A stretch of DNA of 64,000 nucleotides, taken from NCBI GenBank assembly GCA_020252645.1, contig JADCCN010000014.1:1-64000 (forward strand), written 5' to 3'. The DNA comes from Methylobacterium sp. (lineage in GTDB: Bacteria; Pseudomonadota; Alphaproteobacteria; Rhizobiales; Beijerinckiaceae). Below the pieces are notes generated by a model that was not told the DNA's origin, made no database searches, and was given only the letters and a program-made list of their open reading frames with translations. Shown here piece after piece: positions 1 to 64,000 of the stretch (positions within the stretch are counted from its first letter, which is position 1; the number at the start of each line of letters is the position of its first letter). The position numbers and the translations under genes are program-made.

Positions 1-78
1 CGGCACGCCATGCGCCAACGGGAAAAACGGCGCGATCCGAGCCATTTGCCGCTCGCTCAACAAAAACAACCCGCTCAT
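1..78 (-). CDS. IS5-family transposase, N-terminal fragment (cut by window edge)
   Basis: The first 26 codons from an ATG at 78 encode a peptide that starts MSGLFLLSERQMARI and continues with PFFPLAHGVP. This is the typical N-terminus of IS5-group transposases, where it precedes the DUF4096-type N-terminal domain. A GAGGAGG ribosome-binding site lies about 5 bp upstream of the ATG. The DDE catalytic domain would lie outside the window, so intactness cannot be judged. The family call rests on recalled similarity of this short segment. Confidence 0.7.
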   Translation of the reverse strand, partial: MSGLFLLSERQMARIAPFFPLAHGVP

Positions 79-140
79 CAGAACCTCCTCGAAAGGGACT
101 CTGAATCACATTCGTTCGCTGATTAATAGGTCCTGATCCT
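1..140 (-). mobile_element. IS5-family insertion sequence, right part missing beyond window edge
   Basis: The left edge holds the 5' end of an IS5-type transposase reading out of the window, preceded by about 60 bp of non-coding sequence with short AT-rich stretches. The boundary near 140 is inferred from the sequence aataggtcctgatcct, which resembles terminal repeats I associate with IS5-group elements of rhizobia, followed by TAA, a possible TNA target duplication. The other terminal repeat lies outside the window, so the boundary is uncertain. Confidence 0.5.
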
Positions 141-291
141 AAAGAAGCTTAATTTGTTCAACCATAAGGACGTTGTTCTGATTGAGCCTCGGAGCGTCAA
201 CAAACCGTCGGGTTCAAGGGCTTGAGCTGTGAGCGGAAAGGAGAAGATATCCGATTGCTTTGGAGAAACACCCTCGGCTTCGGGCTCGGAG

Positions 292-1620
292 CTACATTTC
301 GAGGCCGCAGCGGCGGCGCTCCAGCGCCGAGACCATATGAAAGCCGAGCCTGCGGAACGGTTCCGGCGCGATGCGGCTCGCGCTGCCATAGGCGCCCGAC
401 ACATCCTCCTGCGGGTTGCCCGTGACGATCATCTGGGCGAGGCGCTTGCCCAGGATCGTGCCCTTCACCACGCCCGAGCCGTTGCAGCCGGCCGAGCCAT
501 AGAGGTTCTCGTCCAGCCTCCCCCAGCGCGGCGAGCCGTTCATCGTCAGAGCCGTGGTGCCACCCCAGACAAATTCGAGCGACACGTGTTTCAATGCCGG
601 AAAGCGACGGTGGAAGTTATCCGTCAGCACGCGACGCGCCTCGGCGCGCGCCACCGGCTTCTCGTAGGAATAGAGCGACCGCACGAGGAAGCGATCCTTC
701 TCCACCCGCCGCAGGGTGGAGCCGAGGCGATGCGCCGGCAGCAATCCCCAGGTCGGTTCGCCCAGTTTCGCAGCGTCGGTTTCAGACATCGCTTCGCTGA
801 TCCCCGCAAAGGTGTAGATCATCACAATGCCATCGCGCCAATAGCCGAAATGCTTGATCGCCGGGTTGGTTGCGAGGATCACGGTCTCGGCCGAGATGCT
901 GGAATCGGCCGTTTTCAGCGTCCACATGCGGCCCCGTTCGAGGCTGTTCACCGTCGAATTCTCAAAGAGCCGCACATTCGGCGGCAGGCTGTCCGCGAGG
1001 CCGCGCACGAGTTTCGCCGGCTGCAGCAGATAGCCCTCGGCGGTGCGGATGCCGCAGCGATAGTAGCGGCTGCCGGTGACAGCCTCCATGCCGGCAGCAT
1101 CGAGCGCGACATGCTCGAACCCATGCGCCTTCGCCCCCTCGATCATGCCGCGCACCTTCTCCGCGCCGCGTGCGGTCGCCGCCCCGGTGATGCGCCCCAC
1201 CCGTTCGATGTCGCAGGCGAAGCCGTGGGTTTCCATGGCCGAAAGCAACGCGGCGAAGCCCTCGGCCGTCAGCGCATTCACGCGCTCGGCACGATCCATC
1301 TGCGCAAGTGAGAGCCCGATCTTGCTGTCGCGCGAATTGGTGAAACCGGAATTTCGGCCCGAGGAGCCTTCGCCCACCTCCGTGCCTTCGAGCACGATGA
1401 TCTCCGCCTCCGGCGCGAGTTCGGCGAGATGGCGAGCGGCGGCCAGGCCCGTATAGCCCGCGCCGACAACCGCATAGCGCGCCGAGAGCGCGCCACGCGC
1501 CGGAGGCTTCGGCGCGCGGCTTGGCAGCATGCGATTCCAGCCGCAGGGCTCGTGGTGGATGGGAAGAGGAGAGCGGGGCATCGGGCGGGGCATATCCATG
1601 GCTGACCGGCACTCGATCAT
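292..1620 (-). CDS. FAD-dependent oxidoreductase (DAO / PuuB-like)
   Basis: A 442-residue flavoprotein of the DAO (glycine/D-amino-acid oxidase) superfamily, expected to oxidise a C-N bond of an amine or amino acid in the cytoplasm. The dinucleotide-binding motif GAGYTGLAAARHLAE lies near residue 54, followed by the EGTEVGEGSSGRNSG segment seen in gamma-glutamylputrescine oxidase-like proteins. The C-terminal part has the YGSAGCNGSGV segment that closes the flavin site in this group. The start is uncertain: roughly 45 residues precede the Rossmann fold and no clear ribosome-binding site was seen; ATG codons at 1599 or 1593 are alternatives. It is divergent from the oxidoreductase at 1739 across a 118-bp gap, so a shared promoter region is likely. 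The substrate cannot be read from sequence. Confidence 0.85.
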   Translation of the reverse strand: MIECRSAMDMPRPMPRSPLPIHHEPCGWNRMLPSRAPKPPARGALSARYAVVGAGYTGLAAARHLAELAPEAEIIVLEGTEVGEGSSGRNSGFTNSRDSKIGLSLAQMDRAERVNALTAEGFAALLSAMETHGFACDIERVGRITGAATARGAEKVRGMIEGAKAHGFEHVALDAAGMEAVTGSRYYRCGIRTAEGYLLQPAKLVRGLADSLPPNVRLFENSTVNSLERGRMWTLKTADSSISAETVILATNPAIKHFGYWRDGIVMIYTFAGISEAMSETDAAKLGEPTWGLLPAHRLGSTLRRVEKDRFLVRSLYSYEKPVARAEARRVLTDNFHRRFPALKHVSLEFVWGGTTALTMNGSPRWGRLDENLYGSAGCNGSGVVKGTILGKRLAQMIVTGNPQEDVSGAYGSASRIAPEPFRRLGFHMVSALERRRCGLEM

Positions 1621-1738
1621 ATTCGGGACCGGCTGAAAACTGCCGTTTCCCTGAATGAACCGATCACAACTTTTGATATGACGTCGGCAAATCGTTTGAT
1701 AGCCTCATGCGGCCTGGGGGAAGCTGGCAGGAGGGAAT

Positions 1739-3055
1739 GTGCCGATCTCGATGGAAGCCTTTGCGCCCTCGCCTTCATTGCCGGAGGCGGTGGATGTTGC
1801 GATCATTGGCGGGGGAATCATCGGCATCACTGCTGCGCTGGAACTCGCCGAGCGGGGCGTTTCGGTCGCCGTCTGCGAGAAGGGCGATGTCGGGCACGAG
1901 CAATCCGGCCGCAACTGGGGCTGGGTGCGGGTGATGGGCCGCGACCCCGGCGAAATTCCCATGGCGCTCGAATCCCAGCGCCTGTGGGAGGCCATGGACA
2001 AGCGCATCGGCGCGGATGTCGGCTTCAGGCGATCGGGCATCGTCTATCTTGCGGATACCGAAGCCGGAATGGCAAAGCACGCGGAATGGCTGGGCCATGC
2101 CGCGCCCTACCAGCTTGGCACGCGCCTGTTGCGCGGCGCGGAGCTGGCCTCCGTGGTGCCGGGCATGAAGCGCAACTTCGCGGGCGGACTTTACACCCCG
2201 CTGGATGCGCGCGCCGAACCCTTCCGCGCCGTGCCGGCCATTGCAAAGCGTGTCATCGAACTCGGCGGCCACGTGCTCACGGGCTGCGCCGTGCGCGGGC
2301 TCGATATTCAGGGCGGGCGCGTCACGGGGGTCGTCACGGAAAGGGGCCGCATCCGCTGCCAGCGCGCGGTGCTCGCGGGCGGGGCCTGGAGCCGACTTTT
2401 CCTCGCCAATCTCGGCATTGATTTCCCCCAGCTCAAGGTGCGCGGCTCGGTGATGCGCACGAAGCCGATGGGCGGCACCCCGGAATTCGCCGTGGGCGCG
2501 AGCGACTTCGCCTTCCGCAAGCGCGCGGATGGCGGCTATTCCATCGCGCATCGCGGGGCGAGCGTGGCCGAGATCGTGCCCGACAGTTTCCGCCTGTTCG
2601 GGGATTTTGTCCCCGCCCTCGTCAAGCAGCGGCACGAATTGCGGCTGCGCGCGCGCCGCCATTTCCTTGATGAGTGGAACATGCCGCGGCGCTGGTCGCT
2701 GGACGAGAAAACGCCGTTCGAGGCCGTGCGCGTGCTCGATCCCGCGCCGGATCAGGGCATTCTCGACGAGGCGAAGCGCAATCTCGTTGCGGCTTTCCCG
2801 GCTTTCGCAGGCGCGGAGATTGCCGCGAGCTGGGCGGGCTTCATGGATGCCACGCCCGATGCGGTGCCGGTGATCGGGGAGGTGCCGCGCCTGCCGGGCT
2901 TCATCATCGCCACGGGCTTTTCCGGCCATGGCTTCGGCATCGGGCCGGGGGCAGGCCGGGCGGTGGCGGCGCTGGCGACGGGTGCCGCGCCGGGCCTCGA
3001 CATGCGGCCTTTCCGGCTCGACCGGTTCGCCCGCCTCCAGCGCACAACCCACTGA
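1739..3055 (+). CDS. FAD-dependent oxidoreductase (DAO family)
   Basis: A 438-residue DAO-superfamily flavoprotein. The FAD motif IIGGGIIGITAALELAERG is near residue 22, then EKGDVGHEQSGRNWGWVR, typical of D-amino-acid dehydrogenase-like proteins in transporter-linked cassettes. The C-terminus carries IIATGFSGHGFGIGPGAGRA, the glycine-rich segment contacting the flavin. It is the first gene of a plus-strand run with the next oxidoreductase, an SDR and a Dpp-type importer, which suggests oxidation of an imported amino acid, opine or modified amine. The next gene shares the same C-terminal FSGHGFGIGP motif, so the two look like diverged tandem paralogues. Substrate unknown. Confidence 0.87.
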   Translation: MPISMEAFAPSPSLPEAVDVAIIGGGIIGITAALELAERGVSVAVCEKGDVGHEQSGRNWGWVRVMGRDPGEIPMALESQRLWEAMDKRIGADVGFRRSGIVYLADTEAGMAKHAEWLGHAAPYQLGTRLLRGAELASVVPGMKRNFAGGLYTPLDARAEPFRAVPAIAKRVIELGGHVLTGCAVRGLDIQGGRVTGVVTERGRIRCQRAVLAGGAWSRLFLANLGIDFPQLKVRGSVMRTKPMGGTPEFAVGASDFAFRKRADGGYSIAHRGASVAEIVPDSFRLFGDFVPALVKQRHELRLRARRHFLDEWNMPRRWSLDEKTPFEAVRVLDPAPDQGILDEAKRNLVAAFPAFAGAEIAASWAGFMDATPDAVPVIGEVPRLPGFIIATGFSGHGFGIGPGAGRAVAALATGAAPGLDMRPFRLDRFARLQRTTH

Positions 3056-3093
3056 AGCGATGGAGGGTATCCGCCCATGACAGATTTCGCAGC

Positions 3094-4245
3094 ATGACCA
3101 GGATCGCGATTGTCGGCGGGGGGATCACAGGGCTGGCGACGGCCCATGCCCTTGCCGCGCGCGGCGCTTCGGTCTCGCTGTTCGAGGCGAGGCGGCTCGG
3201 CGCGATGGCCTCGACCTGGACGCTCGGCGGCGTGCGCCAATCCGGTCGCGACCCCGCCGAATTGCCGCTGGCGCGCTTAGCGATCGAACGCTGGTCGCGG
3301 CTGGATGAAGTGCTCGGCGCGCCGACCGGCTATCGTCGCAAGGGCAATCTTCGGCTCGCCCGCGACATGGCCGAGATTGAAACGCTGCGCACGATGGTCG
3401 CGGCGCAGCGCGCAAGGGGCCTGTCGCTGGAATTTCTGGAGAGCCGCGCGGATATCCGTGCCATAGCTCCGGCGATCGGCGAGGGCGTGCTGGCCGCGAG
3501 TTTCTGCGCGAGCGATGGCCACGCCGATCCCGATATGACGATCGCCGCCTATGCGACCGCGCTGAGCCGCATGGGCGTGACGATCGGGGAGGGCGCGCCC
3601 ATCCATCGGCTCATCACGGAGAAGGGGCGGGTGACCGGGCTCGAAACGGCGGCGGGTATCGTGGAGGCCGATGCGGTGGTGCTCGCGGCGGGCATCCATG
3701 CGCCGGCCCTGCTTGCGCCGCTCGGGATCGATCTGCCGATGGCGGCGAAGCGCGTCTGCGTTCTGCGGACGGTGGCGGCAGCGCCGGCCTTCGAGCAGGT
3801 TTTCGGCGTCGCGAATGCGGATTGCGCCGGCCGGCAGGAGATCGGTGGCGCGTTCCGCATCACCACGGGCATCGGCGACTGGCCCGGCGACCCCGCGCGC
3901 TGGACCGAGGATGCCCTGCGCCCGCCGCTTTCGACAATCACGGAACTGATCGACCGCACCGTGCCCCTGCTGCCATTGCTGGGAGGTCTCGGCCTCGAGA
4001 AATGCTGGGGCGGGCTCATCGATCTTACGCCCGATGCGCTGCCGGTGCTCGATGCGCCGGCCGCATGGCCGGGCCTCGTCATCGGCGCGGGCTTTTCCGG
4101 CCATGGCTTCGGCATCGGGCCGGTCAGCGGGGAAATCCTCGCCGCGCTCGCCTTGCGGGAGGCCACACCTTTAGCGCTCGAACCCTTCCGCCTTGCGCGC
4201 TTCGCGAGCCTTTCGGGGCAGGCGCCCCTGGCCTTGCACGGATAA
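3094..4245 (+). CDS. FAD-dependent oxidoreductase (DAO family), second tandem copy
   Basis: A 383-residue DAO-family flavoprotein. The start at 3094 is chosen because the protein begins MTRIAIVGGGITGLATAHAL, which places the FAD-binding GGGITG motif a few residues from the N-terminus as is usual. The segment WTLGGVRQSGRDPAELPLA parallels the SGRNWGWVRVMGRDPGEIP of the preceding gene, and the C-terminal GAGFSGHGFGIGPVSGEIL matches it too, supporting a gene duplication. It starts 38 bp after the previous stop and ends 5 bp before the SDR. Its role is probably oxidation of an amine-type substrate delivered by the adjacent importer; the exact reaction is unknown. Confidence 0.87.
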   Translation: MTRIAIVGGGITGLATAHALAARGASVSLFEARRLGAMASTWTLGGVRQSGRDPAELPLARLAIERWSRLDEVLGAPTGYRRKGNLRLARDMAEIETLRTMVAAQRARGLSLEFLESRADIRAIAPAIGEGVLAASFCASDGHADPDMTIAAYATALSRMGVTIGEGAPIHRLITEKGRVTGLETAAGIVEADAVVLAAGIHAPALLAPLGIDLPMAAKRVCVLRTVAAAPAFEQVFGVANADCAGRQEIGGAFRITTGIGDWPGDPARWTEDALRPPLSTITELIDRTVPLLPLLGGLGLEKCWGGLIDLTPDALPVLDAPAAWPGLVIGAGFSGHGFGIGPVSGEILAALALREATPLALEPFRLARFASLSGQAPLALHG

Positions 4246-4250
4246 GAGCC

Positions 4251-4961
4251 ATGCTGGACCCTGCCGGACGTGTCATTCTGGTTTCCGGCGCGAGCCGCGG
4301 CATCGGCCGTGCCATTGCCGAGGAACTCCACCGGCAGGGCTATGCCGTGAGCCTCGGCGTGCGAGACCCTGCGAAGCTCGCGGGCGAACTCGCGGGCCGG
4401 AATCAGGCGCGGCTTCACATCGCGCGCTTCATTGCCGAGGATTGGACGACGCACAGGAGCTGGATCGATGCGGCGGCGGCGCGCTTCGGCCGGATCGACG
4501 GGCTCGTGAACAATGCCGGCACGCATTCGAAAATGACACTCCGCGCGCCGGATGAGGCAGAACTGGATCGCGTCTGGGCCATCAACTGCAAGGCGCCGCT
4601 CAGCCTCATCCATTGCGCTCTGCCGCATCTCGAGGCGAGCGGGACGGGGCGGATCGTCAACATCGCCTCGCTCTCGGGCAAGCGCGTGCGCAACGACATG
4701 GTGGCCTACAACATGTCGAAATTCGCGCTGATGGCGCTGAACCACGCCGCGCGCCGCATCGGCTGGGAGAAGGGCGTGCGCGCCACCGCCATCTGCCCCT
4801 CGTTTGTTTCCACCGACATGTCGGTGGGCGCGACCTTCCCCTTCGACGAGATGACGACCCCGCAGGAGATCGCGCGGCTCGCGGCCACGGCCATCGGCCT
4901 GCCGAACAATGCGGTCGTCGCGGAAATGCTTGTGAACTGCCGGCTCGAGGATACTCTGTAA
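4251..4961 (+). CDS. SDR-family NAD(P)-dependent oxidoreductase
   Basis: A 236-residue classical short-chain dehydrogenase. The cofactor motif GASRGIGRAIAE is near residue 14, NNAG near residue 87, the catalytic serine lies in NIASLSG, and the YNMSK segment gives the YxxxK pair. The ATG at 4251 follows the preceding stop by 5 bp, so the gene is probably co-translated with the oxidoreductases. In this setting it may reduce or oxidise the carbonyl product of the flavoenzymes, but this is inference. Confidence 0.88.
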   Translation: MLDPAGRVILVSGASRGIGRAIAEELHRQGYAVSLGVRDPAKLAGELAGRNQARLHIARFIAEDWTTHRSWIDAAAARFGRIDGLVNNAGTHSKMTLRAPDEAELDRVWAINCKAPLSLIHCALPHLEASGTGRIVNIASLSGKRVRNDMVAYNMSKFALMALNHAARRIGWEKGVRATAICPSFVSTDMSVGATFPFDEMTTPQEIARLAATAIGLPNNAVVAEMLVNCRLEDTL

Positions 4962-5004
4962 CCCAAGGGCGGCGCGAGACTGCCAGAAACGAAGGAGAGA
5001 CAGG

Positions 5005-6555
5005 ATGAGGAAATCATGGCTTCTGGGGAGCGCGGTCGCGGCTCTCCTGTGTGCGGGGCCCGCGCTCGCGCAGAAAACGACGCTGATCGTGGGCATGCAG
5101 ACGCAGGATGCGGGCGTGCTCGATCCGCATCTCAATTCCGGCACGCCCGGCAAGGCGCTGATGAACTGGATGTTCAACGGCCTTGTGCGCATCAAGCCGG
5201 GTCAGGCCTCGCCGGACTATATCGAGCCGGATATCGCCGAGAGCTGGACCTCCTCGCCCGATGGCAAGGAATGGACCTTCAAGCTGCGCCAGGGCGTGCA
5301 ATGCCACCATGATGGCGGCGAATTCACCTCGGAAGATGCGGTCTATTCGCTGAACCGCGCCGCCACGAAGGAGACTTCCACCTTCTCCTCGGATTATGCC
5401 GCCTTCGACAAGGTGGAGGCGGTGGACAAATACACCGTCAGGATCACGCTGAAGAACGCCATTCCGAGCCTGCTGGGGCAGGTGATGAACTACCATGGCG
5501 GCAACATGGTGTGCAAAAAGGCCGCGGAAGCCCTGGGCAAGGATGGCTTCGGCAAGAAGCCGACCGGCACCGGCCCCTTCATGTTCGCGGAATATGTGCC
5601 GCAGCAATATGTGAAGCTCGTGGCGAACCCGAAATACTTCCGCGGCGAACCGAAGCTCAAAGAGATCCTCTATCGCTTCATCCCGTCCGACGCCGCGCGT
5701 GACCTCGCGCTGCAGGCCGGCGAGATCGACCTGATGATCGGCCGGCAGGAGCAGGCCTGGGTGGATCGTGTCAGCCGCACCCCTGGATTGAAGGTGATCA
5801 CCTTCGGACCGGCGGAGATGTCGGTGATTCATCTCAACATGATGCAGCCGCCGCTCGACAATCTGAAGGTGCGCCAGGCCGTGGCGCATGCCATCGATCG
5901 CGCGGGCATCCATCGTTTCCGCGGCGTTTCGATCTCCCGGCCGGCGGTGTCTGTGGTGCCCTCGGGCTATTTCGGCACGCATGAAACGGCGCCGCTGCTG
6001 CCGCATGACATCAACAAGGCGAGGGCGCTTCTCACCGAAGCCGGCTTCCCCAATGGCATCACGCTGAAGGCGATCCACACCACCCTGCCGGGCATGATGG
6101 GCTTCATGGAGGCAACCCAGGCCCAACTGAAGCGCGCGGGCATCAATCTCGACATCACGCCCGTGGAGCACCCGACCTTCCACCAGCAGATCCGGCAGGA
6201 TCTTTCGCAGGTCGTGCATTTCCAGGCGGCGCGCTTCCCCATCGCGGATGTCTATCTCACGCAGTTCTTCCATTCGCGCTCGATCGTGAAGACGCCAACG
6301 GCCGTGACGAACTTCTCGCATTGCAAGGTGGCGGATGCGGAAATCGATGCCGCCCGCACCGAGCAGGACCAGGCAAAGCAGGTGGCGCTCTGGAAGGCTG
6401 CGCAGGAGAAGATCATCGCCGAGGTCTGCGCCGTTCCGGTGAACGAGATGCTGATGAACTGGGCGCATCGCGACAATCTCGACCTTGGCTATGAGCTGAA
6501 GGGCTCGCTGAACCTCGGCCCGCCGATCACCGAGAACACGCGCTTCACGCGGTGA
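5005..6555 (+). CDS. ABC transporter periplasmic substrate-binding protein (peptide/opine family 5)
   Basis: A 516-residue solute-binding protein of the SBP_bac_5 (DppA/OppA) family. A signal peptide is visible at residues 1-22, ending in ALAQ before the mature start. The mature part has features of the family such as GLVRIKPGQ and IEPDIAESWTSSPDGKEWTFKLRQGV written across the first lobe. A GAAGGAGAG ribosome-binding site precedes the ATG. It delivers substrate to the permeases encoded next. A 9-bp hairpin with a T-rich tail follows the stop and probably lets this gene be expressed more strongly than the membrane components. Ligand unknown; the linked oxidoreductases favour an amino-acid-like compound. 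Confidence 0.92.
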   Translation: MRKSWLLGSAVAALLCAGPALAQKTTLIVGMQTQDAGVLDPHLNSGTPGKALMNWMFNGLVRIKPGQASPDYIEPDIAESWTSSPDGKEWTFKLRQGVQCHHDGGEFTSEDAVYSLNRAATKETSTFSSDYAAFDKVEAVDKYTVRITLKNAIPSLLGQVMNYHGGNMVCKKAAEALGKDGFGKKPTGTGPFMFAEYVPQQYVKLVANPKYFRGEPKLKEILYRFIPSDAARDLALQAGEIDLMIGRQEQAWVDRVSRTPGLKVITFGPAEMSVIHLNMMQPPLDNLKVRQAVAHAIDRAGIHRFRGVSISRPAVSVVPSGYFGTHETAPLLPHDINKARALLTEAGFPNGITLKAIHTTLPGMMGFMEATQAQLKRAGINLDITPVEHPTFHQQIRQDLSQVVHFQAARFPIADVYLTQFFHSRSIVKTPTAVTNFSHCKVADAEIDAARTEQDQAKQVALWKAAQEKIIAEVCAVPVNEMLMNWAHRDNLDLGYELKGSLNLGPPITENTRFTR

Positions 6556-6564
6556 TGCATATCC

Positions 6565-6593
6565 GGGCGGGCCAGAGGGCCCGCCCTTTCTTT
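6565..6593 (+). terminator. hairpin with T-rich tail between binding protein and permease genes
   Basis: GGGCGGGCC and GGCCCGCCC form a perfect 9-bp stem with an AGAG loop, followed by TTTCTTT. It lies between the binding-protein stop and the first permease. As in many ABC importer operons, a partial terminator or 3'-end stabiliser here would raise the level of binding protein relative to permease. Confidence 0.65.
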
Positions 6594-6613
6594 CCCGGGG
6601 GTTCAGGGCCGGA

Positions 6614-7552
6614 ATGGGTGCCTTTCTCGTCAAGCGTCTGATGTTCGCGATTGTCACGCTGTTTGCCGTGCTGACGCTGGTTTTCATCGTCATCCGCATC
6701 GTGCCGGGCGATCCGGCTCTGGTGATCCTCGGCGATCAGGCGGATGCCGCCGCGATCGCCGCGCTGCAGAAGCGCCTCGGGATCGACCGGCCGCTTTTCG
6801 AGCAATACATCTCCTTCCTCGCCGGTGCCGTGCGCGGTGACTGGGGCACGTCGCTGGTCACCGGCCGGCCGGTTCTGGTCGAGGTGATGGCCGTGCTGCC
6901 CTGGACGCTCGAACTGACGGCGGTGTCGCTCGTTCTGGGTGCGGCCGTCGGCGTGCCGCTCGGCGCCTGGGCGGCGATCAACCGCAATCGCATGCCCGAT
7001 TACGTCACACGAATCCTCTCGCTGATCGGCTTGTCCTTCCCGCCCTTTGTCTCGGCAATCCTGCTGCTGATCGGTTTCTCGCTGGCCCTGCGCTGGTTCC
7101 CGGTCATCAGTTCCAATCGCGGCACGCCCTGGGAGTGGTTCCAGTCCATCGCGCTGCCGGCCGTCAATCTCGGGCTCATCATGGCGGCCTATATCACGCG
7201 CGTGACGCGCTCGGCGATGCTCGAGGTGATGCAGGAGGATTATGTGCGCACCGCTCGCGCCAAGGGCGTGCCGTGGCGTGTCATCGTCTGGCGGCACGCG
7301 CTGAGGAATGCGCTCATCCCCGTGGTGACGATCGTGGGGCTCTATCTCTCGATCCTCATCGGCAATTCGGTGCTGACGGAGATCGTCTTCAATCGCCCCG
7401 GCCTCGGAAAGCTGATCATCGGGGCGTTGAGCCAGCGCGATTACATGATGCTCCAGGGCATGATGGTGATCTACACGCTGATCGTGGTGGTGGTGAACAT
7501 GCTGACGGATATCGTTTATGCGATCGTCGATCCAAGGGTAAAGCTCTCATGA
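6614..7552 (+). CDS. ABC transporter permease, DppB-like
   Basis: A 312-residue inner-membrane permease of the BPD_transp_1 family with about six hydrophobic segments, the first at residues 8-30. The EAA-type cytoplasmic loop that contacts the ATPase is visible around residues 210-235 (VRTARAKGVPWRVIVWRHAL). The C-terminus [11 protein letters not shown] is characteristic of DppB/OppB proteins. The stop overlaps the next start in ATGA, indicating translational coupling with the second permease. Confidence 0.92.
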   Translation: MGAFLVKRLMFAIVTLFAVLTLVFIVIRIVPGDPALVILGDQADAAAIAALQKRLGIDRPLFEQYISFLAGAVRGDWGTSLVTGRPVLVEVMAVLPWTLELTAVSLVLGAAVGVPLGAWAAINRNRMPDYVTRILSLIGLSFPPFVSAILLLIGFSLALRWFPVISSNRGTPWEWFQSIALPAVNLGLIMAAYITRVTRSAMLEVMQEDYVRTARAKGVPWRVIVWRHALRNALIPVVTIVGLYLSILIGNSVLTEIVFNRPGLGKLIIGALSQRDYMMLQGMMVIYTLIVVVVNMLTDIVYAIVDPRVKLS

Positions 7553-8435
7553 GCCACTCGATCCACGACGCTCCCGCCGCTTCGCCCGGCCGCTATCGCT
7601 GGCTTACGACGACCATCCGCGCCTTCAATGCCAACAAGACCTCGTGGCTGGGCCTCGCGGTGTTCCTGATCGTCCTGCTGCTTGCGATCCTCGCGCCCTG
7701 GATATCCCCGCATGATCCGGTGGAGCAGGATGTCTTCTCGAAGCTGAAGGCGCCCTTCGACACTTACTATCTCGGCACGGATTATTTCGGCCGCGATATC
7801 CTCTCGCGCCTGCTCTACGGCGCGCGCATCTCGCTCGTGATCGGCATCGCCTCCACGGCGATCGCACTGGTCATCGGCTCGGCCATCGGCATCATCGCCG
7901 GCTGGTATGGCGGGCGGCTCGACATCATCGTGATGCAGATGATGGACATGCTGCTCGCGTTCCCCTCACTCATCCTCGGGCTCATCCTCGTGGCGATGCT
8001 CGGCCCCTCGGTGACGAATATCGTGATCGCGATCGCCATCACCTCCATCCCTTCCTTCGCCCGCATCGCCCGCGCGCCCACGATCGCCATCAAGGAGCGC
8101 GAATTCATCGATGCCGGGCGTTCGCTGGGCTTCTCGGATGCGCGACTGATGCTGCGCCACGTGCTGCCGAACATCTTCCCGGAAATCCTCGTCATGGGCT
8201 CGCTCTGGCTCGCCAGCGCCATCCGCACGGAAGCCTCGCTCGCTTTTGTCGGTCTCGGCGTGAAGCCGCCCATCCCCACCTGGGGCGGGATGATCCGCGA
8301 GGGCTTCGAGAACATTCTCGACAGCTACTGGCTGGTGCTCGCGCCGAGCATCGCGATCCTCCTCGTGGTCTTTGCGCTGAACATCCTCGGCGACGGCCTG
8401 CGCGACGCCATCGACCCCAAGCTGAAGGGCGAGCG

Positions 8436-8439
<4 letters not shown>
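7549..8439 (+). CDS. ABC transporter permease, DppC-like
   Basis: A 296-residue DppC/OppC-type permease. The ATG at 7549 overlaps the preceding stop (ATGA). The N-terminal cytoplasmic tail is followed by a membrane segment near residues 33-55, then the family signature [22 protein letters not shown], and the EAA loop with [26 protein letters not shown]. It ends IDPKLKGER, and its stop overlaps the ATPase start. It pairs with the DppB-like subunit to form the membrane channel. Confidence 0.93.
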
Positions 8440-10253
<1,814 letters not shown>

Positions 10254-10438
10254 GGAACAGGCGAATCGCGCGGAAACAGGAGGAAAAATGGCGCGCGTGA
10301 GAGGATGGAGCCGGCAAACGTGATGTGCTTGTTCTTCGCTGCTTTCGGGGGCAGGACCGATGAAAATCGGGTGCGAAGCTGGTTTTCGGGGGCCTGAGGC
10401 AGGATGGCGATAACCGGGTTTTTCCCGCTGATCCATAC

Positions 10439-11236
10439 TCAGCGTTTCACGCTGCGCGCGATCTGGTCTGCGATCAGCCGCGCAACGGAAGCGGCCTGCT
10501 CGACAGCGAGGAGATGTGCGGCGGGGTTCAGGACAGCAAGGCGCGCATGGCGAAGCTGGTCGCGCAGGAATTCAGACATCGAAACCGGCGTCGCAGGGTC
10601 CTGCTGTCCGGCGACAACAAGGGTCTGAACCGAGATATCCGGCAACAGCGCGCGAAGGTCCATCCGCGCAATGGCCTCGCAGCAGGCGGCATAGCCCTCT
10701 GCGTCATTCGTGACGAAATCTCGTGAAATCACGCCAATCGCCGACGGATTGGCCTCGAGATAACCCGGGGTGAACCAGCGCTCGAGCGTTGCCGCGAGAA
10801 TCGCTCCGGTCCCCTCGCGCCGGACAAGCGCGGCGCGATCGAGCCAGGCTTGCGCGGGCGGCATATGCGCCGTGGTCGCCATCAGCGTGAGCGAAGCCAG
10901 CCGGTGCGGATAGAGGGCAGCCAAAGCCTGCCCGGTCATGCCACCGAGCGACAACCCCGCAAAATGCACGCGCTCCAGCGCGAGATGATCGAGGATAGCG
11001 ATCGCATCCTCCGCAAGATCGGCGATTTCGAATGCCGCCCGGCCCTTCCTGCGGGAGGCGCCGTGGCCGCGTGTATCGTAGCGGATGCAGCGAAAATCCG
11101 GTGCGAGTTCCTCCACGACGGCATCCCACATGCGGTGGGTAGTGCCGAGCGAGTTGGAAAACAGGATGGCAGGCCGATCGGGCGGGCCTGCCTCCGTGAC
11201 GAAAAGGGTCGCCGAGGGCGTTTCAATGAAGGGCAT
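10439..11236 (-). CDS. pcaD: 3-oxoadipate enol-lactonase
   Basis: A 265-residue alpha/beta hydrolase that opens 3-oxoadipate enol-lactone to 3-oxoadipate, the step after muconolactone isomerase. The nucleophile elbow GLSLGGM puts the serine at residue 96, the acid lies in AGQQDPATP and the histidine in NPAAHLLAVEQ near the C-terminus. The segment FSNSLGTTHRMWDAVVEEL is typical of PcaD. It is the last gene of the livKHMGF run, only 3 bp after livF, so its expression is tied to the transporter rather than to the cat genes. This is the enzyme missing from the cat/ben operon, which supports one shared regulon. Confidence 0.9.
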   Translation of the reverse strand: MPFIETPSATLFVTEAGPPDRPAILFSNSLGTTHRMWDAVVEELAPDFRCIRYDTRGHGASRRKGRAAFEIADLAEDAIAILDHLALERVHFAGLSLGGMTGQALAALYPHRLASLTLMATTAHMPPAQAWLDRAALVRREGTGAILAATLERWFTPGYLEANPSAIGVISRDFVTNDAEGYAACCEAIARMDLRALLPDISVQTLVVAGQQDPATPVSMSEFLRDQLRHARLAVLNPAAHLLAVEQAASVARLIADQIARSVKR

Positions 11237-11239
11237 CGA

Positions 11240-11950
11240 TCAGACGCCCAGATGCTTTTCGAGGATCTCGGGCCGCGCCGCCAGGGCGGCCGGTGCATCA
11301 TCGAAAACGATTTCACCCCTGGCCATGATGACCATGCGGTCCGCCACCCTGGACAGCGAGCGGTGATCCTTGTCGACCACGATGGTCGCGATCCCCTCTT
11401 CGCGGATGATGCCAAGGGTTTTCCAGATTTCCTGCGCGATCAGCGGCGCGAGGCCTTCCGTGGCCTCATCGAGCAGGATGAGATCGGGATTGGTCATCAG
11501 CGCGCGGCCGATCGAAAGCATCTGCTGCTCGCCGCCGGAGAGCTGGTGACCACCATTCATGCGACGTTGATGGAGGCGCGGGAAGACCTCGAAAACACGA
11601 TCCAGCGTCCAGCGGCGCTGCCCGGCTACACCGGCGCGGGCGGACATCGTGAGATTTTCGACCACCGAGAGCGAGCCGAACACGCCGCGCCCTTCCGGCA
11701 CGTAAGCCACGCCGGCGCGGGCGATGTCCTCCGGCGCGCTGCGCAAGGTACTGGAACCGGCAAGGCGGATCTCGCCGCGCCTGTCCGCGATGAAACCCAT
11801 GACGGATTTCATGAGCGTGGTCTTGCCCATGCCGTTCCGGCCGATCAGCGCGATCTGCTCGCCGCGCCGCACTTCAAGATCGAGGCCGTAAAGCGCCTGG
11901 CTTGCCCCGTAGAAACTTTGAAGTCCGCTGATGGAGAGAAGCATGCTCAT
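11240..11950 (-). CDS. livF: branched-chain-type ABC transporter ATPase LivF
   Basis: A 236-residue ATPase of the LivF subfamily. Walker A is GRNGMGKTT near residue 38, the signature LSGGEQQML near residue 137, and Walker B LILLDEATEGL. Its start overlaps the livG stop (ATGA). LivF and LivG form the cytoplasmic motor of the importer. Because pcaD follows directly and a CatR-type site precedes livK, the likely cargo is an aromatic acid such as benzoate, or a pathway intermediate, rather than leucine. Confidence 0.93.
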   Translation of the reverse strand: MSMLLSISGLQSFYGASQALYGLDLEVRRGEQIALIGRNGMGKTTLMKSVMGFIADRRGEIRLAGSSTLRSAPEDIARAGVAYVPEGRGVFGSLSVVENLTMSARAGVAGQRRWTLDRVFEVFPRLHQRRMNGGHQLSGGEQQMLSIGRALMTNPDLILLDEATEGLAPLIAQEIWKTLGIIREEGIATIVVDKDHRSLSRVADRMVIMARGEIVFDDAPAALAARPEILEKHLGV

Positions 11951-12705
11951 GCCGCCACCTCATGATCCCCGAGATAGGCCATGCGAACGGCCGGGTGGTT
12001 GCGCACATGGTCAGGCGAGCCGGAAGCGATCACCTTGCCGTCGGCCATCACGGTCAGGCGGTCGGCGAGCGCGAAGACGGCATCCATGTCATGCTCCACC
12101 AGCAGCACGCCCCTGTCCTGTTTCAAAGAGCGGATGAGCGCGATCATCCGCAGGGCCTCCGCCTGGCCCATTCCGGCCAGCGGCTCATCGAGCAGGATGA
12201 CCTTGGGGTCGGTTGCAAGCACCATCGCGATCTCGAGCTGGCGCTGCTCGCCATGGCTCATGAAGCGGGCGATCGTGCCGGATCGTGCCTGAAGCCCCGT
12301 GGCGACAATTGCCGCGCGGGCCGCTTCGTTCACCGCGTCATCGTGCTGAACGTCTCCCAGCATCCGCAAGGCATGGCCGGATTTCGCCTGTGCGGCGAGA
12401 CGCACATTCTCGAACACGGTGGAGCCCATGAAGATGGTCGTCTTCTGGTAGGAGCGCCCGACCCCCGCCATGGCGCGCAGATTGGGCTTCAGCTCCGTGA
12501 TCTCGTGATCGCCGAGGCGGACCTCGCCCTCCGAGACCGGGATATCACCGGAAAGCAGGTTGATCAGCGTTGATTTGCCGGCACCGTTCGGGCCAATCAC
12601 CGCGTGCACCTCGTTCCGGTGGATCGCGAGCGAAACATCCGACACCGCCTTCAGCCCACCGAAGCGCCGGTGGAGCGAGCGCGCCTCCATCATGATCTCA
12701 GACAT
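11947..12705 (-). CDS. livG: branched-chain-type ABC transporter ATPase LivG
   Basis: A 252-residue LivG-type ATPase. The start at 12705 was preferred over longer options because it follows an AAGGGAG ribosome-binding site and overlaps the end of livM by 8 bp. Visible motifs are Walker A GPNGAGKST, the LivG insert with VGRSYQKTTIF, the signature SHGEQRQLEIA and Walker B VILLDEPLAGM. The C-terminal HPAVRMAYLGDHEVAA matches the LivG-specific tail. It acts with LivF on the LivHM channel. Confidence 0.93.
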   Translation of the reverse strand: MSEIMMEARSLHRRFGGLKAVSDVSLAIHRNEVHAVIGPNGAGKSTLINLLSGDIPVSEGEVRLGDHEITELKPNLRAMAGVGRSYQKTTIFMGSTVFENVRLAAQAKSGHALRMLGDVQHDDAVNEAARAAIVATGLQARSGTIARFMSHGEQRQLEIAMVLATDPKVILLDEPLAGMGQAEALRMIALIRSLKQDRGVLLVEHDMDAVFALADRLTVMADGKVIASGSPDHVRNHPAVRMAYLGDHEVAA

Positions 12706-13765
12706 GCTGGAAATCTCCCTTGGTTTCGACCTTCGGGGGCGCGGCCGGCGCAGCCGGACGCCTGGCGTTGGGATCGGCCGGGGGATCAGCCGAAACCGGC
12801 TCGTCATCCTCCCGGCGCGGCCGGAGGAGTTCCGCCAGCTGGCGGATGCCGCCCGGCAGCGCGAAGACGATTCCGATGATGATCAGCCCCTTGATCAGCT
12901 TCCAATGCTCGAAGCTGCTTTTCAGCACTTCCTCGAGGCCGATCAGCGCGAAGGCGCCGATCACCGGGCCGAGCACGGAACTCATGCCGCCGAGCACCAC
13001 CATCACCAGCACCGTCGCCGAGAGGTGCCATCCCAGCATCTGCGGTGCCACGAAGCCGAATTGCGCCGCGGAGAGATAGCCCGCGAGCCCGGCGATCATC
13101 GCGGAAACCACAAAGGCCACGAGGCGCAAACGGAAGACCGGAAAACCCAGCGACAGCGCCCGCTTCTCGTTGTCGCGCGCGGCCTGCAAGGCATGGCCGA
13201 AGGGCGATTTCACGATCGCCATGATCAGCAGGATGGCACCGACCAGCATCGCCAGCACCAGCCAGTAGAAGCTGCGGGTCTGTTCGAGATCAAGGAGCGG
13301 AAGGCCGGCGATGGCGATCTCGGGCTTGAAATAGATGTACATGCCATCCGAGCCGCCACCGATCCTGGTGTCATGGAAGAGATAGAAGAGCATCTCGCCG
13401 AAAGCGAGTGTGACCATGATGAAGTAGATGCCCCGCGTGCGCAGCGAGAGCGCTCCGATGATCGCCGCGACCACCGCAACCGCGAGAAGCGCCACCGGCA
13501 GCGAGAGCCAGAACGAGGCGCCTCCGCTCTCGGGTGTCATGAAGCCGAGCATGTAGCCCGCAAGCCCGAAAAAAGCGGCGTGGCACAGGCTGACAAGGCC
13601 GCCATAGCCGACGACGAGGTTGAGCGAGAGCGCCACCATGCCCATCAGCATCGCCTTGCTCGCGAACTGGACATAGTAGTTCGGCGCAAGGAGCGGCAGG
13701 GCCGCGGCGGCGATCAGGATGAGCGCGACAAGCCCGCGCAGCATGGTCGGATGAAGCCGGATCAT
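12698..13765 (-). CDS. livM: branched-chain-type ABC transporter permease LivM
   Basis: A 355-residue membrane permease with about eight to nine hydrophobic segments. Residues 30-75 contain the LivM signature KAMLMGMVALSLNLVVGYGG and SLCHAAFFGLAGYM, and the middle carries the ATPase-contact loop with KSPFGHALQAARDNEKRA. The C-terminal 40 residues are a charged, proline- and alanine-rich tail not needed for the fold. The gene starts 1 bp after livH and overlaps livG. Confidence 0.93.
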   Translation of the reverse strand: MIRLHPTMLRGLVALILIAAAALPLLAPNYYVQFASKAMLMGMVALSLNLVVGYGGLVSLCHAAFFGLAGYMLGFMTPESGGASFWLSLPVALLAVAVVAAIIGALSLRTRGIYFIMVTLAFGEMLFYLFHDTRIGGGSDGMYIYFKPEIAIAGLPLLDLEQTRSFYWLVLAMLVGAILLIMAIVKSPFGHALQAARDNEKRALSLGFPVFRLRLVAFVVSAMIAGLAGYLSAAQFGFVAPQMLGWHLSATVLVMVVLGGMSSVLGPVIGAFALIGLEEVLKSSFEHWKLIKGLIIIGIVFALPGGIRQLAELLRPRREDDEPVSADPPADPNARRPAAPAAPPKVETKGDFQHV

Positions 13766-13766
13766 C

Positions 13767-14636
13767 TCAGTTCCCCTTTCCCATCAGGCCATTGGGACGC
13801 CAGAGCAGGATGCCCGCCATCAGCACATAGATGAGGATCGACGAGAATTGCGGGAAGAAGACCTTCCCGAATGTATCGGTGAGGCCGATCATCAGCGCGC
13901 CGATTGCCGCCCCCGCGACCGAACCGATTCCGCCGAGCACAACCACCACGAAGGAGAGGATCAGCATGCCGTCGCCCATGCCGGGGAAGACCGTCGAAAT
14001 CGGCGAGACGAGAATGCCGCCCAAAGCCGCCAGCGCGATGCCGCCGGCGAAGACATAGCGGTTCACCTTATCGAAGGGGATGCCGAGCGCGCGCGTCATG
14101 TCGCGGTTCTCGGCCCCGGCGCGGATGATCATCCCGAGGCGCGTGCGCTGGATCATATAGAAGATCAGCCCGGCCAGAACGAGGCAAACCACGCAGAGCG
14201 CGATGCGATAGACCGGATAGGAGAGGATGTCCGTGAGCTGGATTGAACCCTTCAGCCAGGCGGGCGGCGCCACGGAATGCACATCCTTGCCGAACAGGAT
14301 CTGCCGCACTTCATCTATCACGAGGATCAGCCCGAAGCTCAGAAGCACCTGCGCGAGGTGATCGCGCCCGATCATCCGCTTGACGAAGATCTCCTCCAGC
14401 AGGAGCCCGAGCACGAAGGAAATCGCCACGCCGCCGATCAGTGCCAGCATGAAGCTGCCGGTATGGGCCGCGATCCACCAGGCGAGATAGGCGCCGAGCA
14501 TGTAGAAGGCCCCATGGGCAAGGTTGATGACGCCGAGAATGCCGAAAACGAGCGTCAGCCCGCTGGCGACCAGAAACAGCACAAGCCCGTATTGCAGGCC
14601 GTTCAGCAGTTGAACGGCAAAGGTCAGCGCATCCAT
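13767..14636 (-). CDS. livH: branched-chain-type ABC transporter permease LivH
   Basis: A 289-residue permease. The start at 14636 gives MDALTFAVQLLNGLQYGLVLFL, the usual LivH N-terminus; an upstream in-frame extension is rejected because it adds a non-conserved proline-rich stretch. The family segments FGILGVINLAHGAFYMLGAY and the loop RAGAENRDMTRALGI are clear. It forms the translocation pore with LivM and lies 55 bp downstream of livK. Confidence 0.93.
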   Translation of the reverse strand: MDALTFAVQLLNGLQYGLVLFLVASGLTLVFGILGVINLAHGAFYMLGAYLAWWIAAHTGSFMLALIGGVAISFVLGLLLEEIFVKRMIGRDHLAQVLLSFGLILVIDEVRQILFGKDVHSVAPPAWLKGSIQLTDILSYPVYRIALCVVCLVLAGLIFYMIQRTRLGMIIRAGAENRDMTRALGIPFDKVNRYVFAGGIALAALGGILVSPISTVFPGMGDGMLILSFVVVVLGGIGSVAGAAIGALMIGLTDTFGKVFFPQFSSILIYVLMAGILLWRPNGLMGKGN

Positions 14637-14691
14637 GGCGCGGCATCCTTGCATGCGAGGGAAGGGAACCGGGGGCGCGGGGAGAACGGCC

Positions 14692-15903
14692 TCAGCTGAC
14701 ACGGCAGCCCCGTGCCGGATCGTTCACCGCCTGCCCGGCGACGGAAACGAGTTCATTCCGGCCGTTGCGAACCTCACGCAGGTAGATGTTCTGAACCGGG
14801 TTGCCGGCCGCGTTGAAGCTCAACGGGCCACGCGGGCTGTCGATCTTCGCGGTGCGCATGGCGCGCACCACATCGTTGCGGGCCGCCCAATCGCCCTTCA
14901 CCGCCTTCAGGCCCTCGTTCAGCAGCGCGCCGGCATCATAGCCCTGCACGGCATAGATATCGCCATCCGCACCGGTCCTGGCCTTGAAATCCGCGAGGAA
15001 CTTGCGATTGGCCGCGTTGTCGAGGTCATCGGCATAATGGAGCGTGGTGCGCAGGCCATTGGCGCTCTCGCCCTGCGCAGGGATCGTGCCATCGGTAAGG
15101 AAGCCCGCGCCATAGAGCGGGATCGACTTGTTGAGCCCGGCCGCGGCGTAATCCTTCACGAATTTCACGGCGCCACCGCCGGCAAAGAAGGCGAAGACGG
15201 CATCGGGCTTCAGCGTGGCGAGGCGGGTGATCAGCGCCTGGAATTCCACTTCCGGGAACGGCAGCGCGAGATCCTCGACCACCGTGCCGCCCGCCTTCTT
15301 GAAGCCCTCGCCGAAAGCACCCACCATCTGCTGGCCCGCCGCATAGCGCCAGGTGATCGTCGCAACCTTGCGATGGCCCGCATCGAACATCACCTTGCCC
15401 ATCGGCTCGCAGACCTGCCAGTTCGAGAACGAGGTGCGGAAGATGTTCGGCGCGCACATCGGCCCGGTCGCCTCGTTCACGCCCGCATTGGGGATGACCA
15501 GCATCGTGTTGGTGTCACGCGCGACCTTGACCATGGCCATCGCGACGCCGGAATGCACTGTGCCCACCACCACATCGACCTTCTCGCGGCCGACAAGGCG
15601 GTTCATGTTGTCGGTCGCGGTCTCGGGTTTTGATTCATCGTCGACCTGCACGAATTCGATCCGCCGGCCGCCGAGCGAGCCGCCCTGCTGCTCGACATAA
15701 AGCCGGAAGCCGTCATCAATGAACTTGCCCAGCTTCGCGAAGGTGCCCGAATAGGGGAGCATGAAGCCCACCTTCAGCGGCGCTCCTTGCGCGATCGCCG
15801 GCGTCGGAAAGCGAAAGGCCGAGGCCGCCGTCAAGAGCCCCGCCGTGCCCAGAAGCAGCGAGCGGCGGTTCAGCGACGAGGCTGAGGAAATCATACGTGA
15901 CAT
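14692..15903 (-). CDS. ABC transporter substrate-binding protein, LivK-like, probable aromatic-acid binder
   Basis: A 403-residue periplasmic binding protein of the type I (Leu/Ile/Val) fold. The N-terminus has NRRSLLLGTAGLL and ends in AIAQ near residue 39, compatible with export by Tat or Sec. The mature part starts with LKVGFMLPYSGTFAKLG, similar to binding proteins that I associate with aromatic-compound uptake clusters. A GGAGGG ribosome-binding site precedes the ATG. It is the first gene of the livKHMGF-pcaD operon, and the 39-bp LysR-type element ends 124 bp upstream. Ligand assignment to benzoate or a related aromatic acid is inference from this context. Confidence 0.88.
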   Translation of the reverse strand: MSRMISSASSLNRRSLLLGTAGLLTAASAFRFPTPAIAQGAPLKVGFMLPYSGTFAKLGKFIDDGFRLYVEQQGGSLGGRRIEFVQVDDESKPETATDNMNRLVGREKVDVVVGTVHSGVAMAMVKVARDTNTMLVIPNAGVNEATGPMCAPNIFRTSFSNWQVCEPMGKVMFDAGHRKVATITWRYAAGQQMVGAFGEGFKKAGGTVVEDLALPFPEVEFQALITRLATLKPDAVFAFFAGGGAVKFVKDYAAAGLNKSIPLYGAGFLTDGTIPAQGESANGLRTTLHYADDLDNAANRKFLADFKARTGADGDIYAVQGYDAGALLNEGLKAVKGDWAARNDVVRAMRTAKIDSPRGPLSFNAAGNPVQNIYLREVRNGRNELVSVAGQAVNDPARGCRVS

Positions 15904-16026
15904 GGCAGTCCCTCCTGCAATCTGGCGAGCAGTGTTCGTGACCGGGACCGGCTGATTTGCACATTCTGGCCCCTCCCGTTTGGGCGTTTTCCCGAGGAAG
16001 ACGCTAGAAGCTGAGGACCGGAAACA

Positions 16027-16065
16027 ACAGGATCGATTGAGTGTATCTTCATACCCTTGAGGTAT
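16027..16065 (-). promoter_or_regulatory. CatR/BenM-type operator upstream of the liv-pcaD operon
   Basis: The perfect palindrome ATAC-CCTTGAG-GTAT (16051-16065) matches the ATAC-N7-GTAT sites bound by BenM and CatM of Acinetobacter. A weaker half-matching site ATCG-N7-GTAT lies at 16032-16046. The whole 39-bp block is 35/39 identical to the block at 23381-23419 in front of catB, with the same spacing and orientation relative to the downstream minus-strand operon. It probably makes the transporter and pcaD part of the catechol regulon. Confidence 0.8.
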
Positions 16066-16106
16066 GGACTACGACGGATTCGCCGGAAAACGGGGCAAAC
16101 AACAGA

Positions 16107-16130
16107 AAAGCGCGCCAATGGGCGCGCTTT
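16107..16130 (-). terminator. terminator of the cat-ben-BKACE operon
   Basis: AAAGCGCGCC and GGCGCGCTTT form a perfect 10-bp stem with a 4-base loop. On the minus strand it is followed by TTCTGTTGTTT. It lies about 30 bp past the BKACE stop and before the LysR-type site of the liv operon, so it separates the two minus-strand operons. Confidence 0.75.
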
Positions 16131-16160
16131 CAAGTCATGCCTTGCTTGTGAGGTATGCAA

Positions 16161-16997
16161 TCAGGCCGCGCGAAGCCCCAGGATCGTGCGCGCCTCGGCA
16201 GGTGTCGCGGGTGCCCGGCCATGGCGACGAATCGCCTCCACAGCGCCCGAGACCAGCTCGGCATTGCCGTTGGCGAGGCGATCCTTGGTGATGCGAATGT
16301 TGTCCTCGAGGCCGGTGCGCACGGCATCCGCGCCGCGCGCTAGCGCCCATTCCATCACGCTCGCCTGATACCGGCCGATGCCGGCTGCGGTCCAGGTCGC
16401 ACCGGGAATGACGCGACGGGTTTCCGCCAGCAGGATATCGAGCAGGTGCTCGTCCGGCGGCATGGCGTTCTGCACGCCCATCACGAATTGCACATGCGGC
16501 CGCGTGGACATCAAACCGGCCTCGATGAGGCTCTTCGCGCCATGGATGTGCGACAGATCGAAGATCTCGATTTCCGGTGCGATGTCATGGGTCTTCATCC
16601 GGGTCGCAAGATCGGTCACCAGCGTGGTGTGGTTCTCGTAGACGATGGTGGGGAAATTGACCGAGCCCGTCGAAAGCGACGCCATGTCCGGCCGATGCAC
16701 GAGGCTCAGGCCGCGCTGGGCGGGGTCGCGCCCGCGCCCGCCGGTCGAGAACTGGATGATCATGCCCGGGCAATATTTGCGCACGCCCGCCTGCACCTCG
16801 GCGAAGCGCGCGGGATCGGATGACGGGCTCTCGTCATCGTCGCGCACATGGATATGCACCAGCGTCGCTCCGGCCTCGAAAGCCGCGTGGGTGGATTCGA
16901 TCTGCTCTGCCGGCAGAACCGGCAGGGTCGGATTATCCTTCTTGCGCGGCACGGAGCCCGTGATGGCGACCGCGACAACAACGGGTTTCGTATTCAT
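16161..16997 (-). CDS. beta-keto acid cleavage enzyme (BKACE, DUF849)
   Basis: A 278-residue protein of the BKACE/DUF849 family. Members condense a beta-keto acid with acetyl-CoA and release acetoacetate plus the CoA ester shortened by two carbons. The zinc-binding HIHVRD motif is visible at residues 48-53, and the family pattern of a TIM barrel with AITGSVPRKKDNPTLPVLPAEQI at the N-terminus is clear. It starts only 3 bp after the benD stop, in the same operon as catBCA and benABCD. Known of the family: substrates include several C5-C7 beta-keto acids. Inferred here: 3-oxoadipate plus acetyl-CoA to succinyl-CoA plus acetoacetate, which would replace PcaIJ and PcaF; neither is present in the window. 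Other beta-keto acids remain possible. Confidence 0.9.
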   Translation of the reverse strand: MNTKPVVVAVAITGSVPRKKDNPTLPVLPAEQIESTHAAFEAGATLVHIHVRDDDESPSSDPARFAEVQAGVRKYCPGMIIQFSTGGRGRDPAQRGLSLVHRPDMASLSTGSVNFPTIVYENHTTLVTDLATRMKTHDIAPEIEIFDLSHIHGAKSLIEAGLMSTRPHVQFVMGVQNAMPPDEHLLDILLAETRRVIPGATWTAAGIGRYQASVMEWALARGADAVRTGLEDNIRITKDRLANGNAELVSGAVEAIRRHGRAPATPAEARTILGLRAA

Positions 16998-17000
16998 GGC

Positions 17001-17792
17001 TTACCCCTGATCGCCGCCGCCAACCGGCAGGACCGTGCCGGTGATGTAGGATGCCGCATCGGAAGCCAGAAACAGGATCGCGGCAGACATCTCGCGGAGC
17101 AATCCGTATCGCTTCATGGGGCTGGAGCGGATGGTCTGGTCGACCACTTCCTGCATCCAGGCCTTGTCCTGCGGGGTCTGCTTGGCCGCGTTGCGCGGAA
17201 CCTTGCGCGGCGGCGCGGTGGTGCCGCCGGGGGCGACGGCGTTGATGCGGATGTTGCGTGCGCCGATCTCGAAGGCCATCGAGGCCGTCAGCGCGTTCAC
17301 CGCTCCCTTCGCGGCGGAATAGGGGATGCGGTTGATGCCTTTGGTTGCAATCGACGAGACATTCACGATCGCGCCGCGGTTCTGCGCATACATGTAGGGC
17401 AGAACGGCCCGGCAGCCCCAGAGCGTGGGATAGAGCGAGCGGTTGATCTCCGCCATGATCTCATTTTCACCGAACTCCTCGAAGGGCTTCATCCAGATGG
17501 CCCCGCCGACATTGGTGATGAGCACATCAATCGCGCCATAGGTGCGGAAGGCCTTCGCCATGGCCTGCTCGTTGCCCGACCAGGTTTCGAGATCGGCCTC
17601 GAGCGACTGGGCCTGCCCCTGACCGTGCACCTTGTTGATCTCTGCCGCCACCTCATGGACGAGCGGCGAACGATCGACCAGCGTGAGGCGCGCGCCATCG
17701 GCTGCGGCTTCGAGCGCCACCTGCTTGCCGATGCCCTGCGCCGCACCGGTGACGAGCATGCTCTTCGTATGGAACCGCGCGGGCGTCGTCAT
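17001..17792 (-). CDS. benD: 1,6-dihydroxycyclohexa-2,4-diene-1-carboxylate dehydrogenase
   Basis: A 263-residue SDR that oxidises benzoate cis-diol to catechol with loss of CO2. The cofactor motif GAAQGIGKQVA, the TNVGGAIWMKPFEEF segment typical of BenD/XylL, and the catalytic YSAAK are visible. The ATG at 17792 is preferred because it has a GGAG ribosome-binding site; a TTG 12 bp upstream is the alternative. It follows benC by 16 bp and precedes BKACE by 3 bp. Confidence 0.93.
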   Translation of the reverse strand: MTTPARFHTKSMLVTGAAQGIGKQVALEAAADGARLTLVDRSPLVHEVAAEINKVHGQGQAQSLEADLETWSGNEQAMAKAFRTYGAIDVLITNVGGAIWMKPFEEFGENEIMAEINRSLYPTLWGCRAVLPYMYAQNRGAIVNVSSIATKGINRIPYSAAKGAVNALTASMAFEIGARNIRINAVAPGGTTAPPRKVPRNAAKQTPQDKAWMQEVVDQTIRSSPMKRYGLLREMSAAILFLASDAASYITGTVLPVGGGDQG

Positions 17793-17808
17793 CACTTGCT
17801 CCAATTCC

Positions 17809-18819
17809 TTACCTGGCTTCGGCGGGGTTGAACTTCTCGAAATGGAAGCTGGCGGGTTTCACGCCCTTTTCCGCGAGGTAAGCGCGGACGGCGTCCACCA
17901 TGGGCGGCGGACCGCAGAGATAGAGATCGACATGGCCGGAATGGAGCGCGGCATCCGGCAGGTGGTGGGTCACATAGCCCTTGCGCTCATGCGCCGAAGC
18001 CGGGTCTGCCACGACGGTCACATAGGTGAAGCCCGGAATGGCCGCCGCGAAAGTCGCGAGCTTCGCCGTTTCGACGAGATCGGCATCGTTTGTCACGCCA
18101 TAGATCATGTGGATCGGCTGCCCGGTTTCCTTTTGCCGGAGCGATTCCAGCATGGCGAGGAAGGGCGCGAGGCCTGTTCCGCCGGCAAGGAACAGCAGCG
18201 GGCGCGTCACGTCGCGCAGGTAGAAGCTGCCGATCGGCCCTGTCAGCGTGAGCGCGTCACCCGGCTTGGCGTTGCCGGCGAGGTAGCCCGACATCAACCC
18301 GTTGGGGATGTTGCGAACCAGAAACTCCACGATTCCATCCCTCGGCATGGAGGAGAAGGAATAGGAGCGGGTCTGGCTCGTGCCGGGCACCGAGACGTTC
18401 ACATATTGCCCCGGCAGGTAGGAGAGCTGGCTCGCATCCTTCACCTTGACCGCAAAGCCGATGCTCGTCGGCGAAAGCTGGCGAACCTCCACCATCTCGC
18501 CAGCCATGGCGGCGGGCTTCACCTTGCAGGCCGTGGAGGCGGCGGGGATGCGGATCACGCAATCCGATTTCGCCTTCATCTGGCAGGTGAGCACGAAGCC
18601 CTCACGCGCCTCGTCCTCGGTCATCGCGTCCTCGATATAGGAGCCAAGGGAATAATCCCCGCTTTCGCATTGGCATTTGCAGGTGCCGCAGGCGCCATCC
18701 CGGCAATCCATGGGGATGTTCACGCCGACGCGATAGGCCGCGTCGGCCACGAGTTCATCGGCGCGCGCCTCGATGAAGCGCGTCACGCCGTCCTCGAAGT
18801 TCAAGGCGATGCGATGCAT
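17809..18819 (-). CDS. benC: benzoate 1,2-dioxygenase electron-transfer component
   Basis: A 336-residue reductase that passes electrons from NADH to the BenAB oxygenase. The plant-type [2Fe-2S] domain has cysteines 39, 44, 47 and 79 (CRDGACGTCKC and LTCQ). An FAD domain follows with RSYSFSSMP near residue 185, and an NAD-binding domain with LFLAGGTGLAPFLAML, ending in YLCGPPPMVDAV. Length and domain order match BenC/XylZ. It starts 36 bp downstream of benB. Confidence 0.95.
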   Translation of the reverse strand: MHRIALNFEDGVTRFIEARADELVADAAYRVGVNIPMDCRDGACGTCKCQCESGDYSLGSYIEDAMTEDEAREGFVLTCQMKAKSDCVIRIPAASTACKVKPAAMAGEMVEVRQLSPTSIGFAVKVKDASQLSYLPGQYVNVSVPGTSQTRSYSFSSMPRDGIVEFLVRNIPNGLMSGYLAGNAKPGDALTLTGPIGSFYLRDVTRPLLFLAGGTGLAPFLAMLESLRQKETGQPIHMIYGVTNDADLVETAKLATFAAAIPGFTYVTVVADPASAHERKGYVTHHLPDAALHSGHVDLYLCGPPPMVDAVRAYLAEKGVKPASFHFEKFNPAEAR

Positions 18820-18855
18820 GGCGGCGCCCTCCCGGCACCCCGCTCCTGCGGCGGG

Positions 18856-19380
18856 TCAGATGTGGTAGATATCGACGACGTGGTGGATGTAATCGTTCTT
18901 GAGAACGACCTTCTTGGCCGTGATCAGCGGCCGCTCGCCCGAGACATCGAGCGTGTAGAACGACGTGCCGAAATAGCTGTCGGTGGTCTTGTAGCGGAAG
19001 CTGAGGTTGAACCAGTTGAAGCGCAGCTTCGCCACGCCGCCCCCCTGTTCCAGGATCTCGACATTCGAGATATTGTGCGAGGTGCGCGGCTCGGGCAGCG
19101 AAGTGGCCGAGGAGCGCTCGGTTCTGATGCGGAAAACACGATCCTCGAGGCCCTGCTTGGAGCCGTAATAGATCAGCGAGATCTCGCTCTGCGGGTCTTC
19201 GGTCAGCAGGTCGTCATCGTCCCAGGCCGGCATGTGGAAGGTTGCGTTCGGCGCATAATGCGCGAGCCAGCCATCCCAGTCGCGGTCGTCGAGGCAGCGC
19301 GCCTCGGCATAAAGGAAGGCCTGGATTTCTTCGATTCCGAGTTCGCGCGCCTGGGGCACGGCCTTGAGAACGGCAGACAT
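18856..19380 (-). CDS. benB: benzoate 1,2-dioxygenase small (beta) subunit
   Basis: A 174-residue beta subunit of a ring-hydroxylating dioxygenase with the SnoaL-like fold. The sequence AFLYAEARCLDDRDWDGWLAHYAPNATF is the usual start of the conserved region, and HNISNVEIL and FNWFNLSFRYKTTDSYFGT are typical of BenB. An AAGGAGAG ribosome-binding site precedes the ATG. It has a structural role beside BenA. A hairpin lies in the 72-bp gap after benA. Confidence 0.94.
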   Translation of the reverse strand: MSAVLKAVPQARELGIEEIQAFLYAEARCLDDRDWDGWLAHYAPNATFHMPAWDDDDLLTEDPQSEISLIYYGSKQGLEDRVFRIRTERSSATSLPEPRTSHNISNVEILEQGGGVAKLRFNWFNLSFRYKTTDSYFGTSFYTLDVSGERPLITAKKVVLKNDYIHHVVDIYHI

Positions 19381-19420
19381 GACGTCTCTCCTTGAGCGTT
19401 TCCTGAAAGGTGGGATGGGG

Positions 19421-19444
19421 CGGGCCGCTTCCTGTGGCGGCCCG
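19421..19444 (-). other. intercistronic RNA hairpin between benA and benB
   Basis: CGGGCCGC and GCGGCCCG form an 8-bp stem with an 8-base loop. There is no T tract, so full termination is unlikely. It may stabilise the benA message end or tune the ratio of benA to benB. A similar hairpin lies between catA and benA. Confidence 0.5.
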
Positions 19445-19452
19445 CTTGCCCG

Positions 19453-20826
19453 TCATTCGGCGGCGATGGCCTTGGCGGCATCGGCGGCGCGCTGGTCCTT
19501 GCGAAGGCCATCGATCAGCGCCTGCTTCCAGTAGGCGTGCTGCACCACGAACAGACCTTCATCCTCGGTCTTCCTGCCCGAGAGCAGCGGCTTCATGCCG
19601 ATCGATTCCGCATCGGCATCCGCACCCTTGATCCAGTGCGTGGCCCCGCGGGAAAGGTCGTTCCACTGGGTATTGCGCGCACCATAGCCGATCTGGCAGG
19701 AGCGGAATTCCTCGAGATCGTCCGGTGTCGCCATGCCCGAGGCGTTGAAGAAATCCTCATATTGGCGGATGCGGCGGGCACGGGCTTCCGCGCTCTCGCC
19801 CTTGGGCGCGATGCAATAGATCGTCACTTCCGTCTTATCGACCGAAATGGGGCGATACATGCGGATCTGCGAGGAGAACTGATCCATCAGGAAGACGTTC
19901 GGGTAGAGGCAGAGGTTGCGGCTCTTCTCGATCATCCAATCCGCGCGGGCCTTGCCGAAGGCTTCCGTCAGTTCCTCGCGGCGCTCCCAGTTCGGGCGGT
20001 CCTGCGGGTTCGACCAGTTGGTCCAGAGCAGCAGGTGGCCATATTCGTAGGAATAGAAGCCCCCGCCCTGCTTGGCCCATCCGCCGGCATCCATGGCGCG
20101 GATATCGTCCTTGCCGGCCGCCGCCTTGCGGGCTTGCGTTGTGGCCGCATAATTCCAGTGCACGGAAGAAACATGGTAGCCATCGGCGCCATTCTCGGCC
20201 TGGAGCTTCCAGTTGCCGTCATAGATATACTGCGAATTGCCACGCAGCACCTCGAGCCCTTCCGGCGACTGATCGACGATCAGATCGATGATCTTGCGCG
20301 CTTCACCGAGATATTCCTCGAGCGAAACCACATCATCGCTGAGCGATCCGAACAGGAAGCCGCGATAGCTCTCGAAGCGCGCGAGCTTCTGGAGATCATG
20401 GCTGCCATTCTTGTTGAAGCTCTCGGGATAGCCAGCGCCATCCGGGTCCTTCGCCTTGAGGAGCTTGCCGGTGTTGTTGAAGGTCCAGCCATGGAAGGGG
20501 CAGGTATAGGTTGATTTGTTGCCCCGCTTGTGCCGGCAGATCATCGCGCCGCGATGCGAGCAGGCATTGAGGAAGGCGTGGAGCTTTCCGTTGCGATCCC
20601 GCGAGATTACGATCGGCTGGCGGCCGATATACCCCGTGATGTAATCGTTGTTGTTGGGGATCTGGCTCTCATGGGCGAGATACACCCAGTTTCCTTCCCA
20701 GATATATTTCATTTCGAGTTCGAAATACTCTGGATCGGTGAAGATTTCCCGCTTGCAGCGGAAATTGCCGGTGGCTTCGTTATGTTCCACCGAAGCCTCG
20801 AGCCGTGCGATCATCGCCTCGGACAT
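19453..20826 (-). CDS. benA: benzoate 1,2-dioxygenase large (alpha) subunit
   Basis: A 457-residue catalytic subunit that dihydroxylates benzoate. The Rieske centre is complete: C89, H91, C109 and H112 in CSHRGAM and CPFHGW. The mononuclear iron site shows D215, H218 and H223 in [13 protein letters not shown]. Length fits BenA/XylX. A GGGAG ribosome-binding site precedes the ATG. It sits in the middle of the catBCA-benABCD-BKACE operon, 66 bp after catA. Confidence 0.96.
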
Positions 20827-20857
20827 GGTCGTTCTCCCTTGGGAATGGCTTGGAACG

Positions 20858-20878
20858 GGAGCCGCCCTGGGCGGCTCC
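20858..20878 (-). other. intercistronic RNA hairpin between catA and benA
   Basis: GGAGCCGCC and GGCGGCTCC form a perfect 9-bp stem with a 3-base loop in the gap between the catA stop and the benA start. No T tract follows on the minus strand. It is a candidate mRNA stability or processing element. Confidence 0.5.
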
Positions 20879-20892
20879 TGTTTCGCTGGATT

Positions 20893-21822
20893 TCAGGCCG
20901 CGATCACATGCTCGCGGTCGACGATCGTCGTCGGCGCGCCGGCCTTCTCGCGCACCAGCGCGATGTCGAACCTGGCGCGGGCGAAGGGGCGGTTCACGCC
21001 CGCCTTGCGGATCTCGTCGGCATCGGTCACGCGTTCGAGCGTCACGATCAGTTCGTCACGGGTGCCGAAGGCGAAATCGGTGTGGAGATACTTGTCGCCT
21101 GTGAAATTGAACTGCGTGGTGAGCTTGCGGAAGCCCGGCGCGGTCACGAAGAAATGCACATGGGCGGGGCGCTCGGCATGGCGGCCCAACGCGTTCATCA
21201 GCGTGCGGGTGCAGCTTTCCGGCGGGCAGCCATAGCCGTTCGGCACGATGGTGCGGGCGAGATAGCGGCCCTTCGCATCGGTCTCGATGCGGCGGCGCAG
21301 GTTGTAGGGGGCCTGCTCGCCATCGATGAAGGAATAGCCCCCCTTCGAATTGGCGTGCCAGAGATCGACAATCGCGCCCGGCACGACATGGCCGTTCTCG
21401 TCACGCACCTGGCCGGAGATGAACATCACCTCGCCGGGATCGGTGCCGTCATCCATGCGGGCCTCGCCCTTGGTAAGCGGCGCGCCGGCGACATAGAGCG
21501 GGCCTTCGATGGTGCGCATCGTGCCGCCCTTGATGCCCGCGAGGCGTTCGGCCTCATCGAGCCTGAGGTCGAGGAAATGCTCCAGCGCCACGCCGGGAAC
21601 CATGAGGCCCGGCTCGTTGTTCTTCGCGGTCTGGCTCAGGAAGCCGACAGCGGCCCAGAACTCATCCATGGAGACATCGCATTCGTCGATCACCTGCATC
21701 AGGCGATAGAGAAGGCGGTTGGTCACTTCCTTCACGCGGGGCTGGCCGCCCGGCATGTTGATGCCTGAGGCTTCGGCCGCGAGCTTCTTCATGTCGGCTT
21801 TGGAGATCAGGTTGGCAGGCAT
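20893..21822 (-). CDS. catA: catechol 1,2-dioxygenase
   Basis: A 309-residue intradiol dioxygenase that cleaves catechol to cis,cis-muconate. The Fe(III) ligands are Y110 (GPLYVAGAP), Y197 (PNGYGCP), H221 and H223 (RPAHVHFF). The N-terminal helical dimerisation domain (residues 1-100) is present. GGAGGAAA precedes the ATG as ribosome-binding site. It lies 35 bp after catC. Confidence 0.96.
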   Translation of the reverse strand: MPANLISKADMKKLAAEASGINMPGGQPRVKEVTNRLLYRLMQVIDECDVSMDEFWAAVGFLSQTAKNNEPGLMVPGVALEHFLDLRLDEAERLAGIKGGTMRTIEGPLYVAGAPLTKGEARMDDGTDPGEVMFISGQVRDENGHVVPGAIVDLWHANSKGGYSFIDGEQAPYNLRRRIETDAKGRYLARTIVPNGYGCPPESCTRTLMNALGRHAERPAHVHFFVTAPGFRKLTTQFNFTGDKYLHTDFAFGTRDELIVTLERVTDADEIRKAGVNRPFARARFDIALVREKAGAPTTIVDREHVIAA

Positions 21823-21857
21823 GGGCGTTTCCTCCGGTTTTCTTGATTGAGGCGGGA

Positions 21858-22148
21858 TCAGCGATCGTCGTCGCGGATCGAAGAGGGATGGCGGCAGAGC
21901 GGGGTGACGCTGATCTCCATGAAGGGGAAAAGCGGCAGGGTGCTCAGCAGATCATGGAGTTCCTGCGGGCTGCCGACATCGAAGATGCTCGTGTTGGCGT
22001 AGCGGCCGGCATGGCGCCAGAGGTGGCGCCAGAGGCCCTGCTCTTGCAGCGCCTGCGCGCGTTCACGCTCGGCCTTCTTCAGCGTTTCAGCGCGCTCGGC
22101 GGGCAGATCATGGGGGATGCGCACATCCATCTGAACCTGGAACAGCAT
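21858..22148 (-). CDS. catC: muconolactone delta-isomerase
   Basis: A 96-residue ferredoxin-fold enzyme that converts muconolactone to 3-oxoadipate enol-lactone. The start at ATG 22148 gives MLFQVQMDVRIPHDLP, the canonical CatC N-terminus; a GTG two codons upstream overlaps the catB stop and is less likely. The motifs RYANTSIFDVGSPQELHDLL and LPLFPFMEISVTPL are diagnostic. It is the second gene of the operon. Confidence 0.94.
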   Translation of the reverse strand: MLFQVQMDVRIPHDLPAERAETLKKAERERAQALQEQGLWRHLWRHAGRYANTSIFDVGSPQELHDLLSTLPLFPFMEISVTPLCRHPSSIRDDDR

Positions 22149-22150
22149 GG

Positions 22151-23326
22151 TCACGATCCTGTCTTGAGTTGCGTCAGCACATGCAGGCTGCGCTCGGCGC
22201 GGTCGCGCCGGAAGCGGCCGACCTGGCCCTCGTCCAGCCGGATGCCGAGGCCGGGTTCGGTCGGCACCTTGAGACTGAATTCGGAGTAATCGAGCGGCTC
22301 GGCGAGGATTTCCTCAGTCAGCAGCAGCGGACCGAACAGCTCCGTGCCCCATTCGAGCCTGGCAAAGGTCGAGAAGAGATGGGCGGAAGCCGCCGTGCCG
22401 ATGGCCCCCTCGAGCATCGTGCCGCCATAGAGGCCGATGCCCGCCGCTTCCGCGATGGCGCCAACCCTGGCGCCCGCGAAAAGCCCGCCGGATTGCGCGA
22501 TCTTGAGTGCGAAGACATCCGCCGCTTCGCTCTGCGCGAGCTGGAAGGCCGTTTCCGGCCCGTTCAGCGCCTCATCCGCCATGAGGGCGATGGAGGTTTC
22601 GCGCGCGAGCCGCGCCATGCCGCGGATGTTCTTCAATGCGATGGGCTGCTCGATGAGATCGACACCGGCATCGCGCAGCAGGGGCAGGCAGGTCGAGGCG
22701 GTCGCCTCGCTCCAGGCCTGGTTGATGTCAACCCGCACCGAGGCGCGATCGCCCAGAGCGGCCTTGATGGCCGCGACATGCGCGATGTTCTTCCTGGCGT
22801 CCCCGCGCCCGATCTTGAGCTTGAAGATATTGTGGCGGCGCCTGGCGAGCATGTCTTCGGCTTCCGCGATATCCCGCGCGGTATCCCCGCTCGCGAGCGT
22901 CCAGGCTACCGGCAGGCGATCATGGTGGCGCCCACCGAGAAGCTCAGAGGCCGGAAGCCCCACCCGCTTGCCCAGCGCATCGACCAGCGCCGTTTCCACG
23001 GCGCATTTGGCGAAATGGTTGCCCTGCACGGCCTTGGCAATACTCGCCATGGTAACGCCGATGCGGTTGGCATCCGCCTGAAGCAGGATGGGCGCGATGT
23101 AGGTATCGATCGCGAGCTTCATGCCCTCGGGGCTCTCCGGCCCATAGGCGAGGCCGCCGATCGTCGTGCCTTCGCCGATTCCGGTGATGCCATCGGCCAT
23201 GCGCAGCCGCACGATCATCAGGGTCTGGCCCTTCATGGTCGTCATCGCCAGCTGATGCGGCCGGATGGTCGGCAGATCCACCAGAAAGGTCTCGACCTCG
23301 ATGATCCGTGCCGGGCTCAGTGCCAT
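22151..23326 (-). CDS. catB: muconate cycloisomerase
   Basis: A 391-residue enolase-superfamily enzyme that lactonises cis,cis-muconate. The catalytic KLK motif has K169 and K171, the metal ligands are D200 (RVDINQ), E226 (LIEQP) and D251 (ADEAL), and the opposite lysine is near K275. The ATG at 23326 is the first gene start downstream of the LysR-type element, whose core is about 80 bp away. The unusual order places catB, C and A ahead of the ben genes in one transcript. Confidence 0.94.
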   Translation of the reverse strand: MALSPARIIEVETFLVDLPTIRPHQLAMTTMKGQTLMIVRLRMADGITGIGEGTTIGGLAYGPESPEGMKLAIDTYIAPILLQADANRIGVTMASIAKAVQGNHFAKCAVETALVDALGKRVGLPASELLGGRHHDRLPVAWTLASGDTARDIAEAEDMLARRRHNIFKLKIGRGDARKNIAHVAAIKAALGDRASVRVDINQAWSEATASTCLPLLRDAGVDLIEQPIALKNIRGMARLARETSIALMADEALNGPETAFQLAQSEAADVFALKIAQSGGLFAGARVGAIAEAAGIGLYGGTMLEGAIGTAASAHLFSTFARLEWGTELFGPLLLTEEILAEPLDYSEFSLKVPTEPGLGIRLDEGQVGRFRRDRAERSLHVLTQLKTGS

Positions 23327-23380
23327 GGTCTTCAACTCCGCTTGATGCCCTTGGACGTTAGCCTCGCGCTCCCTTGCGGG

Positions 23381-23419
23381 ACAGGATCGATTGCGTCTAT
23401 TTTCATACCCCTGAGGTAT
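23381..23419. promoter_or_regulatory. CatR/BenM-type operator between catB and the LysR gene
   Basis: ATAC-CCCTGAG-GTAT at 23405-23419 is a perfect ATAC-N7-GTAT palindrome. It is embedded in a 39-bp block 35/39 identical to that at 16027-16065. It lies between divergent catB and the regulator gene, whose ATG is 21 bp away, so it can serve both activation of catB and autoregulation. Confidence 0.82.
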
Positions 23420-23440
23420 AATCGGGTGAGCGAGGTCATC

Positions 23441-24358
23441 ATGGAGCTGCGGCATCTGCGCTATTTCACGACCGTCGCGGCGGAGGGTTCCTTCAGTCGC
23501 GCGGCCGAAAAACTGCACATCGCGCAGCCCCCGCTCTCGCGGCAGATCCAGCAGCTGGAGGAAGAACTGGGCGTGCGGCTTCTCGATCGTGGAAGGCCGC
23601 TCACCCTCACCGAGCCCGGTCGATACCTTTTCGAGCAGTCCCGGCAGATCCTCCAGCGGGTGGCGGATGTCCGTGCGATGACCCGGCGCATCGCCAAGGG
23701 CATGGTGCTGCAATTCAATATCGGCTTCGTGGCCTCCACCCTTTACGATGATTTGCCGGAGCTGATCCGCCGTTTTCGCATCACGGTGCCGGGCGTGGAG
23801 GTTCACCTCCTCGAAATGACGACGCTGGAGCAGGTGGCGGCGCTGAAGGACGGGCGCATCGATATCGGTTTTGGTCGCTTGCGGTTCGATGATCCGCTGA
23901 TCATCCGCAAGGTCATCCGCGAGGAACGGCTCTGCATCGCGGCACCCAAGGGCCACCCGCTGGTGGCGCGCGGCACGGCCTTGCGCCTCAAGGATACGGC
24001 GGGCGAACCGCTGATCCTCTATCCGCGCGCGCCGCGGCCGGGTTATGCCGATCAGGTTCTGAGCTTCCATCATGATGCGGGCATCGATCCGGTCATCGCC
24101 ACGGAGGCAAGGGAGTTGCAGACGGCTTTGGGCCTGGTCGCGTCCGGCGGGGGCATCACCATCGTGCCGGCTTCCGTTCGCCGCCTTGGGCGGGATGACG
24201 TGGCCTATATCGATCTCGACGAGCCGAAGATGACCTCCCCGATCATCATGAGCTATCGCAAGAACGACAGTTCCCGCCTTCTCGCCCAACTGGTGGAACT
24301 GGTGCGGCTCTTCGACCGGTGGGACCCGGCGCTGGAGACATCGCGCCCCGCTCCGTGA
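23441..24358 (+). CDS. catR: LysR-family regulator of the catechol/benzoate operons
   Basis: A 305-residue LTTR. The start at 23441 gives MELRHLRYFTTVAAEGSFSRAAEKL, with the winged HTH in residues 1-60 (QPPLSRQIQQLEEELGVRLLDR), which matches the CatR/BenM/CatM branch. The effector-binding domain follows. It is divergent from catB, and two sites with the BenM/CatM consensus are in the window. Muconate, and perhaps benzoate, would be the inducer by analogy with the family. CatR and BenM cannot be separated from sequence alone. Confidence 0.9.
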   Translation: MELRHLRYFTTVAAEGSFSRAAEKLHIAQPPLSRQIQQLEEELGVRLLDRGRPLTLTEPGRYLFEQSRQILQRVADVRAMTRRIAKGMVLQFNIGFVASTLYDDLPELIRRFRITVPGVEVHLLEMTTLEQVAALKDGRIDIGFGRLRFDDPLIIRKVIREERLCIAAPKGHPLVARGTALRLKDTAGEPLILYPRAPRPGYADQVLSFHHDAGIDPVIATEARELQTALGLVASGGGITIVPASVRRLGRDDVAYIDLDEPKMTSPIIMSYRKNDSSRLLAQLVELVRLFDRWDPALETSRPAP

Positions 24359-24384
24359 AGGCAGCGCCGCGTGGGCGCCGCCTT
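24358..24384. terminator. imperfect hairpin between convergent catR and tctC
   Basis: AAGGC-A-GCGCC pairs with GGCGC-C-GCCTT (one mismatch, 5-base loop) in the 37-bp gap between two convergent genes. There is no T tract on either strand. It may act as a bidirectional terminator, but the support is weak. Confidence 0.4.
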
Positions 24385-24395
24385 CGGAGGGAGGA

Positions 24396-25373
24396 TCAGT
24401 TGATCTTGAAGTCCATGTCCTTGGTCATGCCGTTGAGCTTTGCCACCTCGGCTTCGAAATAGGCCTGTGCGGCGGCGAGCGAGGTGGTGTCGACCGGGAT
24501 CGAGCCCATCTTCTCCAGTGCCGCGCGCACCTCCGGGGTCTTCATCGTCTCGGCGATGGCCGCATTGATCTTCGTCGCGATGTCATCCGGCGTATCCGAA
24601 CGCAGGAACATGCCGGCCCAGATGGCGTGGTCGAATTTCGGCAGGCTCCTGCTCTCGCCAAACGAAACCAGTTCCGGAATGAAGTTGTCGCGCTTTTCCG
24701 ATACCCAGCCGAGCATCTTCAGCTTCTTCTGGTCCTGAAGTCCCTTGTAGGAGGCCTGGTAAGGCAGGATCGCGAAATCGACCGCGCCACCCGCGAGATC
24801 CTGGAACATCGGCGCGGCACCGCGATACGGCACATGCGTGACCTTGAGGCCGGCCTGCTTCGCAAGATCCTCCGAGAGGATGTGATAGAGCGAGCCGACC
24901 CCGACGCTGCCATAGGGCGTGGGCTTGCCGAGCTTCCTGGAATACTCGATCAGCTCGTCGATGTTGTTCGCGGGCAGATCCGGCCGCGCAAGCAGGATGA
25001 GCGGATTCCTGGTGATCTGCGTCACGTGCCGGAACTGGCTCGGCTTGAACTTGATATCCGGGTTCGTCAGCGGCGACAGGATCAACTCGTTGGGCGATCC
25101 TTGAAAGATCATGCGGCCATCCGCGGGGGTTTGCAGCAGCTTCATGGCCGCGAGGCCGCCGCTGGCGCCGCCCAGGTTTTCAACGAGAACGGTCTGGCCC
25201 AGCACCTGCTGGAGGCGCGGCGCGATGATGCGGGCGATCGCATCCGAAGGCCCGCCGGCGGGATAGGGCACCATCAGCGTGATGGTCTTTCCCGGACCAA
25301 GCTGCGCCTGCGCCGAGGTGCCGAGGGCAAGACCTGCCAGAAGACCGAGAACAAGGCTGCGCCGTTTCATCAT
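24396..25373 (-). CDS. tctC: tripartite tricarboxylate transporter substrate-binding protein (TctC/Bug)
   Basis: A 325-residue Bug-family periplasmic binding protein. The start at 25373 follows AGGAGG by 8 bp and gives a signal peptide MMKRRSLVLGLLAGLALG ending in AQAQ. The mature start ITLMVPYPAGGPSDAIARIIAP is the Bug family signature. It is the last gene of the tctB-tctA-tctC operon. The ligand is probably a small carboxylate; it cannot be named from sequence. Confidence 0.92.
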   Translation of the reverse strand: MMKRRSLVLGLLAGLALGTSAQAQLGPGKTITLMVPYPAGGPSDAIARIIAPRLQQVLGQTVLVENLGGASGGLAAMKLLQTPADGRMIFQGSPNELILSPLTNPDIKFKPSQFRHVTQITRNPLILLARPDLPANNIDELIEYSRKLGKPTPYGSVGVGSLYHILSEDLAKQAGLKVTHVPYRGAAPMFQDLAGGAVDFAILPYQASYKGLQDQKKLKMLGWVSEKRDNFIPELVSFGESRSLPKFDHAIWAGMFLRSDTPDDIATKINAAIAETMKTPEVRAALEKMGSIPVDTTSLAAAQAYFEAEVAKLNGMTKDMDFKIN

Positions 25374-25410
25374 GGGGTGTTCCTCCTGTTTTTCCCTGGC
25401 CGTTCGCGGC

Positions 25411-26913
25411 TCAGGCTTCCTTGAATGCGACATCGCGGGTTCGGCTGAAGGCCGGCAGCAGCACCATCGCCAGCACGGCGACGGCAAGCGCGAGCAGCAC
25501 GGCGCTCAGCGGCCGCGTGACAAAGACGGTGGGATCGCCCTGCGAGATCAGCAGCGACCGGCGCAGGAATTCTTCCATCAGCGGGCCGAGGATGAAGCCC
25601 AGCAGCAGCGGCGCGGGCTCGCAATCGAGCTTCTTCAGGATGTGTCCGAGCAGCCCGAAACCCATCATGATCTGCAGATCGAAGGCGTTGTTCGAGAGCG
25701 AGAACACGCCGATCGCGCAGAAGACGATGATCATCGGGAAGAGGAAGTGGTAGGGCACCATGATCATGCGCACCCACAGCCCGATCAGCGGCAGGTTCAG
25801 CACCAGCAGAATCACATTGCCGACCCACATGGAAGCAATGAGGCCCCAGAAGAGCCGCGGCTGCTCGGCCATCACGCCGGGCCCGGGCTGGATGCCCTGC
25901 ATGATCATTGCGCCGATCATCAGCGCCATCACCGGATTGGCCGGAAAGCCCAGCGTGAGCATCGGGATGAAGGACATCTGCGCGCCGGCATTGTTCGCGG
26001 CCTCGGGGGCGGCAATGCCCTCGATCGCGCCCGTTCCCAGTTCGCCGGCGTGTTTCGAAACACGCTTTTCCAGCGCATAGGCCCCGAAGGAGGCGAGCGC
26101 CGCGCCGCCACCCGGCAGGATGCCGAGCATCGCGCCGAGGGTGGTGCCGCGCAGGGTTGGAGCCAGCATCCGCCGCCAGTCCTCGCGAGTGGGCATCAGC
26201 CCCTTGACCGATTTAACCCCGAGGTCACGCCGGGATTCGTCCTCGAGATTGGCGATGATCTCGCCGATTCCGAACATACCCATCGCGACGATGACGAAAT
26301 TGAAGCCATCCGCCAGTTCCGGCAGACCGAAGGCGTAGCGCTGGGCGCCGGAATTCACATCCGTTCCGACAAGCCCGAGCAGCAGGCCGAGCACGATCAT
26401 CGCCAGCGCATGGATGATCGAGCCGCTCGCGAGCACCACCGAGGCGGCGAGCCCCAGCACCATCAGCGAGAAATACTCCGCCGGCCCGAACTTGAAGGCG
26501 AGATCCGTCAGCGGCGGCGCGAACAGGGCGATCAGCACGGTGCAGACCGTTCCGGCAAAGAACGAGGAAATGGCAGCCGCAGCAAGCGCCCGGCCTGCGG
26601 CCCCCTTGCGGGCCATCTGGTAGCCATCGAGCGCGGTGACAACCGAGGTCGCTTCACCCGGCAGGTTGATCAGGATCGCGGTCGTCGAGCCGCCATATTG
26701 GGCACCGTAGAAAATGCCGGCCATCATGATGAGGGCCGAGACAGGCTCCAGACCGAAGGTCGCGGGCAAAAGCATCGCGATCGTCGCCGAGGGACCAAGA
26801 CCCGGCAGCACGCCGATCGCCGTTCCGAGGAAGACACCGACAAGGCACCACCCGAGATTGATCGGCGTGATGGCGACGGAGAGTCCCAGCCAGAGATTGT
26901 CGAGCATTTCCAT
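25411..26913 (-). CDS. tctA: tripartite tricarboxylate transporter large permease TctA
   Basis: A 500-residue integral membrane protein with about 11-12 hydrophobic segments. The start at 26913 gives MEMLDNLWLGLSVAITP. The TctA signature GTAIGVLPGLGPSATIAMLLP is near residue 30 and GGSTTAILINLPGEATSV near residue 72; a second related motif MLGILPGGGAALASFGAY lies in the C-terminal half, reflecting the internal duplication of the family. It starts 8 bp after tctB. Confidence 0.93.
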   Translation of the reverse strand: MEMLDNLWLGLSVAITPINLGWCLVGVFLGTAIGVLPGLGPSATIAMLLPATFGLEPVSALIMMAGIFYGAQYGGSTTAILINLPGEATSVVTALDGYQMARKGAAGRALAAAAISSFFAGTVCTVLIALFAPPLTDLAFKFGPAEYFSLMVLGLAASVVLASGSIIHALAMIVLGLLLGLVGTDVNSGAQRYAFGLPELADGFNFVIVAMGMFGIGEIIANLEDESRRDLGVKSVKGLMPTREDWRRMLAPTLRGTTLGAMLGILPGGGAALASFGAYALEKRVSKHAGELGTGAIEGIAAPEAANNAGAQMSFIPMLTLGFPANPVMALMIGAMIMQGIQPGPGVMAEQPRLFWGLIASMWVGNVILLVLNLPLIGLWVRMIMVPYHFLFPMIIVFCAIGVFSLSNNAFDLQIMMGFGLLGHILKKLDCEPAPLLLGFILGPLMEEFLRRSLLISQGDPTVFVTRPLSAVLLALAVAVLAMVLLPAFSRTRDVAFKEA

Positions 26914-26921
26914 GGCTGGCC

Positions 26922-27398
26922 TCACACCTTCCCGAGAAGGGTAATCAGCCAGTCGCCGACCAGCGGCATCTGGACCGAAAGCCCCTTGATGAAGACCAGC
27001 GCGCAGATCGCAACCATGCCCAGCGCACCGGCAAGCGCACGCGGGTCCCAGCGGAACTCCCGGCTCGCCATCGCGCAGCACAGGATCAGGATGAAAAGCG
27101 CGATCGGCATGCCCAGCGGTTGCAGCAACACGCCGAAGAGCGAGCAGCCCGCGAGGATGAGAACCAGCGGCTTCCAGCGGATGGCACCAACCGGACTGCC
27201 CTCGACCCGCAGGGCGCGGATGATCGCGAGAAGGCCGAGAAGCACCAGCAAGCCCGAAAGCACTTTCGGGAAATAGCCCGAACCCATGCGCCCTGCCGTC
27301 CCCATCGGGTAGGCGGCGCCAAACCAGAGCCCGGCCAGGCCAAAGCCCAGATAAATCAGCCCCGCATAGAAATCCTTGGGACTGCGCACGATGTGCAT
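26922..27398 (-). CDS. tctB: tripartite tricarboxylate transporter small permease TctB
   Basis: A 158-residue membrane protein with four hydrophobic segments (about residues 10-30, 44-60, 78-110, 122-145). The N-terminal KDFYAGLIYLGFGLAGLWFGAAYPMGTAGRMGSGYFP region is the TctB pattern. A GGGAGGGG ribosome-binding site precedes the ATG. It is the first gene of the operon, with an AT-rich promoter region and a palindrome upstream. Confidence 0.9.
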   Translation of the reverse strand: MHIVRSPKDFYAGLIYLGFGLAGLWFGAAYPMGTAGRMGSGYFPKVLSGLLVLLGLLAIIRALRVEGSPVGAIRWKPLVLILAGCSLFGVLLQPLGMPIALFILILCCAMASREFRWDPRALAGALGMVAICALVFIKGLSVQMPLVGDWLITLLGKV

Positions 27399-27521
27399 CT
27401 GCCCCTCCCCTGGGTTCGCGTCCTCACCGATGCACTGCCCTGATCTTCACGGATCTTTTCTATTGGCCATCGCCCCGGCCTCAGGCGTTTGGAGCGGACG
27501 GGAAACCGGATCGCATTTTCT

Positions 27522-27538
27522 GTTGTAATTTGCAACTA
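27522..27538. promoter_or_regulatory. candidate MarR operator between tctB and the MarR gene
   Basis: GTTGTAATTTGCAAC (27522-27536) has GTTG/CAAC inverted arms in an AT-rich stretch between two divergent genes. The part TTTGCAACTA recurs in inverted orientation at 28162-28171, in front of the glycine riboswitch. The link to the MarR protein is inference from position. Confidence 0.45.
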
Positions 27539-27596
27539 TTTTTTTTAGCAACGATATGAGCGCGTCGAACCCGGCGCGGGCGAGCGATGCCATTGC

Positions 27597-28175
27597 ATGT
27601 CACAATTGTTGAAAAATGAGATCAGAGCGTTCAGAAACCCCGAGGCTTCACACCGGGACAGGCTGAACATGCTGCATCGTTCGCTCACCTATCACCTCGC
27701 CACCATTTCGGAGGATGGAATCGGTCATGCCGGGCGGATCTTCGAGACACGTTTCGGCTGGAGCGTGCGTGAAATTCGCGTGCTGCGGCTCATCCGGTCG
27801 AATCCGGGCATCACCTTCACGCAACTGGCGCGGCAGACGAAATTCGAGCGCAGCCTCACCTCGCGCATTCTCGCAAAGCTCATGAAGGCCGGCCTGGTCG
27901 CGCGGACCAACTCACCGAAAGATGCCCGTGTCTTCACGCTCACGGCCACCGAGGCCGGCACCGCCCTCTGCGACAAGGCCGACCCCCTGAGCATCGAGCT
28001 TGAGGCCATGATGCTGGAGCCCCTCACGGATGAGCAGCGCGAAGCCTTTCTCGAGATGATCGAAACGGTGCGCCGCTGGGTGCAGACTGGCTATCGGGAG
28101 AAGGTGGCAGCACGTTTTCCGGAGGCCGTTGCGGATGCGTCGCACAAACGCAGTGCGAAATTAGTTGCAAAGTGA
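27597..28175 (+). CDS. MarR-family transcriptional regulator
   Basis: A 192-residue winged-helix protein. Residues 60-125 hold the MarR DNA-binding region, with VREIRVLRLIRSNPGITFTQLARQ, the recognition helix LTSRILAKLMKAGLV and the wing RTNSPKDARVFTLTATEAG. It is divergent from the tct operon and upstream of the riboswitch-controlled oxidoreductase, so either could be its target. The start at 27597 leaves about 20 residues before the first helix; the ATG at 27669 is possible. The effector is unknown. Confidence 0.85.
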   Translation: MSQLLKNEIRAFRNPEASHRDRLNMLHRSLTYHLATISEDGIGHAGRIFETRFGWSVREIRVLRLIRSNPGITFTQLARQTKFERSLTSRILAKLMKAGLVARTNSPKDARVFTLTATEAGTALCDKADPLSIELEAMMLEPLTDEQREAFLEMIETVRRWVQTGYREKVAARFPEAVADASHKRSAKLVAK

Positions 28176-28210
28176 AACCATCTTGACGCGGCACGCGCTT
28201 GTGGTAGCTT
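28162..28210 (+). promoter_or_regulatory. candidate promoter with MarR-like site ahead of the glycine riboswitch
   Basis: TTGACG (28183-28188) and TAGCTT (28205-28210), 16 bp apart, form a plausible promoter just before the riboswitch. TAGTTGCAAA at 28162-28171 is the inverted copy of a 10-bp piece of the palindrome upstream of tctB. It overlaps the 3' end of the MarR gene. Confidence 0.45.
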
Positions 28211-28215
28211 TCCCA

Positions 28216-28400
28216 TCAGCGGAAGAGTTCAGCCGGTTCGCCGGTTGACGCCGAAGGAGCAACCGCCCCGGAAACTCTCAGGCCCCAGAACCGCTGATTT
28301 TTTGAACTCTGAAAAGTGGAGCAGCCGCTCCCGCCGATGGTGTAAGCCGACCCCCTGATGATCAGGATCGGTGATGCTCTCAGGCCAATGACAGAGGGGG
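28216..28400 (+). promoter_or_regulatory. tandem glycine riboswitch
   Basis: Two consecutive glycine aptamers are visible. The first runs from GCGGAAGAGTTC through GCCGAAGGAGCAACC and AAACTCTCAGGCCCC. The second starts at about 28302 with AACTCTGAAAAGTGGA and continues with GCCGATGGTGTAAGCC, ATGCTCTCAGGCCAATGACAGAGGGG. These are the conserved elements of the gcvT RNA. It ends about 44 bp before the ATG of a DadA-like gene. Glycine binding in this class usually activates genes for glycine use. Confidence 0.93.
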
Positions 28401-28443
28401 CTCCGCCTCGCGCCGTGCGCGCGGGCCAAAAGGAGCCTGTTCC

Positions 28444-29772
28444 ATGTCTGCCACTTTTATGTCTGGCGCTTCCAAGTCTGTCGCTTCTTCCAAATCGGTC
28501 GCTTTGATCTCCGCTTCCCGTCCTGAATCCGTCGCCGTGATCGGCGCAGGCATTACCGGCATCACAACCGCCTATAACCTGATGAAGCGCGGCTGCCGCG
28601 TGACCGTCTTCGATCGCCAGCCCTATGCGGCGATGGAAACCTCCTTCGCCAATGGCGGCCAGCTCTCGGCCTCGAATGCCGAGGTCTGGAACAGCTGGGC
28701 CACGGTGCTCAAGGGCATCAAGTGGATGATGGAGCCGGGGGCACCGCTGCTCGTGAACCCCAGGCCCTCCTGGCACAAGATCTCCTGGATGGGCGAATTC
28801 ATCGCCTCCATCCCGAAATACGAGGAGAATACGGTGACGACCGCGCGCCTGGCCATCGAGGCTCGCGGCTATCTCAAGGCGATGGCCGAGGCCGAGGGCA
28901 TCGATTTCGACTGCGAAACGCGCGGCATCCTGCATTTTTATGAAACGCGGAAAGATTTCGAGGCCGCCCAGAGCGTCAGCGCCCTGCTTGCCAAGGGCGG
29001 GCTCGAACGCCGCGCAGTGACGCCTTCGGAGATCCAGTCGATCGAGCCCGCTCTGCGCGGCAATTACTTCGGCGGCTTCTACACGCCCTCGGATTTCACC
29101 GGCGACATTCATAAATTCACCATCGGCCTCGCCAAGGCCTGCGAGCGCCATGGCGTTTCGATGCGCTTCTCGACCGAGATCCTCTCGACCGCGGCCGGCG
29201 AGAATGACGTGACGCTCGTCACCCGCTCCACCGAGCCGACGCTGGATGACAGCCTTCACCCGCAGCAGGTCGAGACCTTCGACAAGGTCATCGTCTGCGG
29301 CGGCGTGATGTCCCGGGCGATTGCCAGCGGCTTCGGCGACCGGGTGAATGTCTATCCCGTGAAGGGCTATTCCATCACCGTGAGCCTCAACGAAAAGGCC
29401 GATCAGGAGGCCGCCCCCTGGGTCAGCCTGCTTGACGACAAGGCGAAGATCGTCACGAGCCGCCTCGGGCCGACACGCTTCCGTGTGGCGGGCACGGCGG
29501 AGTTCAACGGCTACAACCGCGATATCCGCGCTGCCCGCATCGCGCCGCTCATCGCGTGGTGCCGGGTGCATTTCCCCGGCATGAGCACGCGCCAGAGCGT
29601 GCCCTGGGCGGGCCTGCGCCCGATGATGCCGGACATGATGCCGCGCGTGATGCGCGGCCGTAGCCCGCGCGTTTTCTACAATACGGGCCATGGCCATCTC
29701 GGATGGACGCTCTCCGCCGCCACGGCCGATGCCGTGGGCGCGCTGGTCACGGCACGCTCCAACGCGGCGTGA
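28444..29772 (+). CDS. D-amino-acid dehydrogenase-like FAD oxidoreductase (DadA family)
   Basis: A 442-residue DAO-superfamily flavoprotein. The FAD motif VIGAGITGITTAYNLMKRG starts near residue 31, followed by ETSFANGGQLSASNAEVWNSWATVLKG, which matches DadA. GLRPMMPDMMPRV and NTGHGHLGWTLS near the C-terminus are typical of this branch. The first 28 residues are a low-complexity Ser/Ala/Lys stretch that looks like an imperfect internal repeat and is not part of the fold. The glycine riboswitch upstream suggests glycine or a glycine-releasing amino acid as substrate or product. A sarcosine or D-amino-acid dehydrogenase role fits equally well. Confidence 0.88.
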   Translation: MSATFMSGASKSVASSKSVALISASRPESVAVIGAGITGITTAYNLMKRGCRVTVFDRQPYAAMETSFANGGQLSASNAEVWNSWATVLKGIKWMMEPGAPLLVNPRPSWHKISWMGEFIASIPKYEENTVTTARLAIEARGYLKAMAEAEGIDFDCETRGILHFYETRKDFEAAQSVSALLAKGGLERRAVTPSEIQSIEPALRGNYFGGFYTPSDFTGDIHKFTIGLAKACERHGVSMRFSTEILSTAAGENDVTLVTRSTEPTLDDSLHPQQVETFDKVIVCGGVMSRAIASGFGDRVNVYPVKGYSITVSLNEKADQEAAPWVSLLDDKAKIVTSRLGPTRFRVAGTAEFNGYNRDIRAARIAPLIAWCRVHFPGMSTRQSVPWAGLRPMMPDMMPRVMRGRSPRVFYNTGHGHLGWTLSAATADAVGALVTARSNAA

Positions 29773-30259
29773 GCCCCTTCCTGCACCAATCGCGCGTCAG
29801 CGGCGAGGGGGCACGGGTCTCGAAAACATCAGGCAGCTCCCGTCGCCTTGGCAAGGGTCGGGCGGGAGATGATCGGCCCGTTTCGCCAGATGTCCCATTG
29901 CAGCAAGAGAACCGAACAGCCCTGCAACCGCGATGAGAACAAGAGCGGCCCGTTCGGGTCTTCCGGCTTTCCGGAAGGCCTCGCGGGCCTGCAGGAAGGG
30001 CGCCCGGATGCTGCTTGTCTCGGCTGGTCCCGCCAGGGCTTGACGGGTTCTCCGCCCCTTTTCTCCCCGGCCCATGATCCGGGGCGCGACCGAAGCCCCC
30101 GCGAAGCAGTATCGGCGGAAGGCACCCATTTGGAGCGCAATTCGATCTGAATGAATGAGATCGACCGCTCTCTGTTTTTGTGATTGATCGCATTTTCTTC
30201 GATCAACCGGTCTCCACTGGATCGGCAAATGCTCTGGAAAGGTTTGGCTTTTTTTCGGT
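29773..30259. other. 487-bp intergenic stretch between dadA-like gene and ugd
   Basis: The two flanking genes are convergent here. I see no RNA gene, repeat or clear terminator. The composition becomes less GC-rich near 30150-30250. The only coding candidate is the small membrane-protein ORF on the minus strand listed at 29797-30075. Confidence 0.4.
29797..30075 (-). CDS. possible small single-pass membrane protein
   Basis: A 92-codon ORF from an ATG at 30075. A basic, hydrophilic N-terminal half (residues 1-45) is followed by one strongly hydrophobic segment, AALVLIAVAGLFGSLAAMGHLA, and a short polar tail with two cysteines (PDPCQGDGSC). That layout is that of a small type II membrane protein, but I recognise no family and no clear ribosome-binding site. 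It lies downstream of ugd on the same strand. It could be spurious. Confidence 0.3.
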   Translation of the reverse strand: MGRGEKGRRTRQALAGPAETSSIRAPFLQAREAFRKAGRPERAALVLIAVAGLFGSLAAMGHLAKRADHLPPDPCQGDGSCLMFSRPVPPRR

Positions 30260-31567
30260 TCAGCCCGCGCGCCCGATGCTGGCATAGGTGAGGCCGGCGG
30301 CCCTTGCCTCCTCCGGGCGGAAGATGTTGCGCAGGTCGACGAGCACGGGCGCGCCGAGGCGACGGGCAATCTCCTTGAGGTCGAGCGCGCGGAACTCGTC
30401 CCACTCGGTGACGACGCAGGCCGCATCCGCGCCATCGAGGCAGGCCAGCGCGGATGGCGCGTAGTCGATGCCGGCCAGCACCTGCCTTGCCTGCTCCACA
30501 CCTTCGGGATCATAGGCGCGGATCCGCGCGCCGGCATCCTGCAACGCCTGGATGACCGAGATCGACGGCGCATCGCGCATGTCATCCGTGTTCGGCTTGA
30601 AGGTGAGGCCGAGGATCGCGATCGTCTTGCCGCGCACATTGCCATCCAGCGCCGTGATCACCCGGCGCGCCATCGCGCGCTTGCGCTTGTCATTCGCGGT
30701 TATGACCGCTTCCACGATCGAGAGCGGAACCGCATGGTCATTCGCCGTGCGGATCAGCGCCAGCGTGTCCTTCGGAAAGCAGGAGCCGCCATAGCCCGGG
30801 CCGGCATGCAGGAACTTCGAGCCGATGCGGTTGTCGAGCCCGATCCCTCGCGCCACCTCCTGCACATTCGCCCCGACCGCCTCGCAGAGATCGGCCATCT
30901 CGTTGATGAAGGTGATCTTGGTCGCCAGGAACGCGTTCGCCGCATACTTGATCAGTTCCGAGGTGCGCCGCCCCGTGAAGACCAGCGGCGCCTGATTGAG
31001 ATAAAGCGGGCGATAGATCGCCGCGAGCACATCGCGCCCGCGCTGGTCCTCCGCCCCCACCACAATGCGGTCGGGCCGCTTGAAATCGTTGATGGCCGCG
31101 CCCTCGCGCAGGAATTCCGGGTTGGAGACCACCGAAACCTCAAGTTCCGGCCGCTCCTCCTTCAGGATGCGCTCCACCTCGTCGCCCGTGCCCACTGGCA
31201 CCGTGGACTTGGTGATGACCACGCAGGGGCCATCGAGCGCGCGGGCGATCTCGCGCGTGGCATCGAACACATATTGCAGGTCGGCATGGCCATCCCCGCG
31301 CCGCGAGGGCGTGCCCACCGCGATGAGAACCGCCTCCACCCCCTTCACCGAGGCCGCAAGATCGGTCGAGAAGAACAGGCGATTGTCGCGGCGGTTTTTT
31401 GCCACGAGTTCGGCGAGGCCGGGCTCGAAGATCGGCATGACCCCCTGCTCGAGGCGCGCGATCTTGCCGGCATCCTTGTCGATGCAGATCACATTATGCC
31501 CGAAATCCGCAAGGCAGGCCCCCGAGACAAGGCCCACATAACCCGATCCTACCACCGCGATGCGCAT
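30260..31567 (-). CDS. ugd: UDP-glucose 6-dehydrogenase
   Basis: A 435-residue enzyme that oxidises UDP-glucose to UDP-glucuronate with two NAD+. The start at 31567 gives MRIAVVGSGYVGLVSGACLADFG with the Rossmann motif GSGYVG. The catalytic cysteine is in GYGGSCFPKD near residue 260, and GLTFKPNTDDMRDAPS marks the C-terminal UDP-binding domain. A longer upstream reading lacks conservation and was not used. UDP-glucuronate feeds surface polysaccharide synthesis, together with galE and galU at the other end of the window. Confidence 0.95.
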   Translation of the reverse strand: MRIAVVGSGYVGLVSGACLADFGHNVICIDKDAGKIARLEQGVMPIFEPGLAELVAKNRRDNRLFFSTDLAASVKGVEAVLIAVGTPSRRGDGHADLQYVFDATREIARALDGPCVVITKSTVPVGTGDEVERILKEERPELEVSVVSNPEFLREGAAINDFKRPDRIVVGAEDQRGRDVLAAIYRPLYLNQAPLVFTGRRTSELIKYAANAFLATKITFINEMADLCEAVGANVQEVARGIGLDNRIGSKFLHAGPGYGGSCFPKDTLALIRTANDHAVPLSIVEAVITANDKRKRAMARRVITALDGNVRGKTIAILGLTFKPNTDDMRDAPSISVIQALQDAGARIRAYDPEGVEQARQVLAGIDYAPSALACLDGADAACVVTEWDEFRALDLKEIARRLGAPVLVDLRNIFRPEEARAAGLTYASIGRAG

Positions 31568-31839
31568 CCCATCTTCCCGCTCAGTCGCGCCGCGACAGCC
31601 GCGCGGCATTAAGCCCCACCAGATCGGTCCGAACCCGCCCATCCAGACCAAAAGCCTTGTGCGGCGCAGCAATAAGCACACCAAGCCCTACGTCAAGCGC
31701 GGGCAGGCTGCGAACGCCTCGAGAAGCGCCCGGAAACGGTGAGAATCGACCTTTCTTGAAGCGATTTCCGCGAGATTTTCCCTTGCTGCGCGCCGCGCCC
31801 AAACCTGCGGGGCGGCTGCCTGTTCCTCCAGGAATTGTT

Positions 31840-31879
31840 CTGGATCGAGATTCCTCTGGATCGAGATTCCTTCGGATCG
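31840..31879. repeat. 16-bp tandem repeat, two full copies plus a partial third
   Basis: CTGGATCGAGATTCCT occurs at 31840-31855 and again at 31856-31871, followed by TCGGATCG, the degenerate start of a third unit. The function is unknown. Confidence 0.7.
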
Positions 31880-31968
31880 CATTGCGCCTGGGTTTCATCG
31901 GGCCGTGTGGATGAACCTGATCGGGCATCGAAGGGTTGCGAGTGGCAAGAAGCCGAGGACGCGCGCTT

Positions 31969-32022
31969 GAAGAAGCGCGCCGCCATGAAGAAGCGCGTCG
32001 CCATGACGAAGCGCGTCGCCAT
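31969..32022. repeat. 18-bp tandem repeat, three copies
   Basis: Three consecutive 18-bp units, at 31969, 31987 and 32005, differ from one another by one or two bases (consensus GAAGAAGCGCGTCGCCAT). Because the unit is a multiple of three it keeps frames open, but neither strand gives a credible protein. It looks like a slippage product or remnant. Confidence 0.75.
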
Positions 32023-32096
32023 GCGGCTTTCGTGACCATCCGAATCGCCTTGCGGGATTGAGATCAACCGGCCTCCGGCAAGCCCCGGGCGGTTCG

Positions 32097-32306
32097 CTAT
32101 TTCTGCCCCAGCGCCTTGATCAGCTCGCGGTGGCGGCGTTCCTGATTGTCGTTGTTGATGACCATGACCGCCCAGATCGCCGCGGGAATCCAGCCGATCA
32201 GCGTGAGTTGCAAGAAGAGGCAGATGATTCCCTGGAAAATGCGCCCGCGCAGCATTAGCGCGAGCCAGGGGATGAGAATGGCAACGGCAATCACGGCTTT
32301 TTCCAT
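32097..32306 (-). CDS. small membrane protein, YqaE/Pmp3 family
   Basis: A 69-residue protein with two membrane segments (about 3-20 and 26-48) and a charged C-terminal tail. The pattern RGRIFQGIICLFLQLTLIGWIPAAIWAVMVI resembles the YqaE/Pmp3 proteolipid family, which modulates membrane potential under salt or cold stress. The ATG at 32306 puts the first membrane segment at the N-terminus as in the family; a TTG at 32354 would add 16 polar residues. No strong ribosome-binding site was found for either. Sodium and potassium antiporter genes lie nearby. Confidence 0.7.
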   Translation of the reverse strand: MEKAVIAVAILIPWLALMLRGRIFQGIICLFLQLTLIGWIPAAIWAVMVINNDNQERRHRELIKALGQK

Positions 32307-32375
32307 CAGGAGAGGTGGCTGATCCTCGCAGAAATAAGCAGGTTCACGGCACAATCAAGGTGAGGTCTCAGCCGA

Positions 32376-33155
32376 TCAATGCAATGTCACGGCGAAGGGC
32401 TTCACCTCCACCGTCACCCCGCCATGGGCGGTGAGGATGGAGCCCTGCGGCACGGCATTCCAGTGTTCGCGGGTTTCATCCAGCGGCTCGGAGACGATCT
32501 GCACGCCGTGGCCGTCGCGCCGCCAGTAGAGCGTGGGCGCCTTTTCGTCGCAGGCCCAGCGGAAGGCGTGCAGCATATCGCCATCCGTGAAGCAGGCGGC
32601 GAAGCGCAGGGCATCGTTGATGCCAGCCGCGCGCATCATCCCGCAGATTTCCGACAGCACGGAGCCGAAAGCCTCGGCCGGAGCATCCTTCGCGCCGCGT
32701 CCGAGCGCGGCAAGGAAGATCGCTTCGCTGTCGGTCGTGCCGGATCGATGCGGGTAGAATTCATCCGGGATGATCGCCTCGACCTGCCGACGGATCTTCC
32801 CGAAGCCGCCGATCTGGCCATTATGCATGAAAAGCGAGCTTCCATGCACGAAGGGGTGGCAATTGGCGCGCGCCGTGGCCGTTCCCGTGGCGGATCGGAC
32901 ATGGGCGAAGAACAGCGGCGAGCGCACCTGCATGCAGATGGAAAGCAGGTTGTCATCCGACCAGGCCGGGCGCAGATCCCGGTAAAGCCCCGGCTCCGGG
33001 CGCTCCCCATACCAGCCAAGGCCGAAGCCATCGCCATTCGTGGTGGTCTTGCACTCCGTCGCCCGCATGCTCTGCTGGATCAAAGAGTGGCAGGGCTTGC
33101 TGACAACGGAGTCGAGGAAGACAGGTTCACCCTGATAAGCGAGGAATCTGCACAT
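32376..33155 (-). CDS. class II glutamine amidotransferase (YafJ-like)
   Basis: A 259-residue Ntn-type glutamine amidotransferase. The start at 33155 gives MCRFLAYQGEPVFL, which puts the catalytic cysteine at position 2, exposed after Met removal. NGDGFGLGWYG, AHVRSATGTATARANCHPF and the FMHNGQIGG segment are the conserved glutaminase elements. No synthase domain is attached, so the acceptor substrate is unknown. It is divergent from the antiporter gene, with 195 bp between them. Confidence 0.88.
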   Translation of the reverse strand: MCRFLAYQGEPVFLDSVVSKPCHSLIQQSMRATECKTTTNGDGFGLGWYGERPEPGLYRDLRPAWSDDNLLSICMQVRSPLFFAHVRSATGTATARANCHPFVHGSSLFMHNGQIGGFGKIRRQVEAIIPDEFYPHRSGTTDSEAIFLAALGRGAKDAPAEAFGSVLSEICGMMRAAGINDALRFAACFTDGDMLHAFRWACDEKAPTLYWRRDGHGVQIVSEPLDETREHWNAVPQGSILTAHGGVTVEVKPFAVTLH

Positions 33156-33228
33156 CGATTTTCTGTTCTCACGTTTGATTTCAGAATTATCTCCTTCTTC
33201 CGGTGAATGGAAGATGAAGAGCGAAGAA

Positions 33229-33350
33229 GACGTTGCAAAACGTCGTTTGCATGCCCTAGAGCGGGCGGGAATTCTCCGGTTTCCGGCAGGGGAGGCTTTC
33301 CAGAGCCGTGCCATCGGGGAAGATGCGCTGGTCTTCGGGAGGAATACGCG
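33229..33350 (+). promoter_or_regulatory. hairpin-rich leader upstream of the Na+/H+ antiporter gene
   Basis: Four hairpins are visible: GACGTT-GCAA-AACGTC (33229-33244, a perfect stem with a GNRA loop), CCGG-TTT-CCGG (33276-33286), GGCT-TTCCAG-AGCC (33294-33307), and GAAGA-N8-TCTTC (33319-33336). The last one abuts the GGGAGGA ribosome-binding site (33337-33343). This arrangement is that of a translation-regulating leader. Ion-responsive riboswitches of the nhaA-I and DUF1646 classes precede genes of this kind; I cannot confirm membership by eye. Confidence 0.45.
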
Positions 33351-34754
33351 ATGCGTTTGGTGATCATGCTGCCGGCGATGGTTCTGGCCTCACCGGCCCT
33401 TGCGGCGGAGGGCTTTGACGGGAAAGGGCTTTCCTTCTGGTGGGCCTTGCCCTTCGCCGGATTGCTGCTCTGCATCGCGACCGGTCCCGTGCTCTACCAT
33501 CGCACCTGGGAACACCATTATGGCAAGATCACCGCGCTCTGGGCGGCGCTGATCATCCTGCCGCTCATGCTGTTCAAGGGGCCGGGCGTGGCGCTGGAAG
33601 CCGTGCTGCACACGATGCTGCTCGAATACATGAGCTTCATCATCCTCCTATTCGCGCTCTTCACGGTGGCCGGCGGCATTCTCGTTACCGGCAACCTGCG
33701 CGGCACGCCGGCGGTGAATACCGGCCTTCTCGCCATCGGCACGGCGCTCGCGAGCGTGGTGGGCACCACGGGCGCCTCGATGATCCTCATCCGGCCGATC
33801 ATCCGCGCCAATGACAATCGCCGCCACAATGTGCATGTGGTGATCTTCTTCATCTTCCTTGTCTCGAATATCGGCGGCTCGCTCACGCCGCTGGGTGATC
33901 CGCCGCTGTTCCTCGGCTTCCTGCGCGGGGTGGATTTCTTCTGGACGACCTCGCACATGTTCGGCGAGTTCCTGTTCCTGTCGATCGCGCTGCTGGTGAT
34001 CTTCTATATCTGGGACACTGTCCTGCATGCGAAGGATGACAAGCTGCCTCCGCTGCCGGACAAGACGCCCGATCGCGGCATCAAGCTCTACGGCACCGTG
34101 AATTTCGCGCTGCTCGGGGCGATCATCGTGATGATCCTCCTCTCCGCCTCATGGAAACCGGGCATCAGCATAAGGTTCCCGGGGGGCGCGGTCGAACTGC
34201 AGAACCTCGTGCGCGACATCGCGCTGGTGATCATCGCCATCGTCTCGCTCAAGATCACGCCGAGGCAGGTTCGCGCGGGCAACGAGTTCAGCTGGGGCCC
34301 GATCCTCGAAGTGGCGAAGCTTTTCGCAGGCATTTTCATCTGCATGATCCCCGTGCTCGCGATGCTCAAGGCCGGCAAGGATGGCGCCTTCGCGCCGCTC
34401 GTCGCGCTGGTCTCGAACCCGGATGGCAGCCCGAACAACGTGGCCTATTTCTGGCTCACGGGCGCGCTCTCCTCGTTCCTCGACAACGCGCCGACCTACC
34501 TCGTCTTCTTCGAACTCGCAGGGGGCGACCCGAAGGTGCTGATGACGCAAGGCGCGCTCACGCTCGCGGCCATCTCCTGCGGCGCGGTGTTCATGGGGGC
34601 CAACAGCTATATCGGCAATGCCCCGAACTTCATGGTCTATGCCATCGCGAAGGATATGGGGGTGAAGATGCCCTCGTTCTTCGGCTACATGGTGTGGAGC
34701 GTGGGCATCCTGATTCCCTTGTTCATTGCGGTCACATTCATCTTCTTCCGCTGA
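33351..34754 (+). CDS. sodium:proton antiporter (NhaD-like, ion transporter superfamily)
   Basis: A 467-residue membrane protein with an apparent N-terminal signal segment ending PALAAEG and about 11 further hydrophobic segments. The motifs GGSLTPLGDPPLFLGFLRGV and SSFLDNAPTYLVFF form the two-fold repeat hairpins typical of NhaD/ArsB-type transporters, and MGANSYIGNAPNFMVYAIA follows. The ATG at 33351 has a GGGAGGA ribosome-binding site. It probably extrudes sodium or lithium in exchange for protons. A truncated KefB-like gene starts 9 bp downstream, so an ancestral cation-antiporter operon is likely. Confidence 0.85.
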   Translation: MRLVIMLPAMVLASPALAAEGFDGKGLSFWWALPFAGLLLCIATGPVLYHRTWEHHYGKITALWAALIILPLMLFKGPGVALEAVLHTMLLEYMSFIILLFALFTVAGGILVTGNLRGTPAVNTGLLAIGTALASVVGTTGASMILIRPIIRANDNRRHNVHVVIFFIFLVSNIGGSLTPLGDPPLFLGFLRGVDFFWTTSHMFGEFLFLSIALLVIFYIWDTVLHAKDDKLPPLPDKTPDRGIKLYGTVNFALLGAIIVMILLSASWKPGISIRFPGGAVELQNLVRDIALVIIAIVSLKITPRQVRAGNEFSWGPILEVAKLFAGIFICMIPVLAMLKAGKDGAFAPLVALVSNPDGSPNNVAYFWLTGALSSFLDNAPTYLVFFELAGGDPKVLMTQGALTLAAISCGAVFMGANSYIGNAPNFMVYAIAKDMGVKMPSFFGYMVWSVGILIPLFIAVTFIFFR

Positions 34755-34763
34755 GGAGAAGTC

Positions 34764-34990
34764 ATGGCAGAAGTTCAGCGCGGAGCCGGTTTCCGCGACG
34801 CGCTGATCTTCCTTGCCATGGCCGGTGTGATCGTTCCGGTCTTCCACCGGCTGAAGGTGAGCCCGGTGATCGGGTTCCTGCCGGGTGGGTTGTTCCTGGG
34901 GCCGCACGGCCTTGCCCACTTCGCCGATCATGTGCCGTGGCTCGGTTATGTCACCATCACGGATATCGCCTCCGTGCAGCCGCAGGACGG
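34764..34990 (+). pseudogene. KefB-like cation:proton antiporter, truncated after about 74 codons
   Basis: The gene has a good GAGGAG ribosome-binding site and begins like CPA2-type antiporters: DALIFLAMAGVIVPVFHRLKVSPV, GFLPGGLFLGPHGLAHFADHVP and LGYVTITDIASVQ. At about codon 74, where the family continues with a segment like LAEFGVVFLLF, the reading frame instead runs into a palindromic repeat and then antisense through glcF. About 80% or more of the expected protein is missing, including the rest of the transport domain and any RCK domain. The antiporter is therefore not functional. The end is placed at the last codon that still looks like the family. Confidence 0.8.
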
Positions 34991-35007
34991 CGACGAGACT
35001 GGGCGCC

Positions 35008-35120
35008 AAAGCATTTTCAAGCGACGCGGTATCCACTTTTGCGAGAGCATGCTCTTATCTTATTATTATCGCATGCTTTTTTGTGAAAAACCGGATTCCA
35101 CTTTTTCACAGCATGCTCTA
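35008..35120. repeat. rhizobial-type palindromic intergenic repeat (copy 1)
   Basis: The right arm CCGGATTCCACTTTTTCACAGCATGCTCTA (35091-35120) and a second partial copy GCGGTATCCACTTTTGCGAGAGCATGCTC (35026-35054) match the repeat at 60862-60967. The linker TATCTTATT-N-TTATCGCATG is also shared. It lies between the broken KefB-like gene and glcF; its final CTA supplies the glcF stop codon on the minus strand. Confidence 0.85.
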
Positions 35121-36449
35121 GCCGGCCTTCTCGCCGCCCAGGGCCGCCGGCTTCTCGCCGCCCAACGCCCAATCCACGAGTTCGATCGTGTGGAGGATGG
35201 GCGTCGCCTCGCCGCGCTCCTTCATGCCGAGGCCGATCTGCGTGATGCAGCCGAGATTGCCCGTGGCGATCACCTCCGGTTTCAGCCGCGCGATGTTGCG
35301 GGTTTTCCGCGCGCGAAGGCGGCCGGAAATCTCCGGCTGGAGCATGTTGTAGGTGCCGGCGGAGCCGCAGCAGATATGCCCCTCCGGCACATCCTTCACC
35401 TCGAAGCCCAGTGATTTCAGGATGTTCTTCGGCCCATCCGTGATCTTCTGGCCATGCTGCATGGAGCAGGCGGAATGATAGGCGACTGTCAGGCCGGTTG
35501 GCCGTGAGGGCGAAAGATCAAGCGTTGCGAGATATTCCGTGATGTCCCTGGCCAGTGCCGAAACCCGCGCCGCCTTTTCGGCATAGGCGGGGTTGTTGCG
35601 GAACATGAAGCCGTAATCCTTGATCGTCGTGCCGCAGCCCGAGGCCGTGATGATGATCGCATCGAGGCCCTTTCCCTCGATCTCGGCGATCCAGGCGTCG
35701 ATCAGCTTCTCGGCCTGGTGGTGCGAGGTTTCCTCGTGGCCCAGATGGTGCACGAGCGCGCCGCAGCAGCCTTCGCCCCTGGGCAGAACCACCTCGATCC
35801 CGAGGCGGGTGAGCACCCGGATCGCCGCCTCGTTGATGCCCGGCGCGAGAACGGGCTGCGCGCAGCCCGAGAGCATCGCCACGCGACCCTTGCGCGCGGT
35901 CTTCGGCGCGAACACGGCCGGACCATCGGTCCAGGATCGCGAGGGGAGCGAGGCGGGCGCGAGGCCCAGCATCGCACCCATCTGCTTGCCCACCACCGGC
36001 AGTTTCTCGACGATGGGGCGGAAGGGCTTCGCAATCGCCGAAGCCAGCAGCGCCAGGCGGAAGCGGTTGGGGTGGGGCAGGACATGCGCGAGGATGCCGC
36101 GCATCAGGCGCTCGTTCCACGGTCGCCTGTAGGTCTTCTCGATATGCGCGCGGGCATGGTCCACGAGGTGCATGTAATGCACGCCCGAGGGGCAGGTTGT
36201 CATGCAGGAGAGGCAGGAAAGGCAGCGATCAATATGTGTCACCACCTCTTTCGTGGCGGGCTCGCCGCTCTCGAACATCTTCTTGATGAGATAGATGCGC
36301 CCGCGCGGGCTATCGAGTTCATCGCCGAGTTCGAGATAGGTCGGGCAGGTGGCGGTGCAGAAACCGCAATGCACGCAGGTCCGGAGGATTTTCTCCGAGG
36401 CCTGCATGGCGGGATCGGCGAGTGCCGCGAGCGAAAAACTGGTCTGCAT
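35118..36449 (-). CDS. glcF: glycolate oxidase iron-sulfur subunit
   Basis: A 443-residue subunit that carries electrons from the flavin subunit to the quinone pool. Two [4Fe-4S] motifs are CVHCGFCTATCPTY (from residue 26) and CLSCLSCMTTCPSG (from residue 77). Two CCG cysteine-rich domains follow, with GEGCCGALVHH and HICCGSAGTYNM. The last residues ALGGEKPAALGGEKAG are a short duplication, and the TAG stop is formed by the end of the adjacent repeat. The C-terminus may therefore have been altered when the repeat arrived. It is 7 bp after glcE. Confidence 0.93.
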   Translation of the reverse strand: MQTSFSLAALADPAMQASEKILRTCVHCGFCTATCPTYLELGDELDSPRGRIYLIKKMFESGEPATKEVVTHIDRCLSCLSCMTTCPSGVHYMHLVDHARAHIEKTYRRPWNERLMRGILAHVLPHPNRFRLALLASAIAKPFRPIVEKLPVVGKQMGAMLGLAPASLPSRSWTDGPAVFAPKTARKGRVAMLSGCAQPVLAPGINEAAIRVLTRLGIEVVLPRGEGCCGALVHHLGHEETSHHQAEKLIDAWIAEIEGKGLDAIIITASGCGTTIKDYGFMFRNNPAYAEKAARVSALARDITEYLATLDLSPSRPTGLTVAYHSACSMQHGQKITDGPKNILKSLGFEVKDVPEGHICCGSAGTYNMLQPEISGRLRARKTRNIARLKPEVIATGNLGCITQIGLGMKERGEATPILHTIELVDWALGGEKPAALGGEKAG

Positions 36450-36456
36450 GGAACCC

Positions 36457-37662
36457 TCAGCAACTCGCGTGCATGCGGCCGGGATTGATCAATCCGGCGG
36501 GATCAAAGCTCGTCTTGATGCGCCCTGAAAGTGCCGCCACCGGCGCGGGCTCCGGCTGGAAGACCGGCACGGCGGCGCGGATGGATTCGGGCGCGCGCAA
36601 CAGCGTCGCATGGCCCTTTCCGCTGAGCGCGGCGCGGATCGCGGCGGCCCCGGCATCGTCCTTGGCGGGCGTCGAGAGCCAGAGGAGCCCGCCGCCCCAA
36701 TCGAGGAAGAGCCGCGCATCGGCAAGCGCGTCGCGCAGGGTGGCGGAGAGGGCCGGCGCCTGCGACGGCTTCACGCCAATGCGCCACAAAGCCGTGTCGC
36801 GCGGCTCGGCGAGAAGCGTGCAATCGCGGATCGCCGCCCAGAGCTTTTCGGATTCCGCGGCCTCGATCCGCTTTGGCATGCCGAAACGCCGGAGCCTCTC
36901 GGCCAGAGCCGGGAAGCGATAGTCGATCGAGGCTGGAAAATTCTCGAAGCGCAGCAGCGTGCGCGCCATCTCCGCCCCCATCCCTGCCGGGAGATGCGCC
37001 GCGCCGGTCACCTCGAAGGGCGAGCCGAGCGCGGCTGACATCGCGGCCACGGCATCGGCTTCCGAAAGCCCCTCGAAGAGCATTGTCGCAGTTGCTTCGG
37101 GGCGCGGCAGAACCTTGAAGGTCACTTCCGTGAGAATGCCGAGCGTGCCATGCGCCCCGGCCTGCAGCTTCACGAGGTCGAGGCCCGTCACGTTCTTCAT
37201 CACGCGGCCGCCGGAACGGATGATCTCGCCGCGTCCGTTCACGAAACGCACGCCGATGAGATGATCGCGGCAGGCCCCGACGACCACGCGACGCGGGCCG
37301 GAGACATTCGCGGCCACCACGCCGCCGATGGTCGGCTCGCCGCGCGTGCCATAGATGGCGCGATGATCCATCGGTTCGAAGGGCAGCATCTGGCCCTTTT
37401 CGGCGAGGGTTTCCTCCACCACGCGCAGCGGCGTGCCGGCGAGCGCCGAAATCACCATCTCCGCAGGTTCATGGAGCGTCACGCCGGAAAGCCCGGTTGT
37501 CGAGATCGTGACGGCGTTGTTCGCGGGGCGCCCGAGGCCCGCCCGCGTGCCCCCGCCCTGCACATTCAGCGATGCGCCTTGGAACGAAGTGCTGTGCCCT
37601 GCCGCCTCGCGCACGATTCCCGCGAGTTCATCCTCGCTCTGTGGCTGTCGAAGCGTGAACAT
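36457..37662 (-). CDS. glcE: glycolate oxidase FAD-binding subunit
   Basis: A 401-residue PCMH-type FAD protein, the second flavin subunit of glycolate oxidase. The region TTGLSGVTLHEPAEMVISALAGTPL and the FAD-binding stretch GEPTIGGVVAANVSGPRRVVVGACRDHLIGV are visible in the N-terminal half. Its ATG overlaps the glcD stop by one base (TGATG). The C-terminus HASC is short compared with GlcD. Confidence 0.92.
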   Translation of the reverse strand: MFTLRQPQSEDELAGIVREAAGHSTSFQGASLNVQGGGTRAGLGRPANNAVTISTTGLSGVTLHEPAEMVISALAGTPLRVVEETLAEKGQMLPFEPMDHRAIYGTRGEPTIGGVVAANVSGPRRVVVGACRDHLIGVRFVNGRGEIIRSGGRVMKNVTGLDLVKLQAGAHGTLGILTEVTFKVLPRPEATATMLFEGLSEADAVAAMSAALGSPFEVTGAAHLPAGMGAEMARTLLRFENFPASIDYRFPALAERLRRFGMPKRIEAAESEKLWAAIRDCTLLAEPRDTALWRIGVKPSQAPALSATLRDALADARLFLDWGGGLLWLSTPAKDDAGAAAIRAALSGKGHATLLRAPESIRAAVPVFQPEPAPVAALSGRIKTSFDPAGLINPGRMHASC

Positions 37663-39092
37663 CAGACACGCCCCTCCAGCGGGAAAACCTTGGCGGGGTT
37701 GAGAAGCCAGCCGGCATCGAAGGCCGCGCGCACGCGCATCTGCTGCTCGAGTTCAGGCGGCTCGAACTGGTGGCGCATCAGGTCGCGCTTCTCGATTCCC
37801 ACGCCGTGCTCCCCGGTGAGGCAGCCGCCGACTTCCACGCAAAGCTTCAGGATGTCGTTGCCCGCTTCCTCCGCCTTCATGGCCTCGGCGGGGTCGTTCA
37901 CGTTGTAGAGGATGAGCGGGTGCAGGTTGCCATCGCCGGCATGGAACACATTGGCCACGCGCAGGCCGTAATGCTTCACGATTTCATCAATCCGGCGAAG
38001 CACATGGGGCAATTGCCCGGTGGGAATGGTGCCATCCATGCAGATATAATCGGCGATGCGGCCCGTGGCGCCGAAGGCGGATTTCCGGCCCTTCCAGATC
38101 GCCGCGGTCTCCATCGCGGATTTCGATTCCTTCACGCGCTTCACGCCGTGCTTCCTCGCAATCTCCACGATCTTGGCGAGGGTTGCGTCCATCTCCGCAT
38201 CGGAACCTTCGACCTCGATGATGAGCAGGGCTTCCACATCCATGGGGTAGCCCGCCTTGGCGAAGGCCTCGCAGATGTCGATCGCCGGCTTGTCCATGAA
38301 TTCCATGGCGACCGGCACGATGCCTGCCCCGATGATCGCCGCAACCGCCTCGCCCGCCTGCTCGCTCGTCCCGAAGCCGAAGAGCACGGGGCGCGCGCCT
38401 TCCGCGGCGGGAAGAATGCGCACGATCGCCTCGGTCATGATCCCGAGCTGGCCTTCCGAGCCGCAGAGGAGGCCGAGAAGATCATAGCCCGGCGCATCCA
38501 TGGCCTCGCCGCCGATCTCGACCACCGTGCCATCGACCAGCACGAGCGTGACGCCGAGGATGTTGTTGGTGGTCACGCCGTATTTCAGGCAATGTGCGCC
38601 ACCGGAATTCATGCCGATATTGCCGCCGATGGTGCAGGCAAGCTGGCTCGAAGGGTCGGGAGCGTAAAAGAAGCCATCCGCCGAGACGGCATGGGTGATG
38701 GCGAGATTCGTCACCCCCGCCTGCACCCTCGCGAGGCGATCCGGGTAGTTCACCTCGAGGATGCGGCTCATTTTCGACAGCCCGATCACCACCGCATCCT
38801 CCTGCGGAATGGCGCCGCCGCAAAGCGAGGTGCCCGCGCCGCGCGGCACGACAGGCACCTGATGCTGGTGGCAGAAGGCGAGGACGGCCGAGACCTCGGC
38901 GGTCGTCTCGGGCAGCACCACGGCGAAAGGTACGCGCCGATAGGCGGTGAAGGCATCCGTCTCAAAGGCGCGGCGCTCATCCTCGCTGGTCACGAGGGAG
39001 GCGGGCGGCACGAGTCTCGCGAGTCCCGCGATCAGGAAATCGCGGCGCGCGAGCACGTCGGCCCGTGGTTCGGGGAATGGAATCGCAGTCAT
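37662..39092 (-). CDS. glcD: glycolate oxidase catalytic FAD subunit
   Basis: A 476-residue FAD-linked oxidase that converts glycolate (or D-lactate) to glyoxylate. The PCMH FAD motif VVPRGAGTSLCGGAIP is near residue 78 and the FAD-oxidase C-terminal domain has HAGDGNLHPLILYN. The start at 39092 is set by an AAGGGAGG ribosome-binding site 5 bp upstream; an in-frame extension lacks conservation. It is the first gene of glcDEF and divergent from a LysR regulator. Confidence 0.94.
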   Translation of the reverse strand: MTAIPFPEPRADVLARRDFLIAGLARLVPPASLVTSEDERRAFETDAFTAYRRVPFAVVLPETTAEVSAVLAFCHQHQVPVVPRGAGTSLCGGAIPQEDAVVIGLSKMSRILEVNYPDRLARVQAGVTNLAITHAVSADGFFYAPDPSSQLACTIGGNIGMNSGGAHCLKYGVTTNNILGVTLVLVDGTVVEIGGEAMDAPGYDLLGLLCGSEGQLGIMTEAIVRILPAAEGARPVLFGFGTSEQAGEAVAAIIGAGIVPVAMEFMDKPAIDICEAFAKAGYPMDVEALLIIEVEGSDAEMDATLAKIVEIARKHGVKRVKESKSAMETAAIWKGRKSAFGATGRIADYICMDGTIPTGQLPHVLRRIDEIVKHYGLRVANVFHAGDGNLHPLILYNVNDPAEAMKAEEAGNDILKLCVEVGGCLTGEHGVGIEKRDLMRHQFEPPELEQQMRVRAAFDAGWLLNPAKVFPLEGRV

Positions 39093-39273
39093 CGGACCTC
39101 CCTTGCGCGATGCCGGCCCCAAGTCCGGAACCCTTGTCATCATAGTTCATGGAAAGCCATCTGGCAGCACCGGCGCTGACACATGGGTTCTGTTCCAAAT
39201 CTGCATGAATGCCCTAAATTGTCTCCATCAAAAAAAGGTGGCAGCGCGTGCCGCCTCGCATGGATGAGGCAAC

Positions 39274-40188
39274 ATGGACCGGCTGGGCGATCTTGAAATC
39301 TTCGCGCGCGTTGCCTCCACCGGGTCGATGTCGCAGGCGGCGCGGGAACTGGGTCTGTCGCCCCCGGTTGTCTCCAAGCGCATCAAGCGCCTCGAAGAGC
39401 GGCTCGGCACGCGCCTGCTCCAGCGCACCACGCGGCAGATCGTGCTGACCGATTCGGGGCGCGGCTTCCAAGAGCGGGTTGTCGCGATTCTCGGCTCGGT
39501 GGATGAGGCGGAGGCCTGGGTTTCCCAGCGCGCCCATGTGGCGCGCGGGCCCTTGCGCATCTCCGCGCCGTCCACGTTCGGGCGCCTGCATGTCGCACCG
39601 CATCTCGTGCGCTTTCTCGAGAAATACCCGGAGATCTCCGTTGATCTCTCGCTGACGGATTCCTTCGTCGATGTCGTGGGCGACGGTTTCGATGTGGCTT
39701 TGCGCATCGCCGATCTCGGCGATACGAGCCTTGTTGCCCGGAAGCTCGCGCCGAACCATCGCCTGCTCTGTGCCTCACCGGCCTATCTCGCCCGCAACGG
39801 CACGCCGCAGGGCCTCGCGGACCTCGCGCGCCACAAACTTCTTGTGCACAATAGCGACCATTGGCGGCTGGAAGGGCCGGAGGGACCGGTGACCGTGCCG
39901 GTGCCTTCGATTGTCGTGACGAATTCCTCCGAAGTGATCCGTGAGGCCGTACTGGCCGGCCTGGGCATTGCACTCCGGTCCACGTGGGATGTCGGGCCGG
40001 AACTCAAATCGGGCCAGCTGGTGCAGATCCTGCCGCGCTATCGCGGCGGGCAGCGCGTCGCCATTCATGCCATCTATCCCTCGCGGCGGCATCTGCCGCA
40101 ACGCACGCGGGTCTTCATCGATTTCCTGGCGGAGCTTTATGGTCCCGTGCCCAGCTGGGACCAGGGACTCGACCTTTCACCCCCATGA
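39274..40188 (+). CDS. LysR-family transcriptional regulator, divergent from glcDEF
   Basis: A 304-residue LTTR with the HTH at residues 1-60 (LEIFARVASTGSMSQAARELGLSPPVVSKRIKRLE) and the effector domain beginning at about residue 90 (GPLRISAPSTFGRLHVAP). The form resembles the DsdC/GcvA-like CrgA branch. It is divergent from glcD with 181 bp between, so regulation of glcDEF is likely, although E. coli uses the GntR protein GlcC. The effector is unknown. Confidence 0.85.
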   Translation: MDRLGDLEIFARVASTGSMSQAARELGLSPPVVSKRIKRLEERLGTRLLQRTTRQIVLTDSGRGFQERVVAILGSVDEAEAWVSQRAHVARGPLRISAPSTFGRLHVAPHLVRFLEKYPEISVDLSLTDSFVDVVGDGFDVALRIADLGDTSLVARKLAPNHRLLCASPAYLARNGTPQGLADLARHKLLVHNSDHWRLEGPEGPVTVPVPSIVVTNSSEVIREAVLAGLGIALRSTWDVGPELKSGQLVQILPRYRGGQRVAIHAIYPSRRHLPQRTRVFIDFLAELYGPVPSWDQGLDLSPP

Positions 40189-40264
40189 AGGCTGCGGCGA
40201 TAATCCTTTCCTCGTCCGCTTGTGCCGGTGGTGGAAACCGGTATCTTCGGATGGGAATATATTC

Positions 40265-40663
40265 ATGAAGAGGAATGCGATGCTCCGTGCCTTTGCCCTT
40301 TCCGCCCTTGTTCTCCTGCCTGCCGCCTCTGCGCTCGCGCAAGATGCGGAAGCCGGCAAGAGCGTGTTCAACCAGTGCCGCGCCTGCCACCAGGTGGGCG
40401 AGACCGCCCGGAATGGCGCGGGGCCGGTGCTGAACGGCCTGTTCGGCCGCAAGGCCGGCACGGTGACCGGCTATAATTATTCGGAAGCCAACAAGAATTC
40501 GGGCATCATCTGGGACGAGACGAATTTCGCAGCCTATATCAAGGATCCGAAGGTCTTCATGCCGGGCAACAAGATGGCCTATGCCGGCCTGAAGGATGAC
40601 AAGCGCATCGCGGACCTGATCGCCTATCTCAAGACCTTCGGGCCGGACGGCAAGCCGAAATAA
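40265..40663 (+). CDS. periplasmic c-type cytochrome (cytochrome c2-like)
   Basis: A 132-residue class I cytochrome c. A signal peptide covers about residues 1-26 and ends ALAQ. The heme-binding site is CRACH (NQCRACHQVGE), and the distal methionine is in MPGNKMAYAGL. The fold and length match soluble cytochrome c2 used in electron transfer to oxidases. An alternative ATG at 40280, after GAGGA, also leaves an intact signal peptide. Confidence 0.9.
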   Translation: MKRNAMLRAFALSALVLLPAASALAQDAEAGKSVFNQCRACHQVGETARNGAGPVLNGLFGRKAGTVTGYNYSEANKNSGIIWDETNFAAYIKDPKVFMPGNKMAYAGLKDDKRIADLIAYLKTFGPDGKPK

Positions 40664-40778
40664 GCCGGCTGCCCAGGGCGCATCCTCGCAAGGCGGGTGC
40701 CGGGATGGCATTCCGCCCCCCTCTGTCTTGACGGCTGCGCCCCGGCAGTTCTTCATCGAAAAAAATGGGGAGTTTGCC

Positions 40779-41282
40779 ATGGACATGCAGGACAGCCGCA
40801 GGATCGCCGCGCCCCGCGAGGTGGTCTGGGCCGCGCTCAACGATCCCGACGTTCTGAAGGCTGCGATTCCCGGCTGCGATTCGGTCGAGAGGACCGGAGA
40901 CAACGAACTCGCTGCGCAAGTCACGCTGAAGATCGGCCCGGTGAAGGCCTCGTTCTCCGGCAAGGTCACGCTCTCGAACATCGATCCGCCGAACGGCTAT
41001 ACCATCAGCGGTGAAGGGCAGGGCGGCGCCGCCGGCCACGCGCGCGGCGGCGCGGATGTTCGCCTCGAGGCCGATGGCGAGGAAACGATCCTGCATTATA
41101 CCGTGCGGGCGGAAGTCGGCGGCAAGATCGCGCAGCTCGGCTCGCGGCTGATCGACGCCACCGCCAAGAAACTCGCGGGCGAATTCTTCGAGCGTTTCGC
41201 GGCGGAAGTCGCCCCGCCGACACCGGAAGAAGCCGCGGCGGATACTCCTAAGAAGAAGTGGTGGAAGCTTGGCCTCGGCTGA
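40779..41282 (+). CDS. CoxG-family SRPBCC protein
   Basis: A 167-residue protein of the carbon monoxide dehydrogenase subunit G family. The pattern IAAPREVVWAALNDPDVLKAAIPGCDSVER begins the SRPBCC fold, and KIGPVKASFSGKVTL follows. It ends in a short lysine- and tryptophan-rich tail (KKKWWKLGLG), which could aid membrane association. No coxMSL genes are in the window, so the link to CO oxidation is not supported; such proteins also occur alone, where they may recruit or mature enzymes at the membrane. Confidence 0.8.
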   Translation: MDMQDSRRIAAPREVVWAALNDPDVLKAAIPGCDSVERTGDNELAAQVTLKIGPVKASFSGKVTLSNIDPPNGYTISGEGQGGAAGHARGGADVRLEADGEETILHYTVRAEVGGKIAQLGSRLIDATAKKLAGEFFERFAAEVAPPTPEEAAADTPKKKWWKLGLG

Positions 41283-41285
41283 GCC

Positions 41286-41855
41286 TCAGGTCTCCACCGC
41301 AAGCACAGCGTGGAGCAGAACATCATGCGCCTCGCGTGGCACGCGATCCACGCGCTGGGCGGCGAAGGCGAGTCCCACGCGCTTCGCCTGGGGGTGCGCG
41401 GCAAAGGCGCGATCGTAATAGGCCTTGCCATAGCCGAGCCTGTAGCCCTCCTCATCAAAGGCCAGGAGCGGCGCCAGGAAGAGATCCGGCTTCAGGATGG
41501 GGGCCGAGGCCCTGGGCTGGCGGGTGCCGAAGGGGCCTTCCTCCAGCTCCGCCGCATTCTTCACCTGATGGAAGGCAAGCCCCTCCCTCGTGATGCGCGG
41601 CACGGCAATCCGGTAGCCGAGATTGACAAGCCGCATCACCAGGAGGCCGGGGTCGAATTCCGAGCGCATCGCCACATAGGTCGCGATCACCCCGCCCGGC
41701 TTCGGCAGATGAGCGCCGAGAATCGACCAATAGGGCTCGCCCATCACGGCATGGCCGGCAAGCAGGCGCATGGGCCGGGGGATGGCATCGCGTTTGTCCA
41801 TCTGTGCCTGTCGCAAGGCGGCTTTCTCGGCCAGGATCGAGGTGTCCTCGCTCAT
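41286..41855 (-). CDS. 5-formyltetrahydrofolate cyclo-ligase
   Basis: A 189-residue enzyme that uses ATP to convert 5-formyl-THF to 5,10-methenyl-THF. The ATP/folate motif appears as RLGYGKAYYDRAF near residue 140, and KAALRQAQMDKRDAI is the usual N-terminal helix. The start at 41855 follows a GAGGAG ribosome-binding site; the longer form extends into the spacer. It is convergent with the CoxG-like gene, 3 bp apart. Confidence 0.9.
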   Translation of the reverse strand: MSEDTSILAEKAALRQAQMDKRDAIPRPMRLLAGHAVMGEPYWSILGAHLPKPGGVIATYVAMRSEFDPGLLVMRLVNLGYRIAVPRITREGLAFHQVKNAAELEEGPFGTRQPRASAPILKPDLFLAPLLAFDEEGYRLGYGKAYYDRAFAAHPQAKRVGLAFAAQRVDRVPREAHDVLLHAVLAVET

Positions 41856-41962
41856 TCCGGGCTCCTCTTGCAGGGGCGGAAAATCACCCCCATATTTCGA
41901 TGCGTCACGCCGCAACGGGTGACGCAGACCACCGGCCGCTTCATCTGGAGGGCTCGCCTCGC

Positions 41963-42391
41963 ATGTCCCGCGTTCTCAATCTCTCTGCGCCGTTCCTGCT
42001 CGGCTTCGATGAAATCGAGCGGACGATGGACCGTCTCGCCAAGGCGGCATCGGATGGCTACCCTCCCTATAACATCGAACGGATCGAGCGCGATGACAAT
42101 CGCCCCGAACGCTATCGCATCACGCTGGCGGTCGCCGGGTTCACGCGCGAGGAACTCGATATCACGCTCGAGGAAAACCAGCTGATCATCCGCGGCCGCC
42201 AGCTGGATGACAAGAGCCGGCACTATCTGCATCGCGGCATCGCCGCGCGGCAGTTCCAGCGGGTTTTCCTGCTCGCGGATGGCATGGAAGTGGCCGGCGC
42301 GGAGCTTCAGAACGGCCTTCTTTCGGTCGATCTCGCCCGTCCGGAGCCCGAGCGGATCATCCGCCGGATCGATATCCAGGCCCGCGACTGA
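41963..42391 (+). CDS. small heat-shock protein, Hsp20/IbpA family
   Basis: A 142-residue alpha-crystallin-domain chaperone. The domain covers about residues 33-130, with YNIERIERDDNRPERYRITLAVAGF at the start and the conserved AELQNGLLSVDL motif near the end. A C-terminal IxI-like segment (RRIDIQARD) follows. A CTGGAGGG ribosome-binding site precedes the ATG. It is followed by a DUF1150 gene, a pairing often seen in alphaproteobacteria. Confidence 0.92.
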   Translation: MSRVLNLSAPFLLGFDEIERTMDRLAKAASDGYPPYNIERIERDDNRPERYRITLAVAGFTREELDITLEENQLIIRGRQLDDKSRHYLHRGIAARQFQRVFLLADGMEVAGAELQNGLLSVDLARPEPERIIRRIDIQARD

Positions 42392-42528
42392 CGCATCCTT
42401 CCCGGTTGCCCTTCGTTAACCCTGTTGCCCAAGCGGGCGGCGGGAATGTCCCCGGTCGCGTCGCGGCACGGGTCCTGCAAGAGTTCGTCAACGCCTTGGG
42501 GCGTTTCATGGAAGAACTGGAGGTCATC

Positions 42529-42849
42529 ATGGCCATGAAGAGATCCTCGACGACCAAATCTGCCCCCGGGCGCCCGGCCGTTCTGGCTGCGGGAAGCTCG
42601 CCGGTGAAGGACAGTCACCGGGCGGTTGAGAAACTGATGGCGATGGGGGATGGCGAAACCGCCTATCTGCGCAAGTTCCGGGCAGGCGACCTCGGCAAGC
42701 TCTTCCCCCAGATCTCCGAACTGCACCCTTCCGTGGAGCTCTTCGCGCTCTTCGGGGCGGATGGCACGCCCTTGATCCTCGCCGATACCCGCGATGCGGT
42801 GCTCGCGGGCGCCTGGGACCAAAAGCTGACCCTTTCCGCCCTGCACTGA
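42529..42849 (+). CDS. DUF1150 family protein
   Basis: A 106-residue protein with an N-terminal basic, disordered stretch (residues 1-30) and a C-terminal domain that has the DUF1150 pattern ELFALFGADGTPLILADTRDAVLAGAW. A GGAGG ribosome-binding site lies 5 bp before the ATG. Proteins of this family often follow Hsp20 genes in alphaproteobacteria; their function is not known. It is 137 bp downstream of the Hsp20 gene. Confidence 0.8.
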   Translation: MAMKRSSTTKSAPGRPAVLAAGSSPVKDSHRAVEKLMAMGDGETAYLRKFRAGDLGKLFPQISELHPSVELFALFGADGTPLILADTRDAVLAGAWDQKLTLSALH

Positions 42850-42876
42850 CCGGACACCGGCCGGCCGCGCGCCATT

Positions 42877-43674
42877 TCAGCTTGCGGCCGGCATGCCCTT
42901 GGCCATCTCGCGCGTGATGCGCACGAGTGTCGCGATATCCTCGGGGCGCGAAAGCCGATGGTCGCCATCATGGATGACGGTCAGGCGCAGATCGTCCTGC
43001 TGAAGCGCGTTCACGAACTGATCGACATGCTGCATCGGCACATCCGGGTCCTTCGCGCCCTGCAGGATGTGGATCGGCACGCCGACATGGATCGGCTTGT
43101 CCAGGATCAGGTGCTGGCGCGCATCCTCGATCAGGCTTCGCGTGATGGGGTAGGGTTCCGGCGAATAGGCCGAGGGGCGATACCAGACGCCCTTCTCGGT
43201 GATCTCCTTGCGGATTTCCTCCGGAAACTGCGCCCACATCAGGCGTTCGGTGAAATCCACAGCCGGCGCGATGAGCACGAGGCCCGATGGCGCACGTCCC
43301 TCCGCCTTCAGGCGAGCGGTTGCGAGGAGGGCGACCCAGCCGCCCATGGAGGAGCCGACCAGAACCGGCGCGGGGCCGCCGAAACGGCGGATCATCTCGA
43401 GCGCATCATCAAGCCAGATCGAGAGGGTGGCGGCGTGGAAATCTCCCGCGCTTCCGCCATGCGCGTAGTAATCGAAGCGCAGCATTGCTCGTCCATCCTC
43501 CGCGCAGGCCTCATCCAGCGCAGCCGCCTTGGTGGAGGTCATGTCCGAGCGGAAACCGCCGAGCCAGATGACGGCCGGGCAAACGCCGGCGCGCTTGCGA
43601 TAGGCGAGAAAGCGGGCCGGAAGGTTTCGATGGGCATCGACGGGCAGTTCGAGCAATTGCGTCTCCACGCTCAT
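42877..43674 (-). CDS. alpha/beta hydrolase (ABHD10-like thioesterase/esterase)
   Basis: A 265-residue serine hydrolase. The nucleophile S109 lies in GSSMGGW, the acid is in AKDPDVP and the histidine in DGDHRLSRPED. The pattern FRSDMTSTKAAALDEACAEDGRAMLRFDYYAHGGS resembles ABHD10-type palmitoyl-thioesterase or esterases. The substrate is unknown. It is convergent with the DUF1150 gene and divergent from the glycosyltransferase. Confidence 0.85.
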   Translation of the reverse strand: MSVETQLLELPVDAHRNLPARFLAYRKRAGVCPAVIWLGGFRSDMTSTKAAALDEACAEDGRAMLRFDYYAHGGSAGDFHAATLSIWLDDALEMIRRFGGPAPVLVGSSMGGWVALLATARLKAEGRAPSGLVLIAPAVDFTERLMWAQFPEEIRKEITEKGVWYRPSAYSPEPYPITRSLIEDARQHLILDKPIHVGVPIHILQGAKDPDVPMQHVDQFVNALQQDDLRLTVIHDGDHRLSRPEDIATLVRITREMAKGMPAAS

Positions 43675-43756
43675 GCCTCTATTGCTCCCTTGTCGCTGCT
43701 TCGCCCATGCGGCCTTGTCTACCTGTCATATTCGCTTGCGCGGTTGAAGCCCCCGG

Positions 43757-44962
43757 ATGGTGTTTTCGCAAAAGATGGTGCAGCCCCTTTCAGGCAGGAC
43801 GATCCTCCAGATCATCCCCATGCTGGATGCCGGAGGGGCCGAGCGCACGACGATCGATATCGCCGAGGGAATCGCGCAGGCCGGCGCGCGTTCGCTGGTG
43901 GCGACCGAGGGCGGCCGGCTGGTGGGCGAATTGCAGGCCAAGGGCGGAGTGTGGATTCCCTTCCCGGCCGCCACGAAGAACCCGCTCGCCATGGCGCTGA
44001 ATGTCGGCAAGCTCTCGCAGATCCTCAAAGCGGAGAAGGTCGATCTGGTCCATGCCCGCTCGCGCGCCCCGGCCTGGGTAGCGCTGGCCGCCTGCCGCCT
44101 TGCCGGCACGGGCTTCATGACGACCTATCACGGTGCCTATTCCGGCCTTTCCGCGCCGAAGCTGCTCTATAATTCGGTGATGGCGCGCGGCGAGGTGGTG
44201 ATCGCCAATTCGCATTTCACAGCCGAGCGTATCCAGGCCCAGTTCCGCATGAACCCCACCTGCCTGCGGGTCATCCACCGCGGCACGAATTTCGAAACCT
44301 TCTCGCCGGACAAGGTCTCGCCCGCGCGCGTCGAAAAGATCCGCCGCGGCTGGCTTGTGGCACCGGAGGAGCGCGTGGTGCTGCTCGCGGGACGCCTCAC
44401 GCCCTGGAAGGGGCAGAAGGTGCTGATCCGCGCGGCTCAGGTCCTGCGCGAGCGGGGCTATCGCGATCTCGTCTTCATCCTCGCGGGCGATCCGCAGGGC
44501 CGGGACGGCTATGTCATGGAGATCGACCAGCTGATCAGCGAGAACCAGCTGGGCGGCGTGGTGCGCCGCGTGGGGCATGTCTCGGACATGCCTGCGGCGC
44601 TTGCGGCCTCCGCGCTCGTGGCCGTGCCCTCGACCGCCCCGGAAGCCTTCGGCAGGGTGGCGGTGGAAGCGCAGGCGATGGGTGTGCCGGTGGTGGTCTC
44701 GAACCTCGGCGCCGTGCCCGAAACGGTGCTCGCGCCCCCGCAGGTGCGGCCCGACCAGCGCACGGGCTGGCGTGTTGCGCCCGACAACCCGGAAGAACTC
44801 GCCGATGCCATTGCCGAGGCCATCGACCTGATGCCCAGCACCTTCCAGGAACTCGCGGATCGGGCCCGCACGCATGTGATGGCGCGCTTCTCGCTGGAGC
44901 GGATGGTGAGCGAAACGCTCGATTGCTATTCGGCGCTGCTCGCGGAGCGCCAGAACCGTTGA
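43757..44962 (+). CDS. glycosyltransferase family 4
   Basis: A 401-residue GT-B retaining glycosyltransferase. The N-terminal acceptor domain starts ILQIIPMLDAGGAERTTIDIAEG, and the C-terminal donor domain has AGRLTPWKGQKVLIRAAQVL and the EX7E motif in PEAFGRVAVEAQAMGVPVVVSNLG. A role in lipopolysaccharide or exopolysaccharide assembly is likely, and sugar-nucleotide genes are found elsewhere in the window. The donor sugar is unknown. Confidence 0.88.
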   Translation: MVFSQKMVQPLSGRTILQIIPMLDAGGAERTTIDIAEGIAQAGARSLVATEGGRLVGELQAKGGVWIPFPAATKNPLAMALNVGKLSQILKAEKVDLVHARSRAPAWVALAACRLAGTGFMTTYHGAYSGLSAPKLLYNSVMARGEVVIANSHFTAERIQAQFRMNPTCLRVIHRGTNFETFSPDKVSPARVEKIRRGWLVAPEERVVLLAGRLTPWKGQKVLIRAAQVLRERGYRDLVFILAGDPQGRDGYVMEIDQLISENQLGGVVRRVGHVSDMPAALAASALVAVPSTAPEAFGRVAVEAQAMGVPVVVSNLGAVPETVLAPPQVRPDQRTGWRVAPDNPEELADAIAEAIDLMPSTFQELADRARTHVMARFSLERMVSETLDCYSALLAERQNR

Positions 44963-45088
44963 CAAAACGGGCAAACACAACGAATTTCACATGCATTCCG
45001 GAGAATTTGGTGGCATGGAATCGCGATCCCTTCCCGGATGCGCGCCAGCCATGGCGCAATTTCTTGCAACAGACCCAGGAGAAGACCC

Positions 45089-45628
45089 ATTCGCAGGCCC
45101 ATGAGAACCGCTCCCGTCCCCGCAAAGGACGGTCCGAGAATCAACCGCGATATCCGCGTGCGCGAAGTGCAGGTGATTGACGCCGATGGCTCGAACAAGG
45201 GCGTGCTGAACGTCTTCGATGCCATCCAGATCGCCGAGGAACAGGGGCTCGATCTGGTCGAGGTTGCCCCGAACGCCACGCCCCCGGTCTGCAAGATCAT
45301 GGATTACGGCCGCTTCCGCTTCCAGGAGCAGAAGAAGGCCGCCGAGGCGCGCAAGAAGCAGAAGGTCATCGAAATCAAGGAGATCAAGCTTCGCCCGGCC
45401 ATCGACGACCATGATTACGGCGTCAAGATGAAGGCGATGAAGGGCTTCTTCGAGGAAGGCAACAAGGTGAAGATCACCCTGCGCTTCCGCGGCCGCGAAA
45501 TGGCCCACCAGGATATCGGCATGAAGGTTCTCGACCGGGTGAAGCTCGATATCGTGGACATTGCCAAGGTGGAGCAGGAGCCGAGCTTCGAAGGCCGCCA
45601 GGTGGTGATGGTGCTCGCCCCGAAGTGA
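45089..45628 (+). CDS. infC: translation initiation factor IF-3, probable ATT start
   Basis: A 179-residue IF-3. The ATT at 45089 is proposed as start because AGGAG lies 7 bp upstream, the predicted N-terminus [21 protein letters not shown] fits IF-3, and the length equals the usual 180 residues. infC commonly uses a non-AUG start that IF-3 itself discriminates against, giving autoregulation. The first ATG upstream (45038) has no ribosome-binding site, and the next ATG (45104) would remove conserved residues only slightly. Domain N ([21 protein letters not shown]), the linker helix ([14 protein letters not shown]) and domain C ([14 protein letters not shown]) are intact. Confidence 0.9.
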
Positions 45629-45808
45629 GGCGGGGCGCTGGCGGCGGCACCTGCCCCTGTTTTCGCTTGAACTTTCGGGCGCGCTGGCTTATGCACGCCG
45701 CTTCATTCGAACCGCCCGGCTGGTAAGGGCTGCCGTGGCGGTTCTTTCATGCGTTCCGAATTCCGGCTTGCCGGAGGGACGCCTCCAGCTCAAGACGGAG
45801 AAAGCGAA

Positions 45809-46009
45809 ATGCCCAAGCTGAAGACCAAATCCGGCGCGAAGAAGCGCTTCAAGATCACCGGCACCGGCAAGGTGAAATATGCCCAGTCCGGCAAGCGCCA
45901 TGGCATGATCAAGCGCTCGACGAAGCAGATCCGCGAGCATCGCGGCACGGCTGTCCTGTTCAAGACCGATGGCGACAACATCAAGAAGTACTGGCTCCCG
46001 AACGGCTAA
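45809..46009 (+). CDS. rpmI: 50S ribosomal protein L35
   Basis: A 66-residue basic protein that starts [20 protein letters not shown] and ends KKYWLPNG, matching L35. A CGGAG ribosome-binding site lies upstream. It follows infC by 180 bp and precedes rplT by 146 bp, the classical order of the IF-3/L35/L20 cluster. Confidence 0.96.
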
Positions 46010-46155
46010 AGGGAGCATTTGCAAGCGAAGCATGTCCTCGCGCAGGCGAGGATGGACCCCGGTTCGCGTGAAGCAAATGCGACCCAGATCAGAAATCAGA
46101 GCGCCTCGCGCTCTCGTTTGAAGAAAACGATCAGCCAGACACAAGGAATTGAGCC

Positions 46156-46521
46156 ATGTCTCGTGTGAAGAGGGGCGTGACGTCTCACGCCAAGCACAAG
46201 AAAACCTACAAGGCCGCCAAGGGCTTCTATGGTCGCCGCAAGAACACCATCCGCACCGCGAAGGCCGCTGTCGATCGCGCGATGCAATATGCGACGCGTG
46301 ACCGCCGCGCCAAGAAGCGCACCTTCCGCGCGCTCTGGATCCAGCGCATCAACGCCGCCGTGCGCGAATTCGGCCTGACCTACAGCCGCTTCATTGATGG
46401 CCTCGCGAAGGCCGGCGTCGAGGTGGATCGCAAGGTGCTCTCCGAACTCGCCATCCACGAGCCGGAGGCTTTCAAGGCCATCGTCGAGAAGGCGAAGGGC
46501 GCGCTGCCGGCCGCAGCCTGA
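46156..46521 (+). CDS. rplT: 50S ribosomal protein L20
   Basis: A 121-residue ribosomal protein, with [30 protein letters not shown] as its basic N-terminal arm and the globular RNA-binding C-terminal part with [23 protein letters not shown]. In enterobacteria L20 represses its own operon by binding the leader; whether that happens here cannot be seen. A strong terminator follows. Confidence 0.97.
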
Positions 46522-46551
46522 GTTGGCTTCGATCTTTCGAGAAAAAGCAAC

Positions 46552-46579
46552 AGGCGGCCCTTCGCGGGGCCGCCTTTTT
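46552..46579 (+). terminator. intrinsic terminator after rplT
   Basis: AGGCGGCCC-TTCGCG-GGGCCGCCT followed by TTTT gives a perfect 9-bp stem and T tract 30 bp past the rplT stop. It separates the translation genes from the barrel-protein gene. Confidence 0.9.
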
Positions 46580-46888
46580 CTGCTGCGCTGCGGGGTGCGC
46601 TCTGCCGCTGCTGCCGGCTGCCCTCGACGGATCTCCCGGCCCGGGACGCTCGAATCGGCTGCGAAGCGGGTTGTATGCAGACGAAAAAACACGCATAAAT
46701 TGTAATCAGAGAGCAAGAAATTTAGGCACGCTTGCCCAATTATTGAGATTTATCAATTTTTTAAGAAGAAATTATGTGGCAGATGGGCAACTCGTCTCGA
46801 TGATATGCGGATTTGGCATACTTCGTATTTGATTTGTTAACCATCGCGACGTTTCCGTGGTGGGGTCATTTATGCCAGGAGCTTCCCC
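46580..46888. other. AT-rich intergenic region upstream of the outer-membrane protein gene
   Basis: The stretch 46680-46850 is clearly more AT-rich than its surroundings, with TTGTAATCAGAGAG, TTATCAATTTTTTAAG and TATTTGATTTGTTAAC. No gene is evident. It presumably holds the promoter and 5' untranslated region of the gene at 46889; an AGGAG ribosome-binding site lies just before that ATG. Confidence 0.6.
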
Positions 46889-47803
46889 ATGTTTCGACCT
46901 GCTGTTTTCGCGACGTCCCTTTTCGTCGCCACCGGCGCTTTCGCGGCTGATCTCGGCGCGAAGAAGCCGAGCCCCGTGGCGCCCGCTCCTTCGGCGGCCT
47001 GCAAGGAAACCAAGGGACTTCCGGTTGATGCGTTCGGCTTCGCCACGGGCTCGGATGTGTCCGATCTCGGTGCCTGGGGCATCGCGCTCGACAATGTGTA
47101 TGTCGCGGGCGGGCGCGGTGGTCGCACCTATGGCTACACGGGCACGGTGCAGGTCTCGGGCTCCTTCCTTCCCTGCTTCGAGATCGGCCCTTACGCTTAC
47201 TACAACATCGCCGGTTACAAGCCTTATGGCGGCGTGGAGCGCCAGGGCACGCTCCTCGGCGGCGGCGTCGAGATGAAGTACAAATTCCTCGGCCGCGCGA
47301 CCCACGGTATGGGGCTGACGCTTGCGGTGAGCCCGAATATCGGCCGCTATAACGGCTTCTCGATCTATGGCGGCCGCGATGCGGTGTTCGGCAACTCCTA
47401 CCGATTGCTGGCGGATGCTGAATTGGTCAAGGGCAAGCTCTTCGGCGCCCTGAACATCGAACTCTTCCAGACCGCCTATGCCGACACGCTGCCGGGCTTC
47501 CGCAACCTCTCGCAGTTCAATCTGCGCGCTGCGCTGACCTCGCCGGTGACCGACTCGCTCTATCTCGGCGCCGAGGCAAGCTTCCAGGTCGCCAAGACCG
47601 GCATGTGGATGGATGGCAGCTTCCGTGCCACGGCCGCCTATATCGGCCCGTCCTTCCTCTGGGCGATCAACGACAAGTTCACGCTCAACGGCACCTGGGC
47701 CTATCAGGTCTATGGCAACGACAAGTCGGGCCCGAACAAGCGCCTGGGCACCCTGGTGTTCCCGCTGCATCAGGCGCGCCTGAAGCTGGCCTATGCCTTC
47801 TGA
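46889..47803 (+). CDS. outer-membrane beta-barrel protein of unknown function
   Basis: A 304-residue protein with a signal peptide of about 20 residues ending FAADLG, then a short proline-rich segment with a Cys (APSAACKET). The rest shows alternating aromatic and small residues in about ten to twelve strands (for example CFEIGPYAYYNIAGYKPYG, FLGRATHGMGLTLAVSPNIG, NLSQFNLRAAL), and the last residue is phenylalanine (LKLAYAF), the classical barrel sorting signal. It is not one of the rhizobial porins I can name. It lies between the L20 terminator and pheS and has its own promoter region and terminator. Confidence 0.75.
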   Translation: MFRPAVFATSLFVATGAFAADLGAKKPSPVAPAPSAACKETKGLPVDAFGFATGSDVSDLGAWGIALDNVYVAGGRGGRTYGYTGTVQVSGSFLPCFEIGPYAYYNIAGYKPYGGVERQGTLLGGGVEMKYKFLGRATHGMGLTLAVSPNIGRYNGFSIYGGRDAVFGNSYRLLADAELVKGKLFGALNIELFQTAYADTLPGFRNLSQFNLRAALTSPVTDSLYLGAEASFQVAKTGMWMDGSFRATAAYIGPSFLWAINDKFTLNGTWAYQVYGNDKSGPNKRLGTLVFPLHQARLKLAYAF

Positions 47804-47823
47804 GGTCAAGACCACCGCATCTG

Positions 47824-47849
47824 AAAGGCCCGCTCCGGCGGGCCTTTTT
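47824..47849 (+). terminator. intrinsic terminator after the barrel-protein gene
   Basis: AAAGGCCCGC-TCCG-GCGGGCCTTT followed by TT gives a 10-bp perfect stem 20 bp past the stop. It would isolate the barrel gene from pheS. Confidence 0.88.
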
Positions 47850-47925
47850 CGTTTTGACGGTCGCTCAAGCTTGACGCGCGTCTCAGCGCCAATACAAGCA
47901 TCCCCACCAATGCAACGGGGTCACC

Positions 47926-49008
47926 ATGTCGGATTTGGCTCAGCTCGAAACGGAAATCCTCGGCGAGATCGCCGAGGCCGCCAACGAGGAGGCGCTTGAG
48001 GCGCTCCGGGTGAAGGCGCTCGGCAAGAAGGGCTCGATCTCCGGTCTGCTCGCGACTTTGGCCAGCCTTGCGCCCGAGGATCGCAAGAGCTTCGGCGCCA
48101 GCATCAATGCCGTGAAGGACCGCGTGACCGAGGCGCTCGCCACCCGCCGCATCACGCTGAAGGATGCCGCGCTCGATGCGCGCCTCGCCGCAGAGCGCGC
48201 CGATGTCTCGCTTCCCTCCCGCGAGAGCGGGCTCGAGGCAGGCCGCATCCACCCCATCAGCCAGGTGATGGACGAGCTTACGGCGATTTTCGCCGATCTC
48301 GGCTTCGCGGTTGCGGAAGGCCCGGATATCGAAAGTGACGATTACAACTTCACCAAGCTGAACTTTCCCCTGGGCCACCCGGCGCGGGAGATGCACGATA
48401 CGTTCTTCTTTTCGCCCGATGAGAAGGGTGAGCGGAAGCTCTTGCGCACGCATACCTCGCCCGTGCAGGTGCGCACCATGCTGCGGGAGAAGCCGCCGAT
48501 CCGGGTGATCTGTCCGGGCCGCACCTATCGCTGCGATTCCGACCAGACCCATACCCCGATGTTCCATCAGGTCGAGGGGCTGGTGATCGACAAGGAGGCC
48601 AATCTCGGCCAGCTGAAATGGGTGCTGGAAGAGTTCTGCAAGGCTTTCTTCGAGGTGCCGCATGTGAAGATGCGCTTCCGCCCCTCGTTCTTCCCCTTCA
48701 CCGAGCCCTCGATGGAGGTCGATATCCAGTGCTCGCGCCGGGGGGGTGAAATCCGCTTCGGCGAGGGCGAGGATTGGCTCGAAATCCTGGGCTGCGGCAT
48801 GGTGCACCCGAATGTGCTCAGGAATTGCGGGCTCGATCCCGATGCCGTGCAGGGCTATGCCTGGGGCATGGGCATCGACCGCATCGCCATGCTGAAATAC
48901 GGCATGCCGGATCTGCGCCCGTTCTTCGAGGCGGATATCCGCTGGCTGAAGCATTACGGCTTCCGCCCGCTGGATCTGCCGAGCCTCGCGGCCGGGCTTT
49001 CGGCTTGA
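47926..49008 (+). CDS. pheS: phenylalanyl-tRNA synthetase alpha subunit
   Basis: A 360-residue class II synthetase subunit. The N-terminal coiled coil (residues 1-90) precedes the catalytic core, with motif 1 around [19 protein letters not shown], motif 2 at [24 protein letters not shown] and motif 3 at [22 protein letters not shown]. The core is complete. The usual partner pheT does not follow; a glycosyltransferase-like gene overlaps the stop instead, so PheT must be encoded elsewhere. Confidence 0.96.
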
Positions 49009-49952
49009 AGCGCGATATCGCGATCCTCATCTACAGCCGGGGGCGGGAGAGCCTTCTCGCCCGGCTGATCGACGATCTCGATCGCTTCTACATGCCGGCT
49101 CTGGAAGCGGGCGGTCTCAGCGTCTGCGCCTTCATCTACGCGCAGAACTATTCCCGCGCCTATCTCGATGGCCTGAGGCAGCGTCATGCGGCGGCTGCCG
49201 CGGCCGGAAGGCTCATCCTTTGCCAGGCCGAGCGCCCCCATTCCTGCATTGGCGAGGTCTTCCTGGCCGCGGCCGATGCGATGCATGCGCGGGTCGATTA
49301 CCGGCTCGCCATGCTGATGGATGATGACAGCCTCTATCGCGCGGATGCTCAGGTCGATGCCAATCTCCGCGACACGGCCCGCCTGTTCCTCGCGGCGGGA
49401 GATCGCGCCTATTCCCTGAAGCTCGGCCCGGCGCGGGTGGTGGAATACTGGCCGTTCATTGATCCCAAAGGGCCGATCATGCCCTTCAAGGAAAAGATGC
49501 TCTGGGTGAGCCGCGTGGTGATGGAGGAGGCGCTGGCCTTCCCGGCCTTCGCCACGCTCGCCGTGGGCGAGGATGTGGTTCTGGCGGCCATTGCCTGGCG
49601 GGGCGGGGCGGAGAAGTGCTTCGGCGTTTTCGGCCTTGGCACCTTCCTGCATCTCGGCTTCGAGCCGGATGAGGAAAACGCCGGCCTCGCCATGGGCGGA
49701 GGCTATGGCGAACTCGTGGGGTATGACGAGACGAAACATGCCGATCCCGAACTCGGCAAGTACGGCGCGGCCTTTCGCGGCGGAATCGTGCCGCACACGG
49801 TGCTGCCCGAGATCTTCGTCGGCCCCGAGCATCCGCATCATACGATCAGCGGCATCAACCCCGAGGCGGTCGCACAATACGGCATTCGCGAAACGGGCTT
49901 CAGCCGGATCCACCGCAAAGCGGCGATTGGGAAAACACCCAAATCCGGTTGA
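49005..49952 (+). CDS. glycosyltransferase-like protein (GT-A type), unknown
   Basis: A 315-residue protein starting at TTG 49005, which overlaps the pheS stop (TTGA). The start [24 protein letters not shown] resembles a GT-A nucleotide-binding strand, and [12 protein letters not shown] places a DDD motif at residues 106-108 where the metal-binding DxD of GT-A enzymes is found. The rest has no motif that I know, and I do not recognise a named family. Translational coupling to pheS would be an unusual arrangement. A TPP riboswitch follows downstream. Confidence 0.75.
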
Positions 49953-49984
49953 CATCGCCGCCCGGCTGACCATTCTTGGTGGCT

Positions 49985-50080
49985 TTCCGAGGGGTGTCGC
50001 AACCGGCGACTGAGATCAGGGGAATGGACCTGAGCACTCTTTGAACCTGATCCGGGTCATGCCGGCGAAGGGACGGGACA
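49985..50080 (+). promoter_or_regulatory. TPP riboswitch (THI element)
   Basis: The conserved TPP aptamer blocks are all present: GGGGTGTCGC, GGCGACTGAGATC, then TTGAACCTGATCCGGGTCATGCCGGCGAAGGGA. The element lies 80 bp ahead of a short ORF and 180 bp ahead of thiM. TPP binding would repress the thiM-thiE-thiD operon. The remaining sequence 50081-50159 has no recognised feature other than the expression platform. Confidence 0.93.
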
Positions 50081-50159
50081 TTGCTCGCGGGGTCCATTCT
50101 CCGCTCATCCTGAAACCCCCGCCGCATCACCCCATGCTCGAACCATGGAGTGCTGCACG

Positions 50160-50264
50160 ATGAACAAGCCGATTTCCCCCGAGGGCCACCCGGCGGTGAA
50201 AAGCCGCGACCATGCGCCGAGATGCGCGAAGAGCGTCAAGCTCACCGTCGAGAAGGTGCGATGA
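50160..50264 (+). CDS. 34-codon ORF coupled to thiM
   Basis: The peptide begins MNKPISPEGHPAVKSRDHAP and has a basic C-terminal half with KSVKLTVEKVR. Its TGA overlaps the thiM ATG (ATGA), and GGAG lies about 9 bp before its ATG. It sits between the TPP riboswitch and thiM, so it may be a leader ORF whose translation opens the thiM start. It could also be fortuitous. Confidence 0.35.
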   Translation: MNKPISPEGHPAVKSRDHAPRCAKSVKLTVEKVR

Positions 50265-50959
50265 CGCCCTTTCCGCTTGAGGAGGCGCGGCGCCTGGCCC
50301 GCGCCTTGGCCGTGCGCCGGCCGCGCATCCATGTGCTGACCAATCCGGTGGCGCAGGCGCCGAGCGCGCATGCGCTCGTGGCGCTCGGGGCCGAGCCATC
50401 GATGTCCGCGCATCCCCGCGACATCCTCGCCCTGGTGCGCGGCGCGGATGCCCTCCTCGTCAATCTCGGCATGCTCGAACCCGCGCGCGAGGCGGCGATC
50501 GAGGCGCTTCTCGCGGAGGGCGCGGCCTTGGCGACGCCCGTCGTGCTCGACCCCGTGATGGCCGATCGCGTGCCGTTCCGTCGTGAACTGGCGGAAAGGT
50601 TTTCGTCTTTCCCGCGGCTCCTCGTGAAGGGGAATGCGGGAGAGATGGCCACCTTGCGCGGCGCTTTTCCGGCCGGGACGGTTCTCGTCACCACCGGCAA
50701 GGCCGATCATATCGAGGGCAGCGCCGCCTGCGAGATCGCGGGCGGCCACCCGCTCATGGCGCGGTTCTCGGGCTCGGGTTGTCTTGCGGGCGCGCTGATC
50801 GCGGCTTTCGCGAGCGTCGAGCCTGAGCCGGCGCGCGCCGCGGCCGCCGCGCTGACAGCCTTGCGACACGCCGCAAGCGAGGCCGGAGCGAACGCGCAGG
50901 GCCCCGGCACCTTCGTGCCGCTTCTTCTCGATTCCCTCGCCCGCTTCCCGGAAGGATGA
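50261..50959 (+). CDS. thiM: hydroxyethylthiazole kinase
   Basis: A 232-residue kinase that phosphorylates the thiazole moiety for salvage. The ribokinase-like core shows RIHVLTNPVAQAPSAHALVALGAEPSMSAHP at the substrate site, VVLDPVMADRVPFR and the ATP/anion-hole motif SGSGCLAGALIAAF. GAAGG lies just before the ATG. It is slightly shorter than the usual 260 residues. It is followed by thiE after 1 bp. Confidence 0.9.
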   Translation: MTPFPLEEARRLARALAVRRPRIHVLTNPVAQAPSAHALVALGAEPSMSAHPRDILALVRGADALLVNLGMLEPAREAAIEALLAEGAALATPVVLDPVMADRVPFRRELAERFSSFPRLLVKGNAGEMATLRGAFPAGTVLVTTGKADHIEGSAACEIAGGHPLMARFSGSGCLAGALIAAFASVEPEPARAAAAALTALRHAASEAGANAQGPGTFVPLLLDSLARFPEG

Positions 50960-50960
50960 C

Positions 50961-51605
50961 ATGGCTCTGAACATCACCCTCTACGGCATCGTGGACCCGC
51001 AGATCGCGAGGGGTCGCAGCCTCGCGCACCTCGCGCGTGCGGCGGCCGATGGCGGCACGACGATCATCCAGTATCGCGCGAAGGAGGCGGTTACCCGCGC
51101 GATGATCGCGGAAGCGCGGGGCATCGTAGCCGCGCTTTCGGGCACGAATGTGCCGCTGCTCATCAATGATCGCGTGGATGTCGCCCTCGCCAGCGGCGCG
51201 CAGGGCGTGCATCTCGGGCGCGAGGATATGCACCCGGCGGATGCCCGCGCGCTTCTGGGGTCCAATTCCATCATCGGCGCGACCGTGAAGGACCGCGACG
51301 ATCTGCTCGCCCTGCGCGGTCAGCCCGTCGATTATCTCTGTATCGGTGGCGTTTTCGCGACAAGCCACAAGGACAACCCCGATCCGCCCCTGGGAATCCC
51401 TGGCTTCCGGGCCCTGCGCGCCGAGGCGCGGGAATGGCTCGGCCATATCCCGGTCGGCGCCATCGCGGGGATCACGGTCGAGAATGCGGGCGCGCTCATG
51501 GAAGCGGGCGCGGATGGCGTCGCGGTGATCGGCGCGCTTTTCGCGGGCGAGGATCCGTGCAGGGCGGCGAAAGCCTTCTTGCCCGTTCTGAGGAGGGCGG
51601 CATGA
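50961..51605 (+). CDS. thiE: thiamine-phosphate synthase
   Basis: A 214-residue TIM-barrel enzyme that joins HMP-PP and the thiazole phosphate. The motifs IIQYRAKEAVTRAM, LLINDRVDVALASGAQGVHLGREDM and YLCIGGVFATSHKDNP are the ThiE diphosphate and pyrimidine sites. Its stop overlaps thiD (ATGA). Confidence 0.94.
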   Translation: MALNITLYGIVDPQIARGRSLAHLARAAADGGTTIIQYRAKEAVTRAMIAEARGIVAALSGTNVPLLINDRVDVALASGAQGVHLGREDMHPADARALLGSNSIIGATVKDRDDLLALRGQPVDYLCIGGVFATSHKDNPDPPLGIPGFRALRAEAREWLGHIPVGAIAGITVENAGALMEAGADGVAVIGALFAGEDPCRAAKAFLPVLRRAA

Positions 51606-52405
51606 TCCCCGTCGCGCTCACGATTGCGGGCTCGGATTCCGGCGGCGGCGCCGGCATTCAGGCGGACCTGAAAACCTTCTCCGCCCTTGGCGTGTTCGGC
51701 ACCAGCGCGCTCACGGCACTCACGGCGCAGAACACGCTGGGCGTTTCCGCCGTGCACGCTCCGCCGCCGGATTTCGTGGCGGCGCAGATCGAGGCCGTGC
51801 TCACGGATTTCCGGGTCGGCGCGGCGAAGACCGGGATGCTCCATTCCGCCGAGATCATCACGGCCGTGGCGGAGGCCCTGGCCGAGGCGCCCCATCTCCC
51901 GCTCGTTGTCGATCCCGTGATGATCGCGACCTCCGGGGATCCCCTCATCCGGCCAGAGGCCGTCATGGTGATGGTGAAAGTGCTCTTCCCGCGCGCTGTT
52001 CTCGTCACGCCCAATCTCGCGGAGGCGGCCGCGCTCACCGGCGAGCGCATCGCGCAGGATCTCGACGCCATGCAGCGGCAGGGGGAGGCGATCCGCGCCA
52101 TGGGCGCCCGCGCCGTGCTGATGAAGGGCGGACATTCGGAGGGGCCGGAGGCGACGGACCTGCTGGTGAGCGATGAAGGCTCGCGCCTCTTTTCCGCGCC
52201 GCGGGTGAAAACCCGCCACACCCATGGCACGGGCTGCACATTGTCCGCGGCCATTGCGGCCGGCCTCGCCAGGGGCCAGCCGATGGAACAGGCGATTGGA
52301 GCGGCCAAGACCTATCTCACCGCCGCGCTGGTCGCGGGGAAGAGCCTCGGCCTCGGGCACGGCAACGGGCCGGTCCATCATTTTCATGCCCTCCGGGCGC
52401 GCTGA
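51602..52405 (+). CDS. thiD: hydroxymethylpyrimidine/phosphomethylpyrimidine kinase
   Basis: A 267-residue ribokinase-fold enzyme that phosphorylates HMP and HMP-P. The signature AGSDSGGGAGIQADLKTFSALG is near the N-terminus, VVDPVMIATSGDPL in the middle, and HTHGTGCTLSAAIAAGLARG closes the ATP site. Starting at ATG 51602 it overlaps thiE. Together with thiM and thiE it forms a salvage and synthesis route to TMP; thiC and thiG are not in the window. Confidence 0.95.
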   Translation: MIPVALTIAGSDSGGGAGIQADLKTFSALGVFGTSALTALTAQNTLGVSAVHAPPPDFVAAQIEAVLTDFRVGAAKTGMLHSAEIITAVAEALAEAPHLPLVVDPVMIATSGDPLIRPEAVMVMVKVLFPRAVLVTPNLAEAAALTGERIAQDLDAMQRQGEAIRAMGARAVLMKGGHSEGPEATDLLVSDEGSRLFSAPRVKTRHTHGTGCTLSAAIAAGLARGQPMEQAIGAAKTYLTAALVAGKSLGLGHGNGPVHHFHALRAR

Positions 52406-52420
52406 TTGCTGGAGGAAACC

Positions 52421-53458
52421 ATGGTCGTCACCCGCCGCCTTGCGCTTGCCGGAGCCGCGAGCCTTGCGGCCCCGGCGATTGCGCGCGCCGATGCGCCGCG
52501 CCGCTGGCGCATGGTCACGAGCTGGGGGAAGAATCTCGTCGGGCCGGGTGTCACGGCCGCCCGGCTCGCGAGGCGCATCAACACCATGAGTGGCGGCGCG
52601 CTGGAGGTGCAGCTCTTCGCCGCCGGCGAGATCGTTCCAGCGCTGAACGTGCTCGATGCCGTCTCCACCGGCACGGTGGAGATGGGCCACACCGCCGCCT
52701 TGTTCTGGCAGGGGAAGATGCCGGCGGCTTCGCTCTTCACCACCATGCCCTTTGGCCTTTCGCCCGTGGCGCATGCCGCGTGGATCGATGCGGAAGGGCA
52801 GGGGCTCTGGGATGAACTTTACGGTCAATTCAACGTCAAGCCCTTCCTCGCCGGGAATACCGGGCCTTCAAGCGCGGGCTGGTTCCGCAAGCCCGTGCAG
52901 ATGCTCGCCGATATTGCCGGCCTGCGCATCCGCGCGAGCGGCATTGGCGGCGAACTCTATCGTCGTCTGGGCGCGACGGCGGTGACGATCTCGCCCGGCG
53001 AGACCTATGCCGCGCTCGAACGCGGCACGATCGATGCGGCGGAATTCTTGGCCCCCGCCAATGATCTCGCCCTCGGCCTCAACCGCATCGCGCCGCATCT
53101 CGTTTTCCCCGGCTTCAACAAGCCGAATGGCGCGAGCGAATTGCTGATCGCGCGCCCGCTCTGGGAAGGCCTGCCGGAACATCTCAAGGCCATCATCGAA
53201 GCGGCTGCCCGCATGGAGCACGATCTCGGCCTCGCGGAGGCGCATCGCCTCAATGCCGAGGCTCTCCGCACGCTGATCGAGGGCGGCACGCAGGTGCATC
53301 GCCTGCCGGAGGAGGTGCTCGCGAAGGGTGCGATTCTGGCGGAGGAAATCCTCTCCGGCCTTTCCGAGAAGGATGCGCTCACCGCGCGGATCGTCGCGAG
53401 CTATCGGGGCGCGCGCAATTCCTCGGCCCGGGCCTGGGAGGCGCTTATCCGCAGCTGA
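52421..53458 (+). CDS. TRAP-type periplasmic substrate-binding protein, orphan
   Basis: A 345-residue DctP-family binding protein. The ATG at 52421 follows GGAGG; a signal peptide MVVTRRLALAGAASLAAPAIARA is apparent. RWRMVTSWGKNLVGPGVTAARLA and EMGHTAALFWQGKMPAASLFTTMPFGL are typical of the TakP-like 2-oxoacid-binding group, and the conserved arginine region is in GLRIRASGIGGELYRRLGA. No DctQ or DctM membrane subunit is nearby. It is 15 bp downstream of thiD, so it could belong to the TPP-regulated operon and bind a thiamine-related precursor or a 2-oxo acid; that is inference. Confidence 0.85.
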   Translation: MVVTRRLALAGAASLAAPAIARADAPRRWRMVTSWGKNLVGPGVTAARLARRINTMSGGALEVQLFAAGEIVPALNVLDAVSTGTVEMGHTAALFWQGKMPAASLFTTMPFGLSPVAHAAWIDAEGQGLWDELYGQFNVKPFLAGNTGPSSAGWFRKPVQMLADIAGLRIRASGIGGELYRRLGATAVTISPGETYAALERGTIDAAEFLAPANDLALGLNRIAPHLVFPGFNKPNGASELLIARPLWEGLPEHLKAIIEAAARMEHDLGLAEAHRLNAEALRTLIEGGTQVHRLPEEVLAKGAILAEEILSGLSEKDALTARIVASYRGARNSSARAWEALIRS

Positions 53459-54337
53459 TTACCGGTTGAAGCGCACCAGACCCGCTTCCGCCACGCGATA
53501 GCCCGTGAGCGCCTCGGCGCGGCGGGTGAAATCCGGGCTGCGCATGAGCGCGAACAGCTTCTGCGGCCCCGGCTCGAAATAGGTGCGGCGACGCATGGCA
53601 AGATCGAATTTCTCCCAGGCCAGCGAGAGGAAATCGAGGCCCTGCGCCTTCGCCGCCGCGCGTGTGGCGATGCCGCAATCGACCTCGCCGCTGCGGATGG
53701 CATAGGCGAGATCATCCCCCGTGGGGTAGACCGGCATGCCTGCCGTGAGGCGCGCGAAATCCAGCCCGGCATCGGCGAAAAGCTGCTCCGCCAGTTGTTG
53801 CGCGCCCGCTCCCGGCTGGCGCAGGCCAAGCCGTGCGTTCCCGGCGGCGAGATCCGCGAGGCTCGCGATGCTCCCGGGATTGCCCGGCGGCAGGAGCAGG
53901 CCCTGTTCACGTTCGGCGAAGGCGATCAGCACGCCATCCGTCAGCGCGCGGGAATCGCGGAGGACAGCGATATTCGCCTCCTCCTCCCGGCTGTGGAGGT
54001 GGATGGCCGCGAGGCCCGCGGCATTCGCCTCGAGCTTGCGGAAACCGGAAAGCGAGCCCTCGCTGAGCAGGGCGAGCCCCGAGCCGGATTGCCGCAACGC
54101 CCATTCCAGCAGGGGATCATGGCTGCCGCCGACGATTGCAGGCGCGGCTTCGAGCACCAGCCCGACCGGCCGTGCAAGGCCGGATTCCACCCAGCGATCG
54201 AGCGCCGCGCGCGGGAAAATCCATTTGCCGGTGACCTTGGAGCAGGGCACGGCGCCTTCGGCCACGAGTTCGTAGAGCTTGCGCTCCTTGATGCCGAGAT
54301 AGGCCGCGGCCTGCTCCGTGCTGAGATAAATTTCCAT
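53459..54337 (-). CDS. HTH regulator with periplasmic-binding-protein-like domain (TupR-like)
   Basis: A 292-residue protein with an excisionase/MerR-like helix-turn-helix at residues 1-55 (EIYLSTEQAAAYLGIKERKLYELVAEGAVPCSKVTGKW). The rest resembles a PBP-like, substrate-binding domain (for example VYPTGDDLAYAIRSGEVDCGIATRAAA). This architecture is known in regulators of molybdate/tungstate uptake. It is divergent from the permease and ATPase genes, and direct repeats cover its start. The binding domain could sense the oxyanion in the cytoplasm. Its stop directly abuts the stop of the TRAP protein gene. Confidence 0.8.
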   Translation of the reverse strand: MEIYLSTEQAAAYLGIKERKLYELVAEGAVPCSKVTGKWIFPRAALDRWVESGLARPVGLVLEAAPAIVGGSHDPLLEWALRQSGSGLALLSEGSLSGFRKLEANAAGLAAIHLHSREEEANIAVLRDSRALTDGVLIAFAEREQGLLLPPGNPGSIASLADLAAGNARLGLRQPGAGAQQLAEQLFADAGLDFARLTAGMPVYPTGDDLAYAIRSGEVDCGIATRAAAKAQGLDFLSLAWEKFDLAMRRRTYFEPGPQKLFALMRSPDFTRRAEALTGYRVAEAGLVRFNR

Positions 54338-54339
54338 GA

Positions 54340-54367
54340 TTTACCCTGCGCTTGGGTTTACCCTGCG
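54340..54367. promoter_or_regulatory. two 11-bp direct repeats at the TupR-like gene start
   Basis: TTTACCCTGCG occurs at 54340-54350 and at 54357-54367, a 17-bp period. On the minus strand the repeat near the gene places AGGG as ribosome-binding site 6 bp from the regulator ATG. Binding here would block the regulator's own translation start or transcription; it is a candidate autoregulatory operator and could also control the divergent transporter genes. Confidence 0.5.
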
Positions 54368-54463
54368 TTTGAATGCGTAGATATGCACAGATTTCAAAGC
54401 TTGAAAACCGGGTGGATCACGGCATATCACGCGGGCGTAAAAAGAGAAGCGGTCACGCTCGCG

Positions 54464-55165
54464 ATGGATGTCACGGCAGCCTTTTCGGAAGCCCTCGGCC
54501 TGATCTTCGGGGCCGATCCCAAGTTCGTTGCGATCGTGGGGTTGTCGCTGCGCGTCACGCTCACGGCTGTGCTGCTCGCGGCGATGATCGGCCTGCCGCT
54601 CGGCGCATGGCTTGCGGTCTCCCGCTTTCCCGGCCGGAACCTGGTGATCGTCTTCATCAACGGAATGATGGGCCTGCCGCCGGTGGTTGCGGGGCTGATG
54701 GTGTTCCTCCTGCTCTCGCGCTCGGGGCCGCTGGGGAACTGGGGACTTCTCTTCACCCCAACCGCGATGGTGATTGCGCAGACCCTTCTCGTTCTGCCCA
54801 TCGTCATCGCGCTCACGCGCGGCACCACCGAGGAACTCTGGCGCGAATATCGCGAGCATCTGGCATCTCTCGGCGTCAGCGGATTGCGCGCCGTGCCGAC
54901 GCTTCTCTGGGATGGGCGCTTTGCGCTGGCGACCGGCCTGCTCGCGGGTTTCGGCCGCGCGAGCGCGGAGGTCGGCGCGGTGCTCATCGTCGGCGGCAAC
55001 ATCGCGAATTACACCCGCACCATGACCACGACCATCGCGCTCGAGACCTCAAAAGGCGATCTCCCGCTCGCCCTCGGCCTCGGCATCGTGCTGATGGGGC
55101 TGACCTTTCTGATCAATGGGCTGGCCTTCGGAGCGAGCCGCATCGGCCAGCGGTTTGCGGGGTGA
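54464..55165 (+). CDS. ABC transporter permease, TupB-like (tungstate/molybdate type)
   Basis: A 233-residue permease with about five to six hydrophobic segments. FINGMMGLPPVVAGLMVFLLLSRSGPLGNWGLLFTPTAMVIAQTLLVLP is the characteristic TupB/WtpB region, and the EAA loop has HLASLGVSGLRAVPTLLW. The shape fits the tungstate-specific TupB subfamily rather than phosphate PstA. The binding protein TupA is not encoded next to it. Confidence 0.85.
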   Translation: MDVTAAFSEALGLIFGADPKFVAIVGLSLRVTLTAVLLAAMIGLPLGAWLAVSRFPGRNLVIVFINGMMGLPPVVAGLMVFLLLSRSGPLGNWGLLFTPTAMVIAQTLLVLPIVIALTRGTTEELWREYREHLASLGVSGLRAVPTLLWDGRFALATGLLAGFGRASAEVGAVLIVGGNIANYTRTMTTTIALETSKGDLPLALGLGIVLMGLTFLINGLAFGASRIGQRFAG

Positions 55166-55167
55166 GC

Positions 55168-55881
55168 ATGCGCGCTCCTGCCTCCATCCTGCCGCTGCGG
55201 GTCGAGAACCTCGCTTTCGAGGCTGAAGGCAAGAGCCTGCTCGGCCCGCTGAGTTTCGAGCTGCCCAGGGGCGGGATCACCGCGATCATCGGCCCGAATG
55301 GGGCGGGGAAATCCTTGCTGCTGCGCCTTTGCCACGGGCTCATTGTGCCGGCTTCGGGCCGCGTGAACTGGGCGGTGGAGGAGGGTATGCTCGCGGGCCG
55401 CAAGCGCCATGCCATGGTTTTCCAGCGCCCGGTCATGCTGCGCCGATCCGCCCGCGCGAATCTGCAGCACGCCGCCTCGGTGGCGAGGGCAGGGCGGCGC
55501 GTAGAGGATGCGCTGGAACGCTTCGGCCTTGCGAGCCTTGCCGAACGCCCAGCCCGGCTCCTCTCCGGCGGCGAGCAGCAGAGGCTGGCCCTTGCGCGTG
55601 CATGGCTGCTCGAACCGGAGGTGCTCTTCCTCGATGAGCCGACCTCCCAGCTTGATCCCGGCGCGACGCGGCAGATCGAGGCCAGCCTCGAACGGCTCGC
55701 GGCCGAGGGCGTGACCCTGCTGATGACGACACATGATCTCGGACAGGCGCGCCGCCTCGCGCGGCGCGTGCTGTTCCTGCATCGCGGCGCGCTGGTGGAG
55801 GATGCTGAAGCCAGCGCCTTCTTCGCCGCGCCCCGCAGCGAGAAAGCCCGCAGCTTTCTTGCCGGAGACCTGCTCTGGTGA
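55168..55881 (+). CDS. ABC transporter ATPase, TupC-like
   Basis: A 237-residue ATPase with Walker A IIGPNGAGKSLLL (about residue 42), signature LSGGEQQRLALARA and Walker B VLFLDEPTSQLD. It is short and lacks an extra regulatory domain, consistent with TupC. Its ATG is 2 bp after the permease stop; a GTG at 55162 would overlap the stop instead. It energises the TupB-like permease. Confidence 0.86.
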   Translation: MRAPASILPLRVENLAFEAEGKSLLGPLSFELPRGGITAIIGPNGAGKSLLLRLCHGLIVPASGRVNWAVEEGMLAGRKRHAMVFQRPVMLRRSARANLQHAASVARAGRRVEDALERFGLASLAERPARLLSGGEQQRLALARAWLLEPEVLFLDEPTSQLDPGATRQIEASLERLAAEGVTLLMTTHDLGQARRLARRVLFLHRGALVEDAEASAFFAAPRSEKARSFLAGDLLW

Positions 55882-56018
55882 CGGCTCCCGGAAAAGCACG
55901 AGCCGGGAAGGGAGAGGCGTGGGGATGATCGCTGCCTGACCCCTGCTTCGCCAATGGCTGCACGCCGTCGCAGGCCCCGGGAAACCCGCGCCAGATGAGG
56001 AGCCAAGCCGCCCCGCAC

Positions 56019-56708
56019 TCAATCATCGGCTGGAACGGGCGCCAGTCGCCCATCCACCACATGCAGCCGCCGCGAGGCGCGCCGCGCGAGATGCGGATCA
56101 TGTGTCACGATGATGACCGAGCGCCCGGCCTCGCCCACCAGCGTCTGGATGATGCCGAAAACCTGCTCGGTCGAGGCCGTGTCGAGATTGCCGGTGGGCT
56201 CGTCCGCGAGGATCACCCGCGGATCATTGGCGAGCGCGCGGGCAATCGCCACGCGCTGGCGCTGGCCGCCGGAGAGCTGGTCCGGCCGCTTGTGCGAATG
56301 CTCCTTGAGGCCGAGCCGGGTGAGAAGATCGAGGCCGCGCGCCCGCATTTCCTTGTCGCCGAGTTTCCCCAGCGCGCGCATCGGCAGCGTCACGTTGTCG
56401 AGGGCGGAGAATTCCGCGAGCAGGAAATGGAACTGGAAGACGAAGCCGAGCATCTCGAGCCGAAGCTTCGCGCGGGCATCCTCGTCCATCTTCGCGGTGG
56501 ATTGGCCGAGGATGAGGACATCGCCGGAGGTGGGCGTGTCGAGCAGGCCGAGGAGATACATCAGTGAGGATTTGCCCGAGCCGGAGGGGCCGGTGATCGC
56601 CACGAACTCGCCGGGATTGATGGCGAGATCAATGTCGCGCACGAGGGTGGTGTCGATTTCCCCGCGCAGCACGCGGGTGGCCTGCCGCGTCTCGACGAGG
56701 GGCGTCAT
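56019..56708 (-). CDS. ABC exporter ATPase (MacB/LolD/DevA type)
   Basis: A 229-residue ATPase of the LolD-like class. Walker A GPSGSGKSS is near residue 42, the LSGGQRQR signature is near residue 145 and Walker B is VILADEPTGNLD. The ATG overlaps the permease stop (ATGA). With the FtsX-like permease and the HlyD-like adaptor it forms a tripartite exporter, probably for a peptide, lipid or drug-like compound. Confidence 0.9.
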   Translation of the reverse strand: MTPLVETRQATRVLRGEIDTTLVRDIDLAINPGEFVAITGPSGSGKSSLMYLLGLLDTPTSGDVLILGQSTAKMDEDARAKLRLEMLGFVFQFHFLLAEFSALDNVTLPMRALGKLGDKEMRARGLDLLTRLGLKEHSHKRPDQLSGGQRQRVAIARALANDPRVILADEPTGNLDTASTEQVFGIIQTLVGEAGRSVIIVTHDPHLARRASRRLHVVDGRLAPVPADD

Positions 56709-57940
56709 GAAGCCCCCCGGATGATCTCGACCGGGTTGACGCTCGCGGCCTTTCGTGCCGGCAGCCAGGCTGCAATGAGCGAGGCCCCGAGCGCGATCAC
56801 ACCCGCAAGGCCGTAATGGAGCGGCGAATAGATGACAGGCAAACGCGTGGCATCGCCGAAAGGCGATTTGAATTCCACCGCGCCCAGGCCTTTCGTCATC
56901 AGGAATCCCAGCAGGAAACCTGCGATCAGGCCGATCAGGCCGATCACAAGCGCCTCCAGCACGAAGATGCGCTGCACCAGCGACGAGCGCAGGCCCAGCG
57001 ACTTCAGGATCGCGATGTCACGCGTCTTCTCATGCGTGATGGTCGAGATGATGTTGTAGGTGCCGAAGGACGCGACCAGCAGGATCGCGCCCACCACCGT
57101 GTACATGATGAAATTGCGAATGTTGAAGGCATTGAGCAAATCCTCATGCGCCTCCTGCCAGGAGACGGCCTTGTAGCCCGTCTCGGCCTCGATGCGCGCC
57201 GCGAGCTCGCGCGCGGACAGGGCGTCATTGGCCTTCAGGCGCAATTCGTTGATGAGGCCGGTCTGTCCCGCGAGGATCTGCGCGCTGCGGGTCAGCGCAT
57301 AGATCTGGCTGTCATCGACCTGGGCCACGCCCGTGCGGAAAATGCCGACGGCGGTCGCTGTCATCGTCTTCCCGCCGGAGGAAGAAATGGAGACCGTGTT
57401 GCCCACGCGGATGCCCAGCCTTTCCGCAAGGCGTGCACCCAGCAGAATCGCGTTCGAGGCCTTGAGCAGGTTGTCGAGGCTGCCCTCGACCATCTTGCTC
57501 GCGATGTTCGACACCTCCGCCTCGCGCTTCGGATCGATGCCCAGCATCACCGCGCCGACATCGCGGCCCGCCTGCCGCACGAGGATGTTCACGCGCACGG
57601 AAGGCGCGACCTTCGCGGGTGCCCAGCTTTCGATCTCGGCCATCACCGCGAGGGGGTTCTTGATGCCTCTTCGGCGATCCGCCGTGGAGAGGTTCGAGAT
57701 TTCCACTTCGTCATAGATCAACGCGGCAGGTTGCCGGGGCGGGGTGCGCCGCTCGTCGCTCACCGTGATATGGGGAAGGGAATCCACGAGCTGCGCGATG
57801 AAATCCCGCTGCGAGCCTTCCATCAGCGAGGCCATCATCACGGAGAACGCCACCCCGGTCGCCACGCCCAGCACGCCCACCAATGTCTGCCGCAGGCGGG
57901 AACGGATATGCGTGATGGCGATGTCGATCGCAAGGCCCAT
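56705..57940 (-). CDS. ABC exporter permease (MacB/FtsX family)
   Basis: A 411-residue membrane protein with one N-terminal transmembrane helix (about residues 20-40), a periplasmic domain of about 220 residues and three C-terminal helices containing ILLVASFGTYNIISTITHEKTRDIAILKSLG, the FtsX signature. It ends KAASVNPVEIIRGAS, the typical last segment of this family. It pairs with the downstream ATPase. Confidence 0.9.
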   Translation of the reverse strand: MGLAIDIAITHIRSRLRQTLVGVLGVATGVAFSVMMASLMEGSQRDFIAQLVDSLPHITVSDERRTPPRQPAALIYDEVEISNLSTADRRRGIKNPLAVMAEIESWAPAKVAPSVRVNILVRQAGRDVGAVMLGIDPKREAEVSNIASKMVEGSLDNLLKASNAILLGARLAERLGIRVGNTVSISSSGGKTMTATAVGIFRTGVAQVDDSQIYALTRSAQILAGQTGLINELRLKANDALSARELAARIEAETGYKAVSWQEAHEDLLNAFNIRNFIMYTVVGAILLVASFGTYNIISTITHEKTRDIAILKSLGLRSSLVQRIFVLEALVIGLIGLIAGFLLGFLMTKGLGAVEFKSPFGDATRLPVIYSPLHYGLAGVIALGASLIAAWLPARKAASVNPVEIIRGAS

Positions 57941-57948
57941 GTGCCCCC

Positions 57949-58956
57949 CTATCGCGCGACGCGGACGGATTGGCCGTCACGGAATTCCGCCTTCACCGGC
58001 GAGGCGACCACGCTGCCCTCCGCAAGGCCGGACGAAACCTCGACCAGGCGGCTGCCGCGAATGCCCGTCTCCACCGGCATCTGCCTCAGTTTCCCGTTCT
58101 CCACCGTGAAGACAATGGCCTTGCCGCCGGCATTGCGGATGGCCTCGGCGGGCACCAGCAGCACGGCTCTCTTCTCCCGGATGATGATGTTCGCTTCCAC
58201 GCTCATCCCGATCCGCAGCGGGCTCTCCTCCGGCAGGGCCAGATAGGCGCGGAAGGTCTTGGTCACGGGATCGCCCTTGGGCGTGATGGAGGAAACCGTG
58301 GCGCGCAGGGCGCCATTCGGAAAGCCATCATTGCGCAGAAGCGCGGTCTGGCCCACCACGACCTTGGCGATATCCTCCTCGTTCACATCCGCGATCACCT
58401 GCAAGGGCTTCGGCTGGCCCACCCAGAAGAGCACGTCGGTCGTCACGGGAATGTCGCCGACCTGTCCATCCGCGCGCAGTACGATCCCCTCCTTGGGTGC
58501 CACGAGCAGGTAATCCGTAAGGCGCGCGCGCAAGGCCGCGATCTGGCTGTCGAGCTGGCGCAGCTCGGTTTCGGCGCGCTCGAGCGTGAGGCGCGTGGTT
58601 GCACCGGTGGCGATGAGGTTCGCAAGCCGCTTCACGTCGCTTTCGGCGAAATCGCGCTTGGTCTGGACCTGCGCGAGTTCGGCCTGGGCTGCCGTATCGT
58701 CGAGTTTTGCGAGAATCTGGCCCTTCTTCACGAATTGCCCCTCGCAGCGGCAATGCTCGACGATGCGGGCACGCAGGAGCGGCAGCACCTTGGACCATGT
58801 GAGCGGTTCGACCGCGCCGGTCGCGTAGACCACTTCTGCCACGTCGCCGCGCTGGGCGGTCGCAGTCGCGACGATCGGCCCACGCAGCCAGAGCGACGCG
58901 CCATAACCGAGGCCTGCGAGAACCAGCAGGCCTGCGAGCAGCTTTTTCCACGTCAT
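57949..58956 (-). CDS. HlyD/MacA-type periplasmic adaptor protein
   Basis: A 335-residue adaptor. The start at 58956 gives a short cytoplasmic end, a membrane anchor (KLLAGLLVLAGLGYGASLWL), a lipoyl-like half (GQFVKKGQILAKLDD), an alpha-hairpin (residues 85-145) and the beta-barrel with VVVGQTALLRNDGFPNG. The protein bridges the inner-membrane permease and an outer-membrane factor. No TolC-like gene is nearby. It is the first gene of the exporter operon. Confidence 0.9.
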   Translation of the reverse strand: MTWKKLLAGLLVLAGLGYGASLWLRGPIVATATAQRGDVAEVVYATGAVEPLTWSKVLPLLRARIVEHCRCEGQFVKKGQILAKLDDTAAQAELAQVQTKRDFAESDVKRLANLIATGATTRLTLERAETELRQLDSQIAALRARLTDYLLVAPKEGIVLRADGQVGDIPVTTDVLFWVGQPKPLQVIADVNEEDIAKVVVGQTALLRNDGFPNGALRATVSSITPKGDPVTKTFRAYLALPEESPLRIGMSVEANIIIREKRAVLLVPAEAIRNAGGKAIVFTVENGKLRQMPVETGIRGSRLVEVSSGLAEGSVVASPVKAEFRDGQSVRVAR

Positions 58957-59104
58957 CGCAAACCCTCTGCCACGTCCGTTCCGGACTTGTGATACTCCGA
59001 GCCCATGGCGGCTGCATAGTGCACCCTTCGCGCCGGGGACTTGAACTGAATCATCAGAAGCCCTCATTTGGAGCAGCGCGAACGGCGCGAGGAAGGACAG
59101 CATC

Positions 59105-60220
59105 TTGGCGGCAGGTTGGCTCGCATGGCTTCGCGCCCGAAAGGAGGGTGTCCTGCTCGGCTCTATCGCCGCAGCGGGGCTTGCCGCCTTTGCGCTCGCC
59201 TTTGCAGGCCATGCGCCTTGGAGCTGGGATCCCCGACCGGATCGTGTGCAGCCGGAGCGCATCACGGCCCCGCCGGAAAAGCCGATGATCCCGACAGCGG
59301 GCGAAAAGACCGGGCTGTCGCCGCTCTCACCGCAGATACTCGGCGAGCCGGCTCGCTTCCGGCGCGTGATCACGGTCGAGCCGCCTTATGAGATGGTGGA
59401 TGCACGGCGCTTCTATGCCGGCGACCAGCTCATCGTGCTCTCGGGCATTGCCGCGCCACCGATGGATGCCGTGTGCGATAACCCGGACAAGACCCTGTCA
59501 CCCTGCGGGATTTTCGCGCGCGCCACGCTCTACGCGATCATCCGCGGCGAGAAGCTCACCTGCCAGTCGCAGGGCGCGGCACCGGAGCTTTCGCCACCGC
59601 CCGCCGCGCTGGTCGGCGCCTGCCGGATGCAGGGCAAGGATGTCGCGACTGAACTCGTCCGGGTCGGATTCGCCCGTCCCCAGGGTTTCGCTCCGCGCGC
59701 GATGCTAGAAGCGGCTGCCGAGGCAAACGCCGAGCGGCGCGGCCTGTGGCGCAACAACTGGAGCATCGTGCAGCGCCGCTCAGATGTTCTTGCCCGCGAG
59801 CGACTTTTCCCAGCGGAGGGCCGCCGCGACGATCTCCTCGAGATTGTCGTGCTCTGGCTTCCAGCCGAGTTCGGCGCGGATGCGATCGGCATTGGCGATG
59901 ATGGTGGCAGGATCGCCGGGCCGGCGCGGCACGCGGCGGGTGGTGAAATCCACGCCCGTCACCCTCTTCACCACATCCACCACCTCGAGCACGGAGAAAC
60001 CCCGCCCGTAACCGCAATTGAGGATGAGGCTCGCGCCTCCATCGCGAAGGTGGTTGAGCGCATCCACATGGGCATTCGCCAGATCGGTCACGTGGAGAAA
60101 ATCGCGGATGCAGGAACCATCGCGCGTGGGGTAATCCGTGCCGAAAATGTCGAGATGCGGGCGCTGTCCGAGGGCGGTCTGCACCGCGACCTTGATGAGA
60201 TGCGTGGCATTGGGCGTTGA
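59105..60220 (+). CDS. SNase-like (thermonuclease-related) protein with C-terminal reading frame antisense to galE
   Basis: The start is TTG 59105, after an AGGAAGGA ribosome-binding site. A membrane anchor (about residues 14-36) is followed by a thermonuclease-like domain of about residues 80-220, with VITVEPPYEMVDARRFYAGDQLIVLSGIAAP and ending in GLWRNNWSIV. After residue 223 the frame stays open for 148 further codons, all antisense to galE on the other strand, because no stop precedes galE. That tail resembles nothing and is likely a fortuitous translation or a lost stop codon. The catalytic residues of SNase are not clearly conserved, so the activity is uncertain. Confidence 0.6.
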   Translation: MAAGWLAWLRARKEGVLLGSIAAAGLAAFALAFAGHAPWSWDPRPDRVQPERITAPPEKPMIPTAGEKTGLSPLSPQILGEPARFRRVITVEPPYEMVDARRFYAGDQLIVLSGIAAPPMDAVCDNPDKTLSPCGIFARATLYAIIRGEKLTCQSQGAAPELSPPPAALVGACRMQGKDVATELVRVGFARPQGFAPRAMLEAAAEANAERRGLWRNNWSIVQRRSDVLARERLFPAEGRRDDLLEIVVLWLPAEFGADAIGIGDDGGRIAGPARHAAGGEIHARHPLHHIHHLEHGETPPVTAIEDEARASIAKVVERIHMGIRQIGHVEKIADAGTIARGVIRAENVEMRALSEGGLHRDLDEMRGIGR

Positions 60221-60766
60221 TTGGCCAGCCCGGCCCTGCGGATCGGCACCCGCCACGTTGAAATAGCGCAGGGCGATGAAGGCCAGGTCATGCGCCGCGG
60301 ATGTATCTCGCAGCATCCATTCGGTCATCAGCTTTGATCGGCCATAGGGCGAGACCGGCGCCGTTGCGCGATCCTCGCTGACCGGATCGCCCGAGACATC
60401 GCCATAGACCGCCGCAGTCGAGGAGAAGATGAAGCGCTTCACGCCGTGCTGCACGGCAGCCTCGATCAGCGCGCGGCTCTTCGCGGTATTCGCGTGGTAA
60501 TACAGGAGCGGGTTTGCGACCGATTCCGGCACCACGATCTTCGCCGCGAAATGCGCGATCTCGGTCACGCCGAACTCATCCATCACAGCGCGGGTGAAGG
60601 CGGGGTCGCCCACATCGCCGCCGCGCAGGGGCACGTCCGGCGGCAAGGCCCAGGGAAAGCCCGAGGAGAGGTTATCGACCACGACGACCTTCTCGCCGCG
60701 ATCCCTGAGGGCAAGCACCATATGCGAGCCGATATACCCCGCGCCTCCCGTCACCAGAACGGTCAT
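59780..60766 (-). CDS. galE: UDP-glucose 4-epimerase
   Basis: A 328-residue SDR-type epimerase that interconverts UDP-glucose and UDP-galactose. The NAD motif GGAGYIGSHM, the catalytic serine in SSTAAVYG and the YGRSK pair (YxxxK) are present, and SCIRDFLHVTDLANAH is typical. The start at 60766 has a GGGGGAA ribosome-binding site. It supplies UDP-galactose for surface polysaccharides. It overlaps the antisense tail of the preceding gene by 441 bp. Confidence 0.95.
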   Translation of the reverse strand: MTVLVTGGAGYIGSHMVLALRDRGEKVVVVDNLSSGFPWALPPDVPLRGGDVGDPAFTRAVMDEFGVTEIAHFAAKIVVPESVANPLLYYHANTAKSRALIEAAVQHGVKRFIFSSTAAVYGDVSGDPVSEDRATAPVSPYGRSKLMTEWMLRDTSAAHDLAFIALRYFNVAGADPQGRAGQSTPNATHLIKVAVQTALGQRPHLDIFGTDYPTRDGSCIRDFLHVTDLANAHVDALNHLRDGGASLILNCGYGRGFSVLEVVDVVKRVTGVDFTTRRVPRRPGDPATIIANADRIRAELGWKPEHDNLEEIVAAALRWEKSLAGKNI

Positions 60767-60861
60767 CCAGTTCCCCCGCATGTGCCCTGTTTTTTTTGCG
60801 TTGGATGAATGTCTTAATCCCGCCGCGGTTCATGGAGCATTAAGCGGCGAGGCACGACAGC

Positions 60862-60967
60862 TAGAGCGCGTCTCGTTTTGATGGAATCAAAACCGTGCTC
60901 TATCTTATTGTTTTGTCGCATGTTGCTACGCGAAAACCGGTATCCACTTTTGCGACAGCATGCTCTA
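60862..60967. repeat. rhizobial-type palindromic intergenic repeat (copy 2)
   Basis: The element begins TAGAGCGCG and ends GCATGCTCTA, so its ends are inverted. A first hairpin is GGTTTTGATTCCATCAAAACG on one strand (GTTTTGAT/ATCAAAAC), and the right part holds CCGGTATCCACTTTTGCGACAGCATGCTCTA, nearly identical to copy 1 at 35008-35120. It lies between divergent galE and galU. Confidence 0.85.
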
Positions 60968-61019
60968 GGCCCATCGATCAGCGCGGCGCCGCTCCTGGCG
61001 GGCCAATGACAGGTGACGA

Positions 61020-61889
61020 ATGAAGCGAATTCGCAAAGCGGTGATTCCCGTCGCGGGCCTCGGGACTCGTTTCCTGCCGGCGACGAAGGCGATGCCGAAG
61101 GAAATGCTCACGGTCGTGGATCGCCCGGTGATCCAGCACGTGGTGGATGAAGCGCGCAAGGCGGGCATCGAGCACGTGGTGTTCGTGACCGGCCGCAACA
61201 AGAATGTCATCGAGGATCATTTCGACCGTCAGTACGAACTGGAAGACACGTTGAAGAGCCGCGGCAAGGTGAAGGAACTGGCAGCTCTCGAGGCCGATAC
61301 GCCGGGTGCGGGCGCGACGAGCTTCACCCGCCAGCAGGCGCCGCTTGGCCTCGGGCATGCGGTGTGGTGCGCGCGCGATATCGTCGGCAACGAGCCGTTC
61401 GCGCTGCTGCTGCCGGATATGCTGCATCTCGGCGAGTCGGCCTTTCTCGGCGACATGATCGAGGCTTATGGCAAGACGGGCGGAAACCTCATCGGTGTCT
61501 ATCCGGTCGCGGATGAAGAAACGCATCAATACGGCATCGTCGATGTGGCGGGGTCGGCCGAAAAGGTTGCGAAGATCGCCCGCATGGTCGAGAAGCCGGC
61601 CAGGGGCACGGCGCCTTCGAACCTTGCGATTTCCGGCCGCTACATCCTCCAGCCGACGATCTTTGAGCTTCTGGCCACCCAGGAGCGCGGGGCGGGCGGC
61701 GAGATCCAGCTCACGGATTCCATGCTCACGCTTGCAAGAAGCGAGCCCTTCCATGCCGTGCGCTTCGATGGCCAGGTCTATGACACAGGCTCGAAGCTCG
61801 GCTTTCTGGCCGCGAATGTGGCCTATGCGCTGGCAAATCCGGAGCTTGGCAAGGATTTCCGCATGATTCTGAAGTCGTTGGCAGGTTGA
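61020..61889 (+). CDS. galU: UTP-glucose-1-phosphate uridylyltransferase
   Basis: A 289-residue nucleotidyltransferase that makes UDP-glucose. The N-terminal signature [23 protein letters not shown] holds the nucleotide-binding loop and lysine, and [19 protein letters not shown] and [10 protein letters not shown] contain the other family motifs. An AGGTG ribosome-binding site precedes the ATG. The promoter region contains the palindromic repeat. Its product feeds both galE and ugd. Confidence 0.96.
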
Positions 61890-61995
61890 GCGAGCGTCTT
61901 CCGCCTTTCCTCAATCCCCTGAAGGCTGTTCTTGATCTGGTTTTTCCCGGCCGCGAGCGGTATGGGAGCCGGACCTCACGTGAAGCGAGCGCCCC

Positions 61996-63522
61996 ATGAC
62001 GTCTTTTCCGAAAGCTGTTGCGGACCTGAAGCCCAATACGGCCGCCTTCGAACTCAACCCGCTCATCAAGCCCACCGGCTTTCGCGAATATGATGCGCGC
62101 TGGTGGTTCGGGCACCCCGCTTCGGGCAAGGCGCCCGAGTTGAACCTCATGGGCGTGCAGGCTCTCGGCCTCGGCATCGGCACTTATCTGGCCGAAACCG
62201 GCGTGAGGCAGCGCGTGGTGGTGGGCCATGATTTCAGGAGCTATTCGAATTCCATCAAGCTGGCGCTGGTCGCCGGGCTCATGGGCTCAGGCTGCGAGGT
62301 GGTGGATATCGGCCTTGCCATGTCGCCAATGGCTTATTTTGCGCAATTCGCGCTCGATGTTCCGGCTGTGGCGATGGTCACCGCTTCGCATAACGACAAT
62401 GGCTGGACCGGCGTCAAGATGGGCTCGAACCGCCCGGTGACCTTCGGCCCCGCCGAGATCAACCGCATCAAGGAGATCGTGCTCAACGCCGAGTATCGCT
62501 TCGGGCAGGGCAGCTATTCCTTCGTCGAGAATTTCTTCCAGAACCATTATTTCAGGGAACTGGCGGATCGCCCGAAGCTGAAGCGGAAACTCAAGGTGAT
62601 CTGCGCCTGCGGCAACGGCACGGCCGGCGCCTTCGCGCCGCAGGTGCTCGAAGCACTGGGCTGCGAGGTCATCCCCCTCGATTGCGAACTCGACCACACC
62701 TTCCCGCGCTACAACCCGAACCCCGAGGACATGGAAATGCTCCATGCCATGGCGCATGCGGTAAAGGAGCATGGCGCGGATGTGGCACTCGGCTTCGACG
62801 GCGACGGCGACCGCTGCGGCGTGGTGGACAACGAGGGCAACGAAATCTTCGCCGACAAGATCGGCGTGATGCTGGCGCGCGATCTTGCGGCCCTGAACCC
62901 CAATGCGCTCTTCGTGGCGGATGTGAAATCCACCGGCCTTTTCGCGACCGATCCGGAACTTCTGCGCCTTGGCGCGAAGACCGATTACTGGAAGACCGGC
63001 CATTCCTACATCAAGAAGCGCGTGGCCGAACTCGGTGCGCTCGCGGGTTTTGAGAAGAGCGGCCATTTCTTCTTCAACCCGCCGGTGGGGCGTGGCTATG
63101 ATGACGGGCTCGTCACGGCCATCGCCGTGCTCGACATGCTCGATCGCAACCCCGGCAAGTCGATGGCCGATCTCTATCGCGCGCTGCCGAAGACCTGGGC
63201 CACGCCCACCATGGCGCCGCATTGCGAGGACGAGGTGAAATACGGCATCGTCGAGAAGGTCGTGGCGCGCATTGAGGCGATGCAGAAAGCCGGCGCTTCC
63301 ATCGCGGGCCATGCGATCCGTGACGTGGTCACCGTGAATGGGGCGCGCGTGACGGTGGATGACGGCACCTGGGGCCTCATCCGTGCCTCGTCCAACAAGC
63401 CGGAACTCGTGGTGGTGATCGAGAGCCCGGTCTCCGAAGCCCGGATGCGCGAGATGTTCAAGGCGATGGATGCGATCCTGCGCGAGCATCCCGAGGTTGG
63501 CGCCTACAACCAGACGATCTGA
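61996..63522 (+). CDS. phosphomannomutase/phosphoglucomutase
   Basis: A 508-residue alpha-D-phosphohexomutase. The active-site phosphoserine loop is TASHNDNGWTGVKMG (about residue 134), the metal-binding loop DGDGDRCGVVD is near residue 270, and a sugar-binding region and the C-terminal phosphate-binding domain follow (RASSNKPELVVVIESP). It converts hexose 6-phosphates to 1-phosphates, feeding GalU and the guanylyltransferase encoded next. It cannot be assigned strictly to Man or Glc. Confidence 0.92.
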   Translation: MTSFPKAVADLKPNTAAFELNPLIKPTGFREYDARWWFGHPASGKAPELNLMGVQALGLGIGTYLAETGVRQRVVVGHDFRSYSNSIKLALVAGLMGSGCEVVDIGLAMSPMAYFAQFALDVPAVAMVTASHNDNGWTGVKMGSNRPVTFGPAEINRIKEIVLNAEYRFGQGSYSFVENFFQNHYFRELADRPKLKRKLKVICACGNGTAGAFAPQVLEALGCEVIPLDCELDHTFPRYNPNPEDMEMLHAMAHAVKEHGADVALGFDGDGDRCGVVDNEGNEIFADKIGVMLARDLAALNPNALFVADVKSTGLFATDPELLRLGAKTDYWKTGHSYIKKRVAELGALAGFEKSGHFFFNPPVGRGYDDGLVTAIAVLDMLDRNPGKSMADLYRALPKTWATPTMAPHCEDEVKYGIVEKVVARIEAMQKAGASIAGHAIRDVVTVNGARVTVDDGTWGLIRASSNKPELVVVIESPVSEARMREMFKAMDAILREHPEVGAYNQTI

Positions 63523-63533
63523 CGGAGCTTCTC

Positions 63534-64000
63534 ATGTCGAAGCCGCCTGTGATCCGTCCCGTCATTCTCTGTGGCGGCTCTGGCACGCGGCTCTGGCCGC
63601 TCTCCCGCGAGGCCTTTCCGAAGCAGTTCGCGCCGATCATCGGCAGGCATTCGACCTTTCAGGAAACATTGCTGCGCGTGAAGGATCCGGCTGTTTTTGG
63701 AAAGCCGCTCGTCATCACCAACAAGGCGCATCGCTTCATGGTGGAGCGCCAATTGGCGGAAATCGGCATCACGGCGGATATCCTGCTCGAGCCGATGGCG
63801 CGGGATTCCGGCCCTGCCATCCTTGCCGCCTCGGTCTATCTTCATCGCGGGAGCCCCGATGCGCTGGCCCTGATGCTCGCGGCGGATCACCTCGTGCTGA
63901 AGCCCGGGGCCTTCCAGCAGGCGGTGGTGGCCGGTCGGCCCGTGGCTGCTGCCGGCGGCATCATCACCTTCGGCATCCTGCCGACCTCGCCCGCCACCGG
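63534..64000 (+). CDS. mannose-1-phosphate guanylyltransferase (cut by window edge)
   Basis: The first 155 codons of a sugar nucleotidyltransferase that makes GDP-mannose. The signature VILCGGSGTRLWPLSREAFPKQFAPI at residues 10-34 is that of ManC/XanB-type enzymes, and LEPMARDSGPAILAAS and LMLAADHLV follow. A GGAG ribosome-binding site lies upstream, and the gene starts 11 bp after the phosphohexomutase stop, so the two are probably one operon. The C-terminus and any isomerase domain are outside the window. Confidence 0.93.
   Translation, partial: MSKPPVIRPVILCGGSGTRLWPLSREAFPKQFAPIIGRHSTFQETLLRVKDPAVFGKPLVITNKAHRFMVERQLAEIGITADILLEPMARDSGPAILAASVYLHRGSPDALALMLAADHLVLKPGAFQQAVVAGRPVAAAGGIITFGILPTSPAT

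Follow-up and report, generated by a model that had tools for sequence, protein, structure and literature searches.

Textbooks present the beta-ketoadipate pathway as a route for carbon from aromatics and lignin. The window analysed here, a 64-kb stretch of a Methylobacterium contig, carries the genes that would take benzoate down this route, and the last gene of the operon encodes a BKACE protein. This raises the question of whether BKACE completes the pathway in place of the CoA-transferase PcaIJ and the thiolase PcaF. The benzoate operon ending in BKACE is real and well supported. The replacement, with PcaD before it, SCOT and a thiolase after it and a LysR-type regulator over the whole, is favoured here with a probability of roughly 0.83.

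The benzoate-catechol operon

The operon lies on the minus strand, from 23326 to 16161, and is read catB-catC-catA-benA-benB-benC-benD-BKACE. Intergenic gaps range from -4 to 72 bp, and only 3 bp separate benD from BKACE; this order and the 3-bp spacing had been described in the original prediction, and every gene was recovered in its place. The first part comprises catB (muconate cycloisomerase, 22151..23326; TIGR02534, 536 bits, cut-off 335), catC (muconolactone isomerase, 21858..22154; TIGR03221, 141.7 bits, cut-off 130.6) and catA (catechol 1,2-dioxygenase, 20893..21822; TIGR02439, 377 bits, below the cut-off of 392). The benzoate genes follow, namely benA and benB for the large and small subunits of benzoate 1,2-dioxygenase (19453..20826, TIGR03229, 835 bits, cut-off 781; and 18856..19380, TIGR03232, 270 bits, cut-off 226), benC for the electron transfer component (17809..18819; NF040810, 540 bits, cut-off 430) and benD for benzoate diol dehydrogenase (17001..17804, start codon provisional; NF040811, 421 bits, cut-off 380). 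The products of benA to benD, CatC and the CatB family thus all pass their NCBIfam cut-offs, and CatA falls slightly under its own. Together, these enzymes would convert benzoate to 3-oxoadipate enol-lactone. As had been noted earlier, pcaIJ and pcaF are missing nearby: the 64-kb window contains no profile match to CoA-transferases (PF01144) or thiolases (PF00108).

The BKACE protein and its predicted reaction

BKACE (PF05853; 16161..16997, minus strand) is predicted to be a 3-oxoadipate:acetyl-CoA acetyltransferase. The NCBIfam equivalog model of that name, NF053568, scores 448.2 bits against a cut-off of 350, and the runner-up model reaches 239 bits against 382. The PF05853 match is full-length, covering residues 5-275 of 278 with 296.7 bits (gathering cut-off 24.8), and a solved structural relative is 3no5 (309 bits). 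The expected HxH motif is present as H48/H50, accompanied by E231, and, over 91 aligned rows, none of these residues falls below 97% conservation. The three are taken to be the zinc ligands, as in the Kce structure.

The proposal that the enzyme acts on 3-oxoadipate agrees with the equivalog score and is the function already curated under NF053568; the 3-oxoadipate:acetyl-CoA acetyltransferase of the BKACE family is credited by citing papers to Bastard et al. 2014. The protein resembles the NF053568 enzyme in its full-length match over the curated cut-off, its conserved metal-motif residues and its predicted reaction. It differs in that its gene closes a catBCA-benABCD operon, and its function here is a prediction. 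A second BKACE of the genome (C25:27305) was set aside as a 3-oxoadipate enzyme, with 556 bits to the 3,5-dioxohexanoate model and only 164 to NF053568. In the proposed step, the zinc TIM-barrel enzyme would detach the acetyl end of 3-oxoadipate and join it to acetyl-CoA, yielding succinyl-CoA and acetoacetate at once and standing in for both PcaIJ and PcaF.

The transporter-pcaD unit and probable shared regulation

A second unit on the same strand lies directly downstream of the BKACE operon. It encodes a substrate-binding protein of an ABC transporter (Peripla_BP_6, 14692..15903; PF13458, 259 bits), two permeases (13767..14702 and 12698..13765), two ATPases (11947..12807, whose provisional start overlaps permease 2, and 11240..11950) and, as its last gene, pcaD (10439..11236). 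The permeases were called as open reading frames, and the names of permeases and ATPases were read from the sequence; the place of permease 1 is conserved in loci L020, L021, L022, L024 and L152. The open reading frame of pcaD probably encodes 3-oxoadipate enol-lactonase, and the call stays at probable because TIGR02427 gives 255.6 bits, marginally under its cut-off of 255.85, and because the fused PcaDC model, which scores a shorter reading at 276 bits and so higher than TIGR02427, is also under its cut-off of 390. The claim that pcaD completes 3-oxoadipate therefore stands as far as the presence of the gene is concerned, with its identity only probable. PcaD would turn the enol-lactone into 3-oxoadipate, the predicted substrate of BKACE.

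A LysR gene (23441..24358, plus strand) is divergent from catB. Its product is CatM/BenM-like, with 256 bits to BenM and 253 to CatM, both below the strict exception cut-offs; the AlsR model scores slightly higher (263 bits) and is likewise under its own cut-off. An exact ATAC-N7-GTAT box lies between lysR and catB (23405..23419) and a second one upstream of the transporter-pcaD unit (16051..16065), two in 64 kb where 0.02 would be expected. The sequence is the CatM/BenM-type consensus (PMC6628147), and a box upstream of the operon together with a divergent LysR gene are features of such a regulon. The two 60-base box regions align gap-free with 38 matching bases. Across 80 fetched loci of related BKACE, 22 exact boxes were found, 19 of them within 11 loci linked to cat or ben genes. 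The LysR product is probably the regulator of the catB-BKACE operon and of the transporter-pcaD unit alike. Between the two, 3' of BKACE, a terminator-like hairpin (16106..16131, minus strand) has an 11-pair stem and a T-rich tail; one such hairpin was found where 0.2 were expected.

Proposed completion of the route in the genome

The assembly consists of 25 contigs at 99.74% completeness, and PcaIJ was not found among its three PF01144 matches. The sole alpha/beta CoA-transferase pair (C21:86342-87677) was rejected as pcaIJ: it falls with ScoA in the tree (95/97 support) and is thus of the ScoAB class (SCOT), and its best solved structure is a SCOT (3cdk, 290 bits, versus 169 for AtoD). Besides this pair there is only a FadX-like protein. 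That pcaIJ was missed owing to the 25-contig draft is extremely improbable given the completeness and the genome carrying the 96%-identical relative L020 (G001), which likewise has only one ScoA-class match and one distant match. A thiolase of the pcaF type is present at C21:47456, with 660 bits, over the pcaF cut-off. It is most likely PaaJ, as its coding sequence comes two genes after that of paaZ (969 bits), and for this reason it was rejected as proof of the classical route. A pcaCHG cluster lies on another contig, without BKACE.

The original label of a CoA-transferase-free pathway does not survive this search. Acetoacetate needs reactivation, and the SCOT pair is the sole activator found, with no match to acetoacetyl-CoA synthetase in the genome at E 1e-100; a CoA-transferase and a thiolase would therefore still be required. 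SCOT, encoded elsewhere, would convert both BKACE products to succinate and acetoacetyl-CoA, which thiolase would split into two acetyl-CoA. In comparison with the classical pathway, the upper steps are alike, and net stoichiometry and overall end products would be the same. The differences are that PcaIJ was not found in this genome, that 3-oxoadipate would be cleaved with acetyl-CoA in one step and that acetoacetate would be formed. The reaction in this strain, its coupling to SCOT and the regulation are what we infer from the sequence.

The same scattered genes could also serve a classical route, in which ScoAB activates 3-oxoadipate, the PaaJ-type thiolase cleaves it, and BKACE acts on another keto acid or is auxiliary. 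Both the ScoAB pair and a thiolase over the pcaF cut-off are indeed available, but they are distant from the ben-cat genes, the thiolase has its place by paaZ, and it is BKACE that closes the operon and fits the 3-oxoadipate equivalog. Outside this genome, a ScoAB-class pair leads a pcaH-G-B-D-F run in genome G089, so ScoA class does not exclude activity on 3-oxoadipate. On balance, and given the distribution of BKACE and PcaI described below, the scattered classical route is considered unlikely.

BKACE and PcaI across the order

Among 150 genomes of the order, BKACE occurs in 36, PcaI in 20 and both in none (hypergeometric p 0.0026, uncorrected for relatedness). In the 65 genomes with pcaH or catC, the counts are 26, 13 and zero (p 0.0005, likewise uncorrected), leaving 26 ring-cleaving genomes with neither at the cut-offs applied. 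In ten of the 36 BKACE genomes, pcaH and catC are both missing. The top transferase score in the 36 (E 1e-50) is 278.8, compared with at least 322 for accepted PcaI. Two BKACE genomes hold low-scoring transferases that the script labelled PcaI-like (G039, 219) or left unsure (G030, 214), where held-out PcaI reach at least 329. Seven rows went into the local PcaI profile and 6 into the searched profile A1. A genome of the same genus (G093) carries pcaCHGB as well as pcaIJF, without a match to BKACE.

Exclusivity is not universal. Outside the order, Acetobacter (L064/G012) has pcaI, pcaJ, pcaF and BKACE in one gene run, and Roseicella (G011) carries both routes in one genome. These cases would suit two routes in parallel, with BKACE adding flux or sparing succinyl-CoA, but PcaIJ was not found in the Methylobacterium genome itself and the overlap in the 150 genomes of its order is zero, which makes parallel routes highly unlikely here. 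Replacement of PcaIJ and PcaF by BKACE is the prediction with which the equivalog model, the operon position, the shared LysR boxes, the genome without PcaIJ and the zero overlap in 150 genomes all agree. A PcaI query was run on 12 genomes, the present one and the 11 that hold the cat/ben-linked loci. Its best match was a ScoA-group protein in all of them except Roseicella, thus in 11 of 12; this classing covered the fetched matches and left out a few more, such as two in G004. In G046, scoA, scoB and BKACE form one gene run.

Acetoacetyl-CoA synthetase was rejected as a marker of BKACE genomes: it was found in 13/13 tested, yet in 17/17 comparison genomes too. The 13 were those without a ScoA-class best hit (11 lacking any transferase match at E 1e-50 and 2 whose sole match was distant), and the other 22 BKACE genomes lay outside the test. 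For the order as a whole, the evidence tips slightly towards BKACE as an established substitute for PcaIJF, with each excluding the other. A single gene could pass from one to another of the catechol, protocatechuate and hydroxyquinol operons and act for several branches simultaneously, with acetoacetate passing to whichever activator is present, SCOT or acetoacetyl-CoA synthetase. The CoA-transferase would thus have shifted from dedicated to housekeeping, or been dropped where the synthetase alone is present.

Known systems and implications

Replacement of PcaIJ/PcaF by BKACE is already in print, and the genome comparison makes it firmer. A passage of a 2019 study on Ralstonia eutropha H16 (PMC6449761) places COG3246 with catBCD in a CatM/BenM catechol regulon and proposes the replacement. 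The gene family, branch, kind of regulator and predicted role described there are alike. In that betaproteobacterium, however, CatM/BenM is described as regulating catA-benABCD and, in H16, catBCD with COG3246, whereas here all cat, ben and BKACE genes form one alphaproteobacterial operon. Sections of 2022 and 2025 papers (PMC8963497, PMC12379598) propose BKACE (kce) in place of pcaIJ/pcaF for a Methylobacterium pca operon, and the latter describes growth on protocatechuate with heterologous pcaHGBL and kce. The replacement is the same, but the branch there is protocatechuate and here benzoate-catechol; BKACE of the pca-linked Methylobacterium loci L027, L029, L031, L037, L039 and L053 is 79-83% identical. 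Gene context alone can mislead, as a passage on a more distant Paracoccus BKACE in an aromatic gene context reports other substrates as confirmed (PMC11961710), and the family is described in part of another source as promiscuous in vitro (PMC4922564).

If BKACE commonly substitutes for PcaIJF, annotation based on pcaIJF would wrongly score such genomes as incomplete. The product name "3-keto-5-aminohexanoate cleavage protein", which masks the predicted 3-oxoadipate role, is borne by 23 of 30 plasmid relatives among the matches listed. For engineering, the acetoacetate intermediate would be a branch point to other products. The operon also offers a clean genetic test, as its background is without detected PcaIJ.

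Gene neighbourhoods of related BKACE

The original prediction had suggested a survey of other genomes for BKACE beside cat or ben genes: such linkage recurs in 11/80 fetched loci, and linkage to pca ring genes occurs in 9/80. Carriers of the cat-linked gene include Bradyrhizobium erythrophlei GAS478 (L023) and Bosea sp. (L025). Neighbours were labelled by hits of at least 40% identity (benD above 55%) that lie no further than 9 kb from BKACE and on its strand. By this script rule, 53/80 loci have no aromatic neighbours, a count from blastp with single reference proteins, which distant genes can escape, and with several loci clipped by contig ends. For instance, L068 is labelled 'none' despite a pcaC-like hit. 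L078 was left out of the cat-linked count, since its label rested on a lone catC-like hit. The BKACE tree holds 55/91 rows, after 36 loci without aromatic neighbours had been thinned out. Matches were found in 651 plasmid records, six of which were hand-picked for inspection. Two of the six (L106, L107) have no cat or pca neighbour, and in one plasmid locus BKACE lies beside maleylacetate reductase.

Operon Architecture and Identity of the Terminal Enzyme

On the minus strand of the window, the genes catB-catC-catA-benA-benB-benC-benD and a beta-keto acid cleavage gene (BKACE, 16161-16997) run from 23326 to 16161, separated by gaps of -4, 35, 66, 72, 36, 4 and 3 bp. A LysR gene (23441-24358) diverges from catB, and a terminator-like hairpin (16131-16106) follows BKACE. 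A second unit begins 257 bp beyond the operon. Its first gene encodes a Peripla_BP_6 binding protein and is followed by genes for two permeases and two ATPases; the last gene, at 10439-11236, is a probable pcaD that scores 0.25 bits below the family cut-off. The same transporter and pcaD order follows BKACE in related loci L020, L021, L022 and L024, while L152 shows the binding protein and permeases in this order up to where the fetched stretch stops.

The placement of BKACE at the end of this operon is real, and its predicted role is well supported. It is a full-length PF05853 protein that scores about 98 bits above the cut-off of NF053568, the NCBIfam equivalog for 3-oxoadipate:acetyl-CoA acetyltransferase, and does not pass the Kce model (239 bits vs a cut-off of 382). 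The originally proposed substrate, 3-oxoadipate, thus coincides with a curated function, as predicted by this model. H48, H50 and E231, which we take from the Kce literature to be the zinc ligands, are kept in at least 97% of 91 aligned BKACE rows. Substrate groups of the family (Bastard et al. 2014) are cited in the part of PMC4922564 covered, and PMC11961710 describes one zinc for each active site in a relative.

The Pathway Ending in the Source Genome

According to the original prediction, BKACE would replace both the CoA-transferase and the thiolase of the classical ending (PcaIJ and PcaF). In the source genome (3.05 Mb, 25 contigs, completeness 99.74%), PcaIJ is not found among the PF01144 matches, and one pcaF-type thiolase is present (660 bits). 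Encoded two genes downstream of paaZ (969 bits), it is most likely PaaJ. Of the three PF01144 matches, two make up an alpha/beta pair on contig C21; the third, on C12, is a FadX-like protein. The C21 alpha subunit belongs to the ScoA class, with 76% identity to a Microvirga ScoA-type protein and 47-50% to PcaI-type references; it groups with ScoA proteins at 95/97 support, and its closest solved structures are SCOT.

BKACE is predicted to convert 3-oxoadipate and acetyl-CoA to succinyl-CoA and acetoacetate, from which SCOT would form succinate and acetoacetyl-CoA, to be split by thiolase into two acetyl-CoA. From the known reactions, the net sum would equal that of the classical pathway. In locus L193 (G046:C498, 1539-3843), scoA-scoB-BKACE form a single gene run, uniting BKACE with the transferase that would consume both its products. 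Acetoacetyl-CoA synthetase was not found in the source genome at E 1e-100 and is present in the other 30 of 31 genomes searched. It occurs in BKACE and comparison genomes alike, so this pattern is consistent with the scheme and not proof of it. Calling the pathway CoA-transferase-free is therefore unfair to this Methylobacterium strain, in which acetoacetate would be left to SCOT.

A second BKACE (C25:27305-28195) matches the 3,5-dioxohexanoate model (556 bits). The genome also carries a pcaC-pcaH-pcaG cluster (L150; C18, 4248-6268), on a 13.6 kb contig with no match to BKACE, CoA-transferase or pcaB; were this cluster in use, both branches would have to rely on the single 3-oxoadipate-type BKACE.

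Distribution across the Order

A survey of 150 genomes of the order places BKACE (above cut-off) in 36 genomes and PcaI, at E values up to 1e-84, in 20; no genome has the two together. The chance of zero overlap is 0.0026 when kinship among genomes is ignored. For the 65 genomes in which pcaH or catC occurs, the counts are 26 for BKACE, 13 for PcaI, 0 for both and 26 for neither (p 0.0005, likewise ignoring kinship). The separation is robust to the cut-off, the lowest accepted PcaI scoring 322.3 vs 284.6 for the best of the lower matches from a later search, of the ScoA class. When the 36 BKACE genomes were re-searched at E 1e-50, 25 gave transferase matches and 11 none; the best match was of the ScoA class in 23 of the 25. 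The other two, G039 and G030, have distant best matches with low scores (219 and 214 bits vs at least 329 for held-out PcaI), which the script labelled PcaI-like and unsure, respectively.

BKACE is more frequent in ring-cleaving genomes (26/65 vs 10/85 of the others; odds ratio 5.0, p 8.7e-5). As read by eye, the distance from BKACE to pcaH is at most 2 kb in 10 of these 36 BKACE genomes, and that to catC at most 6 kb in 2. The same-genus genome G093 has pcaCHGB and pcaIJF, with no match to catC or BKACE. Of the 26 ring-cleaving genomes with neither ending at these cut-offs, 17 lack a transferase match at E 1e-50, and the search may have missed pathway-ending genes in some of the 26.

Gene Neighbourhoods and Phylogeny

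The 80 loci compared are the best of 314 relatives and come from named genomes. In 11 of them (L020-L026, L030, L040, L072, L083) BKACE is linked to cat or ben genes, the linkage that the original prediction proposed to look for in other genomes. BKACE is linked to pcaH, pcaG or pcaB in 9 loci, to pcaD alone in 5, to pcaI-pcaJ-pcaF in one (L064) and to a single catC-like gene in one (L078), and 53 have no aromatic linkage under the script's rule. Six selected plasmid loci comprise three that are pca-linked, one beside maleylacetate reductase and intradiol dioxygenase genes, and two with neither. With a PcaI query, the best match fell in the ScoA group for 11 of 12 genomes (G000-G010; the source and cat/ben-linked loci), the exception being Roseicella (G011), with a PcaI-type transferase. 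Both endings also coexist in Acetobacter garciniae (L064, about 7288-10816; one of the 80 loci), where pcaI, pcaJ, a pcaF-type thiolase gene and BKACE form one gene run.

Twelve cat-linked rows of the BKACE tree, among them the window and G137, cluster together with 100/99 support. G137 belongs to a different family and carries the entire catBCA-benABCD-BKACE operon at 75-87% identity. The Roseicella locus (L083) has a different gene order and stands outside this group, so cat linkage probably arose more than once, although losses in between may account for the same pattern.

A Shared Regulatory Box

The dyad ATAC-N7-GTAT is the CatM/BenM consensus (PMC6628147). The window holds two exact copies, against 0.02 expected and with two reached in 0 of 100 shuffles: one between lysR and catB (23405-23419) and one upstream of the transporter-pcaD unit (16051-16065). 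Across the 80 loci (1.5 Mb), 19 of 22 exact boxes lie within the 11 cat/ben-linked loci, and L025, L026, L030 and L040 each have one before catB and another before pcaD. With boxes ahead of both units, pcaD, the maker of 3-oxoadipate, and BKACE, its predicted user, appear to be controlled by a common regulator.

Relation to Earlier Work

The function of BKACE is already curated, and the replacement idea is published. In the parts of these papers covered, a COG3246 protein of the R. eutropha H16 CatM/BenM regulon was predicted to be a beta-ketoadipate cleavage enzyme (PMC6449761, 2019), DUF849 was noted where pcaIJ/pcaF would be in Methylobacterium pca operons (PMC8963497, 2022), and transfer of pcaHGBL with kce to M. 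extorquens gave growth on protocatechuate (PMC12379598, 2025), the covered parts of the last containing no kce deletion or assay. A literature search, which covered a minority of subscription papers, returned no report of a Hyphomicrobiales catBCA-benABCD-BKACE operon or of BKACE/PcaI non-overlap. As far as this search reaches, the new elements are this arrangement, its occurrence in a genome from which PcaIJ is absent, the non-overlap across the order and the boxes common to both units.

Other Arrangements in Related Loci

Loci L025, L026, L030 and L040 read catB-catC-catA-benD-BKACE, with no benABC match between catA and benD; the diol dehydrogenase gene is retained without an adjoining dioxygenase. 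In L194 (G089:C10, 5505-11940), a ScoAB-class pair precedes pcaH, pcaG, pcaB, a pcaD-like gene and pcaF, apparently a third pathway ending in which a SCOT-type transferase was recruited as PcaIJ. Certain lone BKACE genes lie close to genes of quinate or shikimate catabolism, which would supply protocatechuate: an aroQ-like ORF read from the sequence in L041, and aroQ with shikimate dehydrogenase in L106.
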